Shown here: positions 1 to 64,000 of the stretch, in pieces
Numbering within the stretch: the first letter of the stretch is position 1
Layout of the letters: every line of letters begins with the position of its first letter
NCBI GenBank assembly: GCA_008638375.1
Contig: CM018032.1
Location: forward strand, 33,358,751 to 33,422,750
Direction: 5' to 3'
DNA: 64,000 nt
Source of the DNA: Nyssa sinensis
Taxonomy: Eukaryota; Streptophyta; Magnoliopsida; Cornales; Nyssaceae
Translations under genes and position numbers: made by a program
The notes under the pieces: generated by a model
Told to the model about the DNA's origin: nothing
Seen by the model: only the letters and a program-made list of their open reading frames with translations
Database searches by the model: none

Positions 1-2690
1 CCTGGAGAGGCAAAGTGCTGCCTGATGTTGAGATTTTCACAGAATGCCTTGAAGCCTTTACCAGTAAATTGTGTCCCATTATCCGAGATAATTACACGTG
101 GTATGCCAAACCTGCAGACAATGTTCTTCCAGGTGAAGCTTTCGACTTCCTTTTCTGTAATATGCGTTAAAGGCTCGGCTTCGGCTTATTTAGAGAAGTA
201 GTCGATAGCCACCAAGAGGTACTTCCTGTTTGGAGTTGCTCGTGGTAACGGGCCCACAATGTCCATTCCCCATTGAGCAAAGGGCCAAGGACTAGGAATC
301 GGGATGAGCTCGTGCTGAGGCTGGTGTTGGTACGAGGCGAATCTCTGACATTTGTCACACTTCCGAACATATTCTTTAGCCTGTTTCAGCATGCCGGGCC
401 AGTAGTAGCCCTGTGATAGAGCTCGGTGGGCTATAGTTCTGCCCCCATTGTGATTCCCGCAAATTCCCTCGTGAATTTCAGCCAAAACATATTGTGACTC
501 GTCTGGAGCCAAACACTTTAACAGAGGTTGAGAATATGACCTCCTGTAAAGTTTGTTGTTCAGGATCAGGTACCGAGCCGCTCTGATTCGGATTCTCCTG
601 GCTTTGTTTTTATCCTCTGGGAGGAGCCCAGATCTTAGATACTGGAGGATTGGGGTCATCCAGCTCTGGGTCTGTTCATCAATTTGAGCAACTGATGCTT
701 CCTCAATGCTGGATCCTGGCTGAAAAGAGATTTTAACGGTGGAGTCTGTTTCAGACTTGAGGCGGGAGGCCATGTTAGCCAGAGCATCTGCTCTGCAGTT
801 CTGACTTCTCTCAATCTTCTGGATAGTGAAAGTCTGGAAAGAATGCTTTAAATGGTTCACTAGTTCGGAGTACCGAAGCATCCTGTCATCCTTAATGGCA
901 AACTCTCCCAAAACTTGGCTTACTACCAGTTGGGAGTCAGAGAAGACATCGAGGTTCCGAGCCTCGCATTCCAGGGCAAGCTTCATCCCTAAGATTAGAG
1001 CCTCATATTCAGCCTCATTATTAGAAGCTCTAAATCCCAGGCTGACTACTTTTTTCGATGTAAGTCCATCAGGGGACTGTAGTACCAGTCCTACCCCTGA
1101 TCCTTGATCGGTTGACGATCCATCAATATACAGCAGCCAGGTTCCTGTAGTTTCGGCGATTTGTGCTTCGTTCTGCTGTGCCGGGGTGAACTCGGCTACA
1201 AAGTCAACTAAGGCCTGCCCTTTAATGGAGTTTCGGGGTACATATGCTATGTCAAACTCCCCTAGCTCCACAGACCACTTGACCAATCTTCCCGATACCT
1301 CGGGTTTCCTCAGTATTGACTTTAGAGGATAGGCAGTTGGAATCTCAATTGGATGGGCCTGGAAGTAAGGTCGAAGCTTCCGGGCTGATATGACCAAGGC
1401 ATAGGCCAGCTTCTCTACTTCTGGGTATCTTTTCTCCGTGTCAAGTAGTGCCCTACTGACGTAGAATATAGGCCTCTGTACTCCTTTGTCCTGTCTGATT
1501 AGTGCGGAACTGACCGCGTTCTCAGAGACTGCTAGGTACAGGAGCAGCTTTTCTCCTTGTACAGGTTTTGACAGGAGCTCTGGAGAGGCTAGGTACTCCT
1601 TTAGTTCTTGGAAGGAATGCTCGCATTCTTCTGTCCATTGCAAAACCTTGCTGCCCTTTAGAGCTTTAAAGAAAGGTAGGCAGCGATCGGTGGACTTGGA
1701 TATAAATCTGCTCAATGCGGTGACTCTGCCGTTCAGTGCCTGAATCTCCTTTCTGGTCTTTGGCGACTTCAGTCCAATCAGGGCTTGGATCTGAGTGGGA
1801 TCTGCTTCGATACCTCTTTGAGAGACGATGTACCCCAAGAATTTTTCCTTCGTAACTCCGAAGGTACATTTCGAGGGGTTGAGCTTCATCTTGTGCTGTC
1901 TGAGGATATCGAAGGTCTGGGCTAAGTGCTGGAGGTGGCTGCCTTTCTGGAGGCTCTTTACCAGCATGTCGTCGATGTATACCTCCATAGTGCTGCCAAG
2001 CAGTGGGCTGAACATCTTGTTCACCAACCGTTGGTAAGTGGCTCCAGCATTCTTCAAACCGAAAGGCATCACTCTGTAGCAGTAGAGTCCTCTTTCGGTT
2101 ATGAAGGCAGTCTTTTCCTGATCTGGAGGGTACATCTGGATCTGGTTGTATCCAGAGTAGGCGTCCATGAAACTCATAAGCTCATGCCCTGCAGTGGCGT
2201 CAACCAGTTGATCTATTCTCGGCAGTGGAAAGCTGTCCTTGGGGCATGCTTTGTTGAGGTCTGTATAGTCAACACAGACTCTCCACTTGCCGTTCTTCTT
2301 CTTGACGAGCACAGTGTTGGCTAGCCACTCGGGATAGAAAACTTCCCGTATCATCCTGGCGTCCAGCAGCCTCTGGACTTCTTCGTCTATAACCCGATGC
2401 CGTTCGGGAGCGATCGGTCTTCTCTTCTGTCTGACTGGGGGGTGATCTGGATCTACCATCAGTTTGTGAGTTATCAGATTAGGATCTATTCCCTCCATGT
2501 CCCTGGTTTCCCAAGCAAAGATAGAGAGGTTGTTCTTCAGAAACCTGACTATCTTTTCCTGCTCGGCGGGCGTAAGGTCTGGGCCGATGTACAAATAACG
2601 CCCCTCTGCTTCTGAACTGACCAGTATCTTGATGGGCTCGCCAACAGGCTTGGCTCGGCTATCACGTCCCCTTGGGCTCAGGGCTCTTCA
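1..2690 (-). pseudogene. gypsy pol: reverse transcriptase, dual RNase H, integrase (broken, partial)
   Basis: The frame opens at 2690 and runs to a TAA at 186-188, then continues in the same frame to base 1. The RT carries the Y-I-D-D-M catalytic box near 1965-1985. The first RNase H (about 1200-1560) has lost its first Asp: where ETD is usual it reads L-Y-L-A-V-S. A second RNase H follows (about 760-1140) with all four acidic positions visible: Asp in YIDGSS, Glu in NEAEYEA, Asp in SDSQLV and Asp in RADALA. The integrase zinc finger (H-x6-H...C-x2-C, about 350-470) and the start of the core (WGMDIVGPLP) precede the TAA, which stands where this family usually has Trp after DYFSK. The stretch 1-185 still encodes core motifs such as IISDNGTQF. 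The product would have copied and integrated the element. It is not functional as it stands. Confidence 0.9.
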
Positions 2691-2767
2691 ACGCCGGATG
2701 GGCAATCTTCCACCTCGGGAGTGTGAGTGAAAACCGGATCTGCACAGTCCCGAGTGTACTGTAATTG

Positions 2768-5131
2768 CTATTTTGGAGCTGTCTCCTTGAGGGCAATAGC
2801 GTGACATTCTCGTGAGGTTGGCTGACATCCTCGGACCGAGTGCACGCTCTGATTGTGGACGTACTTCAGACACTGATGAAGGGTCGAAGTGACCGCCCCT
2901 ATCTGGTGTAACCAGGGTCTCCCGATGATGACGTTGTATGGAGACTTCATGTTCAACACCATGTATTCAGAGATGGTGGTCTTCTGCCCTTCACCTTCCC
3001 CAATAGTGGTAGGAAGGTCAACTCTCCCCAGGGGGGTGCTGAGGTTGCCATCAAAAGCTGCCATTACGGCAGTGGTGGGCTTGACGCTGTCCTGGTCTAT
3101 GCCCATCCGCTTAAGCGGTTCATAGAATAGAATGTTGACTGAGCTGCTAGTGTCGACTAGGACTCTTCTAGTTTCGAAGTTGGCGATTCTGAGGGTGATA
3201 ACAAGGGCATCACTGTGAGGGCAGTGTACCCCTGCTAGATCTTGCTCGGTGAACTGGATCTCTGGCCCTGGCTTGAGCCTCTTTTCGACGTTGGAGACCT
3301 GCAAGATGTTTGGGGCGGTTCTGGCCTCCCGAGCATATCTTTTTCTTGCCCTGTTAGACATTCCTGTAACAGGGGAGTCAGCATGGAGGACGTAGATAAC
3401 ATGGTTGTTCTGCCTCTGAGGCTCGTTTCGTCCTTCCCGCTGCTCTTGCCTCTGTTCGGGCCTCTGATCTGGCCGCTGCTGAGGCTTGTCTTCTTGGGGG
3501 TTCTGCCTTCCGTCTTGTTTGACAAACTCCCGAAGACGTCTCTTCTTTATGAGCTGTTCTATCTCATATCGGAGGGTCCTGCAAGTGTTAGTAGTATGCC
3601 CATGATCTTTATGGAAATTGCAATACTTACTTTGGTCCCGCAGGCTGGGATCTCCTTTGATCGGCTCTGGCCACCTCAGGTTCTCCCGATCTCGGATCTG
3701 CCGGAGTACCTGGTTCGGAGTGGTGTTCAAAGGCGTGAAGTTGGTGAACTCCCTTGGTGCGGAGTTGTACACAGCTCTGGGAGCTGTTTTCTTCTCTGGG
3801 CTTCTGACCCTCTTTTTGTTGGAGTCTTTTCTGTGATCCTCCTTCTTATGGTCCTCTCGCTTCGGATTATCCCTCTGCGTCTGATCCTTGCCCTTCTGGG
3901 CTGAGCGGTTGGCTTCTTCCAGGTTGATGTATTTTTTGGCCCGATCCATCAATGCTGCCATATCGGCCGGGGGGCTCTTTGTCAAGGAATCTCTGAAGCC
4001 ACCTTGGGCAAGCCCGGCAGTAAGGGCCGCAACAAGGAATTTCGGGCTGCAATCCGTGATCTCAGTGAGCTCGGTGTTGAAGCGGGCAATGTAGGCCCGG
4101 AGGGATTCCTCCCTGGTCTGCTTAACATTCAGCAGGAATTCTGGCCCCCTTCTGAGCCTCCTGCTGGTCATAAATCTATCCAAGAACTGTCTACCGAGCT
4201 CGTAAAAGCTGGCAACGGAGTTCGGAGGGAGGTTGTGGAACTACTTCAGAGTTGTTCCCTTCAAGCTGGTGATGAACGTTCGGCACATGAAAGCATCTGA
4301 GGCTCCGTGAAGGGCCATCGTATGCTGATAATGAGATAGGTGATCCCCTGGATCTCCAAATCCGTCGTAGAGAGTGAATTTGGGCACCACGAACTTTCTA
4401 GGCCTCTCTTCGGACATGATGGCGTGGGTGAACGGAGTGGCTAGTCTTCCGAGCAGCCTGGCCAGTTCGTCTTGCTCTGGAGGGTTCTGAGGTCCTCTCA
4501 AGCCGATTGTCCGGTCCATAGACTCGGCAATCTCCTCTACCCTTCGCGGGTCTCTGAGTCTGACATCTTGTGAACCCTGCCTGACAGCCTCGGCTTCAGG
4601 GTAGTAGGGTGGAGTGCGCCCTTCGGATGGAGGAGGAATCCGAACCGGTGGGACTGGCGCTGCATGGTAAGGTTCCTGTGGTGCCGGGGGTGCTCCCGAA
4701 ACCCTAGGAGTTGGGGCTCGAGTAGTGCTCCGGTAATGCACGTCGGGGATAAAAGCGGATGTTCCCCAGCCAGGGACTGTTGATGGCTGTGGATCTCGGC
4801 CAGCGTGAGCAACGCCTGAGGGGTGCCCAGGCTGGTTAGTGGGGGCCTGCCCACGAAGTTCTTCATTCCCCGTGGCAACCGGGGGTTGCGTTCCTGCAAC
4901 GAAGTTGACTGGTGGGCTAGGAGAAGCCGCCGCTTGGTTCTGCGTGAGCGTTGCCAGCGTTCTAGTAATGGCTAGCAACTGCTCCTGCACCAGTTCATTG
5001 TGTCGTTTTATTGCTTCGATCTCTTGTCGCATAGGGTTGTCCACCGGTCCCCTTGTGCGTGGAGCAGGCGGCTGACGCTGAGCGTTTTGCGAACTCTGAG
5101 TATTCTGTCGGGGTCGGAGATTTGGTGCCAT
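2768..5131 (-). pseudogene. gypsy gag-protease (one in-frame stop)
   Basis: Gag begins at ATG 5131 (MAPNLRPRQN...) and is open to a TAG at 4241-4243. The same frame resumes at once and runs to 2768. The related plus-strand gag at 46150-46746 has Trp at this position, so the break is a single Trp-to-stop change, not a frameshift. Visible parts are a proline-rich N-terminus, the retrotransposon capsid region (about 4450-3950), a highly charged Lys/Arg/Glu/Gln region, and a zinc-knuckle-like C-x2-H-x4-H-x4-C near 3570-3625. An aspartic protease follows with D-T-S-S-S-V-N-I near 3125-3165, where D-T/S-G is usual, so the active-site Gly is replaced by Ser. The C-terminal part of the protease (IIGRPWLH) is intact. 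In a working copy the product would form the virus-like particle and mature it. Confidence 0.9.
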
Positions 5132-5189
5132 GGTTTTCCGGTGGGGAAAAAGATGAGTTTACGAATAAAGCACGTAGAGATTAGTCATT

Positions 5190-5208
5190 CCCACAGACGG
5201 CGCCAAAC
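5190..5208 (-). promoter_or_regulatory. primer-binding site of the minus-strand gypsy element
   Basis: Directly inside the LTR end, the minus strand reads TGGCGCCGTCTGTGGG after a three-base gap. This is a usual position and form for a tRNA 3'-end complement in plant gypsy elements. The related plus-strand copy has a close variant just after its LTR (45416 onward). The tRNA species was not determined. Confidence 0.75.
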
Positions 5209-5882
5209 TGATGCTGCACTTTTTGACTCGCAACACGTGAGGGCTCCGTGACCTGTAGAACACTCAGAAAGATGATCAGAGGACCACCGGATTGGCTCCG
5301 GCGGTAGCCGCTCCGATGCTTAAGTAAGTAAGGGAATTGAAAGACTGTATTGAAAGTCAAAGAATGAGCATAAGAATCCAAAGCGTACGTCTAGGGTTTA
5401 ATATATAAGCCGTGGTTCTCCTAATTTTGATTAGGTTTTGCCGCCACGAATATCGGGATTTGATCATCAGAGATTTGCAGTTACCTTGTGGAGCATTGAA
5501 TCGTAGATGGAGATAACCATAGATAGTAGTTTCCGTGTTGAAGGCTGTTTCCTTATTCCCCGCTTAACGGCTGTTAAGGAAACCATATATGCAGTGTCGA
5601 ATAAATACTGTCCAGAACAGGAGGTCTGGACGATGTACATGAGAATATCCTGAATGTTTCATCTGTACTGTATGACCGAGTTCATCGGTTCTGAATGATA
5701 TATAAATAAGAATGCCCCGAAGGCTTATGGCTGCTCTGTATGATAAACATATATGAGAATACCCCGAAGGCTTGTAGCTGTTCTGTATGACCGAAATATA
5801 TGAGCTCTGTAGGATCGAGATTTGTTAATCTGATAGGCACACGTGTCTCAAACTGATTGGTGTGTCTGTTTATGGTATATCA
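5209..5882 (-). repeat. 5' LTR of minus-strand gypsy element
   Basis: The 674-bp LTR on the minus strand begins TGATATACCAT and ends GTGCAGCATCA. Its limits are fixed by comparison with the two other copies. A TATA-like TATATATTAAACC (minus strand) lies near 5397-5410. Compared with the other copies it has an extra internal duplication: the unit around ATGCCCCGAAGGCTT at about 5710-5748 recurs at about 5754-5792. The flank after the LTR is TAACC (5883-5887). The matching target duplication would be outside the window. Confidence 0.88.
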
Positions 5883-6690
5883 TAACCTTTGAAATCCAAA
5901 GCACAAAAACTCTTTCTCCAATATTAATCTTTGATTCATTCAAAAGGAGGCCAAGATTTAACTATGAAATCTCAAGCCTTTCAAAAGAGTGCAGAATGAG
6001 AGATTATATATGCAACTTTGTATTTATATTCTCACTACTCTTATGTATTCATTGTTTTATTTTTCCCTAATTAGAGGAATTCTTGTGTTCTTGTACTTAA
6101 CTCATTTGTATTTGTTTGAGATCGACTTCGTATCAACTGAGATAAAGTTTGTATTTTCAAGGACAAGTTGTGAGTTGTAAAGGTGAAGCTAGCATCTAGA
6201 ACAATAGCTTGAATGCAAAATGAGTGTTTGGTCAAGAAATCGTCGCCTAAGAGTGGACGTAGGCTAAACGTTTAGCTGAACCACTATAAATCACTTGTAT
6301 GTCCTAATTGTTTTCTTTACAAGAACTTTTTGGTGTATGCAAATCCTAAAAAATAATTACCAAACCATACTTTTACATTTTTTTAAAGAAAAAACAAAAA
6401 TTATAAATGGAACATTTTTGTTGCTTTTAAAAAAATTGTGTTACAAAACGGATTAATAAGTGGTGAGGTAAGACCGTAAGGGTGCCAACAAACACACATA
6501 GATGTGAGTGAGAGAGATAAGAGGGCATTAGCATTGACTTCAAAAAACAAGAATGTTCTTCCAATTGGTTGATGGGTAATTTGAAAACCAGCAATTAAGT
6601 TCGCTGTTGAGCTATCAGTCCTATTGGGTCTTCGGATCATGTGGGTCGTTCATTTTTTAGCAGCTTCTTTTTTTCTTTTCTTTTTTCCAC
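5883..6690. other. spacer upstream of AAP gene
   Basis: AT-rich single-copy-looking DNA between the gypsy LTR and the AAP core promoter. Short ORFs here have no recognisable product. It probably contains distal promoter sequence for the permease gene. The LTR sits about 0.8 kb from the TATA box. Confidence 0.5.
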
Positions 6691-6696
6691 AAACGT

Positions 6697-6704
6697 TATA
6701 TATA
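6697..6704 (+). promoter_or_regulatory. TATA box of AAP gene
   Basis: TATATATA lies about 360 bp before the permease ATG and is followed by a C-rich and T/C-rich stretch typical of plant transcription starts. A 20-bp (TC)n tract (about 6812-6832) lies in the presumed 5' UTR. A GAG|GTAGGT donor-like site near 6923 hints at a possible 5'-UTR intron, not proven. Confidence 0.6.
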
Positions 6705-7060
6705 CCCCTCATTCCCCCCTCACATGCCTCCATTCAATTCACTCTCTTCTTCTCCCTCTCTTTTTTCTCGCCAACTTCCCTAAACACACATTCAGAACAC
6801 TTCCAAACAGTCTCTCTCTCTCTCTCTCTCTCGGTAGGTGGTGCGTATGAGTGAACCTGAGTAACTTACCCCAACCCAGCTCTCTTTATCTGTCTGTAAC
6901 TTCTTGCTTTTGTGCATTTTGAGGTAGGTGGTAAATACAAGTAAATCATACCCACGGACCTGCATATTCATTTCTAGCTCTAAATTTGACTTACAAAGCT
7001 CATTTATAGTTTTTTACTTACAAAAGCTTGGCTAGTGTTTTGGGTCCCTCTCAATACAAG

Positions 7061-9024
7061 ATGGGTGAGAATGCTGCCACCAAGAACCACCACCACCTTG
7101 TCTTTGACATGTCCATAGATGTACTTCCACAAGCTGGCTCCAAATGCTTTGACGATGATGGCCGTCTCAAACGAACCGGTATAGTACCTTCGCCCCCTCC
7201 CCTGTTTTTGATATCTCATGTTTCCTCCCGTCCTTAAAAGTCTTTCTTTGTTGTATGATTTTTAACAAGCTAATTAATATTCATGTTCTTATGTTTGGTC
7301 TAAATTAGGGACTGTTTGGACTGCGAGTGCCCACATAATAACAGCTGTGATTGGATCTGGGGTGCTTTCCTTGGCATGGGCCATAGCTCAGTTGGGATGG
7401 ATAGCTGGTCCAGCTGTGATGTTCTTGTTCTCATTTGTGATTTACTACACCTCATCTCTCCTGGCTGACTGTTACCGGTCCGGTGATCCTGTAACTGGCA
7501 AGAGAAACTACACTTACATGGATGCTGTTCGATCCAATCTTGGTAAATATTGTCAACTTCTTTAACTCAAATTTAGATAAGATAGAGGTTTGTTTTTACA
7601 TGTTCTGAAATTGCATTCCCGTCTTAACATTCTCAGGTGGAGTTAAGGTCAAGGTAGGTGGGTCAATTCAGTATTTGAATCTTTTCGGAGTCGCCATTGG
7701 TTACACTATTGCAGCATCTATAAGCATGATGTAAGTTAAATTTCAATCCAAAATTTTTTTTTTAAATTCTCTCTCTTGTTTGATATTGTTTGCCTATTAT
7801 GGATTAATGGATATGTATTGTCATCACTAAACAGGGCGATTAAACGGTCTAATTGTTTCCATGAGAATGACAGAAAGAATCCATGTCATATGTCAAGCAA
7901 CCCATACATGATCATGTTTGGTATTACAGAAATTTTGTTTTCTCAGATACCAGACTTTGATCAAATATGGTGGCTCTCAATAGTTGCCGCTGTCATGTCT
8001 TTCACTTACTCTTCCATTGGTCTCGTTCTTGGGATTACCAAAGTAATAGGTCTGTATCACTTCAATGGCTAATCAAAATTTACAAAATCTAATATATAGC
8101 TTTAACAATAACCGACTCAAACCATTGCTGTCCATGATCTATCAGCTACCGGAACTTTTAGGGGTAGTCTGACTGGTATAAACATTGGAACTGTGACCCA
8201 AACCCAAAAGATTTGGAGGAGTTTTCAAGCTCTTGGTAACATGGCTTTTGCCTATTCATATTCTATCATCCTCATTGAAATCCAGGTACATTCCTAACCA
8301 TGCATTATTAAGCATCTCATTTTATTTATTTTTTTGAGCTGGAAGTAATCAATTTTCTGATAACCAGGACACAATTAAGTCCCCACCATCAGAAGCAAAG
8401 ACAATGAAGAAAGCCACTTTAACAAGTATTGCAGTAACAACAGCTTTCTATATGCTTTGCGGGTGCATGGGATATGCAGCATTTGGGGACCAAGCGCCTG
8501 GAAACCTCCTCACTGGTTTCGGCTTCTATAACCCCTTTTGGCTTCTCGATATTGCTAATGCCGCCATAGTAGTCCACCTTGTGGGAGCATACCAAGTCTA
8601 CTGCCAACCACTATTTGCGTTCATTGAAAAATGGGCAGCAGCAAAATGGCCCCAAAGCAAATTTATCACTCGGGAAATCAATATCCCAATCCCGGGTGGC
8701 TTTCGCCCATACAACCTAAATCTCTTCCGGCTGGTTTGGCGAACAGCTTTTGTAATCGTAACCACTGTTATATCAATGCTGCTGCCTTTCTTCAACGATG
8801 TTGTGGGAATTCTTGGAGCATTCGGATTTTGGCCTCTAACAGTCTATTTTCCAATTGAGATGTATATAGCGCAGAAAAAGATACCCAAGTGGAGTAGTAG
8901 ATGGATTTGCCTACAAATGCTGAGTATTGCTTGTCTCATAATCTCCATTGCCGCTGCTGCTGGTTCGATTGCTGGTGTTGTGCTCGATCTTAAGGTGTAT
9001 AAGCCATTCAAGACCAGCTATTAA
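7061..9024 (+). CDS. AAP: amino acid permease, AAP family (six exons, intact)
   Basis: Exons 7061-7178, 7309-7542, 7637-7730, 7835-8049, 8146-8285 and 8368-9024 join with matching phases (all introns GT-AG, 82-130 bp) to give 485 residues, the usual length for plant AAPs. The protein starts MGENAATKNHHH, has a hydrophilic cytosolic N-terminus and then AAP signatures: GTVWTASAHIITAVIGSGVL, GKRNYTYMDAVRSNLGG, ISMMAIKRSNCFH, SQIPDFDQ, TGFGFYNP and a C-terminal VYKPFKTSY. About eleven membrane segments are expected. The family performs H+-coupled uptake of neutral and acidic amino acids at the plasma membrane, for example in phloem loading and root uptake (established knowledge). Similarity to the AAP2/3/4 group is strong by eye, closest to AAP3, but orthology is inferred. 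No lesion was found, and this is the only clear intact host gene here. Confidence 0.96.
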
Positions 9025-10132
9025 ATCAGCAGCCTTCTTTTAATCCTCATAAGAAAGACGAGAGTAAATTCCAGTTCCATATAGAAATATGTTGATTACA
9101 AACCCATCAAGTCAAGTGGGTGGTGTAGGTCATGTTTATTCCAATTTTCCCGTTCGTTTTTTTTTTTTTATTTATGTTTTTTAGTTGACAATTTCTTTTC
9201 TCAAAGCGAGTGTAAATTATTTATGTAGAATTCAAAGCATGTCACTGCTATCATCAGTCATCTTCACTCTAAATCCGAGAGTATATATGGTATTGCAAAG
9301 GCTTGAAACCCAAATCATAATCTTAATACCACAGCACTGGAATAAATTTTAATATCAAGTCCTCGGATCCTAAGGATAGAATTAGCTACTACTAAGTACT
9401 GACGTGAAAATTTTATATTAATTTTAATTAATCACACTCTACGTTTATTTGATAAAGAATATAAATAAAATAACTTTAATTAATACCTAGGTTGCATAAT
9501 GATCTAAGAAACCCTTTTGTTGAGTTATTGAGATTATAAATTCATGCAAATATTCAAACATATATAAATAAAGTAGAAAAATAAATATAAGAGAAACACA
9601 AGTACCTAATGTGGAAAAAAACCTCAAAGGGTAGGAAAAAACCACCAGCTGTAAAAAAATATATACATACTTATCAACAAAAATAGTAGCACAAGTTTAT
9701 AAAGGCAATCCCCAATAAATTAATCTGCTACAATAACTTGTAAATTACGGCTAGTTTTCTCATTGCCTATATAACATCTTAGATTAGTCTTTCACAGGAA
9801 CACGCTTGTATTATTATTAAATTCACCACTCCCATATATCTTATGCAATTGACTAATGCGCAATAGATATATATGATACCTTTAGTAGTATACTTGTGGA
9901 CACTTTACATAGACTTTCCTCCAACAAAGTATGGGCTGACTAGAACTCAAGAAACTAACTATATGAAGATCAAAAGCTAAATATTTTTTAATGAATTTCT
10001 GGCTCTAAGAGGAAAGGAATTTCTTATGTGAAACACAGTTAGGTCCTATTTATAATAAAGTTCAATTAATGCATCACATGCAACTCATCCATGTCCATGC
10101 ATGTGCTCTTTTACAAATGCCATAAGCCATGC
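9025..10132. other. AAP 3' UTR and AT-rich spacer
   Basis: The 3' UTR follows the permease stop, with AATAAA-type signals such as that near 9342. From about 9420 the DNA is AT-rich without ORFs. The part around 9590-9660, with runs like TGGAAAAAAACC and GGAAAAAACCACC, resembles dispersed plant repeat DNA, but no family was recognised. Confidence 0.4.
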
Positions 10133-10690
10133 TGTGACACCCCGTATTTTTCATAAGCCTTAATACTTTAGGTATTCGGATGAAATTAATTTTTGAGATT
10201 TATTGAAATCAAATAGAAAAATTGTGAGTGTTATAATTTAATGAAAAATACAAATAAGGTTATTTTTAAATTAAAGAGTGATATTGAGGTCAAATTGTAT
10301 ATATTAATATATTATAGTGAAACTTCAAATTAGTTTAAGAATCTTAACTTTTGGAATTTCTTTAAGTGCAAGTTTCCTTCTCAACATAGAAAATTTGGAT
10401 TAAATCTAAATACATGATAATAAAAAATCCTAACCTTATTATTATATATCTCAAATTTTAGAGAGAGAAAAATTGAGGTAAGTTCGTGATTTCACCAAAT
10501 TAGAACAATTATTTTATTATGATAATTTGTTTAGAAAAGTTATGGATTAATTGTAACACCCACCCCTAGTAAATTGGACAATTAGGGAAATGTAATAAAA
10601 CAATATCAATAAAAGAGTCTTTTGAAATTTCTTCGAGTACTATGTCATGACATGATCTAAACCAGTGTTAAAAGCTAACCTAACCCAATA
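10133..10690 (+). repeat. two LTR-like 5' termini (TGTGACACCCC and TGTAACACCC)
   Basis: TGTGACACCCCGTATTTTTC starts at 10133 and TGTAACACCCACCCC at 10552. Both are typical 5' ends of plant gypsy LTRs, and they lie in the same orientation with no ORF between them, as if one were nested in the other. Element A is inserted downstream at 10691. Neither end partner is secure. The flanks are CATGC for the first and TTAAT for the second. Confidence 0.4.
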
Positions 10691-13600
10691 TGTCACGACC
10701 CGAAACCCACCCTCTACGGATCACCGGATTGCGACCGCCACCCTCAGGTCCGGGGACCCTTGGGCGAAGGCTCGCATAGGCAGCGGTATCGAATAGATGT
10801 GCAACATACGTTTTGCGGAAGCGTGAAAAACTTTTTCTTTTCTTTTCTCATTTTTGAATTACGCACATCCGTCCGATACTGCCGCTCCATACATAGCATA
10901 CATGGTTACACATTCAGAGTATAACTAAAACTTAAAACTTAATACATTAATACGATACATGTTCGGTTGCTCAGAGGGCTTAATACATATTCATACATTG
11001 TCTACTAATACAAATTGTACTACTAGAGTTCATAGGTTCCTCAAAAGAAACTACTTATACATATCTTCCCAAAAACAGCTAGACTCATCGCCATCGTCCC
11101 CGAGACCCTATCTGCTGTGAATCACCTGAAAGGGGGGGTCCGAACAAAGTCCGGGTAAGCTAATCTAAGCTTGTGAGCAATTCCAGTATTCGTCATGGGG
11201 TTTTCAATTAGCAGTGGTTTAGTACATAAGAGTTTGTAAAATAATCACCGCCAATTGTTCGTATACTTTGAATACAGAATATATGCATTCCTTAAAACAT
11301 GTAGCTTTGAAACATTTAAAGTATTCAAGCTAAACTCATATTTCGTCAAATAGAGTATATAACTCAAAACATATGTATTTCATAAAACAATTAGCTTTGA
11401 AACATTTAAAGTATTCAAGCTAAACTCGTACTCATGAACTTCAAAACATATAACATAACATGTATTTCTTAAATAGAGTATATAAAACTCAAAACATATG
11501 CACATTGAAAATGAGGGTAAAACCTGCTTCCATTTTCAAATCATTTGTCATCTTATTACTTCCATTAGTGGAATCCGTTTCGAACCGGACTCCCATCTTA
11601 CTTATAAATGGAGATATCTCATTTGCCTGGGGGATTAGATCCTGCTACCAGGCATTTCACATGATAGGTCCGTTGGGCTCCGTACAACCCTCCTCACTAC
11701 CTATGTGATGATGCACATGATAGGTCTGTTGAGTTCCATACAACCCACAACACTACCTATGTGCTTATTATTTATTTTGCATTTCAAATACATTTAACAT
11801 ATGAGTATGTCAAATAGATATTTTTCGTGAGTACTTTAAAACATAACATTCATAACTTCCTGATAAACATTCGTATACTTAAAATAAGCAAATTCAGGAT
11901 ATTTAACAATAATTTCATTTTAACTAGACATGCAGAAATATATTTGAAGGAAAAACTGTTGTGGGAAAAACCAATCACTGAGCATGTCACAATAGAGTTA
12001 TAAAACAGAACAATTGAAAACTGAATCACGTAAATGCTGAATTTGAAACTTCAAATACTTCATATCTTTGAACTTAAAACCTTTTCAAATCCATGGAGTT
12101 AAATCTCCAATTCAAACACAGGCTTACTCACCTTGGTCCTTTAGGGTTAGTGCTAATAATGCGCTTTCCCACTTTCCTTGTAGTTCCTAAGAACAATTCA
12201 TAAACATCTAATCAACTTCACATTCATTGTAATATCATCTCGATATTCCTTAACTTATGCTTAAATCGTATTAGATCCTAAAATGATTTCATAAATTCAT
12301 ATGTACTTAACGTAACTCGTATTCTTAACCTATGACACAATTTAATGTGTTAGAAATTGAATTTATTTCAATTTATACTCTTCTAGTAGCTCCATTAACT
12401 TTGAATTAAAGTTATTTATTTGACATGTTTACGTGTCGTGTCTTTCCGTATTTCATTTTTCGTACACGCCTTAGTATTTGTACTTTGGCATTACTCCTAT
12501 TTATAGTCATCTGACAGATGCTATTCATCAAATTTTATGTCTTTTTATTTTAGACATTTCTTTTGGTCGAATAGACTCTACCATTGAGTCCGGAGTATCG
12601 AAGAAAGTCGGTTTAGGCTTTCCTAACATTTAATTTGGACTGTTATATGTAAAAGGACAAAATGGTCATTTTATCATTTTTCGTGTCACATTTTTTCGTA
12701 CTTCGTTTCATAATTTGGACTTCATTATTGAGTCCGGGATGTCAAAGAAAGTCAATTTAGACCTTCCCTGCTTTTAATTTGACTTTTGAGGTACTAGGGG
12801 TAATTTGGTCATTTTACCCCCTTACGTGCCTTTATGTTCGGGACCTCATCTCGTGTCGTGGACCTCACCATTGGACTCAGAAGGTCCGAGATAGTAAGAT
12901 TACACTAATAACTTGTTAATTTTGGACAAGGGGTATTTTGGTCATTTACCCCTTTACGTGTTATTACCCCGTCTCATAAAACGGACCCTACCATTAGTCT
13001 CAAAATATCCAAAATAGTAAGGATACACTATTCATATGTTTAATTTGGACTTCATTTGCTCTATTTATGACCCAAGGGCAAAATAGTAATTTAACTTTAT
13101 TTATTTAAATAATTAAATTAATTATTTAATTATTTTTTAGGGGCTTTATCGCATAAATTTTCCCTCAGTTGGGCCTCAGTATAATTTTTCTGAAGCTCAG
13201 GGGTCAATCCGTAATAACCAAAAGTCTTGGTTTATTGATTTAAATTAAAACCAGAAAACCAAAGGGTTCAATTGAATCTTAAGTGAACCGGTCCGGTCTA
13301 GTCATAAACCAACCGGTTTAGTCGGTTTATTTACATTGGCTGACGTCATGATGACGTCAGCCCTAGCGTTCAATTTAATTTACCCACATTCAAAACGCCG
13401 TCGTCTTATTAATTCGGTGGCAAGCCTAGAGGCTGCCACCTGTCCGAGTTGACTCAGCCTCATTTAAAGGCCGAGTTGACCCGTCTTCTTCTTCCCCACG
13501 AGACCCGACTGAAAACCCTAATTACAGTTTTCCATTTCCTTCTATTTCGTGACTTTCTACTCAACCAATCTCTATTGTTTCTAACCTAATCCATTTCTGG

Positions 13601-14697
13601 AACATTGGTTAAGAGTTTGGCATTCATTTTAGACTTTAAAATCTCTTCATATGTTCTGTTTAGGACTGGATAATCCAAACTGTAAGTTGGTGGCAAATGC
13701 TCATTTCTGAGCTAAAACCCTTCGGGTTTGATCCTTTATGATCCATTTTTCATGTAGTTTTAGTTTCCATTCATGAATATTATTTTAACATCGAATTTAA
13801 AGCTTTGGGTTTCAAACCCGTAGCCTGTAACTCAATTTTTGGAGGGCATTTCGTGAGCTTTTTGATCGCGGGTATAAGTTTTCATGACCCTCGTGACTTC
13901 TTCTTGAAGTCCATATGAACCAAGGATAGTTTGGCTTCCATTGTTTCAGACCTGCTATAGCATGGTCTTCAATGGCGGATGCTTCTGGGTTTCATGTTTT
14001 TAGTCGTTTTCTTAGCCAATTTTCATGCTTGATACACGTCTAGACATATATTAAGCATCATATATACATAATAAACTCAAAACAGTTCCTATCATGCTCA
14101 AAATCTTAGAGAAAGAAATATTAAAACTTGAATATCTCTTACCTTTTTGCTACGGTTTTGATCCTTCTCACTCTCTGATTCTTCCTGTATTCTTCACAGT
14201 TTCCCTCCTTAGATTTCTTTCACGAGATACAAGCATGATTTGCATGCTTTTGGTTTGTCTTATAAAGGAAGAAAACCGACCTCTCTCTCTCCTCATTTTT
14301 CTCTCTCTCTCTTTCTGATTTCGTAGCCCTACATAGCCCTCACTTCTCATCAATTTTGTTCTTCCCAAGTTTTTGCTTTACATTAAATTGTTGATGATAT
14401 TTATACATATAATATATACATATATATATACACATATATACTTGACAACACACACACACACACTTTTCACATACTGTTCACACTTTTTCATATTTTTACT
14501 TTATTCATATACATACTTGCATACATACATGCTTTCATATACATTCATACATATTTCACTTTATACACATACATATAATATTTAATTAGTATACCATTTC
14601 TTATTCCTTAATTAATTAATTATTAAATTAATTAATTATTTTTGTAAATCTCGTAATACGTGTCATATGACCCGATATCCCGGGTCGGGATATTACA
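10691..14697. mobile_element. element A: 4.0-kb giant LTR-like element, TSD CAATA
   Basis: The element begins TGTCACGACCCGAAACCCAC and ends GGGATATTACA. It is flanked by perfect 5-bp direct repeats CAATA (10686-10690 and 14698-14702). TG...CA ends with a 5-bp duplication are the signature of LTR retrotransposon integration, but there is no gag or pol inside. A solo giant LTR or a non-autonomous derivative is inferred. Contents in order: a motif region near 11150, a roughly 110-bp direct repeat (about 11285-11440), repeated 'caaaatggtcattt' modules (about 12440-13080), a palindromic pair of TGACGTCA sites (13338-13362), then a TATA-like CTTATAAAGG near 14260 followed by a CT-rich tract. The last two favour plus-strand transcription with a short R-U5. 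It is related to elements B, C and D. Confidence 0.8.
13338..13362. promoter_or_regulatory. palindromic double TGACGTCA site in element A
   Basis: Two full TGACGTCA octamers (13341-13348 and 13352-13359) lie three bases apart within a perfect 25-bp palindrome (12-bp arms and a single central base). TGACGTCA is the core bound by plant bZIP proteins, and pairs of TGACG define as-1-type elements (established knowledge). Element B has the same pair at 33948-33966. Confidence 0.6.
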
Positions 14698-14702
14698 CAA
14701 TA

Positions 14703-16143
14703 GTAGGTCATAACCCTAGTTAGGGCATCACCCCATGTAAGGTTAAGATTCGAACCTAACCATGGGTCAACCTAACATAACCTAGGTTAATGAGACTATT
14801 GGTTAAGTGACCAATACATCATTAACCTAAAGTATGAGAAAATATTACATCAAATACTATAAATTATTGAATAAAATAATTTTGAAAAAATAAGGAAAAT
14901 TGTCAAATAAATACATAAAATACTATAAAAAAATAAAATAAAAACATATAAAATTATTTGTTGCATTATGTAATACATAATGAAGGAACACCGGCCAAAT
15001 GCACACAATTAAGTGTGTATATGTGAATATATATATATAGGAAAATAATAAAAATAGGAGAAAAAAAAGAAAAAAATTATTAAAAATTATTTTTATTCAT
15101 CATGTGCCTTGCACATGATGAGAGGGCTGGAAACACACATAAGTGTGTATTAGTGTGCATATACATGTATATATATAAATTGAAGCAAAAATTAGAAAAA
15201 AAAAAAAAAAGGGAAATGATTGCATGCCTGAAATCAGCCCCATGTGCAGCCTCCTGCAGCCTATAATAGCCTTTGCAACCTGCCATGGCTACTACACATG
15301 CACAACCATCCTAGCCTCAAACTTTGATTTGAGATTTCCTTAACCATGAAGCAAGGATTCACATATATATAAGCCTATATAGACCAAGCCTCGAATGCTA
15401 AAATTGTGAGGGAAAAAAAGAGAAAATTCGTGCCAAAGGGAGGACGAGAAGCTGCTAGACAGTGAATGAGAAGGAGAGAGAAATTCAAGGAGAACTTTCT
15501 TTTAACTCAAATAAGTTCAGAACGCATTCCTTTTAATCTCTTTAAGCCTCTATGTAGGTTTTAAGACATATTAGATCATCTATCCAAGCTTGTAGGCCCC
15601 AAAACCATAAGAACCAAGACAAACTGCCATTGATGGACCTTTAAAGTTGGTCTGAAATCGATGGAAATTAAATTAATTTTAGAAGCTTGCAACTTAAACT
15701 AGATGTCAAATGGATCACAAAACTGAGAAAATTAGGAAGAATAGCCCTAAGGCCAGTAAGAAACGACCACGAACAGTGATGGGTTCAAAATTGATCTTGT
15801 CCAAATCAGCAACAAAGCTTGAATTTTTTAACAATAAATGAAAGCCCATGTCTTAAGGATCACAACAGAACAAACCATACTTAATTTAGTGGAGAAACAA
15901 ACGTGAACGAGACAACTAACAATCACCATTATCGAAGCTCAACCGAGCTCTATAACTCATTTCAAGACTAAAATTGATGCCAAATTGTAGCTAAGATCAC
16001 TAGGAACTGAATGGAATTGAAAGTATGAAGAAATTGTGCCTAAAATTGCATGAAAATTTACCTAAAAATTCTAAGGTTTGGTAGGAATAGTAACATCCCT
16101 TTGCGGACGATGATGAACAATGTAGGTCAGGTCAAGCGAGTAG
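14703..16143. other. spacer or repeat DNA between elements A and D
   Basis: AT-rich DNA without a recognisable gene. It is probably the continuation of the LTR-like sequences that begin at 10133 and 10552, interrupted by element A. It contains A/T runs (about 14880-15080), small inverted words such as CATGTGCCTTGCACATG near 15100-15117, and short ORFs without protein features. Confidence 0.4.
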
Positions 16144-16934
16144 GGTCACATCTCGAAACCCACCCTATGCGGATTAGGGGATGCCAGTATACTTAACCAA
16201 AATTCATACAATTACATATCAAATCAAGCTTAAATATGGCAGCAGAAGCAATCACACATGTTACATTCATCAATCAAGTATCTAGATAGGCTAAAATTAT
16301 TATTTTTGAAACATTACATAACTTACATCAAGTTTGATTACTTCACAACATTGATCTTTACTAATTCCTGATCACATCTATTATGGGTCCCATACCCCAA
16401 GTTCACATCTGATCTCCATACTTACCCTAATTGTGAGTCTCATACCTCACGTTCACATTTGATATTTGACTTTACTATAGTTGTGCGTCCCATACCCCAC
16501 TTCTTATCAGAACTTCATACTTTCACTTCTTTACCTAAAATATCATGGGTAATATCCATGTGAGCTTTAGGAAAAGCTTGTGAGTAATTCTACCACCTCG
16601 TCATGGGTTCTTCAACTGATACCGTTTTGAGGCAGAAAGCATTTCATAATATAAATATGCTATCGACTGATTTCATTTTGATACAGAACATGAATACTTG
16701 AATCCTAAAGCATTTAAGCACATAACTTGAAATAGTAACTTAAAATAGAAGTATTTCAAGGTAATTCAAGTAAGACACTTTGTTTCTTAAACACATAGCA
16801 GAATTTTCCTTTGTGACACAAAACATGGACTTTTAGTTTTTCACATAAAACAAAATGAATAAATATTTTATTGGATGAAGAGTGTATCACACTTTACTTA
16901 TAATGCACGAGGATCATAAATTCTTTTCATTAAA

Positions 16935-18450
16935 CAAGAGGGTAAAACCCATTATCATATATCAAGAATGTAAAATTTTTTACTTATATAACATGAGAAT
17001 TGGAAATCCTTTTCATTAAACAGTAGGGCAAAACTCTTTATCATAAATCAAGAGTGTAAAACACTTTACCTATAAATCACAGGGATTGGAAATCATTTTT
17101 ATTAAACATGAGGGTAAAACTCTTTATCATAAATCAAGAATGCAAAACACTTTACTTATAAAACATGAGGATTAAAAATCATTTTCATTAAAACAGGAGG
17201 GTAAAACTCTTTATCATAAATCCGGAGTGTAAAACACTTTACTTTAAAGCATGAGAATTATAAATCTTTTTCATTAAACATGAGAGTAAAAACCTTCATC
17301 ATAAATCAGGAATGTAAGAAACTTTACTTATAAAGCATGAGGATTAGAAATCTTTTTCATTAAACATGAGAGTAAAACTCTTTTATCATAAATCAAGAAT
17401 GTAAAATACTTTACTTATAAAGCATGAGGAATAGAAATCATTCTCATTAAACAAAAAGGTAAATATCCCTTTATCATAAATCAGGAGTTTAAAAAACTTT
17501 ACTTTAAAGCTTGAGGATTAGAAATCATTTTCATTAAACACAAGAGTAAAGCCCTTTATTATAAATTAGGAATGTAAAAAATTTTACTTATAAATCATGA
17601 TAATTAGAAATCATTTTCATTAAACAGGAGGGTAAAACTCTTTATCATAAATCAAGAGTGTAAAACACTTTACCTATAAATCACGAGGATTGGAAATCAT
17701 TTTTATTAGACATGAGGGTAAAACTCTTTATCATAAATCAGGAGTGCAAAACACTTTACTTATAAAACATGAGGATTAAAAATCATTTTCATTAAAACAA
17801 GAGGGTAAAACTCTTTATCATAAATCAGGAGTGTAAAACACTTTATTTTAAAGCATGAGGATTATAAATCTTTTTCATTAAAAATGAGAGTAAAAACCTT
17901 TATCATAAATCAGGAATGTAAAAAACTTTACTTACGAAGCATGAGAATTAGAAATCTTTTTCATTAAACATGAGAGTAAAACCCTTTGATCATAAATCAG
18001 GAATGTAAAATACTTTACTTATAAAGCATGAGGAATAGAAATCATTCTCATTAAACAAGAAGGTAAATCCCTTTATCATAAATCAAGAGTTAAAAAACTT
18101 TACTTTAAAGCATGAGGATTAGAAATCATTTTCATTAAACACGAGAGTAAAGCCCTTTATCATAAATCAGAAATGTAAAAAATTTTACTTATAAATCATG
18201 AGGATTAAAAATCATTTTCATTAAACTAGAGGGTAAAACCCTTTTATCATAAATCAAGAGTGTAAAACACTTTGCTTAAAAATCACGAGGAGTGAAAATA
18301 TTTTTGATTAAACACGAGGGTAAAACTCTTTATCATAAATCAAGAGTGTAAAATATTTTACTTATAAAGCACGAGGATTAAAATTCCTTTTTTATTAAAC
18401 ACGAGGGTTAAACCCTTTATTATAAATCAGGAGGATAAAATTATCATTTT
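16935..18450. repeat. 86-bp tandem repeat with a 604-bp higher-order duplication
   Basis: About 17 imperfect copies of an 85-90-bp unit built on 'gagggtaaaactctttatc' and 'attttcattaaaca'. Diagnostic variants recur at exactly 604 bp: 'tttacctataaatcac' near 17065 and 17669, and 'agcatgaggaatagaaatc' at 17421 and 18025. A block of seven units has therefore been duplicated. AT-rich with no coding frame. Confidence 0.9.
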
Positions 18451-19773
18451 TTCATAAAAATGGGGGTTCAAAAACCTTTTTTCATTTCATAACTTTTCAT
18501 CTTCTCACTTTACACGAGAATCCGTATCGATCCAGACTCTAAGCTTAATAGGAGGTCAAGATAATTCATGACCTAAACATGAGATATCTCTAGCCATCTT
18601 ATGGGCATGACAAGAGAGAGTCCTGAAGGAGCCACTAAAGAAAAGCACTTGTGTACTAATTATCTTGTATTACCATTTCGCAAACAGGAAGCATTTTCAA
18701 ATAAATGCTTTTCAAGAGCATTGAACAGAGATAGGCATTTATGAAAAATATTTATTTTCAAAAGAAGACATTTATCGCAACTTTTCAAACAAAGGTAAGC
18801 ATGCTTGAGATAAGAATGATATAGATAACTAGGCATTTAAATAAGCACATTTTTTAATCCATGATAGTACTTTCAAAATAAAAGAGGAAACATGTTTAAA
18901 TCAAGAGTTATGTAAACAATTGGAATTGAATCCAAGTATTTCATAAAATGTGGAGTTAAATTCTCTACTTCAAAGTACAGGATTACTCACCTTGAGTCCT
19001 GAGTTCTTGTTTCATAATTCATTTCCCATATTGACTTTTTTATCGTGCATGTGTCATTCCTTCGTCTAGTGATCCTAGATAACATATTAAATTGAACTTA
19101 GTACCTGAGTTAACATATAATTCTATTAAAACATTCTTTCTTTAATGTTTTTAGCCTTAACCAGCTCCATGTTTTGGATTCAATGGCCCTTTAAACCCTA
19201 AGGTAAGTCCCATAACTTTCCTCAGGTCCCATTAATAACTTATTCTCACATTAAGAGGATTTTAATAATTTCACATTTTCATGTGTCCTATTTTTTGGCA
19301 TTTAATTCCATAGTTTGGACTCTACCGTTGAGTCTAGAATGTCGAAGAAAATAAATTTAAGCTTTTTCGAATCTTAATTTGCCTATCTATGGCTTATTTT
19401 AAGTCTAAGGGCATTTTTGTAATTTTATAATTTCATGCGCCCTATTTTTTGGTACTTAATTTGATAATATGGACCTCACTATTGAGTTCGGAATGTCGAA
19501 GAAAGTTAGAAAAGGCCCCCTCTAACATTTAATTGGCTTCAGGCGTCACTAAGGGCATAATAGTAATTATGACATTTCACGTGTTTAAATTTTTGAGACT
19601 TCGTTTCAAAAAATGGTTCCCATCATTGGGTCCAGAACATCGAAAAATATTAGGGTGGATACCCTTTTTATTTTATTTAGACATACGATGTGTTTAATTT
19701 AATTAATTTATATTATATATATATATATATATATACACATACATTATGTGAAATATATTCACAAATGACTAAA

Positions 19774-19837
19774 TGGCTTAGTGGTAGCTTACTTGACACT
19801 TAGGTTCTTGGGCTTTGCGTGGTTTAGGGTTTGAATC
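19774..19837 (+). other. tRNA-like module (A-box and B-box words) in element D
   Basis: TGGCTTAGTGGTAGC (19774-19788) resembles a pol III A box and GGTTTGAATC (19828-19837) a B box, about 40 bases apart. No cloverleaf can be drawn with confidence, so it is not called a tRNA. It may be the head of a tRNA-derived SINE captured in the element. Confidence 0.35.
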
Positions 19838-20878
19838 AGGGGGGTGCAGCCCTCTTTTTATTTTTTTGAATTTTTAGGAGCCAAACAACAGACTAGGATG
19901 ATAACTAGGGATAAGATATCTATGTTCCGCTTCAGTTTATTAAATTAAGGCCTTAACCCCACATCCAAACACCCTAATCTCACATTTTAAAAAAATTTCA
20001 CAACCTATCCAAACGACACCATATGAAGGATCCAAAATTTTCTTGGATCGAGCTACGACCCAAACCCAAAATCTACTCAAGTTCGGTATTGTTCATCATC
20101 TTCCCGAGGACGATGAATAGTGCCTCCAACCCTAAAACATTTCAAAGTTGATTCGTGGGTTTTCAGCAAAAGTTTTTCACTATTTTCTATTCCAAACGAC
20201 TTCTGGAAGGTCGATGATCATTTTGGCATTCATTTGGAGGATTTTAACGAGCTTAAAGGCTCTGTTGAAGTCTGATAATGGTGGCAGCTCTTTATTTAAT
20301 TTGGGCTCATTCCTCTATCAAAATTGATGGGGTTTGGCATGTTGTGACCCTCTCATCATGAGGTTTCACAATTCGTTCATCAAAGTGAGCTTAGGGTTCA
20401 ATTTGAGGGATTTAAAATCAAACTTGCGACCTATAAATTAGGTTTTTTCTCTTATCTTTAGTCCGTTTAAGGTGATTTTTATAGATTTGAAGTCCTTGTA
20501 GTCTCTAGTTTAATCCCTAAGTGGTGAAAACCATTTTAGTCTTCATTGGTTCAGACCCACCTTCGAGGTCTAACAATGGCAGCCTGGTTAAATTTTCATG
20601 TTTTAAAGGTCTTTCAGACCTTGTTCAAGCTTCTGAGCTACTGTAAATTAACAATAAAGCTTACATATGCATTCTAAGTTGGTCTAAACTAAAGCTAATA
20701 CAAAAATTTCTAAAGAGAAGCTCTCTTATTTACTTTCTCTATCTTCGGTTTCTACCTCTCTTTTTACGAGCTTTTCTTCTCCTCTCTTCTTGGTCCAAAG
20801 CCCAACTGCTCTTCCCTTTCTGGCCATCTATGCTAGTTCACGCATAAGAGGACCAGTTTGGTTCTCTCTACTTTCTTT

Positions 20879-20919
<41 letters not shown>

Positions 20920-21139
20920 TTTCTCTCTCTATATCTCGATTGACAGAGCACTCCACATGCAACACACAACTTGATATAGATATATGAGGCAGGGTTTTGC
21001 ATGTATTCTGATTGGATAAGAGTTTGGTGCCCTAGGTTGGTGACACCTCACTTCTTTATGAAAATTTTCCTACACACCATGTCATATACATTTCATGTGG
21101 CGGACATAGCATAAAAGTGCTAGTAGCCTAGTGGTTTAT

Positions 21140-22390
21140 TCTTTAGGGGAAAGATCTTTACCTACCACAATGGCGAGCTTAAGGACACTATCTACATGAA
21201 ACAACCAGAGGGTTTTGTTATGAAAGGTAAAGAAGATCATGTTTGCAGGTTGAAAAGTCATTGTATGGCTTAAAGTACTCTCCAAAGCAGTGGTACAAAT
21301 GGTTTGACACTTTATGGTGGGCAGTGGTTACTCGAGGAGTAATTTTGACAGTTGCATGTATAACAGACAAGTTTCATATGGTTCTTTTTTTTACTTATTA
21401 CTTTGTGTATGTGACATGCTTATAGTTTCCAAAAGTATGTTGGAGATTGACAGTTTGAAGTCCCAACTGAGTAATAAGTTTGAGATAAAAGATTTGGGTG
21501 TTGCAAAGAAGATTTTGGGTATGTAGATTCACAGGGACAAGAAACATAGAAAGTTGTACTAGTCTCACCAGAAGTACATTGAGAATATGCTTGAGCATTT
21601 TACTATGCAAAGTTCCAAATCAGTGAGTACTTCACTTGCCTCTCATTTTTGGCTTTCTATAGAGTTGTCTCCGCAGAGTGAAGAAAATGAACAGTATATG
21701 TTGAGTTTCCTTATTCTAATGCAGTTGGTAGCATTATGTATGCTATGATTTGCACACGTCTAGATATTTCACAAGCAGTTAGTATTGTTAGTCAATATAT
21801 GGCCAATCCTAGCAAGGCTCATTGGTAGGCAGTAAAATGGATACTTCGGTATTTGAGAGGGACTTCAGATATTAGCTTAATGTTTGATAAAGCTTGTACC
21901 TTTGGTTCTCCCGTTGTTGGTTATATTGATTCAGATTATGCTGGTAATCTAGATAAGAGGAGATTTCTGACAGGTTATATCTTCACACTTGCTAATTGTG
22001 TGATTAGCTAGAAAGTTACTCTACAGTTTACAACTACTTTGTCAACAATAGAAACAGAGTACATGGCGGTAGCAAAAGCAGTGAATGAGGGAATTTGGTT
22101 GAGAGGTTTGGTTAGTGATTTGGGCTTACAGTGGATGTTACTATTGTGTTTTGAGATAGCCCGACTGTGATACATTTGACCAAAAATCAAATGTATTATA
22201 AGATGACCAAACACATAGACGTCAGATATCATTTTCTTCGAGATGTTATGTCTCAAGGTGACATTACAATCAAGAAGATTGCCACATCAGATAATATAGT
22301 AGATATGATGACTAAGCCCATTCCACTACTCAAGTTCAAACACTCTTTGGACTTGATTGGTATTCACACCATTTTATTTGATTCTTAGGG
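21140..22390 (+). pseudogene. Ty1/copia pol remnant (RT and RNase H), heavily decayed
   Basis: Fragments in shifting frames match copia RT and RNase H: KDTIYMKQPEGFV, then KSLYGLKYSPKQW (21252-21295), the RT active-site region, FEIKDLGVAKKILGM (21475-21526), then ILRYLRGTSD and the RNase H segment DSDYAG...ETEYMA. The catalytic YVDD is damaged (V-C-D-M-L at about 21405-21420), there is a stop after ILGM, and frameshifts are frequent. The 5' part (gag, protease, integrase) is missing, probably lost at the border with element D. It is followed directly by a purine-rich tract and a presumed 3' LTR. Confidence 0.85.
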
Positions 22391-22439
22391 ATTTTGTGAA
22401 GAAAACAACTAAGAAGTTTTTTTTCTCATGGCTTGAGGG

Positions 22440-23005
22440 AATACAAGCCACGGTGGAGATTTTTTATTTGTGTCTTGCATTCTTAAACTGACTTGTACCC
22501 AAACCGTTTCTGTCACTTTTGGAGGTCTATTGATCGGCGACCTAGAAAACATTCTTCTATTGACCAATCGCTATAAGAAGCTTTAAAGGATTTGGAAAAA
22601 GTTAGAAAATGACCCATCAACACTCAGAGGGTGCAATCGACACTCAAGAAGTGCCAATTGGCACTCGAGTGACAGCAACCCCCCTCTTTGTGTGTCGATC
22701 GGCACTCGGGGCCCAGTTTTGTGATTTTCACCTTTTTTCATATCTTAGGGTTTGGGAACATTATATAATGTATTATTGTGAGAGAAGAAAATGGTGAGAG
22801 CAGCAGAAAGTGTTATTAGACATTCTTGAGCAAGTTTTAACACCCCGTTTTGTATTCTTCATTTTTTGATAGTGGATCTTTTGCTATGTTTTGCCCGTGG
22901 ACATAGGCTATTTGCCGAACCATGTAATATTTGATGTTCTCTTATTCATACTGTATTTGTTTCTTTTTACTTTGTTATTTTGTTTCTCGCTTCTGTTGCA
23001 CAACA
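22440..23005 (+). repeat. presumed 3' LTR of the decayed copia element
   Basis: After a polypurine-like stretch (ACGGTGGAGATT, about 22451-22462) comes a copia-LTR-like sequence with GTGGACATAGGC (about 22898-22909) near its end and a terminus ...TGTTGCACAACA at 23005. The start lacks a clean TG, so the left limit is approximate. Confidence 0.5.
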
Positions 23006-24267
23006 AAGGGAACAATTAGATAGAGAATTGCCAATGTTTTATGAAAATAACCTCTTAATTGGGAACACTATTGGTTAAAGAAAATTTTATATTTCTATGC
23101 TAAGAACGGTATAATTATAGTTACATGATAAGTGATATAGTGAGAGAGAAATATGAATGTCTTAGAAGATACTTAAGAAATAAAATATTATTAGTACTAC
23201 TCTCGTGTTACTAGAGAGCAAAATATTTGGGGAGATTCAAGAGGAACTTCTATGGGGTTAATGATAGAACTTTGACCTAAAAGAATATTTGAAACTGTTT
23301 TATGAAAAGTACTTTATGAGGATAATTCGTGATCAATAGACATGTGAGTTAGTTCATTCATTTTACTTGATATAGTAATGTGTTTAGTGATGTTCTTCTA
23401 GTTAATCATGTGATGTACATTTTGGAGGTATCGTCTTATAATTTGGAGATTTGTGATATCCATGGTATGAGTTAGGAGCAACTTCGAAAAGTGACTAATG
23501 TTTTGAATATTACTTACTTGGAAAAGGGATACAAGTGTTTAATAAAATTTCTCTTAATATAATGTATTATCATAAAGTGCTTAGATCTTGTCAATTGAAA
23601 TAGAAAACAAGTTTTATAGACATTACATCGATTATATACAATTGAGTGACATCATTATAAGAATAAAGTTTTCATAGTCAAAAGGTTGATTTTTGATCTA
23701 AGTATCATTAGTTTAAGTGATGATCCATGGACGAGTTTCAAAATAATTTGGCTTTAGATGAATGAATATTTACTTATACTTTGGATGACACAATATTTTA
23801 GTAATATTATCAAATTTTCTAACTCTTTGTTTAAAGTCACATTTAAAAAAATTATTGTTCCATTTGCCAATGAGATTTTATAATATTTTCTTTTGTTCAA
23901 AAATAATTAATTTTTATATAACAAGAATAAATATAATATATATATATATAGAAAACAACGTAAAAAAGTACATTAATACTAAAAAAAATGTCTTATTTAG
24001 AGTTGTCACTTTATCACTTTAGGCCTCCAATTGTATAGAGTCGACCATGTGTAATGCATCAAATGCATATTGGAAATCATCTTAGGTTGCACATTTCTTG
24101 AGACTTGTACTTGATAAAGATTGGCTTGGATCTTTTTCACAACGAGCTTAATTCACATGAGTCACCTAGATTCTACAAATACTAGGCCAAAAAAGTAAAA
24201 CTTTTTGAAAAAAAATTATTAACATAAAAATTAAATAATCTTCTTCACAGTGCTCGATAAATTAAAA
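23006..24267. other. AT-rich spacer, nothing recognised
   Basis: No ORF above background on either strand. A (TA)n tract lies near 23937-23951. The region may be old repeat DNA, but no terminal or coding signature is visible. Confidence 0.4.
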
Positions 24268-24807
24268 TTTTTTTTTTTTTGTGTAAACAAACAAGTTATT
24301 CAAAGACCACAAAAACAATTACAACACAAGAACACAACAAGAAAACAAACAACAAACCGAAACAATAGCCAAACACCAACATCAAATTTATAAGCTCTAA
24401 GGAAAATTCTATCCGGAATACCAAAACTCGTGCATAGCTCCCAGTTCCCATAATACCTCTTGACTCCTTTCCAAGAGCTAACAAAATAGCCTAACATAGA
24501 AAAAATTGAGTTAATGATAGATTCTACTACTATTGATTTCCCTTGCATAACCTTCTTGTTTTGAGCTTGCCAAATGAGATAAACTGTAATGGAGAGACAT
24601 AGCTTCAAAAGGGAGCAATGAAAGGAGGCTCCTCCTACATTCTGAAAGAACCCTTCCACTTCTTGTTGCTAACACAAAACAGGTTTGTCTCTTGATAAAA
24701 GGTTCAGGATATGGGCCCAAATTCTCTTAAACAAAGGGCACATAAAAAACAAATGATCTATATCTTCCTCTTACTGATTGAACAAAGCATAGTTAGGATA
24801 CATTCAT
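24268..24807 (-). pseudogene. LINE (non-LTR retrotransposon) 3' part with poly(A) end
   Basis: On the minus strand the segment encodes, with stops and shifts, the C-terminal zinc-binding region of plant LINE reverse transcriptases: a DHLFF-like stretch near 24745, then QNVGGASFH and YLIWQAQNKKV (24659-24560). It ends in a poly(A) tract (plus strand T-run 24268-24280), as expected for a LINE 3' end. It is cut at 24807 by element C, and the reading continues at 30776-31080. Confidence 0.8.
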
Positions 24808-25984
24808 TGTCACATCCCGAACCCCACCCTACGCGGATGTCGAGGACGTGATGCCAGTCAGCCGCCACGCGACCAACCGAAGGCAATTTCTGAACTTTCC
24901 AGTGAATTGCACTCCGACTGTAGGGTCAGATGCAGCGGAATTTAAAACTTTTTTTTTTGTCAAGGGAATGCAACTCATGTATCCACCGTAGGATATGTAT
25001 CACACAGAGCAAGTTTAAAATCCAACAGCTAACAATTCTAACCTCAGAGCATATCTATAATCCGACATATAACAATAGAGCAGAACTATAATCTCTAGAG
25101 TACCGTTTAAATCCATGAGCCATGTCTATATCTAGTACATATCAGTCAAGTCAGTCGTATTACATCACTCACCTGATTAAACAGATTCAATCCTCAGTAA
25201 TCCAGTCTCCACAGATCAGTGCCATCAGATCCAACAGATATCATTCCTGAAAAATGTTAGGGAATGGGGTGAGCTTCGAAAAGCCCAATGAGTAACACAG
25301 GTTCCCTGTCAAGGGTTTCAAAACCATTTCTTGTTTACAAAGCACAAGGGTAGTTCAGTTGTTTATGAAATAGCAGTTTTATAAATCTACTTTAAATGCA
25401 GTTTTAGTAGAATAAAGCAGGACTGAACTAAACGGAACAACAAATCAGAACAGACGAAACAGTCAATGATGCCAATATCAATGAGAGTATAGGCAATTAA
25501 TTCAAATATCAGAACAGATCAGTACTGGGCGGAACATAACAGGGCATAACAATAATATAACAGTTAGGCACGTAATCAAGCCTACTTATGCCAGACCGCT
25601 CATAATTAGAATGGTACCCAGAGTCAGACACATCATAGCAGAACAAAATCAGATAGACCATAAAATGGAACAAGACAGACCGAACAAAATAATAGTAGGA
25701 CGGGACAAAATCATGCCGCGTACAATACATTATAAAAGTTTGCATTTAAAACATGCATTCAGACAGTATAACTTTTAAAATCGTACAGTGCATCAAAATA
25801 CAGTATCTATGCAGTAACTTATATACCAAGTCAAGAATTCGGACAAATCATAACGGAACTGGTCCATATATCAATCAAGACGGACAGATTATTAACGGAC
25901 GGTACATAACGGGATCAGACGGAACAAAACACCGGTTCGAGTCACAGGCATAATCAAGGACAGAGGCATAACAAAACGGATCAT

Positions 25985-26930
25985 AACGGGACAAAACAGA
26001 GCAATACATCAATCAGAACAAGACATATCGGAACTGAACATGACGGAACGAGACGAAACAATATCAATCAGGACAAGTCATATCGGAACTGAACATGACG
26101 GAAACAAACGAAACAATATCAATCAGGACAAGTCATATCGGAACTGAACATGACGGAACAAAATGAAACAATATCAATCAGGACAAGTCATATCGGAATT
26201 GAACATGACGGAAACAAACGAAACAATATCAATCAGGACAAGTCATATCGGAACTGAATATGACGGAAACAAACGAAACAATATCAATCAGGACAAGTCA
26301 TATCGGAACTGAACATGACGGAACAAAACGAAACAATATCAATCAGGACAAGTCATATCGGAACTGAATATGACGGAACAAAATGAAACGATATCAATCA
26401 GGACAAGTCATATCGGAGCTGAATATGTCGGAACAAAACGGAACAATACATCTATCAGAACAAGACATATCGGAATTGAACAGGACGGAACAAAACGAAA
26501 CAATATCAATCAGGACAAGTTATATCGGAACTGAATATGACGGAACAAAATGAAACAATATCAATCAGGACAAGTCATATCGGAACTGAACATGACGGAA
26601 CAAAATGAAACGATATCAATCAGGACAAGTCATATCGGAACTGAACATGACGGAACAAAACGAAACAATATCAATCAGAACAAGACATATCGGAATTGAA
26701 CAGGACGGAACAAAACGAAACAATATCAATCAGAACAAGACATATCGGAATTGAACAGGACGGAACAAAACGAAACAATATCAATCAGAACAAGACATAT
26801 CGGAACTGAACATGTCGGAACAAAACGGAACAATACATCTATCAGAACAAGACATATCGGAATTGAACAGGACGGAACAAACTGGTACAATATCAATCAG
26901 GACAAGGCATATGCTACTTTAAATATATGC
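25985..26930. repeat. 55-bp minisatellite in element C
   Basis: About 16-17 copies of a 55-bp unit containing 'gacggaacaaaacgaaac' and 'caggacaagtcatatcgg'. A variant unit (atgtcggaacaaaacggaac, then catctatcagaacaagac) appears near 26425 and again near 26812, 387 bp or about seven units apart, suggesting a multi-unit duplication. The unit is not a multiple of three and has no conserved frame. Confidence 0.9.
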
Positions 26931-29900
26931 TTTTTTTAAACAGTATAACGTTCAAAACAGTACTGTGCTTCAAAATACAGTATCTAGACAGAACTTATAC
27001 ACCAATTCAGGAGTCAGGTTTACTCACAAGACGCAACAGTACAGAATAAAACCATGACAGACCATACAACAGAACAAGACAGACCCGAACTGAACAGGAG
27101 AACAGGACAGTGCAAAATCAGGTTACGTGTAATGCAGTATAAAAAGTATGCATTCAGACAGTACAGTATACAAAACAGTACAGTAAATCAAAATACAGTA
27201 ACTAGACGGTGTACTTATACACCAAGTCAGAAGTTCCAGGTTACTCACAAACTGTTACGGTTATCTCCTTGCGCAAACAATCCGATAACCTCCAGATACA
27301 TCAGGCATCTCCATGTATATCCTGAACAATAATCATCAATCATATACAGATCAGCACTCATCCATTCAGGTCTCATTTGTCATCTTAGGTATTTATCGGT
27401 TTACCTAAGATAGCCTAGTAGCCTATCGCCCTCTCATCGGGTTTCATCCGGGGCTATTTTATTCTTAAATTAGGCTCAGCAGTCATCAGGATTATAACCT
27501 AAGTCATTTAGACTTCAATCGTTATCAGTCAGTTACTTCTTCAGCCTTAGGGGCAAAATGGTCATTTTATCATTCTTGCCCCGGACTCTATCATGGTCCT
27601 CAGAATAGCCTTTGCATCTTAACTATAAAGTTGTACGTCTTTTAGACTCCAATCGGTATCAGTTAGGTTCTTATTTTAACCATAGGGGCAAAATGATAAT
27701 TTTGTCATTCTTGCCCCGGACCTTGTCATGGTCCTCAGGATAGTCCATATATTCTATATATAAAGTTCTAGGCCTTTTGGACTTAAATCATTATCAGTTC
27801 AGTACCTATTTATCCTTAGGGGCAGAATGGTAATTTCACCATTCCTGTCCCGGACCCTATCGTGGTCCCCAGAATGTCCCATATATCTTGTATATAATTT
27901 TCTAAGTCCTTTGGACTTCGTTTGGTATCTGTTTTAGATCGTCGGGACACATCGGTCATTTCTCGTTTTACGCGTTGACTGTCTCGGAGTCTTATTTATC
28001 CCTATGATAATTTATCAGATCAGTTTGACCTTTATTTGACCTCTACTTTGCACTTACAGTGCTCAGGGGCATTTTGGTCATTTTACGTTTCGTAAGATTT
28101 TGACTCCGATTCGTCATTTAATCAGGTATACAGTCTTGCCAGTATCCGGGCTCCTACCAGTATCAGTTTCGTCCCAATCGGACTTCATTTAGGCTTCGTA
28201 CAATATCAGGGGTAATTTGGTAATTTCACGTGTCATATTTTTCGGCACGTCAGTTCATAAAATGGACCTCACCATTGGGTCCAGAGTGTTCGACATAATT
28301 AAGTTGGACTATCTGTTATGTTCAATTGACCCTAGGAATTATTAGGGGCAGTACGGTCATTTACACTTTATGTGTCTGTATTTTTCGGGACTTCGGTTCG
28401 TTAAACGGACCTCACCGTTGAGTTCAGAACGCCCGACATAGTCAAAATAGACTGTCTTTTATTTTTATTTGGGTCTGGTGCCATCAGGGGCAGTACAGTA
28501 ATTTATCACTTACAGGTCTGTATTTTTCGGTACTGTATTTCCAAAATCGGACTGTACCATTGAGTCCAGAATGCTTGAAATAGTGAAAATACACTATTTA
28601 TTTAACTTATTTGGACTTCGTTTGACATATTTAATGTCCAGGGGTAAAATTGTAATTTTACCTATTTAATAAAATAATAAAATAATAATTTTATTATTTA
28701 ATTAATTTATTCAGGGCTTAAATGAAAGAGTTTTCCAAAATCTGGGCCACTGTGTAATTACCCAAAACTGTTGGGGTCAAAAACCAATTTACATAATTTA
28801 GGGGTTCAAACCCCTTGGTTTTAGGGTTAAACTGTTGAACCGGTCCAAATTCCTCAAAACCAACCGGTTCACTAGTCCCTCAGAAAACCGGGATAAGATA
28901 TCCCTCTCATCCCTAATTGGCCCTTATCCGTGTTTAGGGCTAAGCCCAAACCAATTTTAATTTATTATTGCCGTAGCCAAACAGCCAGAATTCGATTTTA
29001 AATTTTAAACAGTTAACCCAAAACGGCGCAGTTTCAATAATTCGGTGGCACGCTCGTGGACAGACACGTGTCCGAGTCAGTTCAATGGGTTTGGGCGTGT
29101 TGGACGAGTCGACTCGGTCGACTCGTCGTCTTCTTCACCAACCAGTGTACTGTTGCCCTAATTCCCAGTTCCGGTTTCCTCCATTTTCGTGGAGTTTCAG
29201 GTAGGGTTTTCAACTGCTTTCGGTTCCAATCAGTCCCTGGGTGTCATGCCATCATTTTGGCATCGGTTTGGTGCCTCGAATCTACGGTTGAAGCTCTGTT
29301 TAATCGATTATCATGGGGGGTTTCAGTTCGGCCGTATGGCCTTATTCCTCAACCAAATCGCACACGGTTTGATTCTTTGTGACCGTGTGTCCATGGGGAT
29401 CAATATCCCATTTAGAAATTTCAGTTTAAGGGCCTATTCCAGATTTTGGATTCCATGGCCGAGACCTATAGGTTCGGTTTTGAGGGTCTAAACTCAGGCA
29501 ATGGGGTCGCGGGTCAGTGGTTTTTGAACCCCCTCAGTGTCTAGATCACTTATAAACCATCAAAACTTGGTTTTATGGAGGTCGAATCAGACCTGCAATT
29601 CTTGGTCCATCCATGGTGGACTTAGGTACGGTCAGTGGGTTTTCAAGCCCTGTTGGCCTACTAAATTGACCCTGATGTTTCTAGTGTCAAGAGGGTTTCG
29701 TGCATGCATTTTAAAGGATTCAAAACCATCAAAAATAGCAACAAGTTTTAAACAGAAAATTTAGCAAATTTGAGGTGTTACCTCTGTACAGTGGTTCCCT
29801 TGTTATCTATGGCTCGGATCTGATCCTTGCTTGTTGCCTCAGTCGGTCATGCAATACGCAGTCCCCTCAGTCCCTTCCTCTTGATGCATCTCCCATGGAC

Positions 29901-30281
29901 ATGCATATACACCATGTTTCACACACACGGCTTCTCACAAATGGCTTGGAATCTCTCTCTCTCTCTTAACAGATCAGTTCTCCCCTTATCACCTTCTCTG
30001 TATCAGTATATCAAACAATCCTCCCATTCAGATTTCATACACACATATATCCCATATAGAGCCATGTGTATTTGATTGCTTGATTTGCAATCATTTGGTT
30101 GCATGTAATCTGCTTGGGTGAGAGGTGATTATGGCTGAAGTAGGGTGATGATGGGTTAGGGTGCATAGGGGTGATGCAGAGATGATGTGTTGCATGCTTG
30201 GCTATTGGTCACTTGGGGGGTGGTCTAATCAGGTTTGTGTTTATGTACATTTCTTGGTATATTTGTACACAAAGATAATAG

Positions 30282-30344
30282 TAACCCAGTTGGTAATTTT
30301 TTTGGATGAGGTTCTTTCTACTCAAAGGTCAAGGGTTCAATTCC
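30282..30344 (+). other. tRNA-like module in element C
   Basis: GTAACCCAGTTGGTAA (A-box-like) and GGTTCAATTCC (30334-30344, B-box-like) lie about 40 bases apart. Element B has the same arrangement ending in GGTTCAAGTCC (35300-35310). No full cloverleaf is visible. Confidence 0.35.
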
Positions 30345-30775
30345 CTTGGCCTCCCATTTGGCCATTTTTTCCCTATTTTCGGTTAAGGCCACGTTTGGTT
30401 GCACAGTAATTCAATTTTCAATGTTTGCTTCATAACTTTCATTCCGTAGCTCCTTTTTCGATGCGGTTTCTTCCGAGAGCTTCATAATTCAGTTCGCTTC
30501 AGTGTCAGAGGTTCCATGTCGTTTATTAATCATTCGAGATTTTCGGGGTTAACTAATTCGGATTTCGTTAGTGTTAAAGCAGTGTTATTTCGCCGAATTA
30601 ATCAGTAATTGGGTTCGGGTATTTTACCCTTTTCCTCCAGACATATTTAATTATTTTATCGGTCTATCATGACCGCCGGGATTATGATTAATTCCCTAGA
30701 TCATTCTATAAGCCGGTATTAATTAATAATTAATAACTAATTATTAATTTCGCAAAGTCGGGGTGTTACATTCAT

Positions 30776-31080
30776 GCCCCAAACTTTGAGCCTAACTCTA
30801 GTAGATAAGCATCTTCTGTGAGCCATCCACAAGACAAAGCACATCTACGAATTCTCTTCTTAGGCCAAACAATATTTTACCAATTAACAAGCAAGCCTTG
30901 CTCTCTAATAGCATCCCAAGCAGAGGATAAATTGTACTTCTTTGAGGAAGAGGTTGCCCAAAAAGTAGTGTCAGTAACTACAAGCCTAGGAATAAAATCA
31001 AAGAGAGTAAAGTTTCTTATAATCTGAATACCAAGGAGAGAAATGTTAGGTCATCTCCAAACTCCATTCATGATACAACT
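30776..31080 (-). pseudogene. LINE middle piece between elements C and G
   Basis: The minus strand encodes degenerate LINE zinc-binding-region sequence (the stretch around TTFWATSSSKK, then SAWDAIREQGLLVNW) that joins at 31080 to the piece beginning at 37770 and at 30776 to the piece ending at 24807. The two joins coincide exactly with the target duplications of elements G (CAACT) and C (TTCAT), which explains the split. Confidence 0.8.
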
Positions 31081-32946
31081 TGTAAAACCTGAAAAGTGAA
31101 GGTAAATTTTTCGTTTTGCCGGTAAGACACTATTCATACACTATTTGTTGGTAAAGCACTACACATGCATCATTTAGACATAAGTCATATTTAGAAGCAT
31201 ATTTTGAGTATTCCATAGAAGGTAAATATGCTTAGAATGTTAAAATAAACCTCCTGTGAAAATTTGAGCCTAATCGGAGACAGTTTTAAAAATGGACCAT
31301 AAAGGGCATCCCAGGAGGCTCGGGTGGACCCGGCCAAACCCGCCCGCAGGCGAAAATAAGTTTTTTTAAGAATTTTTATTTAAAATAATTTCAAGAACTT
31401 TGGCTAAAGCAAAATTTCGAATTGAGGCATTTCGGGATGGGTTGTAGTGTAACGGAGTCCGGGACTCATTAAGGGCAAAAGGGTCTTTTCACTCCTTTGC
31501 TCCTTTAGTATAAATACAACCCCTTAGAGATAAAAATCTCATAAATTGGTTTGAGAAGAAGCAGAAGTCGTGCATGGAGAGAAAAGTGAAGAAAAACCTA
31601 GGGTTTTCCAAGTTTCAAGCCACCAAAACTTATCTCTAGGCTAGGATTCTCACAAGACTTCCTTCTAAGAAGTTGTTCCCCACATCAAGGGCTACATTCT
31701 CACCAATTAGTTCTACTGCACAGTGAACAAAACTCCCTAAGTAAGGAATAAGGTTAAGTTTAGGAGTGTTTTATATGTTGATTGAGTGATTTATATGTTT
31801 ACTTATTGTTAGAAAGTCACTTAGGATGTAGTTGCTTTGAAAAACCTAGTGTCACATCCCAAAACCCATCCTATACAGATTTAGGGCATGCGACCGGCCA
31901 GTTAGGCACCTATCAGATTTTTTTTCTTTTGAAATTAAAATACCGACGGTAATCCTAACCACAGGCCATTCACTGGTAACTTCCAAGTATAATGCATTCA
32001 ATACATATAAGTTAAGCAGCAGAAATTAACATGGAGAATGCATATTCACTTGACAGAGCAACTAGTTATATCCATAGTTGATATTACAGAATTTGATTAC
32101 AAAATCATGCCAGTACGTTCGGTTTTACAAAAATATCCAAAGTGGGAGGGGATACAAAAATGGAATTAAGTTTGTAAGTCTTCAGATTAATCCCCTAGGT
32201 TCCCAGCTAGCTAATCCTGGCCGCTAGATCTTTCACCTGAAAAATGTTAGGGAATGGGGTGAGCTTCGAAAAGCCCAATGAGTAACACAGGTTCCCTGTT
32301 ATGGGTTTCAAAACCAATTCTTGTTTATAAATCACACGGATGGTTCAGGACATTTTAGAAATAACAGTTCTATAAATCCACTTAAATACAGTTTAGTAAA
32401 ACAGAATCAGACAAGCAGGATGTCAATGTATCAAACAAGAGTATAGATAATGAAATCAAGGAACGGGACAGATTAGTACTGAGCGGAACAGAACGGAAAA
32501 ACAGAATAATGACAATTAAACAATACAGTATACTTATGTCATACCGCTCAAGACTGGAATGGTACCAAGAGTAAAACGCAACAGTACAAAACAGGTTTGG
32601 AACAACTATATGTATATAACAGAACAGAACGGAAAATCCAGACAAAGTAAAATCATTCATTTAAGTATATGCGTTCAAACAGTGTAGTATATATAAGTCG
32701 GTACAGTAAATCAAAATATAGTAACTAGACGGTGTATCTTATACACCAAGTCAGAAGTTCCAAGTTACTCACCTTTAAGTCTCGGAGTGGGGGTTACAGT
32801 CTGTGCCTTCCTCTCTATTTTAAGCCTAAAACAATTGAAAATTCCATCATCTTGTGATCTTAATCTATTCTTAGGATATGTAAGTCTATCTCTGTGATGG
32901 GTTCTATTTATTCAGAATTGGACTAACTCATAGTTGATTATAGATG

Positions 32947-33243
32947 TTACCTTTGAAGCATCTCATTTAGGGTTTCAGTGTTTTCCCTTTCTTCTTCATC
33001 TTTTTCAGCCAACCTTCTTGCGGCTGCCTCTTCCATTAATCGTCCCATTGGGACGATGGGAGTTTTGTAGATAAAAGGTTTAACGGAGACAATCTCAATC
33101 AATTTAGCAATCCTTATCTTCTGGGCAATTACCTTTTGTTGCCACAGCAGGTCTTCCATGAATTCCTGTTGTTTTCTGTCTACTGCCCTTTGAGCTTTGG
33201 TCATGATTGTAAATTCCGTTGGTTTCTTATCCTTTTCATCCAT
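32947..33243 (-). CDS. 98-residue charged, coiled-coil-like ORF inside element B
   Basis: An ATG-initiated ORF on the minus strand, product not recognised. The sequence is rich in Lys, Glu, Arg and Gln (for example KAQRAVDRKQQEFMEDLL and MEEAAARRLAEKDEEEREN) and probably forms helices or coiled coil. The last sense codons, ATGCTTCAAAG|GTAACA, form a good splice donor, so the ORF could be one exon of a longer gene. No similar ORF is seen at the corresponding place in elements A, C or D. It may be a captured host-gene fragment or an element-specific ORF. Expression is unknown. Confidence 0.4.
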   Translation of the reverse strand: MDEKDKKPTEFTIMTKAQRAVDRKQQEFMEDLLWQQKVIAQKIRIAKLIEIVSVKPFIYKTPIVPMGRLMEEAAARRLAEKDEEERENTETLNEMLQR

Positions 33244-33947
33244 GACAGTCTATGTGGGTTTTAACCTAAAACATAATTTAACGTGTCAGGATAAATTCCA
33301 TCTAATTTACTACGTATTTTTTTGTATTTGTTTTCGTAATATGGACATTTCCATTGGGTTCGGAACGTCGAATAAAGTTCAATTTAGACTCTCTCAGCTT
33401 TTATTTGGTTTCGGGTACAACAGGGGTATTTTGGTGATTTTCTCGTGTTGTATTTTTTGGTACTTCATTTGCTAGTACAGACCTCACCATTGAGTCCAGA
33501 GTGCCCAACATAGTCAAAATGGGCTATCTTTCAGTGATTTTGGTCCTAAGTATCATTAGGAGCAGTACAGTTATTTACCATTTACGTGTCTGTGTTTTTT
33601 GGGACTTGGTTTCATAAATCGGACTCCACCGTTGAGTTCGGAATGCCCGAAATAGTAAGAATACACTATTTATTTATTAAATTTGGACTTCGTTTGACCT
33701 ATTAGGGGTAAATTGGTCATTTTTACTTAATTAATAAAACAATTAAATAATTTATTTAATTAATTATTTAATTTCCAAGGGCCTAAATGAACTAAATTTC
33801 CAGAAACTGGGCCACAACATAATTCCCTAGAACTGTTGGGGTCAAACTGAAATTTCCAAAAATATCAAACTGAACCAAAGGGTTTAGTTCACCCTTAAGT
33901 GAACCGGACTGAACCAATCCGATTTTAACCGATCCAAGGCATAATGC

Positions 33948-33966
33948 TGACGTCATGATGACGTCA
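33948..33966. promoter_or_regulatory. double TGACGTCA site in element B
   Basis: TGACGTCA at 33948-33955 and again at 33959-33966, three bases apart, the same geometry as in element A. A candidate bZIP (TGA-factor) binding site. Retention in two diverged elements suggests function, but binding is inferred. Confidence 0.55.
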
Positions 33967-34904
33967 ACGCTAATGTTATAAATTTAAAATTACTTACATT
34001 AAAACGACGTAGTTTCGGTTTAAATGGTTTTAACTGTTTCTCGATTGGGTCGGGGCCCAACCCGAAACCCGGTCCATGACCCGACCTGTACTGTTCATCA
34101 TCCCCATCGTTTAGGGTTACTATAGCCTTAGTTGCAAAAAATTTTCTTCTTTATTTTTGTAGGTTTTTGGCCACGGTTTCTCACTGTTTTTCATTCTAAT
34201 CTACTTCTGGAAGCCACACAAACATTTCAACATCCATTTGAGGCATCAAATTGAGCTCAAAGGGGTTCTGTTCAAAAGAATAGCCGAACTCTATAACTGG
34301 TTCCTAAATGCTCATTTTTGGCCCAATCTTCATGAGGTTTCCTTTGTTGTGATCCTTGCATCATGGGGTTCAAGTCCCCATCCTAAAAATCCAGTTTAAT
34401 CGAGGTTTTGGTGAGGTTGGGTTTTAAACCCGAACCTGTAACTCGTGATTAGAGGGTCGATTCCAAGTCTTTGTGGTCGCGGTCTACAGTTTTTAGGACC
34501 CTTTTGAGGTCTATTTTAAGTTTGTGTTGTCAAGAATGGCTTTCCTAAAGGTCGTTTCAGACCTGCTCTAGCAGAGGTTATCAATGGTGGTTTTATACGG
34601 GTTTTAGTGTTCTAGGTTGTTTCAGTGGTCTAAACTCATGCATTAACCCAAATTTTTACAATCTAACTATCATGCATACAATTATAATCCAAGATATGCC
34701 AAAACAGTAGAGGAAATCCAAAAGAGAAAATCTTGGGTTTTTGGTCTTTACCTTTTACAGTGAATTTCCCTCTCCGTTCGTGGCTCAAGAAGAGACCTCA
34801 GTAGGTTGGCCTTGTCCCAGTCGTGCAGTCCTTAGTTCTCCCTCATTTGCTCCTTCAACGACCACACACAAGCATGCACACACTTGCCTTTCTCTCTAAC
34901 TCAT

Positions 34905-34905
34905 C

Positions 34906-34952
<47 letters not shown>
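34905..34952 (+). repeat. (CT)n(TA)n microsatellite in element B
   Basis: A run of CT repeats passes directly into about 14 TA repeats. CT-rich tracts occur at the equivalent place in elements A, C and D and may mark the transcription start area. Confidence 0.9.
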
Positions 34953-34955
<3 letters not shown>

Positions 34956-37248
34956 CAGACCTTGCACATACACTTTCTGATTTCCCTCTTCCCACCACAA
35001 TAATATATCACACATACATTTGTTTGTCGAATTTAAGATACGTAATCATTTGGTTGCATGTAAATTGGTTGGGGGAGAGGTGATCAAGTGTTGAAGTAAG
35101 GGGATGATGGGGCTAGGGTGCATAGGCTGAGATAGTGGTCAGGTGTTGCATGTATGGCCATTGGCCAGTTTGGGAGGTGGCCTTGGCTGAATTGGTTTTA
35201 AATACAATTTGTTGTATTTGCATACACAAAGATGCTATCAGCCCACTTGGTAATTTTTTAGATGTATAAGGTCTTGCCCACTTGGTCAAGGTTCAAGTCC
35301 CCTTGGCCTCATTTTGGACATTTTCTCCCCATTTGGGCTTATGCCCTGTTTGGCTGTCATAGAAATCCGTTTTGGCTATTTCCTCCCTAACTTCTTTTCT
35401 GTTGCTCTTTTTTTGACGCGGTTTCTTCTGGTCAACACCTATTCAGGTTAGCTTCAGTGTCCAAGGTCTAGTGTCGGTTATTATTTTCTTGAAATTTTGT
35501 AATTAGCTAATTCGAGTTTCACTAGTGTTAAAAATGCAGTTTAAACAGTCAAATACCACATCAGATTCCAAAAAGGGTTCCATTACATTAATTAATCGGG
35601 AATTAAGTCTGGGGTGTTACACCTAGAGTTGGTAATTTGTATGCTTGTGTGTTCTATGAGTTCTTTGAGAATTTTTTAAAATGATGAACATATAACTTGA
35701 AGATATGTTTGATTCATTACATTGTGTCTTATGTTCATGTGAATAGACTTGGTGTTTTGGAAGATATGGTTGTTTAATGCATTGATGCTTTGTGTAATTA
35801 TGTATTCTTTGAGAATTGGTAATATAATGAACATGTGTTTAAATTGATTGTATAGAGCATATGTTCATGTGAAAAAAGTTGTGTGGTTTGAAAGTTAGAA
35901 TTTACTTTATGGATGATGCATGATTTAAGGTGTATACCATATATTTGATAAAATACCTCATTGAAATTGCATAGAAAAATCAAAGCATATTGGCATATTG
36001 TGATTTTTTGAGAACATAGTGTGGGTTGAGCACTTTATGCTATGCATTATGAGGGTATAGATCTTGTGGTGAAAAACCCAAAATTGGTCATTGGTACTCG
36101 CTAATCCAACGGGAGCACGCCCGTGAAACGAGACATATAAGTGGTACTTGCGAATCCAACGAGGAAAGACCGTGAAATGAGATATGTGCTGGGCATAGAG
36201 TTGCATGTGTGAGTCATGCATATTGCTATTGCATTGCATTGATGAATTGGAAAGGCATATAGATTATAAATGCACACTTTGCACATGCCACGCCTTAACT
36301 TTGTTCCTTGCATTAGTACTATGTCATACAAGTAGTTGGGCTGACCCTTTATGGGATATCATATTACAGATGGGGCTCCCGGTACTTGAGACTTGATGAA
36401 TTCTTGAAGGATGAAGAGGAAGTGGACTATGAAGGACATTTGGCCCTTGGGGCATATTTTTGTATGTATGAGGGCATAAGCCCTAAGACATGTGTATCTA
36501 TTTGTAAAAGTCTTGTATAATATGAAAACAATAGGCAAGGCCCTAAAATTGTAATGAGCATGAAGTTTGTAACATTTAAGTTTAAAGTAAATGTATATGT
36601 ATGGTGGATTGTGTGTTTAAAGTAATGTATAAATGTTTAGTTGAATTAAATGATGCATTTAGGTTGCTAGTTAAGAAATGATGGATTGTGTTGTGGAATA
36701 TTAGGTGGAAAAGGATTAGAAAATAAAAGAAACAATGGTGAAATTTTTTAAAATATAGCAACTAGATTGAGTGGAGTGGGAGAGCATGCCTATATTTTTT
36801 AAGTAAGGAATTAAATGAATTAAGAGGAAAAAAAAAGGTAAAGAAATAAAAATAGGGGGCATAGGAGGAGACTTGGGGCAAGTTAGTCAAAACTTACTTG
36901 AAGTCAAAAAATAAAGAAAAAATGGTAAAATTGTCATTTTACATGTTATAGAGTCCCACACTAAGTTTGGTGATGAAATAAATTAAAATGGGTATAAAAA
37001 TATCAAAATCAAGATTTTTGGCCAAGGTTGGAAAATTGGGCATTGTAGCATTTTAGCTACTGGTTTACTGTAGCAATGAATAATAGCTATAGTGAACCAA
37101 CCACAAAATAGCCCCAGCAGCGCGCCCCCCGTGTGCCTGCGCAACATGCCCCTGCCTCGTCCGCGCCCATGCCACGCCCATGCACGTGCCTGCCTACTGC
37201 CTTGCCATGCGCACCCAGCCCTGATAGCCTCTTGACACCAACTCTTGG

Positions 37249-37420
37249 CCACCCTTTTGGGCCATGTTTGGGCATCCTTTTGGGCCATGTTTGGCTACCC
37301 TATTGGGCCATGTTCGGCCATCCTTTTAGGCCATGTTTGGACATCTTTTGAGTTATTTTTTGTCACCCTTTTGGGCCATGTTTGGCCACTCTTATAGACC
37401 ATGTTTGGCCACTTCTTTAG
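37249..37420. repeat. 23-bp minisatellite in element G
   Basis: About seven imperfect copies of a 23-bp unit containing TTTTGGGCCATGTTTGGC. It follows a local GC-rich stretch (about 37110-37215) that contrasts with the AT-rich surroundings. Short ORFs across it are by-products of the repeat. Confidence 0.8.
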
Positions 37421-37769
37421 ACTACCTTAGGTAGAATATTTGGCCTACTCTTGGCCTATGTCTTAGGGCATTTGGGGCTCATTTGGGCCATTTTTTCAAG
37501 GTATATTTAGAGACACTTTGGGGCTATTTTGGAGACTATTTTTGAACATAACTTAGACTTATTTTGACCATTGATTGGGAGGGATGTTTGAGTGACATTA
37601 GGAGACCATTTTGGTTAAGTTAAATAGTAAGTTTTCATTTCAAATCTTGGGAAAACATGGGAGAATAAATGAAAAATCAATTAAATCTATTTAATCGCCT
37701 TTTATTTATTTTTCTTAATTCATTTCACTTACTCTCCAGGTTTGTGAAAATTCAGGACGTGACACAACT

Positions 37770-38400
37770 AGCTACTTTTAAACCAACAAGCCTTTCATAT
37801 TCTTGCACGACATCAGTACCAAACAGGACTAAGAATGGGCCCAAAGGGTACTAGTCATCAAACCAAAAGAAAGTGTCTCTACTATTCCCCACTTCTGTTT
37901 TAATGCATTTCCTAGCCACATCCCTTAGCCCTATAATTTTCCTCCAAGTCCAACTACACTCAGAAGGAATAGATAGGCCCCAGATGCTCTTGTTCTTTAC
38001 ATAATAGGCATGGGACAACAAAACCCATAAGGAATCCTGTATAGCACAAATATTCAACAAATGCCATAACATTGTTGGCTTATTCTCCTCCCTCAACCTC
38101 CAAAAGCCAAGGTCACCCTCCTTTAAAGGCTTGCAAACCTCACTCCAAGAGACTTTGCAAAAATATTTGTTATGATCAATGCTACCGCACAAAATCTGTC
38201 TCAAAATTTTTTCCACATCATCAAGAACTGGGTTAAGGTGGATAAACAATCGATTCCACAAGACCTGAATGTTGTAAAGAACATAATAGATCAATTGAAC
38301 CCTATCAACATAGGAAAACAGGCTGACAGACCAATTCTAGACTTTGACAGCTATCTTCTCAATCAAGGCCCTACAATCCATAGCTTGTAACCTGGATGAA
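37770..38400 (-). pseudogene. LINE 5'-truncated piece: RT C-terminus and zinc-binding region
   Basis: Minus-strand ORF 38294-37851 gives a long stretch typical of plant LINE reverse transcriptases: NKYFCKVSWSEVCKPLKEGD, LGFWRLREENKPTMLWHL, then SIPSECSWTWRKI and EVGNSRDTFFWFDD. Homology extends a little upstream (RLQAMDCRALIEKI) to about 38400 and downstream, past a stop, to 37770, where element G is inserted. Most of the LINE (ORF1, endonuclease, RT core) is absent, as in a 5'-truncated insertion. No target duplication of the LINE itself was found. Confidence 0.85.
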
Positions 38401-41400
38401 TTTGATTTTTTAGTTCTTCCTAGTAGGCAAGATCTTCATGATTCAATTCTGCAATCAGGACTTCCGTCTTCCTGATTATTGAAGACTTGCATAAGATCAA
38501 CCTTTACTTTGGTACTAACGTTTTACTTGGGAGCATTGTTCTAAGCACACTTGAAAGGTACATACTGCTATATTCAAGGGAATCTTACGAACAAATTTCA
38601 TGAAAATCCTTTTAAGTTCCATGAAAATTGAGAAAATAAAAAGCATTCATATATCAAAAAGCACATTATTCAATCCTGATTGTAGAATTTTCTTGTATTC
38701 TACATTTTTGATAACCACATTTCCTAGATAAGAAATCTAGGACTGGAATAAAAGGAGTTCGTATTCAGAAATCTTTATAATTTCTCATGAGAGTCAAAGA
38801 GTCATACTTTGTTTTGACTAATTAGTGAAGGCATTTTATTTAAGAGATACGCATACATAGTAAAGGATGATTTTATGGATTTTTATAAAGATAGGGTTGT
38901 TCAGATAAAAGTCCATAAAAAGTACAAAAATTATCATTAGGTGATAATCCAAACATAGTAACCCACCAAATCCTTCAGACTTTCAATGTCTAAAATACCC
39001 TCACAATCCTAATCAGTAACATTACTTCAAAAACCAGGCCCGTGAAATGCGCACTTTTTTCAAAGGTTTTCCAAAAATTTCAAAACTCGACAACTTATAA
39101 TATTATAGACTCATTTTTAATAAAATCTAAAAATTGGGACTCTAAAAATTGAAATCTAATCAAATAAGATCCATATTGAATATGAACTTGAAGAAAAAAT
39201 CGATCCAAAACTATAAATTTCGTCCCAGCAAAAGTGTAAAAACTTACACTTTTTTAGTGAAAAACTTCATCCCAACAAATGTATAAAATTTTACAATTTT
39301 ATAAAAATTGAGAAAATTTTTAATTGTGTTTTGTTTTATTGAGATTTTGAGCCATGTTGAATGCTGAGAAACTAACATTCAATGGTGTGAAAAATTGTCC
39401 CAAAAAAATCAATATTTAAAGCACGACTAATTAAAAATACATTAGTTATAGAAGTGTACAATTTTACACTATTGCAAAGTGTAAAAATTTACAATTGAAT
39501 AAGATCGATTTCTTTGCTTTTTTCTTTTCTTTTTTACAATAACTGGTTTAAAAACACCCATTTTGCAGGAAATTTCTTCAATTCATCTTTTAATGATGAC
39601 TGAACCACAATAACGTGCATAGTCATATTGTTAAGATGAAGCTGCAGGCGAAGTGGGTTAACATTTTCATTCAATGGACTGTGCGAACACACAACAATGT
39701 CGTCAAGCCCAGTCACTTCCTCCTACCTGCGAGTCAATTCATCAACCTTATTCCCTTTAAATGTAATACAAAGCCCTTCCACACCATCATCAAAATGACC
39801 AAATTCATCCACAACATGGTAGAATATAGTCCGACGATCAGCCTTCGGCAGCAAATGAACAAGAGAATCACTTGACTACAAATAAACCATAAAATTAAAA
39901 TTAAAACCCAAAATTGTACAAGCAGCAGAGGTAAGTAATCATTAGAGAAACGTAATTTTGGAGTCGAAATTTGAACCTCTTGTCTTGAAAAAGTATATAG
40001 TTTAATCGAATGAGTTGAAGGCGAGCTTGACTCAGATGTAAAAGAATCTGAATGTTGAAAAAGTTGAGGCGACCGTGGCGATTTTGGGTGAGGCAAATGA
40101 ATTACTAATATTTTGACAACGTGAACATCTCATAGAATCCAATCCCGGGTGGCGGTCCGGTGAGGTATATCGTGGGTGATGGAGTTGTGCCACGGGGGCA
40201 AGCCACCATTGGCACAGAGGAAATGTTCGTATCGACTTGAAACCAGAGAAGTCATGATGGAGACTCGGAGACCCAGGTATTCTATTCAAGATCCAATTGT
40301 GATGGTGTGATTGGGTAAAGGGTATGCTTGCAATTGAAAAAAATAAAATCGATAGCTTATCAAAATGTAGTTGAGCTAAAAAAATAAAATAAAATAACCA
40401 ATTGTCCTTCCACTCAAAAGTCAAAAGTGCATAAATTTTATAATAATTTAAATATCTTGTGAAGAGACTTAATACCAATTAACTCTTTATTAAATCAATA
40501 ATAAGAACCAAATCTAGTCCATATAGCCATGGGCCGTGAAATAGTAAATAAGGCATCTCCTCTTTTTTTAAAAGAGATCCATGTTTCACAAATTGCTGTC
40601 CTTTTTGGTGACTAGAAATTTGTTTGGTGAAACAAGCAGAATAAATTCCTCCACCAAGATGCATTTATGTTAATTAATTCACATGTTACTTATATCTTAA
40701 TTAATTACAACAATAGTATTTGCACTCTAAAGCTGCACCCTAAAGTGAGGCCAAATGAGCTGTCTATATCTTTTAACATATGACAACTGAAAATTCAATA
40801 ATTTATTTTTTTAAAAAAAATATAGATATGCAGAGTTGTAAAAATATCGCTTGCACTTCTGTAGTAACTGAGATATCAAATCATACCAACTGCGCGCTTA
40901 AGCGTTGTCTTTCATTTCAAAATCTCTCCTCTTTTACGGCTACCACTTCCACATATAAAAAAAAAAAAAAAAACACGATGATATTCTATATATTAATCTC
41001 TGTAATAATATAAATAAATTTATTTTTAAAGTAAAAGTCAAACAAAAAAAAAAAAAGGCGATGGCATCCGCTCTTCACTTTATTCTCAGCAACTTCGTAG
41101 CAGAAAATGAGAGGATTAAAAGTAAAAGCATTTTTTATACACACCCTTTCATCTTAAAAAGAAACTGCTCTCCTTAATTATAATAACATTTAGTTTGATA
41201 CCCATTATTGTATATACATCTAGTCAACCATTTTTAGCATAGGAATAACTTTGATTGAAAGAAAGAGAGAGAGAAATTTCTTAGCGCGCAGTAAACCCAT
41301 CACCTCAAAACCGAGATAGTTGGAGAGAAGTAAAGTACAATTTTACCATTATGATCAGTTAAGTGAGCCCTGACGCCTCCCTCCATTTCTTTTGGCTACA

Positions 41401-41573
41401 AACAGCTGCAAGCTAACAAAAAGATCAACCCTCTCTTTCCTTGATTTTCAACTCTCTCCTCATCTTGTCAATTACAAGCTAACAAAAGCAAGTGTTGAAT
41501 TTTTTGGAGATTTACTGGCTCTAATTTGTAATTACTAATAGAGATTATGTGGCTTGAGGCAAACAAAAAATTA
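38401..41573. other. AT-rich spacer without a supported gene
   Basis: Contains short minus-strand ORFs around 39734-40478, the most GC-balanced part (about 40120-40270), but no domain or homologous family was recognised. A-rich runs lie at 40960-40974 and 41045-41056. The part about 41230-41560 has the look of a promoter or 5' UTR (CT-rich), with no gene following. Confidence 0.4.
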
Positions 41574-41578
41574 ATAAA

Positions 41579-42224
41579 TGATGCTGCACTTTTTGATTTG
41601 CAATAAGTATGGGTTCCGTGACCTGTAGAACACTCAGGAAGATGATCAGAGGACCACCGAATTGGCTCCGGTAGTAGCCGCTCCGATGCTTAAGTAAGTA
41701 AAAGGAATTGAAAGACTGTATTGAAAGCCAAAGAATGAGCATGAAAATAAAGCGTACCTTTAGGGTTTAATTTATAAACCATGGCCTTCCTAAGTTGATT
41801 AGGATTCGGAGCCATGAATGTAGGGATTTGATCATCGGAGATTGCAGTTACCTTGTGGAGTATTGCATAGAGATAACCATAGATGGTAGTTTCCTTGTTG
41901 AAGACTGTTTTCTTGTTGAAGATTGTTTCCTTGTTGAAGACTGTCTCCGTGTTGAGGATTGCTTCCTTATTCCCTGCTCGGCATCCGCCAAGGCGGTGAC
42001 GAGGTCTGGAGTGTTGGTCTGGATCCTGTAATTAACTCTGAGATCTTTATCCGAATATATGTGTTCTGGAGGCATATGCTTGGCCACTTCCGACCTTTTG
42101 TGCTGATCTGGATGCTCGAGCGCTTAGCCATTAGCTGAGCGAGAGCTAAGTTAGCCGAGCATGAGTTGGATTCATAATCATACAGTGTCAAGTGCTGATT
42201 GACCTGCTCTTTTATGATATATCA
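41579..42224 (-). mobile_element. solo gypsy LTR, TSD ATAAA
   Basis: A 646-bp copy of the LTR at 5209-5882 and 60071-60705, complete with TG/CA ends (minus strand start TGATATATCAT). It is flanked by perfect 5-bp repeats ATAAA (41574-41578 and 42225-42229) and no internal element sequence. This is the product of LTR-LTR recombination after insertion. It has a TATA-like TTTATAAAT on the minus strand near 41771. A roughly 16-bp unit based on CTTGTTGAAGACTG is repeated four times near 41890-41965. Confidence 0.93.
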
Positions 42225-42229
42225 ATAAA

Positions 42230-44745
42230 TTAATTATTTTTTGAGTAATAATAAGTACATCAAATTAGTTTAGACATCATTTATCATTAACTTTTTTTAA
42301 AATTTTAAATAAAAAAAATCAAAGACATTTATTAATTACAAAAAAATTAATAACACATTATCCGGCAAACCAAATCAATATCATTTAAAATATAGATGTT
42401 TAAAACCATGCATGCACCTATATTACTCCCTTGTATTTGATTCCCACCACATCACATGTAATCTTTAAGATTTCATCAAAAAAGTAGATCGAGTAGCCCG
42501 GCCTACTTTAATTTATGAATAATGGTGATTATGTTCAACAAACTATCTATACTTTATGACCATTCCAGCACTCAAACACATGGGACGCCAGTGGTTTGTC
42601 GTCGAAATATGATATATATTTGTTTCATCAGCACCACCAAAAGTGCTTCTTTCCCATCCCCACTTAAAGAAATAAATAAAAAAAATTGAATAGAATATGA
42701 AAGTCCGAACATTTGATTCAAACAACAAATTATTAACAGTATGGATGGTGTAGAAAGAAGGAAATATAGTACTAACTTCATTAGCACCACCAAAAATGCC
42801 TTTTTTTTTCTTCTTTCAATCACTCAAAAGAAAATATCAAATCCAACGTGGGAGTGACTCAAACCATCCGATGGACTGACAAGAACCATCAATGTGTTTT
42901 GATGGAAGGAATATATGGAAGAAAGCGATTGATCGATGAAGGGGCAGAATTATTGGAGTGTATAGAAGCCGGCCAGTTCATTGATGGGCTAACTCAAGCC
43001 ATACGTACAAAAATGATGAGTTGACAAGTATGAAGTTTGAGAATCTTTCTTTTTTCTCCTTTTTTGAGTGAAGGCTACAGAATGCTACTGTTTAGAGCCA
43101 CATCAAAAGCTTACTTTGGCATCTTATGACCCAACTAGTAATTGAACAGTTAAAAGTACGACGAAATCTGGATTCTCAATCCCATTTTCCTGTCTCTCAC
43201 TTTATTCTTCAAGAACTGTTCCTAAAGATACTTGTAGATGACCGTCACTTCCTCGCGGACGCAGTCATAAGGAAGACAGCTACGCCGCCAAGTCGGTAAA
43301 CATTAATAACACGTGGTCCATCCAGGATGACAGGTGTCTCGTTCCAGAAAAAAAATTCAGTGAAAAAGAGCATAGTGTAACTCACGTTATTTTTAATTTT
43401 TTTGTTTCCGAGTATCACAATAGATTTTACATTCATCGTGCAAAAAAAACTCAAATTCCTTCTTCTGTTATATTTTAAAAGTCTTTTATTTTGTTTTAGA
43501 ATGTCTTAATTTAAGAGTAGTTAATATATTTTAACATATAAATTTTTAAAGTTAACTATTATTATAATATAAAAAATAATCTATAAAAAAGTAAATGAGA
43601 ATATTATTAAAAATTTAAACAATTTCTAAACAATAAAATAATCTCTTTTAAAAAATTAAAATTCCAAAAAATGTTTCTTAATTTGGAAAAGAGGGAGTAC
43701 TACCGAAGTAATACTATGATACCATTTCATTGAACTATTTTCTCCCATCCCGTGGCTAAATCAAGACCCATGATCAAGATGCATCAACTCACTTTTTTAT
43801 GCTGACCTTGGTGAAGCTATTTTTCTGCTCTATACTATTTTCGCTCATGAGTAGAAATGGCAACAGGAGCATGTTTGGAAAGGAATGATCATTTCCTAAC
43901 TTCGATTTCGTTAAATTTCTCACCTCATATCCCGTCTCATCCTGTTTAGAAGCTTACCACGATCTCAATCCTAACTCTATTTTTTAGCAACTAAACGGAG
44001 TCGGAACAGGATGACTAACCCTTAAACCCGTTCTAAATCTGACAGAATTTTAAAAGTCACACTCCGATTTTAACAACTCATAACAAATTCAAAAATATTT
44101 TAAAAATCACACCCCGACCTAATTTTTAAACACCCCATATTCATCTTATTAAAAAGACAAAACACCACAAATTACCTTTCCCACTCATGAGTGTCACAAA
44201 TATTACATGATGGAAATTTCCCCCTAAAATTACACATTCCTTTCCATCTCACAGATGTCCAAAGCTTAGGGACGGGTCTTGGGATACTCTTACACTCTTG
44301 GCGCGTGGTACAATTATTCTTACAATATAATTGACGAAAGTTTGGATATGACCGGAGACGCCTTAAAATAATATGTACTTAAGTGTATATATATCATGAT
44401 TACAATGAATAAGAACATTCAACACAATTTATAGAGCATTTACTAATTTGTATATAAAATATTTACATTAATACCTAAAGATGATCTTCAAATATTGTTT
44501 GATGTCTTACTAATGGTCATACATATTACAAAGTATTGAATTCAGGAGGTAAATCTTTATCTTGACTTGGCATGCAATACACAAATGATAATCATGTGAT
44601 CACTATCTCATTATTAATTACAAAAGAGACACGTCAATTAATATTTACATAAATTAACAAAAGAATCTTCCACCTCCTCACTCCCCCATCACTAGCTTCA
44701 TCACCTTAAAGAGGGTAGAAAAATGGTGTGAGTTTGACAAGCTCG
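42230..44745. other. spacer with a possible MITE
   Basis: No gene recognised. A short direct similarity (AGCACCACCAAAAGTGC near 42630 and AGCACCACCAAAAATGC near 42784) and the MITE-like segment at 43456-43698 are the only structures seen. From about 44690 the sequence resembles the early part of the giant LTR-like elements ('gtgtgagtttgacaagctcg'). Confidence 0.4.
43456..43698. mobile_element. degenerate Stowaway-like MITE
   Basis: About 240 bp, very AT-rich. The right end AAAAGAGGGAGTA is the complement of the Stowaway-type TACTCCCTC terminus. The left end (TTCCTTCTTCTGTT) is a decayed inverted match. TA flanks are only partly preserved. Confidence 0.4.
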
Positions 44746-44956
44746 GTGAGTAAATGTTAAATCTCAAAAAATTTATAAATGATATTTTAGTCATTTTTTA
44801 GTTTTAATTGTAATTAAGATCACCGATTAAATTAAAATATTTCTATCAAAAATTAAAGTTTACGTGAATTAATTTCATAATTGTGATTAATTGTGAAATT
44901 AATCATACAATAATGCGATATTGTATAATTAAAATGTGAATTAACATATTACCTAC
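44746..44956. repeat. about 210-bp AT-rich direct repeat, copy 1
   Basis: It runs from about 'gtgagtaaatgttaaatctc' to 'ttaacatattacctac' and is nearly identical to 47372-47587. The gypsy LTR starts immediately after it at 44957. Copy 2 continues past the same point into different sequence (CATTGTG). Confidence 0.88.
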
Positions 44957-45415
44957 TGATATACTATGATTTGACCGCATCGCTGAGGATATGACTCGCA
45001 TTTTCAAAGAGGGATCTTCATTATACAGATCATAAGAATAAATTTCATCAGACCAATTGGCATACAGATCACAGAGATGAGACATACCGAGCTGGTCACC
45101 GCCTTCCATAGACTATCAACTTCAGAATAAAGAAACAAAGTTCAATATGGTAACTACTATCTATGAATATCTTCATATCCCTACTTTCATGACTCATAAT
45201 CCTACTCAACTTGGGAGATCTACAACCTATAAATAAGGTCATAAGGTACACATTTGAGTCACGTTCAATTCTTCTTTTGAATTATTGTCTTCATTTCTTT
45301 ACTAACTTTATCACTGGAGTGACTACCTCCGGAGCCTTCTCGATGACCTTCTAACCTCAAGTTCTTGACAAATAGTTCGAGAGAAGAAGGATTCAAACCA
45401 TAAAAGTGCAACATC
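44957..45415 (+). repeat. 5' LTR of plus-strand gypsy fragment (short, diverged variant)
   Basis: It starts TGATATACTATG and ends AAAAGTGCAACATCA, matching the two ends of the larger LTR family here, but it is only 459 bp and has diverged in between. A TATA-like CCTATAAATAAGG is near 45228. It is followed by a PBS-like GACGTCGTCTGTGGGAA (45420-45436). Confidence 0.75.
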
Positions 45416-45494
45416 AGTTTGACGTCGTCTGTGGGAACGACGGTCGTTTTCATTATTTTACATCAGAAACTAAGCTTTTTTTCTTAAACAAACA

Positions 45495-47362
45495 ATGGCT
45501 CCAAACCTTTGTCCTAAAAAGAATCCTCAAAACCCTCAAAATCAGCCTTCTATTGGAAGATGAAGGGGACAAACACTCGTTCGTCTATAATAGCAGCTTG
45601 ATCGAATTCAGTGGCAGTATGATCATATATAGGAACAACTTACAGCCATGTCACAGGCTCTGGCTTCACTGGCTTAAAACCAGCGAAATATCCTCCTCAT
45701 CCAACCATGCTGTTCATGATGGATCTCAACCTTCCCGTCACCACCACGGGCGAAGGATCCCACAATGAGGAGTTGCCCAATGCGCAGCCGATGCACCCCT
45801 ATGGTGCTGTCCACATGGGGACTGATCCACAATCGTCAACAACTATTGGAAGAGAAACACCATCGTTTCATCCATTATTAGAGCAGGACGAGAATACCAA
45901 TTCCACTAACCTCTAAAGCCAATCCAGCACACTAAGGACTTTAGCCTCTCGAAATCCCACGTCCACTAGTCTTGGGAGAGCAACATCCTTCTACTTCTAC
46001 AAGACCGAATCCCTCCATGAATTCAGGACTCGGAGACATGAGACACGACCAACAACAGGCACCAATAGCACAACAGAACATACAACTAGGCCCCTCAGAA
46101 GGTAGAAAAGATAACAAATTCTCAAAATAAGAGGATCTTTACCAAGGGATTGCACGTTCCCCCAGAACAAGAAGAGTTAAGCAAATTACTCGGTATGTTC
46201 TCCATGTTTTTCACTCTTGCCATAATGATAGAGGAACGATCCAAGAAGTTTATTGTCCCGAAACTTACTCCCTATGACGGGTCTAAAAATCTTGGAGACC
46301 ACTTATCTCATTATCAGCATACGATGGCTCTACACGGGGCTACCGACACTTTTATGTGCCAAACCTTTATAACTAGTCTGAAGAGTACCGTCTTTAAATG
46401 GTTTCATAACCTTCCTCAAAACTCGATCAACAATTTTTATGAACTCAATATTCTGTTTCTTGACCACTTTTTGACAAGCAAGAAGTTAAGAAAGGGGCCA
46501 GAGTTCTTGCTGACTATTAAGCAAGCAAAAGGAGAGTTGCTACGAGAGTACATAACTCGTTTTAATACCAAGCTCATAAAGATGAACGACTGTAGTTCAG
46601 GTTTCTTTGTGGCTGCTCTTACTTTAGGATTAGGACCTGAACGCTTTCAGGACTCTTTAACTAAGAACCCCTTGGCCGATATGGTTGTGCTCATGGACAA
46701 AGCACGAAAATATATTAATCTAAAAGACACCAAAGCCTTCTTCTGAAAATTCAAAGAACAAGCTTAGAAGGATGAGCAAGTCTGAAAGAGAGATAGTAGG
46801 GACAATAAGAAGAGAACTAGGAGTCCCAATAAAATAACAACATCAAGAGCATAGAACAACTCTGGCTCTAGAAGGTATGGAACTTACACCCCGTTGAATG
46901 CTTCCTTTACTCACATACTCCAACAAGTCTAGACTCGTGAAAACCTGAAGTGGCCAGAACTATTAAAAAACAACTCAAACTCTAGAAACAAAAAAAAAAA
47001 AAAAAAGTATTGTGATTTCTACAAAGAACAAGGACACACCACTGAGGAGTGCAGGACTTGAAGTAGGAGATAGAGTACCTCATCAGGAGAGGACGATTAA
47101 GAGAGTTTGTCTGTTTGGATGGGAGACAGAACCCTAGAGATGAGAGACCCCCTCAAAGGAGGCCGGAATAGAGGCCTGAACAGAGGGAAGTTTGGAATGA
47201 TCAGCAGCAACCAAATAATCAATAAGTCATTTTTGTACTTCATGCTGACAATACAATGATTGGAATGTCTAATCGGGCTAGAAAAGGATATGCTCGGAAA
47301 GTAAGGGTAAAGCCCTCACATCATCCAGATCTTAACCATTGAGAAGAAAATGAAGATGGAAC
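45495..47362 (+). pseudogene. gypsy gag remnant, plus strand
   Basis: ATG at 45495 (MAPNLCPKKNPQ...) aligns with the gag start of the minus-strand element at 5131. An early stop and frame changes follow. The best part, 46150-46746, is a 198-residue capsid segment (KFIVPKLTPYDGS, HYQHTMALHGATDTFMCQTF, EYITRFNTKL) that retains the Trp lost in the other copy. Farther on, the zinc-knuckle-like motif (about 47008-47052) has Tyr in place of its first His, and an 18-A run precedes it. Homology stops near 47362, before the protease, at the junction with the second AT-rich direct repeat. Confidence 0.85.
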
Positions 47363-47371
47363 AAGCTTAAT

Positions 47372-47587
47372 GAGTAAATGTAAAATCTCAAAAAATTACA
47401 AATGATATTTTAGTCATTTTTCAGTCTTAACTGTAATTAAGATAATTGATTAAATTAAAATACACCTATCAAAAATTAAAGTATACATGAATTAATTTTA
47501 TAATTGTGATTAATTATGAAATTAATCATACAATAATGTATGTGATATTGTATAATTAAAATGTGAATTAACATATTACCTACCATT
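47372..47587. repeat. about 210-bp AT-rich direct repeat, copy 2
   Basis: Near-identical to 44746-44956. The gag remnant ends directly before it. The arrangement suggests that a gypsy element inserted into copy 1 of a pre-existing tandem pair and a deletion then joined gag to copy 2, or that the fragment was copied together with its flank. Confidence 0.85.
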
Positions 47588-49153
47588 GTGAACTTATACG
47601 TATATAGTGATTCAGCTAATTGTATTATGTGTTCAAATTTAAACACCGTAAACAATACAAATGTTTGAAAGGGTATTCAATTTTGGCGCATAAATTCCAA
47701 CCATGAAATTCATTTTGTCATATCTTCTTTTAAAAAATTGACCTAGTTCTTGCATGATATTTAATATTATATAATAATATTTTTGAAAACAATTGAGTTT
47801 AATTAAGAACATTAAAGATAAAGGTTTTTGATGTTACAAAAACAACAGGTTAGTTTGCGCAAAGCAGTGTGTAGTGTAAGTTTGTCTTCACAAAGTTCTA
47901 GCAATGCATTTATCTGAATAGATCAAGTCCCACGATTTCTCCCTTGTTTACATTTTACACCTAAAAAATTCTTGTGTCTTGATCTACACGAGTTGCTTTT
48001 TTTTTGCCTGCTTAGATTAATTATTTTAATCATAGAATTAATTGCATATATTGAAGGAATTGAATAGGTTCAATTCAGTGAATTGACATTTTTATTGATT
48101 TGATTTTAGTCTTGGTTGTTAAATTGATTTAATCACACTTGGTTAACTAAAATTGGTAAACTAATTTAATTGAACGATTGTGATTAATTAAAATTTGATC
48201 AAATCTGTTATAAATAAACCCATTCACCAAGCCCATTAGGTCTATTCTGTATGTTCATACTCATGGCATATCCGTTGCTTCTCAAATTCTATATAGAAAT
48301 TACATACAGAAAGATTTGTGATTTTTTGAAACTACAATGCACATATTGATTCGTGTTTTGATTTGAAGTAAATGATACTAAATTAATCACATCATTCTGG
48401 CATGGAATTTGTAGATGTGTATTGTAGCATCGCTCTAACCATAATGTTTTGTTCCTTGGAGCCTAGGTGGTGGGCGAGTTGACATAAAAGAGTGACGCAA
48501 ATCTAGAAGTCACAAGTTAAATCTACCAGGCTCAAGGCTCTTGGAGTTTCTGGGTTACATCATGGGACAAAGAGTAGATTAGTCGGACAACATTAAGACA
48601 CTATTTCCTTTGACCCAAAAAAAAAAAAGTGTTGTGCCTTGTCATTTTTCGTTTGCTGACCACAAGTCATGCCCACCACTGATGTTAACAGCATTGGCAA
48701 AATGTGTAGAGCAAAAAGTTGTTGCCATGACAGCATCCCTCTTAAAAAGGTCATTTTGGCCTTAAAATTTGCACGCTTTACAGAAAAAGATATCAAGGGC
48801 TTTGGTACCTCAGGATAATCTAACACCTACCATTTTTGTTTACCTCTATCAATGAAGATTTTATAAAAATGACAACCATAAGATGATATACTGGAAACAA
48901 ACAAAATTAGAACAATATTTGGGACTGTAATGAGAAACAAAAATATGTAATAGGGTTATATTCTCTTTACATAGAACAAGAACAAGTGCAGTATCTTCAC
49001 AAAAATAACACATTTTCAGTGGACAGGTGATAAGAACATAAAATGTTTCAACACTGAAATTGTCCAGCTTCAAAAAAGACTGACGCTACAAGTTGTGAGG
49101 TAACAATAACAGGCAATTAGTTTTTAAGCAAGTAAATGATATCAAACCCGTAC
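47588..49153. other. AT-rich spacer, nothing recognised
   Basis: Low-complexity AT-rich DNA with no ORF of interest apart from an unsupported 77-codon minus-strand ORF (48593-48826). Confidence 0.4.
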
Positions 49154-51107
49154 CCTTTTCACATCTTTGTGAGGGACGTTTACATCATTTCCATTACCCC
49201 CAGTGGCAGTCGTCGTTTGCCCTTGGACCTGAAACACAATTCAATCTACATAAAAAATGCTCTCTCAATATCTCTCTCTTTTTAGTCTTTGCGGCCCAAA
49301 ATAAAGTGACGAGAGAGAAAAAAAAAATCCCTTTCAACTCCGCAGGAACATATACATCATTTTATGGTAGCAAAATCACCTTGCAAATAATTCAAAACTC
49401 AAGATTTTACAGTAGAAAGAGTTATAAATTTCACAAATATCTATAAAAGGCAGCCCTGTCATATTAATCAAGTTGGGATGAATGAGAGAGCCGGTTTATT
49501 GTTTTATTAACAATGGGTTGCAAATTAGGCCCAAGTGGGCTGTGCTTTAATTATTTCAAACTAAAATTAAAATGGTAGGTGATATTGGAAGTCACAAATT
49601 ATGATTTTATAGTTATTATATGGGTGCAAGTTGCAATCAATTGCCAACTGAACAAACCCGAATATTTCTAGCTTGGTTAGGTTCGGTTTCAATGAACTCA
49701 TGTTTCAGTTTTGTGTCAGTTTTAGAACTGAATTAAATCAAATTAGTTTGATAATAACCTGAACCAAACCAACCCATGTGCACCTGCACCCCCAACTGTT
49801 GGGGACTGTCCTCTTCAGTAATTGCACCCTACACAACCTATAGCCTCTATCATGGCATCCAGTACTTTACGGACAGTTATATCCTATTTAAAATAAAAAT
49901 TCTTACGAGTACATAGTGCCTTTAAAAAAAATCTATTATAGGGAGTGTACCTCTCTTATTGCAGAGGATATGAATCAATAATGGTCATAAGTTATGACCG
50001 TTCCATTAGACTTTTTTTTTTCCTTTACATGAACAAGGGAGAAAAGTGACTACATACTATACATAGCTTCTTCTATTTACGTGTCTTTCTCTTTCCAAAA
50101 TCAACCCCCCCCCCCCCCCCCCTCTCCCCGGTATTTGCCCATCCTAAAACATCATGCTGCAATGTTGGCAATCAGATTTCTGTGGCTGGAGTTCATGGCC
50201 AATTTAGAAACAATATGCAATTTGAATTCACTAGACTATATTTTAGGTAGCATAAATGATAAATCATTCAACGCTTGTATTGATAGAATAAAGAAATTAA
50301 GAACCACAAGTAAAATAGCATGTCCCTATTGCCAAAGATGTTTTTCTTTTTTACCAAAACAATGTACAACTATACTGAAAATAGTCAATGCAAGTTATGC
50401 AACTAATAATACAACACAATAGCCAATCCTGCTTTAGCATTAGTGGCAGCCTTAAAATACAAAAATTTAATAAAAGAAGCAAATTACTTGTATGTGTGAG
50501 CAATCTTATGACCTTGTAACATTTGACTATTTATATAAGCCAGGAAAAAAATATTTGACCATTTAAAATTCTAAATATTTTTACATTTTATATAAATTAT
50601 TTCTTTGATTGTATTGCTCTTGCATTTTATTATTGCACTACTCGTTGTTGAAGATTGCTCCTATAACGTGATTTTCTTATTAAGAGATAAAATCATCATA
50701 AGTAGTGACTTTGAATCATGTCTCTTCCATCATTTATCAGCCAGAATTTCTGTATCTACGAACAGATTGAAGTCCAACTTTTCCTAACTCCAACGAATAC
50801 TGTAAAGAGAGAAAAACTTACATTATCATCGGGAACAACTGCATATCTCTCAGATGGTGAGACCAAAATTTTTCCTGCTATAGAAAATCATAAAATATAC
50901 CAAGGTTCAAGAATTTAGCAATGAACTATTTCAAGTTACTATCAAACAAATAGAAATTTAAAAAATATAGTGAAAAACACTTTAATTTCGTAATCAAATA
51001 TAGAGGAATAAAAAGTATACAACACCTGATGAATCAAATTTTGAGGACTCTATCTGCTGTCCACTACATCCATCCATACTCAAAGCCTCTATAATGTTTG
51101 GAGTGTT
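49154..51107 (-). CDS. possible host gene with small exons (fragmentary evidence)
   Basis: Three exon-like segments on the minus strand have good splice borders and mutually compatible phases: about 51107-51026 (NTPNIIEALSMDGCSGQQIE..., donor CAG|GTG), 50877-50822 (GKILVSPSERYAVVPDDN, acceptor TATAG, donor AAT|GTAAG) and 49228-49154 (VQGQTTTATGGNGNDVNVPH..., acceptor TTTCAG, donor AGG|GTACGG). The first ends one base into a codon, the second supplies the missing two, and the second and third join in phase. The product is not recognised, and start, stop and other exons are missing. It may be a real gene with long introns, a pseudogene, or chance. Confidence 0.3.
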
Positions 51108-53074
51108 TCTTCAAAATCCAAACAACTGTCATTAGTTCATAACTTCAATATAAATACACATTACACTTCAGCATCTTCATTTTCAAAAACCAGAAGATTA
51201 GAAAAAACATAGCTGGAAGTAGGAACATATGATCCCCTAATCACATCTACATGAACTCCTTATCATGCAGTCGTAAAGGAAACTCGTGGTAATAGTCACA
51301 AAAGTAAAAGATCATTTTCCAGGCAACAAAGTTCTTAAGATGCGTCAATATATACAAGCAAGAACTAAAAAAACTGCCAGCAAGAAACAGACAAGGACTA
51401 AAGATCAGAGTAGAATGACATGTCATAGACTATGCAGCCAATTTTTATATATGCTTGTCACAGGGCTGACTGAAAGTTTTATGAAATGATATGCCACTTG
51501 TCAATTTTTTGAGGTTTACTTGGAGAAGCAAGAAAACTCAATGTCAATGGCAAAAGAAAGAAACATGGAATATATACCGTTATTTAAGTTTATCAATTTG
51601 AAGACTACTGAATTGGTGGTTTTGGTTTGGAGAGTCTAGAAGTTTGACATATAATGTCCTCGTTCATTATCGGATCCAATTCAGGTCACAGGAGCTTTCT
51701 TGTGCAGCAGAACTCCTAAGCTAATTCAAATGAATTAAGGGAAGTTTGCAGATCCAATTAATTATTTTGCAACTTTAAAATCATAATCCAAAATGCACCT
51801 TTAACTAGAATGCAAGAAACAAGCACACATCATGTGTCATTTTCTCTACTCTAAATCCTGTCAATGCATGTGTGCATGTGTATGTAATAGCAAAAATCTA
51901 GAGAAACTAAAATTAATCAGACAAATGTTAGGGAAAGCTAGAAAGGAGTTCCCAGCTACTTCAATGAGAATAAAGTTGGAAAAATTTAAACAGACAGAAA
52001 AAAGTAAGCTGGGAAAGCAAAAAGACACACGCAATAACTCTGGAAAGTTGCGAGTCTATTATATCAAAAGAAAAGACTAAGATCATGCTATAGCATAGAT
52101 AAGCATTGAAGATCCCAAAAATATATAGGTAGGCATTAGAATGATGGTGGAAATTTTAGAAAATAGCACATGGTCTGGAGCAGCTTCAGAGCATTTACTG
52201 AAAATAATATAAGAAAGGTTGTCTGTATATATGCAAATTACTGGGAAAATTATATATTATATAAAGCTTCTTTATTAAGAAAAGCAGACAATTCCATTTG
52301 GAGACATCTTGGAATGATAAAAGGCAGAGGGAGTCAGGTGGTGGATATGGTAGTGTACAACAATTACTCTCCAAGTTCAAGACTTTGCATGACTGTATTC
52401 TTTTTTCTTTTTTTTTTGGTGGGAATAAAACCAAAGAATAACTGATCCCTGGTCAAATCCACACTCAGAAAAGTCAGACTCACAACTTCCATTGAATTTC
52501 ACTCCAAATTTTATAACCTGTGATCTGAAAGGAAATTTGCATGCTCCTTGGATGGATTAGATACCCCACTGTGGATCAACAATAGAAATTTCAGAATAAT
52601 TCTCTGTAATTGTTTGGAGGGATAAGGGTTAGAATTTCTTATGACTTGAGAGTTTCTGAAGATATAATGATGTCTAATGGTTTGTAGATGGTGTGATGAG
52701 GTTTGATGTCCATAATGTTATTTTCTCTCCAAAAATAGCATGCTGGAATTTCTAGACAGCAGTGAAGAGAAAAAGAATTAGAAGAAAACTATTGTAGCCA
52801 ATAAAATAGGAAACATACTAATCTTCATTAATTGAACTATTCCAACTATTCAAATTTTTTATTAACTCTCTCAAATCTGGTTCCAGCAGTATAGAAGTTA
52901 TGATTGCAATACAAGTTAAAGCCTCTAAAGCTATGATCAACCCTTTTTTTGATCAACCCTCTTTTTAATAAGTAATAAAATTTTATAAAAGCCAATAGGA
53001 TCAAATTTTTATTCTCTCCACCCCAAAATGAGAATCTCATTTGAAAAAAGTCCAAATTTGAAGGAAAGACAATT
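51108..53074. other. spacer, possibly intron or upstream part of a minus-strand gene
   Basis: No complete gene. A further exon-like minus-strand stretch (about 52440-52530, VIKFGVKFNGSCESDFSECG) stands out from its AT-rich surroundings but lacks a convincing donor. Confidence 0.3.
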
Positions 53075-53079
53075 AACAC

Positions 53080-53282
53080 TGTGGAAATTCCCAATTTGTG
53101 GCGTAATTGCAGGAAGATTTTATTTTTATTCTCTATAGAGAAATTGTAGGAAGATTTGTAGGAAGATTTTATTCTTTCCGTTTTTTCTCTTTCCTTTTCC
53201 TTCTTCCCAATTGTATTATAAATACCTAGAATGTGTATATGAAAAGATATAGAAAATACAGAAGAAATTCTTTCTGACTACA
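53080..53282 (+). repeat. copia 5' LTR
   Basis: TGTGGAAATTCCC...CTGACTACA, 203 bp, with a TATA-like TATTATAAATACC near 53213-53225. It differs from the 3' LTR by a few substitutions and an extra copy of 'gtaggaagattt', so the two have diverged since insertion. Confidence 0.93.
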
Positions 53283-53295
53283 TGGTATCAGAGCC
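53283..53295 (+). promoter_or_regulatory. copia primer-binding site (initiator Met tRNA)
   Basis: TGGTATCAGAGCC directly follows the LTR, the standard complement of the plant initiator methionine tRNA 3' end. Confidence 0.93.
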
Positions 53296-53986
53296 AGAGA
53301 AGCTCACTGTCTCTGAGGGGATCATTGTCCATCATTCCACATTTGATCGGCCATTCATCGTCGATCAGATACATGATAATTGTTGGGTTTAAACTCCCAT
53401 CGCTGATGAAGATTAGTGCTACTGTTGATCGTTTCCTCCCCTATAGATCAGTGGTAAACACCCCTCATCCTCTCGCTTCCGTTGCCTCTGAGCTCTTCCA
53501 TTGCCGACGACGATCTGTGCTACCATCGATCATTATTTCGTCTGCCAATCTGTGGCTTGGCCCTTTCATCGCGTTGGCACATCATCGGTTCAGTCATCTC
53601 CAGATCGAGCCTCTGTTCATCATTGTGTCTACTTCGAGTTGTTTCATCTCCAAATCGAGCCTCCATCCATCATCGTGTCTACTCGATCGTCACGTTCCCA
53701 AACCAAGCACGACCTATTGAAATCCTTCTGAAACTTTTTGCTTTCGGATACGGCAATCGACGGGTTCTACTTGGGTGGTCGACTCTCGGCCTGGATTTGG
53801 TTGGGTCGAAATCTAGGCTGCTTGGGGTTCTGTCTTTCCCCAGTAGGTCGTGGACCAGTAACCCAAGTTCATTTTAAACCCTATTCCCTTTAAAAAAAAT
53901 ATAAAAAATAAAAAAAAAAAAAAAGAAAAAAAAAAAAAACCCATCTGTCCAGCTCATATAATTTCCCAGAACCTTAGACCCAATTC

Positions 53987-54950
53987 ATGACCAAAGGTCC
54001 CAACAGCAAGGCCGACGTTCTCTCCACCATGGGTTCCAATGGCCTTTCTCTCTCGCCTCTTCAACTCACAGTGGAGAAGTTGAATGAAAAAAACTTTTGT
54101 GAATGGGCTCAGTCTATTCGACTCATTCTCGACGACGACGGCAAACTTGGCTACCTTACTGGCGCGACACCCAAGCCAGCCTCAACCGAACCAAGCGGCG
54201 TCGCTACAGAAATAGACGTCTAAGAACTCCATGGTGACTGCTTGGCTAGTGAATTCCATGCAACCTACCATCGGAAAGACCTACCTTTTCTTGCCGACGG
54301 CGAAAGACGTTTAGGATGCCGTTCGAGAGACATATTCTAATGTTGGCGATTCCTCTCAGATTTTTGACATCAAGACTCGACTATGGCAAATGAAGCAAGG
54401 AGAGAAGGACGTCACGATTATTTCATGGAGATGACGGCTCTCTGGCAGGAACTCGATCTCAGCTTTGATGATGAATGGGAGTGCTCTGGTGATAGTGTTC
54501 GCTACAAGAAGAAACTCGAAACTGAGAGAGTCTTCGAGCTTTTTGCTGGGCTCAACCGCGACTTGGATGATGTTCGTGGCCGTATTCTTGGTCGACGACC
54601 TCTGCCTTCCACACGTGAAGTCTTCTCGGAAGTCAGGCGTGAAGAGCAGCGGTGTCGAGTGATGCTGAAGGACTCTCTTCCCACTGGACTTGAAGTGTCT
54701 GCCTTGGTAACAAAAAGGCCCCTTGGCTGGGTCTAGGCCGAAACAAAACAGAGGCCGACCTTGGTGTGAACATTGCCATAAGCCTGGTCATACTAAGGCT
54801 ACTTGTTGGGAGCTCCATGGGAAGCCTGTTGACTGGAAAACATGGCAGAATCATCGCACTCGTGGCTATCACACTACTGCTGACCATCAGGCCGAACCCC
54901 CTCCCGAGGTCAACCACACTCCGAACGGTGCCTTTACCTTTGACTAGTTG
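53987..54950 (+). pseudogene. copia gag with zinc knuckle (broken)
   Basis: It starts MTKGPNSKAD at 53987 with the usual copia gag N-terminus (LTVEKLNEKNFCEWAQSIRL). It is broken by a stop at 54221-54223, another near 54313 and several frame changes. The UBN2-like middle survives in pieces (DIKTRLWQMKQGEKD, then the 54383-54736 frame). A zinc knuckle, CEHCHKPGHTKATC, lies at about 54766-54810. Gag would form the particle that packages the RNA. Confidence 0.85.
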
Positions 54951-55059
54951 GATCAGCTCTACAAACTTTTTTCTAGCCTACAACCCTCTGGTTAGTTTTC
55001 CACGCCGACTCCTTCTGGTTCATTAGCTCACCGAGGTAATTTTTTACACGCCCTCGTTA

Positions 55060-58000
55060 CTGCCTCTCACTCAAAAACTCCTTGGATTATTGACTCTGGT
55101 GCTTCTGATCACATGACTGGCTTTTACCACCTTTTTTCTTCATACTTACCTTGTGCTGATAATCTTAAGGTTAAAATTGTTGATGGTTCCCTCTCCTCTG
55201 TAGTTGGGAAAGGGAGTATTCGTCTCTCTGACTCTATTACACTTGAGTCTGTTCTTCATGTTCCAAAGTTATCATGCAATCTGTTATCCATTAGCCAATT
55301 GACAAAAAATTCTAATTGTTCTGCTAAGTTTCTTTCCTCTCATTGTCTGTTTTAGGACCTATCATCGGGGGCGACGATTGGCAGTGTTAAGGAGTGTGCT
55401 GGTCTCTTACTACTTTGAGGACGCTGATGTGAGAAAATAGGGTCCCATTTCCTTTTGTGATTTTGTATCTGTCTCCAAGGATAGTGAACTTTTGTTATGG
55501 CATTTTCGAATGGGTCATCCCAATTTTAACTATTTGCAACGTTTATTTCCGAATAAAGGATTCTCTAATTTTCAATGTGAACTAGCGAAACATCACCGTA
55601 CTTCTTTTCCGCCATCCACATATAAACCATCCAAGTCGTTCACTCTGATTCACAATGACTTGTAAGGTCCTTCTCGTATTATTAATCGTACTCATACCCA
55701 ATGGTTTGTTACCTTTATTGATGACACTCGCATTTGTTGGGTCTACCTATTAAAGGATAAAATAGATGTTCGTTCTATTTTTATCAATTTTCACTCCATG
55801 ATCCAAACACAATTCCAGGCACAACTTCAAATTCTGCGCACTGATAATGGCACCAAATATTTTAATACTACTTTGGGTGATTATTTTTAGAAACATGGGA
55901 TCATTCATCAAAGTTCTAGTGTTAACACTTCCCAACAAAATGGGGTTGTCGAAAGAAAAAATAGACACATTCTCGATGTTGCTCGTGCCTTGATGTTCAC
56001 TGTGCATATGCCCAAAATGTTTTGGGGTGATGCTGTTTTGACCTCTACCTACCTCATTAATAGAATGCCTAGCCGCGTTCTCTCTTTTGCTACACCCCTC
56101 CAAACATTTCAGCAATTCTTCCCTCACTCTCGCCTCTCCTCTAGTCTATCTCTTAGAGTATTTGGTTGTACCGCCTTTGTTCATGTCCATTCCCACCATC
56201 GGCATAAATTCGACCCTCGAGCTATTAAGTGTGTTTTCCTTGGGTATTCTCCTACTCAGAAAGGTTACAAGTGCTATGATCCATCCACCAAACGGGTTTT
56301 TATTAGCCTTGATGTTACTTTTTTTTAAAATACTTCTTACTTCCAAAAGCCCTCCCTTCAGGGGGAGCATTTGAGTGAAGGTCGGGTATTAGATTTTGAA
56401 CTCTCCTTTTCTGAACCTATCCCAAACACTGAACATGCCACACCATCCTGTTCTAATGTGCCATTTACAGAAGGACACTTGAACTCAAGAGGTGATGTAG
56501 GAAAACAACAGGACAAGGAGATACTTGTTTATTCACGAAGGCCACAATCAAGGTGCAAGGAACATCTCATACCTGAAGCACCAAAAGCGTTGGCCCCAGT
56601 GATAGCTCCAAGTAACCAAGAGTCTCCTTCCAAGTCTAAAACAGAGTCTCCTGATACTAATTTACCCATTGCTCTCAGAAAATCAACTCGGTCATGTACT
56701 CTCCACCCTATCTCGAAATTCATATCTTATAATGCTCTGTCTACAAACTTTCGTGCTTTTACCTCTAACCTTGATAGTACAGGAATTCCAAAAAATATTC
56801 AGGAGGCCTTGGAGGTCCCTAAATGGAGGGATGCCGTTCTAGAAGAAATGCGGGTGTTGGAGAAAAATGAGACTTGGGATGTGATGGATTTACCGAGAGG
56901 GAAGAAACCGGTAGGCTGCAAATGGGTTTTTACCTTGAAATACAAGGCTGATGGGACAATCGAGTGTTACAAAGCCCGCCTAGTTGCAAAAGGGTTTACA
57001 CAAACCTATGGTATTGACTACACAGAGACATTTGCACCTGTGGCAAAGTAGAATACAATTCGAGTCCTCTTGTCATTAGCACTCAACTTGGATTGGCCTC
57101 TTCAACAACTTGACATTAAGAATGCCTTTCTGAATGGTGAGTTAGAAGAAGAAGTCTTCATGACAATACCACCGGGATTTTGTAAGAAGGGAGAAGAAAA
57201 TCGGGTATGCAAACTTAAGAAGTCTCTGTACGGTCTCAAGCAATCACCTAGAGCATGGTTCGATAGGTTTGCAAAGGTGATAAAGGGTCAAGGATATCAG
57301 CAGGGGTAGTCAGATCACACTATGTTTTTCCAGCAATCTGAAGATGGAATGAGAACAATTCTAATTGTTTATGTTGATGATATAATCCTAACTGGGGATA
57401 ATTTAGTGGAGATGGAGAGACTGAAGAAAATCCTAGCCATTGAATTTGAAGTAAAAGACTTGGGATAAATGCGATACTTCTTGGGAATGGAAGTTGCCAG
57501 ATCAAAAAAGGGTATTAGTGTCTCTCAACGAAAGTATATTCTTGACCTTCTAACCGACACTAGCATGCTTGGATGTAAACCAAATGACACACCTAAAGGA
57601 ATTCAAAGGATGAGGGAAATCCAGCAGAAAAGGATAGATATCAGAGACTAGTTGGCAAGCTAATCTATCTATCGCACACTAGACCTGACATTGCATTTGC
57701 GGTTAGTGTGGTAAGCCAACACATGCATTCACCAAAAGAAACTCACCTAGAAGCTATGTACAAGATTCTCAGATATCTCAAAGGCTCCTCGGGTAAAGGA
57801 CTATTCTTCAAGAAATCAGAATGCAAAGAAGTCGAAGTTTTCACAGATGCTGACTAGGCAAGTTCAATAGAAGATAGAAAGTCCACTACCGGGTATTGTA
57901 CCTATGTATTGGGACACTTGGTTACGTGGAGAAGCAAGAAACAAAGTGTAGTGACCAGAAGCAATGCTGAAGCCAAATTTAGAGCTGCTGCACAAGGGAT

Positions 58001-58277
58001 ATGTTAAAGATTGTGGCTAAAGAAACTCTTGGAAGAACTACAGGTCACAGTAAAACTCCCAATCAAACTTTACTGTGACAGTAAAGCAGCCATCAACATT
58101 TCTCTCAACCCAGTTCAGCATGATCGAACCAAGCATGTAGAAGTGGAAAGACATTTTATCAAGGAAAAAATTGAGAACGGAATTATCTGCATGACCTATG
58201 TTTCTACAAAAGAACAAACTGCGTATATCTTCGTCATAGGACTATTTCGGCCCAGTTTTGACGAGATCATCTACTAG
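55060..58277 (+). pseudogene. copia pol: protease, integrase, RT, RNase H (many stops)
   Basis: Order: protease (WIIDSGASDHMTG, about 55082-55122), GAG-pre-integrase (LLWHFRMGHPNF, about 55495-55530), integrase core (RTDNGTKY and NGVVERKNRH, 55840-55975), RT ([12 protein letters not shown] from about 56922, KNAFLNGELEEEV, YVDDIIL at about 57369) and RNase H to about 58277 with motif KLYCDSKAA. Premature stops are seen after HNDL (TAA), in DYF*KHG, VAK*NT, QG*SDH, DLG*MR, DAD*AS and IC*RL. The RT catalytic box is intact. Several stops stand where Trp is usual. Confidence 0.9.
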
Positions 58278-58306
58278 TTGGATGTGATTAACATTTTTTA
58301 TCCAAC

Positions 58307-58319
58307 TTGAGGGGGAATG
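58307..58319 (+). promoter_or_regulatory. copia polypurine tract
   Basis: TTGAGGGGGAATG lies immediately before the 3' LTR, the usual primer for plus-strand DNA synthesis. Confidence 0.88.
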
Positions 58320-58509
58320 TGAAAATTCCCAATTTGTGGCGTAATTGCAGGAAGATTTTATTTTTATTCTCTATAGAGAAATTATAGGAAGATTTTTATT
58401 CTTTCTGTTTTTTCTCTTTCCTTTTCCTTCTTCCCAATTGTATTATAAATACCTAGAATGTGTATATGAAAAGATATAGAAAATACAGAAGAAATGCTTT
58501 CTGACTACA
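58320..58509 (+). repeat. copia 3' LTR
   Basis: TGAAAATTCCC...CTGACTACA, 190 bp, colinear with 53080-53282 except for the missing short duplication and a few substitutions. Confidence 0.93.
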
Positions 58510-58514
58510 AACAC

Positions 58515-60070
58515 ATTGTCACTTTAAATTTTCTGAGTTACCCTTCTAAGATTGCTGTTGGCTTAAGTGGGGAATTTTTCCTTTCCCCTTTTTTTTTGGC
58601 AAAGGAAGGTTCTAAAAATATAAAATAAACTAACATGACCAATCACGGTGGGGCCAACTAGAATGAGATATATATACACCTCAACAATTTAGCAACTTAA
58701 GGAGAAATTATCTCCTATCCCTAGTTATGGGATTGCTTCCCAAAAGGTTTCAGAAACAAAGGAAAAATCTCTACAAAAACAAAGTACAAATTCCTCACGT
58801 ATTCAAGGGGGGCCCAGGTAAGACATGGGACTAAGAAAATAAAAGAAAAGAAAAAATCCCAACATATTGAAATTCAAAGAGAGGCCAACCAACATATAGT
58901 TTCCAGAACATTTGGATGTGGAGGAAAAAGTTCCTAAAATCATGGTAGTGCCAAGTTGATTACATTTGGAAGAGCTAGAAAATGAAACTCAATGAGGCTG
59001 GCCAAGACAAACTTAGTTTCAAAAAATTTGAATTGAACTAGGAGGATTCTCCTATAAAGGTGCCAACTTAATAAATAATTTATGGATCTCCCAAGAACTA
59101 ATTTTTTTATAAGCCAAGATTATTAATAATTAGAGATTTGATTGTAGATAAATCTCGACAAGGAAGAAGAATAATTCCATCCCGTGCCGTGGAATGCACA
59201 GCATTATGTTCCTCTTTTAATTCTTTTAACGAGGAAAAAAAAAGATTAATGTCAAAATATTTTTTTTTCCCTTTCCCCCTCTTTTATGTTTTCAATTCTA
59301 ATTAGTAATGTACAGTAGTTGGGTTTGTTTTCCCAGTAGTAACGTTGCCTTCTCTTCTAATTCATTTGCTTCGTATTTATATTTAATTTATTTTGTAGCA
59401 AGGGTAACGAGAAAGTGACAAATCTGAGAAGTGCAGTCTTTAGGTTTGGATAGACTTCATTCAAGACCACCTCCCCCCCCCCCCCCATCCCCCAAAAAAA
59501 AAAATTTAAATAAGTAAAGAAATAATTAGGACATATAAGAACAGGGCAGGACAATGAATTGGATTGCACTTCCATTCTTACAAGGAGTTGAGGCAACGGT
59601 AAGTATCAGAAGTTTGGCAGCACTCCTACAAGCAAGCAAGGAAGCTAATTGAGGGTTCAGGAATTCTCTCTCTGGCTTCATTGAAATAGCTCAAGAAAAC
59701 ATTCCTAGGTGGACTCAAGTAAGAACTTGCAAGCATATGAACTTTTGGAGTAAAAAATAATAATAATAAGAAACTACCTTCGATAGGAAATATCATGGGT
59801 ATCACAATTCGCTCCTCCCTTAGCAAATTGCTAATTGGGATCGCACGATCCAAAACATGGATCATTAGCAATTTAGAACGCAAAATTTAGCATTTCGATC
59901 TAAAATATCAAAAGTCCCAAAAAAAATCAAACAAAATACACACACATCATTGGAATTTTATTTTATAATGGCTTAGATTCGTTGAAATCATTTTGGTATA
60001 TATCTATAAATACCAATAGTATTACAAATAAACTCAAAAAGCATATTACGTTTCAAATAAACTTATTTTG
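58515..60070. other. AT-rich spacer
   Basis: No gene recognised. It contains a C-run (about 59463-59484, with flanking A-run) and several T-rich stretches. Short minus-strand ORFs (59626-59883 and 60046-60303) have no protein signature, and the latter overlaps the LTR. Confidence 0.45.
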
Positions 60071-60705
60071 TGATGCTGCACTTTTTGACTCGCAACACAT
60101 GTGGGCTCCGTGACCTGTAGAACACTCAGAGAGATGATCAGAGGACCACCGGATTGGCTCCGGCGGTAGCCGCTCCGATGCTTAAGTAAGAGAATTGAAA
60201 GACTGTATTGAAAGCCAAAGAATGAGCATAGCCAATAAGGCGTACCTTTAGGGTTTAATTTATAAGCCGTGGCTTTCCTAAGTTGATTAGGATTCGAAGC
60301 CATGAATATAGGGATTTGATCACCGGAGATTGCAGTTACCTTGCATAGAGATAACCATAGATGCCCTGCATATAGGGATTTGATTACTGGAGATTGCAGC
60401 TACCTTGCACAGAGATAACCATAGATGGTAGTTTCCTTGTTGAAGACTGCTTCCTTGTTGAAGACCGCTTCCTTATTCCCTGCTCGGCATCCGCTAAGGT
60501 GGTGACGAGTTCTGTAGTGTTGGTCTGAACTCTGTGACCTTGTTCTGGATATATATATATGTTCGGCCACTTCCGACCTTGTATGATGATCTGGATGCTT
60601 GAGTTTTTCCTTATTGGCTGAATGAGAATCATGTTGGCTGAGCATAGGTCGGATTGCGGTTACACGTGTCAAGTGTTGATTGGCCTGTTCTGTTATGGTA
60701 TATCA
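60071..60705 (-). repeat. 3' LTR of second gypsy element
   Basis: A 635-bp copy with the family ends (plus strand TGATGCTGCAC ... GGTATATCA). The flank on the left is TTTTG (60066-60070), which would be the target duplication. The other copy lies outside the window. Confidence 0.9.
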
Positions 60706-60724
60706 GTTACTCCCCCCCCAAGTC
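60706..60724 (-). promoter_or_regulatory. polypurine tract of second gypsy element
   Basis: The minus strand reads TTGGGGGGGGAGTAAC immediately before the LTR start TGATATACC. This is the plus-strand primer site and fixes the orientation of the element. Confidence 0.8.
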
Positions 60725-60937
60725 CTAGTTTGATGCTAGCAAGCAACTAAGGCTAAGCCTTTTTCGGAGAGTCATGTGTCTTGTCCGTTCGCCTTCCAAG
60801 GCTTTTATTGCGCAGCCGGAGATTAGGTCTTTTCAATGTCATCATTGTACTGGGCTGATAGTCGGGTTTCTCGAAATCATCATTGTTCCGAACCGTCATG
60901 GCGTTTGGGATTGGTGGGTCCCTTCTGATATTGCGCT

Positions 60938-60945
60938 TATAAATA
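60938..60945 (+). promoter_or_regulatory. TATA box of the antisense gene
   Basis: TATAAATA, 170 bp before the ATG at 61115 and about 230 bp inside the LTR boundary. It lies on the strand opposite to the element, so the antisense gene seems to have its own promoter. Confidence 0.6.
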
Positions 60946-61114
60946 CGGGATGAGATTTTGGACTGACCTTTCCCCCGTCATTTTCACTGTGCTAGGAGAT
61001 TTCGTTCGCCATTGTTGGTTCGTGTGACCTTGAAGAGTACTGGTTCCCTGAATTAGAACAGGTTCGACTGATTTTTCCTCTTCTCTTGCTTCTTTCTTCT
61101 TAAGTCTGGGAATA

Positions 61115-63033
61115 ATGTCTGCTCTTCCTGAATCCCCAACTGTGAATGAGGGAGTGGGAAATCCTCCTGAGATGGCTGTACCGTCTTCTGTAGAAGATGT
61201 GGGTAATCCTGCTCCCGAAGTTACTGGGGAGATGCCTGTTGATCCTCCCACTAGTCCTGGAGTTAGGATAGTTGATGCTTTTGAGGAGCCCCGAGACAGG
61301 GCTGGGGAGACCTCTGGTAGGTCTTCCCGTAGAGAAGAGGGTGAGAGTGCTGTCACTCGGAGCCTTCTGGATGAATGGAGGGTGAAATTTAAATTTCCCA
61401 CGAATGTGACCTGCAGAGCGCCAGGCCCCATGGATCGTTCCCATAATGTTGAAGCCGGGGAGATTTGTGTTTACCTTGCCTGGTTTGAAATGGGCTTGAG
61501 GCTCCCATTACTGGATTTAGTCAGGCAGTTCTTTTGTTGGTTCAAGCTCTGTCCTGCCGACCTGAATCTCAATAGCTGGCGGCAGCTTTTAGGGTTTGTG
61601 GTGTTGGGACACCTGAACAAGGTGGATGTGTCTCTGGACTTGATCCGTAGTAATATGGATCTGAAGTTCAAGCAGGCAGAGGGCCTTTTCTATATGTCCT
61701 TTGAGAAGGGGTTCCGACCCCTGACCTCTGTTCCTACTTCCAACAAGACGTGGAAGAAGTGGTACTTCTTTGTTGGAGGAGGATGGGAGTATGAAGGCTT
61801 TCAGGAAGGAGAGGCCTCGTCGTTCCCTCGTGTTACGGGTCATAGGGGTGAGGCTTATTCTTTTAGACTTTCTTTTAGCCTTGTTGTGCCTTCCGAACTG
61901 ATAAGCTGATATGTCTTTCCTTACTTGTGTGCAGATAAGAGTGTTTGGAAGAGGCCCGACTTTACTGAAGCACTGCGGGATCAGTACCGAGCACTGCTTT
62001 CGACTCCTGACCGGGCTCATTCTGTCATTATTACTCCAGCAAACTTGATGGCTGCCCGTAATGCAGAGCTTAAGAAGAGGTTGACGTCGAGATGGGCTGT
62101 GCCGGATGCCCCAGTGGCGGGGGAGTCTTCCTCCCGAGCTGAGCCTGATGCCCCCCTTGAAGTAAAGAGGAGGAGGTTGATTTCTGGCTCTCCTGAGCCG
62201 GCTCCTGCCGAGGCTGAAAAGGAGGCTGAACCTACCGTCCCTGTTTCGGCTGCTCCTCCTGTTTCTTCTGGTCCGAGCAGGAGGGCTAGGAAGGGGAAGG
62301 CACCTGCTGCATCGTCCGAGCCGTTTAATGAGCCGGACTATCAGATCGCCAAGAGGGCGTTTGATCAAATATGGGCTTATGGCCCGCACCGGTACAGAGG
62401 GGATGACCCCTCCAAGCTGATGACTGAGATGATGAATCTCCAGATGAAGGTAGCTTCTGAAGCTTTTTCTTGACTTTTCTGCCTGTATGTTCGTTCAATC
62501 TAACCCGTCTGTCTTGCTTTACGCAGAGTATGCATAGCTTGGTTGCTCTGATGGTGACCCCCATGGGCCTTGAGGAGGCCGAGAAGCTGCGGGCTGAAGT
62601 GGAACAGATGAGGGTGGAGCTTGGGACAGCCCGATCCAAAATTCAGAGCATTGAGGAGGATCTGAAGGAAGCTACCACCAACCTTACCGTGGCAGAGTCT
62701 GAGAGGGACATAAATGCTCAGAAGGTTACGGGGCTTGAGGCGGAGTTGGTTAATCTCCGGAGTTCCTTCGATCAGAAGGTTCAGGAGGCGATTGATCATG
62801 CCCGGGCTGAGACTGAGATGATATTAAAAGATGAAGTTGACCAGATGGGTGATGAGCTGATCCTGTTTGGTTTTGAAAGCTTCCGAACTAGATTCCAGAT
62901 TCAGTTCCCGGGCTTTGACGTTTCATCAATTGTTCCCCCTGAACCTGCCTCATCTCGTCCTGATCCGGATAAGACGGCTGGGGCCCGTGCCCTTAACTTA
63001 GATGAGGACGCAGGCCCTTCTGGGAAGTCTTGA
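61115..63033 (+). CDS. antisense gene of the gypsy element: PF04195-like protein, three exons
   Basis: Exons 61115-61847, 61935-62449 and 62527-63033 are separated by introns of 87 bp (GTGAGG...TGCAG) and 77 bp (GTAGCT...ACGCAG). Phases fit exactly (1 then 0), giving 584 residues. Residues 1-90 are Pro/Ser/Glu-rich. About 110-240 match the plant 'putative gypsy-type transposon' domain (VEAGEICVY, GLRLPL, NSWRQLLGF, TWKKWYFFV). About 310-375 is an Ala/Glu/Pro linker with basic clusters (KRRR, RRARKGK) that could act in nuclear import. About 430-515 is a long coiled coil (EEAEKLRAEVEQMRVELG). The tail is acidic. Antisense ORFs of this kind are known from Tat elements and their role is not settled. 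No lesion is visible, in contrast to gag-pol of the sister copy. Splicing is inferred. Confidence 0.85.
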
Positions 63034-63099
63034 GGCTCTATGGGTTTTTATCCCCTTTTTGTTTTTGCTATTTGATGTAATGGGCGTATACTTCCGATC

Positions 63100-63105
63100 A
63101 ATAAA
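63100..63105 (+). terminator. polyadenylation signal of the antisense gene
   Basis: AATAAA about 67 bp after the stop codon, followed by a T-rich stretch, as expected for a plant gene on the plus strand. Confidence 0.6.
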
Positions 63106-64000
63106 ATTATTTTTCCTTCAAATTCTTCTTGTGTTCTTCCCTTCTGTGTAAGTATGGCTGCTCTAGGTCTTTTGCATGCTAGATCAACTGTTCAGTAGTC
63201 AATAGTTGCTTTTGCGAGCTTCGATACTGGTTACTGAATGAGGGATGTAGATTAATTTCACCTGCCTCATTATAATAAGACAAGAAAGTAAATATAATCG
63301 GATAGATAGAGCCTGATAGAGTGGGAGTAAACTCCTGTAGATCTCTTAGGGTAGGCTGCTCTAAATCAAGAGCTTGTGAAGACAACTAGGCAGCTCTGTA
63401 CTTGTTGTTATGATGCTTGGTATGCTGAGTACTTAGGATCGGGATATATCCGAGCTGTTTGAGCTTTGAGATATGACCTGGCTTGTCATAAAAATAGTCA
63501 AGACTGAAAGATCTGAATTTTGAATAGGGGGTCTATATAATTTAGACTTTGTTCCCCTTTCTGTTAATTCGGGCGCTTCAGTGCCGGACTGCGGTCTCTG
63601 TTTAGAGGGTTCCGTACCCTGTCCCTTGGTATATCGAAGCAGCTCATTTAATGCGCCATTTATTTATTCGACTGTCATTTAGGATTTCGAGGCCACTCTC
63701 TTTTTCACCGTTGTAAAGGTTCAGTTGGGCGTCTTTTGGACTTCAAGGGTCCATATAAATGGAGATGAGGGCATATGGTTGCGTTCATCTTTTTGATTTC
63801 AAATTGTCCCCTTGTGAGAAAGGCCTCATATGCTACCGGAGTTTTGCCATTTGCCCGGAAATGATGGGTGATTCCTTGCCTGAGTTAGGAGCGATTAAAC
63901 TATGGCCGAGAGTTAACCTTCCCCTTTTTTCAGTCTCCAAGGAAGGATTGAAGGAAATACAAGTCTTCTTGTCTCCTCTGGCATCCGGTCGAGATTCCTC
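63106..64000. other. internal spacer of second gypsy element
   Basis: No integrase or other pol sequence is visible on the minus strand. The region is mixed in composition with only short ORFs. It presumably separates pol from the antisense gene, and pol would lie beyond the right edge. Confidence 0.45.

Follow-up and report, generated by a model that had tools for sequence, protein, structure and literature searches.

Near the end of the 64,000-nucleotide window (the whole stretch of Nyssa sinensis DNA analyzed here), a Ty3/gypsy element carries a gene between its 3′ LTR (60071-60705) and its pol, which is encoded on the opposite strand. The spliced frame comprises 584 codons plus a stop codon on the (+) strand (61115-63033) and consists of three exons separated by two GT-AG introns, all on that strand. 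Exon 1 (61115-61847) begins with the ATG at 61115 and encodes residues 1-244 plus one base, and intron 1 (61848-61934, 87 bp) splits a codon after its first base. Exon 2 (61935-62449) encodes a proline-rich linker with basic clusters and is followed by intron 2 (62450-62526, 77 bp), which falls between codons. Exon 3 (62527-63033) encodes a coiled-coil-like tail, then the stop codon. A TATA box (TATAAATA, 60938-60945, (+) strand) lies 177 bp upstream of the ATG, and an AATAAA signal (63100-63105, (+) strand) is located downstream of the stop codon. One ATG occurs 12 bp downstream of the TATA box, and the next ATG is the gene's own start. Without splicing, the frame ends after 264 codons, within intron 1. 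An earlier model-made reading of the DNA letters (the sequence-only reading) had proposed this gene, and on recomputation the ATG, exon borders, 87 and 77 bp GT-AG introns, 584 codons, TATA box and AATAAA all proved exactly as described.

When two GT-AG introns of 60-150 bp were allowed, the best (+) model in 60900-63110 had 593 codons. Across 200 dinucleotide shuffles under the same rule, the median was 155 codons and the longest model had 276, short of 584 in every case. The (-) strand of the real sequence reached 502 codons under this loose rule, so the strand is not fixed by length alone. In a crude consensus count, the sites of intron 2 were the best listed and those of intron 1 were joint best (the donor at 61839 ties with that at 61848). 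The T content is 44 and 43% in the introns and 22-28% in the exons. Base preferences trained on exon 1 choose the expected (+) frames in exons 2 and 3; those trained on pol are ambiguous in exon 1, with the (-) strand scoring slightly better. In base-shuffled sequence, TATA boxes arise at a rate of 0.065 per 300 bp and AATAAA at 0.017 per 200 bp, and the two sites, taken alone, are weak evidence for a gene.

The 3′ LTR is 635 bp in length and reads TGATAT...GCATCA on the (-) strand. It is adjoined by a polypurine tract (60706-60730, limits approximate), which appears as a run of C on the (+) strand. Beyond the gene, the rest of the (-) element's interior between pol and the 3′ LTR continues to the window end (63034-64000), with a tandem array and the (-) pol further on, at positions equivalent to 64812-65367 and 66163-68657, respectively. 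In L009, a stretch that extends past the window, the (-) strand of this element carries RT, integrase and two RNase H-type matches. LTRs of the same orientation occur in the window at 41579-42224 and 5209-5882, the latter in a second element with (-) gag-pol. This shared orientation and the polypurine tract assign the LTR at 60071-60705 to a (-) element, and the pol of the same element, just past the window end, is also on (-). All three lines of evidence agree, and the antisense position proposed earlier is upheld. Pol was looked for in 20 fetched copies: it lies on (-) in 18, and the stretches of the other two gave no pol match.

In the Tat clade, a second RNase H domain follows the RT-RNase H. 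Both RT_RNaseH and RVT_3 score above cut-off in one ORF in the gene-carrying element, which thus has this second domain, and the same was found in the window's other element. The region between pol and the 3′ LTR spans ~4.7-5.2 kb in L009, depending on the pol end chosen, and includes arrays of 93- and 60-bp units between the antisense gene and pol (L009 4913-5468). The long region with tandem repeats and the antisense PF04195 ORF between pol and the 3′ LTR are features of the Retand type. By structure, the element is Tat-type and Retand-like.

The sequence-only reading had expected PF04195 in the protein. We detected this domain (TRP28) in exon 1, at residues 118-176, where it barely passes (26.4 bits against a cut-off of 26.2). 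Conserved positions in the published TRP28 alignment, as given in the accessible portions of the report, are G21, P25, L34, P46, N47 and F55 (PMC11963269). By eye, four of the six (G, P, N and F) match by spacing and two do not. Three basic clusters are found in the linker, and residues 429 to 543 are proline-free. Exon 3 alone gave coiled-coil-type Pfam matches, every one of them below cut-off. Neither the spliced protein (7,997 scored candidates, E <= 0.001) nor exon 1 (506 candidates, E <= 0.01) found a relative in a 5.8-billion protein set. For the pol at 186-2687, 7,450 of the 7,942 scored candidates were found in the same set. The success of the pol search indicates that the set contains plant proteins, and the absence of relatives of the gene product thus probably reflects the word-based search. 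Searches of viral and prokaryote contigs confirmed no relative for exon 1 or pol, and a plasmid search none for exon 1. A single-sequence structure model of exon 1 had a mean pLDDT of 36, and the sole match in a search of solved structures (E = 0.21) is regarded as chance.

Copies of the gene were searched for in the 1.0-Gb assembly containing the window. The DNA search gave 4,740 first-look candidates, and the best 40 (window included) were scored. Each matches 2,206 or more of the 2,211 bases at 96-100%, over genomic spans equal in length. All 40 have thus kept both introns, which bears out the expectation that the introns are retained. The exon 1 protein search gave 11,042 candidates, and a stop lies inside the match in 46 of the 150 listed (hand count). 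The PF04195 search gave 6,369 candidates, with all 150 that were scored passing the cut-off; the same search found no match in any of 14 control genomes. With a query across the exon 1-exon 2 junction, none of the 80 matches in the best 40 of 1,259 candidates spans the junction. Save for a few bases the matches are confined to one exon, and the one that runs furthest past the border extends to position 85 of the 160-position query. There is no sign here of processed copies, and splicing is neither proved nor disproved by this search.

In a set of 20 close copies, that of the window among them, both introns have GT-AG borders in 19; the other copy has GC at donor 1. The TATA box is present in all 20, the ATG in 18 and an intact AATAAA in 17. 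Ten copies are stop-free, and seven are stop-free and gap-free and have the ATG. When compared with a neutral expectation matched for context, the non-silent/silent ratio was 0.83 among private changes, 0.93 among those shared by at least two copies and 0.73 among those shared by at least three. None of these values is significant (162, 693 and 285 of 2,000 simulations, respectively, were at or below the observed ratio). Changes found in at least five copies comprise 8 non-silent versus 11 silent (post hoc binomial 0.02). Mean pairwise differences are about equal in introns (0.027 and 0.043) and exons (0.030-0.039). Such a pattern is expected if insertions decay neutrally, and by the sequence-only reading's own criterion it argues against individual copies being under selection. 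The LTRs diverge more than the gene among the copies (mean pairwise difference 0.077), a comparison that we left unused because the copies were ranked by gene similarity.

To this we added 10 diverged places with PF04195, chosen from the 150 listed for long open frames and variety, a choice that biases the set toward conserved proteins. Several of these copies are themselves decayed. Similarity to exon 2 was found in seven, and the remaining three are unreadable for intron 1. In all seven readable copies, the position and phase of intron 1 (one base before, two after) are identical to those of the window gene. The intron ends in CAG in all seven, and its donor is GTGAG or GTGAT in six and ATGAG in one; the intron 1 donor of L032 is broken. 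Its lengths are 109, 86, 97, 86, 84, 91 and 86 bp, in copies whose exon 1 protein identity to the window gene is, in the same order, 54, 81, 56, 81, 52, 62 and 85%. As these lengths are unequal modulo 3, the exons join in frame only after intron removal. Intron 2 is present at the homologous place, with GT-AG ends, in all 4 of the 10 copies in which it is readable (lengths 78, 78, 76 and 51 bp). Relative to the exon 2 start its phase is 0 in two of the four. In the other two the exon 2 frame is closed before the intron 2 donor, and one of these has phase 0 in the local frame. Introns at the same place in diverged copies support the proposed two-intron structure as real. Three of the 10 copies (L030, L031 and L033) share the position of the TATA box, and AATAAA is absent from the fetched stretch of L030 and L033.

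For exon 1, dN/dS between the window gene and L030, L033, L037 and L031 was 0.243, 0.167, 0.236 and 0.253, respectively; dS against the window is saturated for the more distant diverged copies. Outside the Pfam domain, the values for the same four pairs were 0.289, 0.232, 0.346 and 0.353 (bootstrap upper limits 0.46, 0.39, 0.61 and 0.73). Exon 2 gave 0.251 (0.16-0.41) between the window and L033. Exon 3 gave 0.279 for the window versus L030, 0.351 for the window versus L033 and 0.243 for L030 versus L033. Judged by these ratios (0.17-0.35), the protein is under purifying selection between subfamilies. The earlier claim of selection therefore holds at this deeper level, but not among the 20 closest copies, which are near neutral with 7 of the 20 intact; their non-significant ratios come close to the dN/dS near 1 that the sequence-only reading had itself named as evidence against it. 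It had also argued for selection from an intact frame beside decayed gag-pol. The gag-pol at 186-5158 belongs to another insertion, so that argument compares different insertions and is dropped.

We considered whether the exons could instead be two or three separate unspliced antisense ORFs, the introns being an artefact of the gene model. Published surveys, in the portions accessible, count antisense ORFs of at least 600 bp individually (PMC11963269), the frame is left open by many splice-pair combinations (187 of them leave at least 540 codons), and no intronless copy was found among the best 40 of the 1,259 junction-query candidates. However, the same codon, phase and GT-AG borders recur down to 52% exon 1 protein identity, and the unequal intron lengths modulo 3 allow the frames to join only after removal. 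Moreover, exon 3 is conserved (dN/dS 0.24-0.35) even though no ATG opens its frame at the intron border. We regard separate ORFs as unlikely. It is clearly less probable again that a host gene was captured by one element (transduction) and travels as a passenger. The first-look candidates number 4,740 (DNA), 11,042 (exon 1) and 6,369 (PF04195), with 40, 150 and 150 scored, the genome has several diverged families, and such ORFs are published, in the accessible text, for most Retand clusters of eudicots and monocots (PMC11963269). These observations outweigh the host-like exons, introns, TATA box and poly(A) signal that would suit a captured gene. The earlier proposal that the element transports a eukaryotic gene hints at a captured host gene; an old part of the element lineage fits these observations better. 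An ancient capture that predates the spread through Retand is possible.

The least probable explanation, to which we give very little weight, is that the selected product lies on the element's sense strand, where there are (-) ORFs of 301 and 177 residues, or that the antisense transcript acts only as RNA. In its favour, when the codons of the (+) gene were shuffled, only 61 of 2,000 shuffles gave a (-) ORF as long as the 301-residue one, and LTR elements can have antisense transcripts that function as RNA, as the accessible part of one source states (PMC7264820). Against a sense-strand product, exon 1 read on (-) has dN/dS of 0.9-2.0 in two frames, one of them that of the 301-residue ORF, and the (-) ORFs have no Pfam match above cut-off. 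The third (-) frame, which shares third positions with the (+) frame, gave 0.23-0.41, never below the (+) value. The low (+) dN/dS compared with the (-) frames indicates that the (+) protein is what was kept; the choice of copies via the protein domain qualifies this conclusion.

In combination, the results very probably reflect a twice-spliced TRP28 accessory gene that lies antisense in a Ty3/gypsy retrotransposon of Tat type and Retand-like structure; its 584-residue product is probably nuclear and would serve in regulation of the element. A promoter just inside the 3′ LTR, facing into the element, would drive the (+) transcript, which would be spliced twice in the plant and polyadenylated, ending before the tandem array. 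Translation would yield a 584-residue protein with an N-terminal TRP28 domain, a basic proline-rich linker and a coiled-coil-like tail. This protein probably acts in the nucleus, where it may regulate the element's own life cycle, most likely through the element's chromatin, transcription or silencing. The element would move via the opposite-strand RNA and carry the introns there as plain sequence. It follows from the strand geometry that splice signals are reversed in this genomic RNA, and the introns would thus be passed on.

The window gene is of the same kind as the TRP28 ORFs of Retand and gene23 of maize Grande. According to the accessible portions of the Retand report, 97% of clusters have antisense TRP28 ORFs in the region from pol to the 3′ LTR; these ORFs are present in nearly all recently active elements and are proposed to have a DNA-binding, regulatory role (Vicient, 2025; PMC11963269). 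As described there, the gene-carrying element has an antisense PF04195 ORF between pol and the 3′ LTR, tandem repeats in this region, a long pol-3′ LTR region (published 2,933-6,566 bp) and LTRs of several hundred bp (published mean 635). In contrast to the single ORFs of that report, the window gene joins TRP28 and the coiled-coil part as exons, and its introns recur in diverged families; the word "intron" is absent from the accessible text of PMC11963269. Gene23 is likewise an antisense accessory gene in the 3′ internal region (Gomez-Orte et al., 2013, via the accessible part of PMC7264820), with its own promoter and a nuclear product. Its transcription and location were tested experimentally, whereas the window gene is known from sequence. 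HTLV-1 HBZ, as described in the part of the source available (PMC1459196), is also an antisense, spliced and polyadenylated retroelement gene with a start on the 3′ LTR side and a regulatory product, but it starts inside the LTR, unlike the window gene, and the analogy is one of layout only. Ogre is another plant LTR element with functional introns (PMC6317226 and PMC12786077, accessible portions). The Ogre introns belong to the sense RNA and control how gag-pol is expressed, whereas the introns of the window gene are on the opposite strand.

We found no description of introns in antisense TRP28 genes in the open papers and passages covered. The shared intron structure, the joining of TRP28 and the coiled-coil part in one spliced frame, and the between-subfamily dN/dS go beyond that literature. 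The chances seem about equal for and against the antisense ORFs of Retand (TRP28 and the separate Smc-, TolA- and polIII-like ORFs) each being an exon of a single ancient gene in which two or more introns are conserved. On that reading, with introns lying opposite to the genomic RNA, packaged RNA could not yield the protein, whose sole source would be nuclear transcripts of integrated DNA that have been spliced. Introns can reduce a transcript's risk of RNA silencing, and if the ORFs do derive from one ancient gene, they may help the antisense mRNA escape it. The shared intron structure tells which frames go together, supplies exact junctions to be sought in RNA data and makes a full-length protein available for study. 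Placement antisense to the genomic RNA may be a way for an LTR element to keep introns over long times.

When examining the surroundings of the gene we noted further features. A 193-codon (+) frame is open through the arrays at L009 4913-5468, and the longest (+) frame there varies widely among the 20 copies. Another (+) frame, of 140 codons (L009 3860-4282, mostly past the window), occurs at the same place in 11 of the 20 close copies and is longer (203 codons) in two further ones (hand counts). The second (-) element (186-5882) has a related LTR type and runs off the window start. Its gag-pol (5158-186) encodes gag, RT, two RNase H domains and an integrase zinc finger over three frames. Its LTR (5209-5882) is followed on the (-) strand by TGGCGCCGTCTGTGGGAA, which resembles a primer-binding site and which we take to be of the type typical of such elements. 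A solo LTR of the same type (41579-42224, 646 bp) has a 5-bp target duplication, ATAAA, on both sides. A copia-type element occupies 53080-58509, with direct repeats of ~200 bp that are 93% alike and an RVT_2 fragment at 56329-57051. Direct repeats of ~220 bp (89%) at 44737-44956 and 47361-47583 flank a (+) gag fragment (46090-46746), and no pol appears in the ORF list of this element (44737-47583), which is perhaps non-autonomous or deleted. The window also includes tandem arrays at 16880-18440 (86-bp unit, 18 copies) and 26008-26912 (55-bp unit, 16 copies), and the end of an amino acid transporter gene (PF01490, 8338-9024), apparently a host gene.
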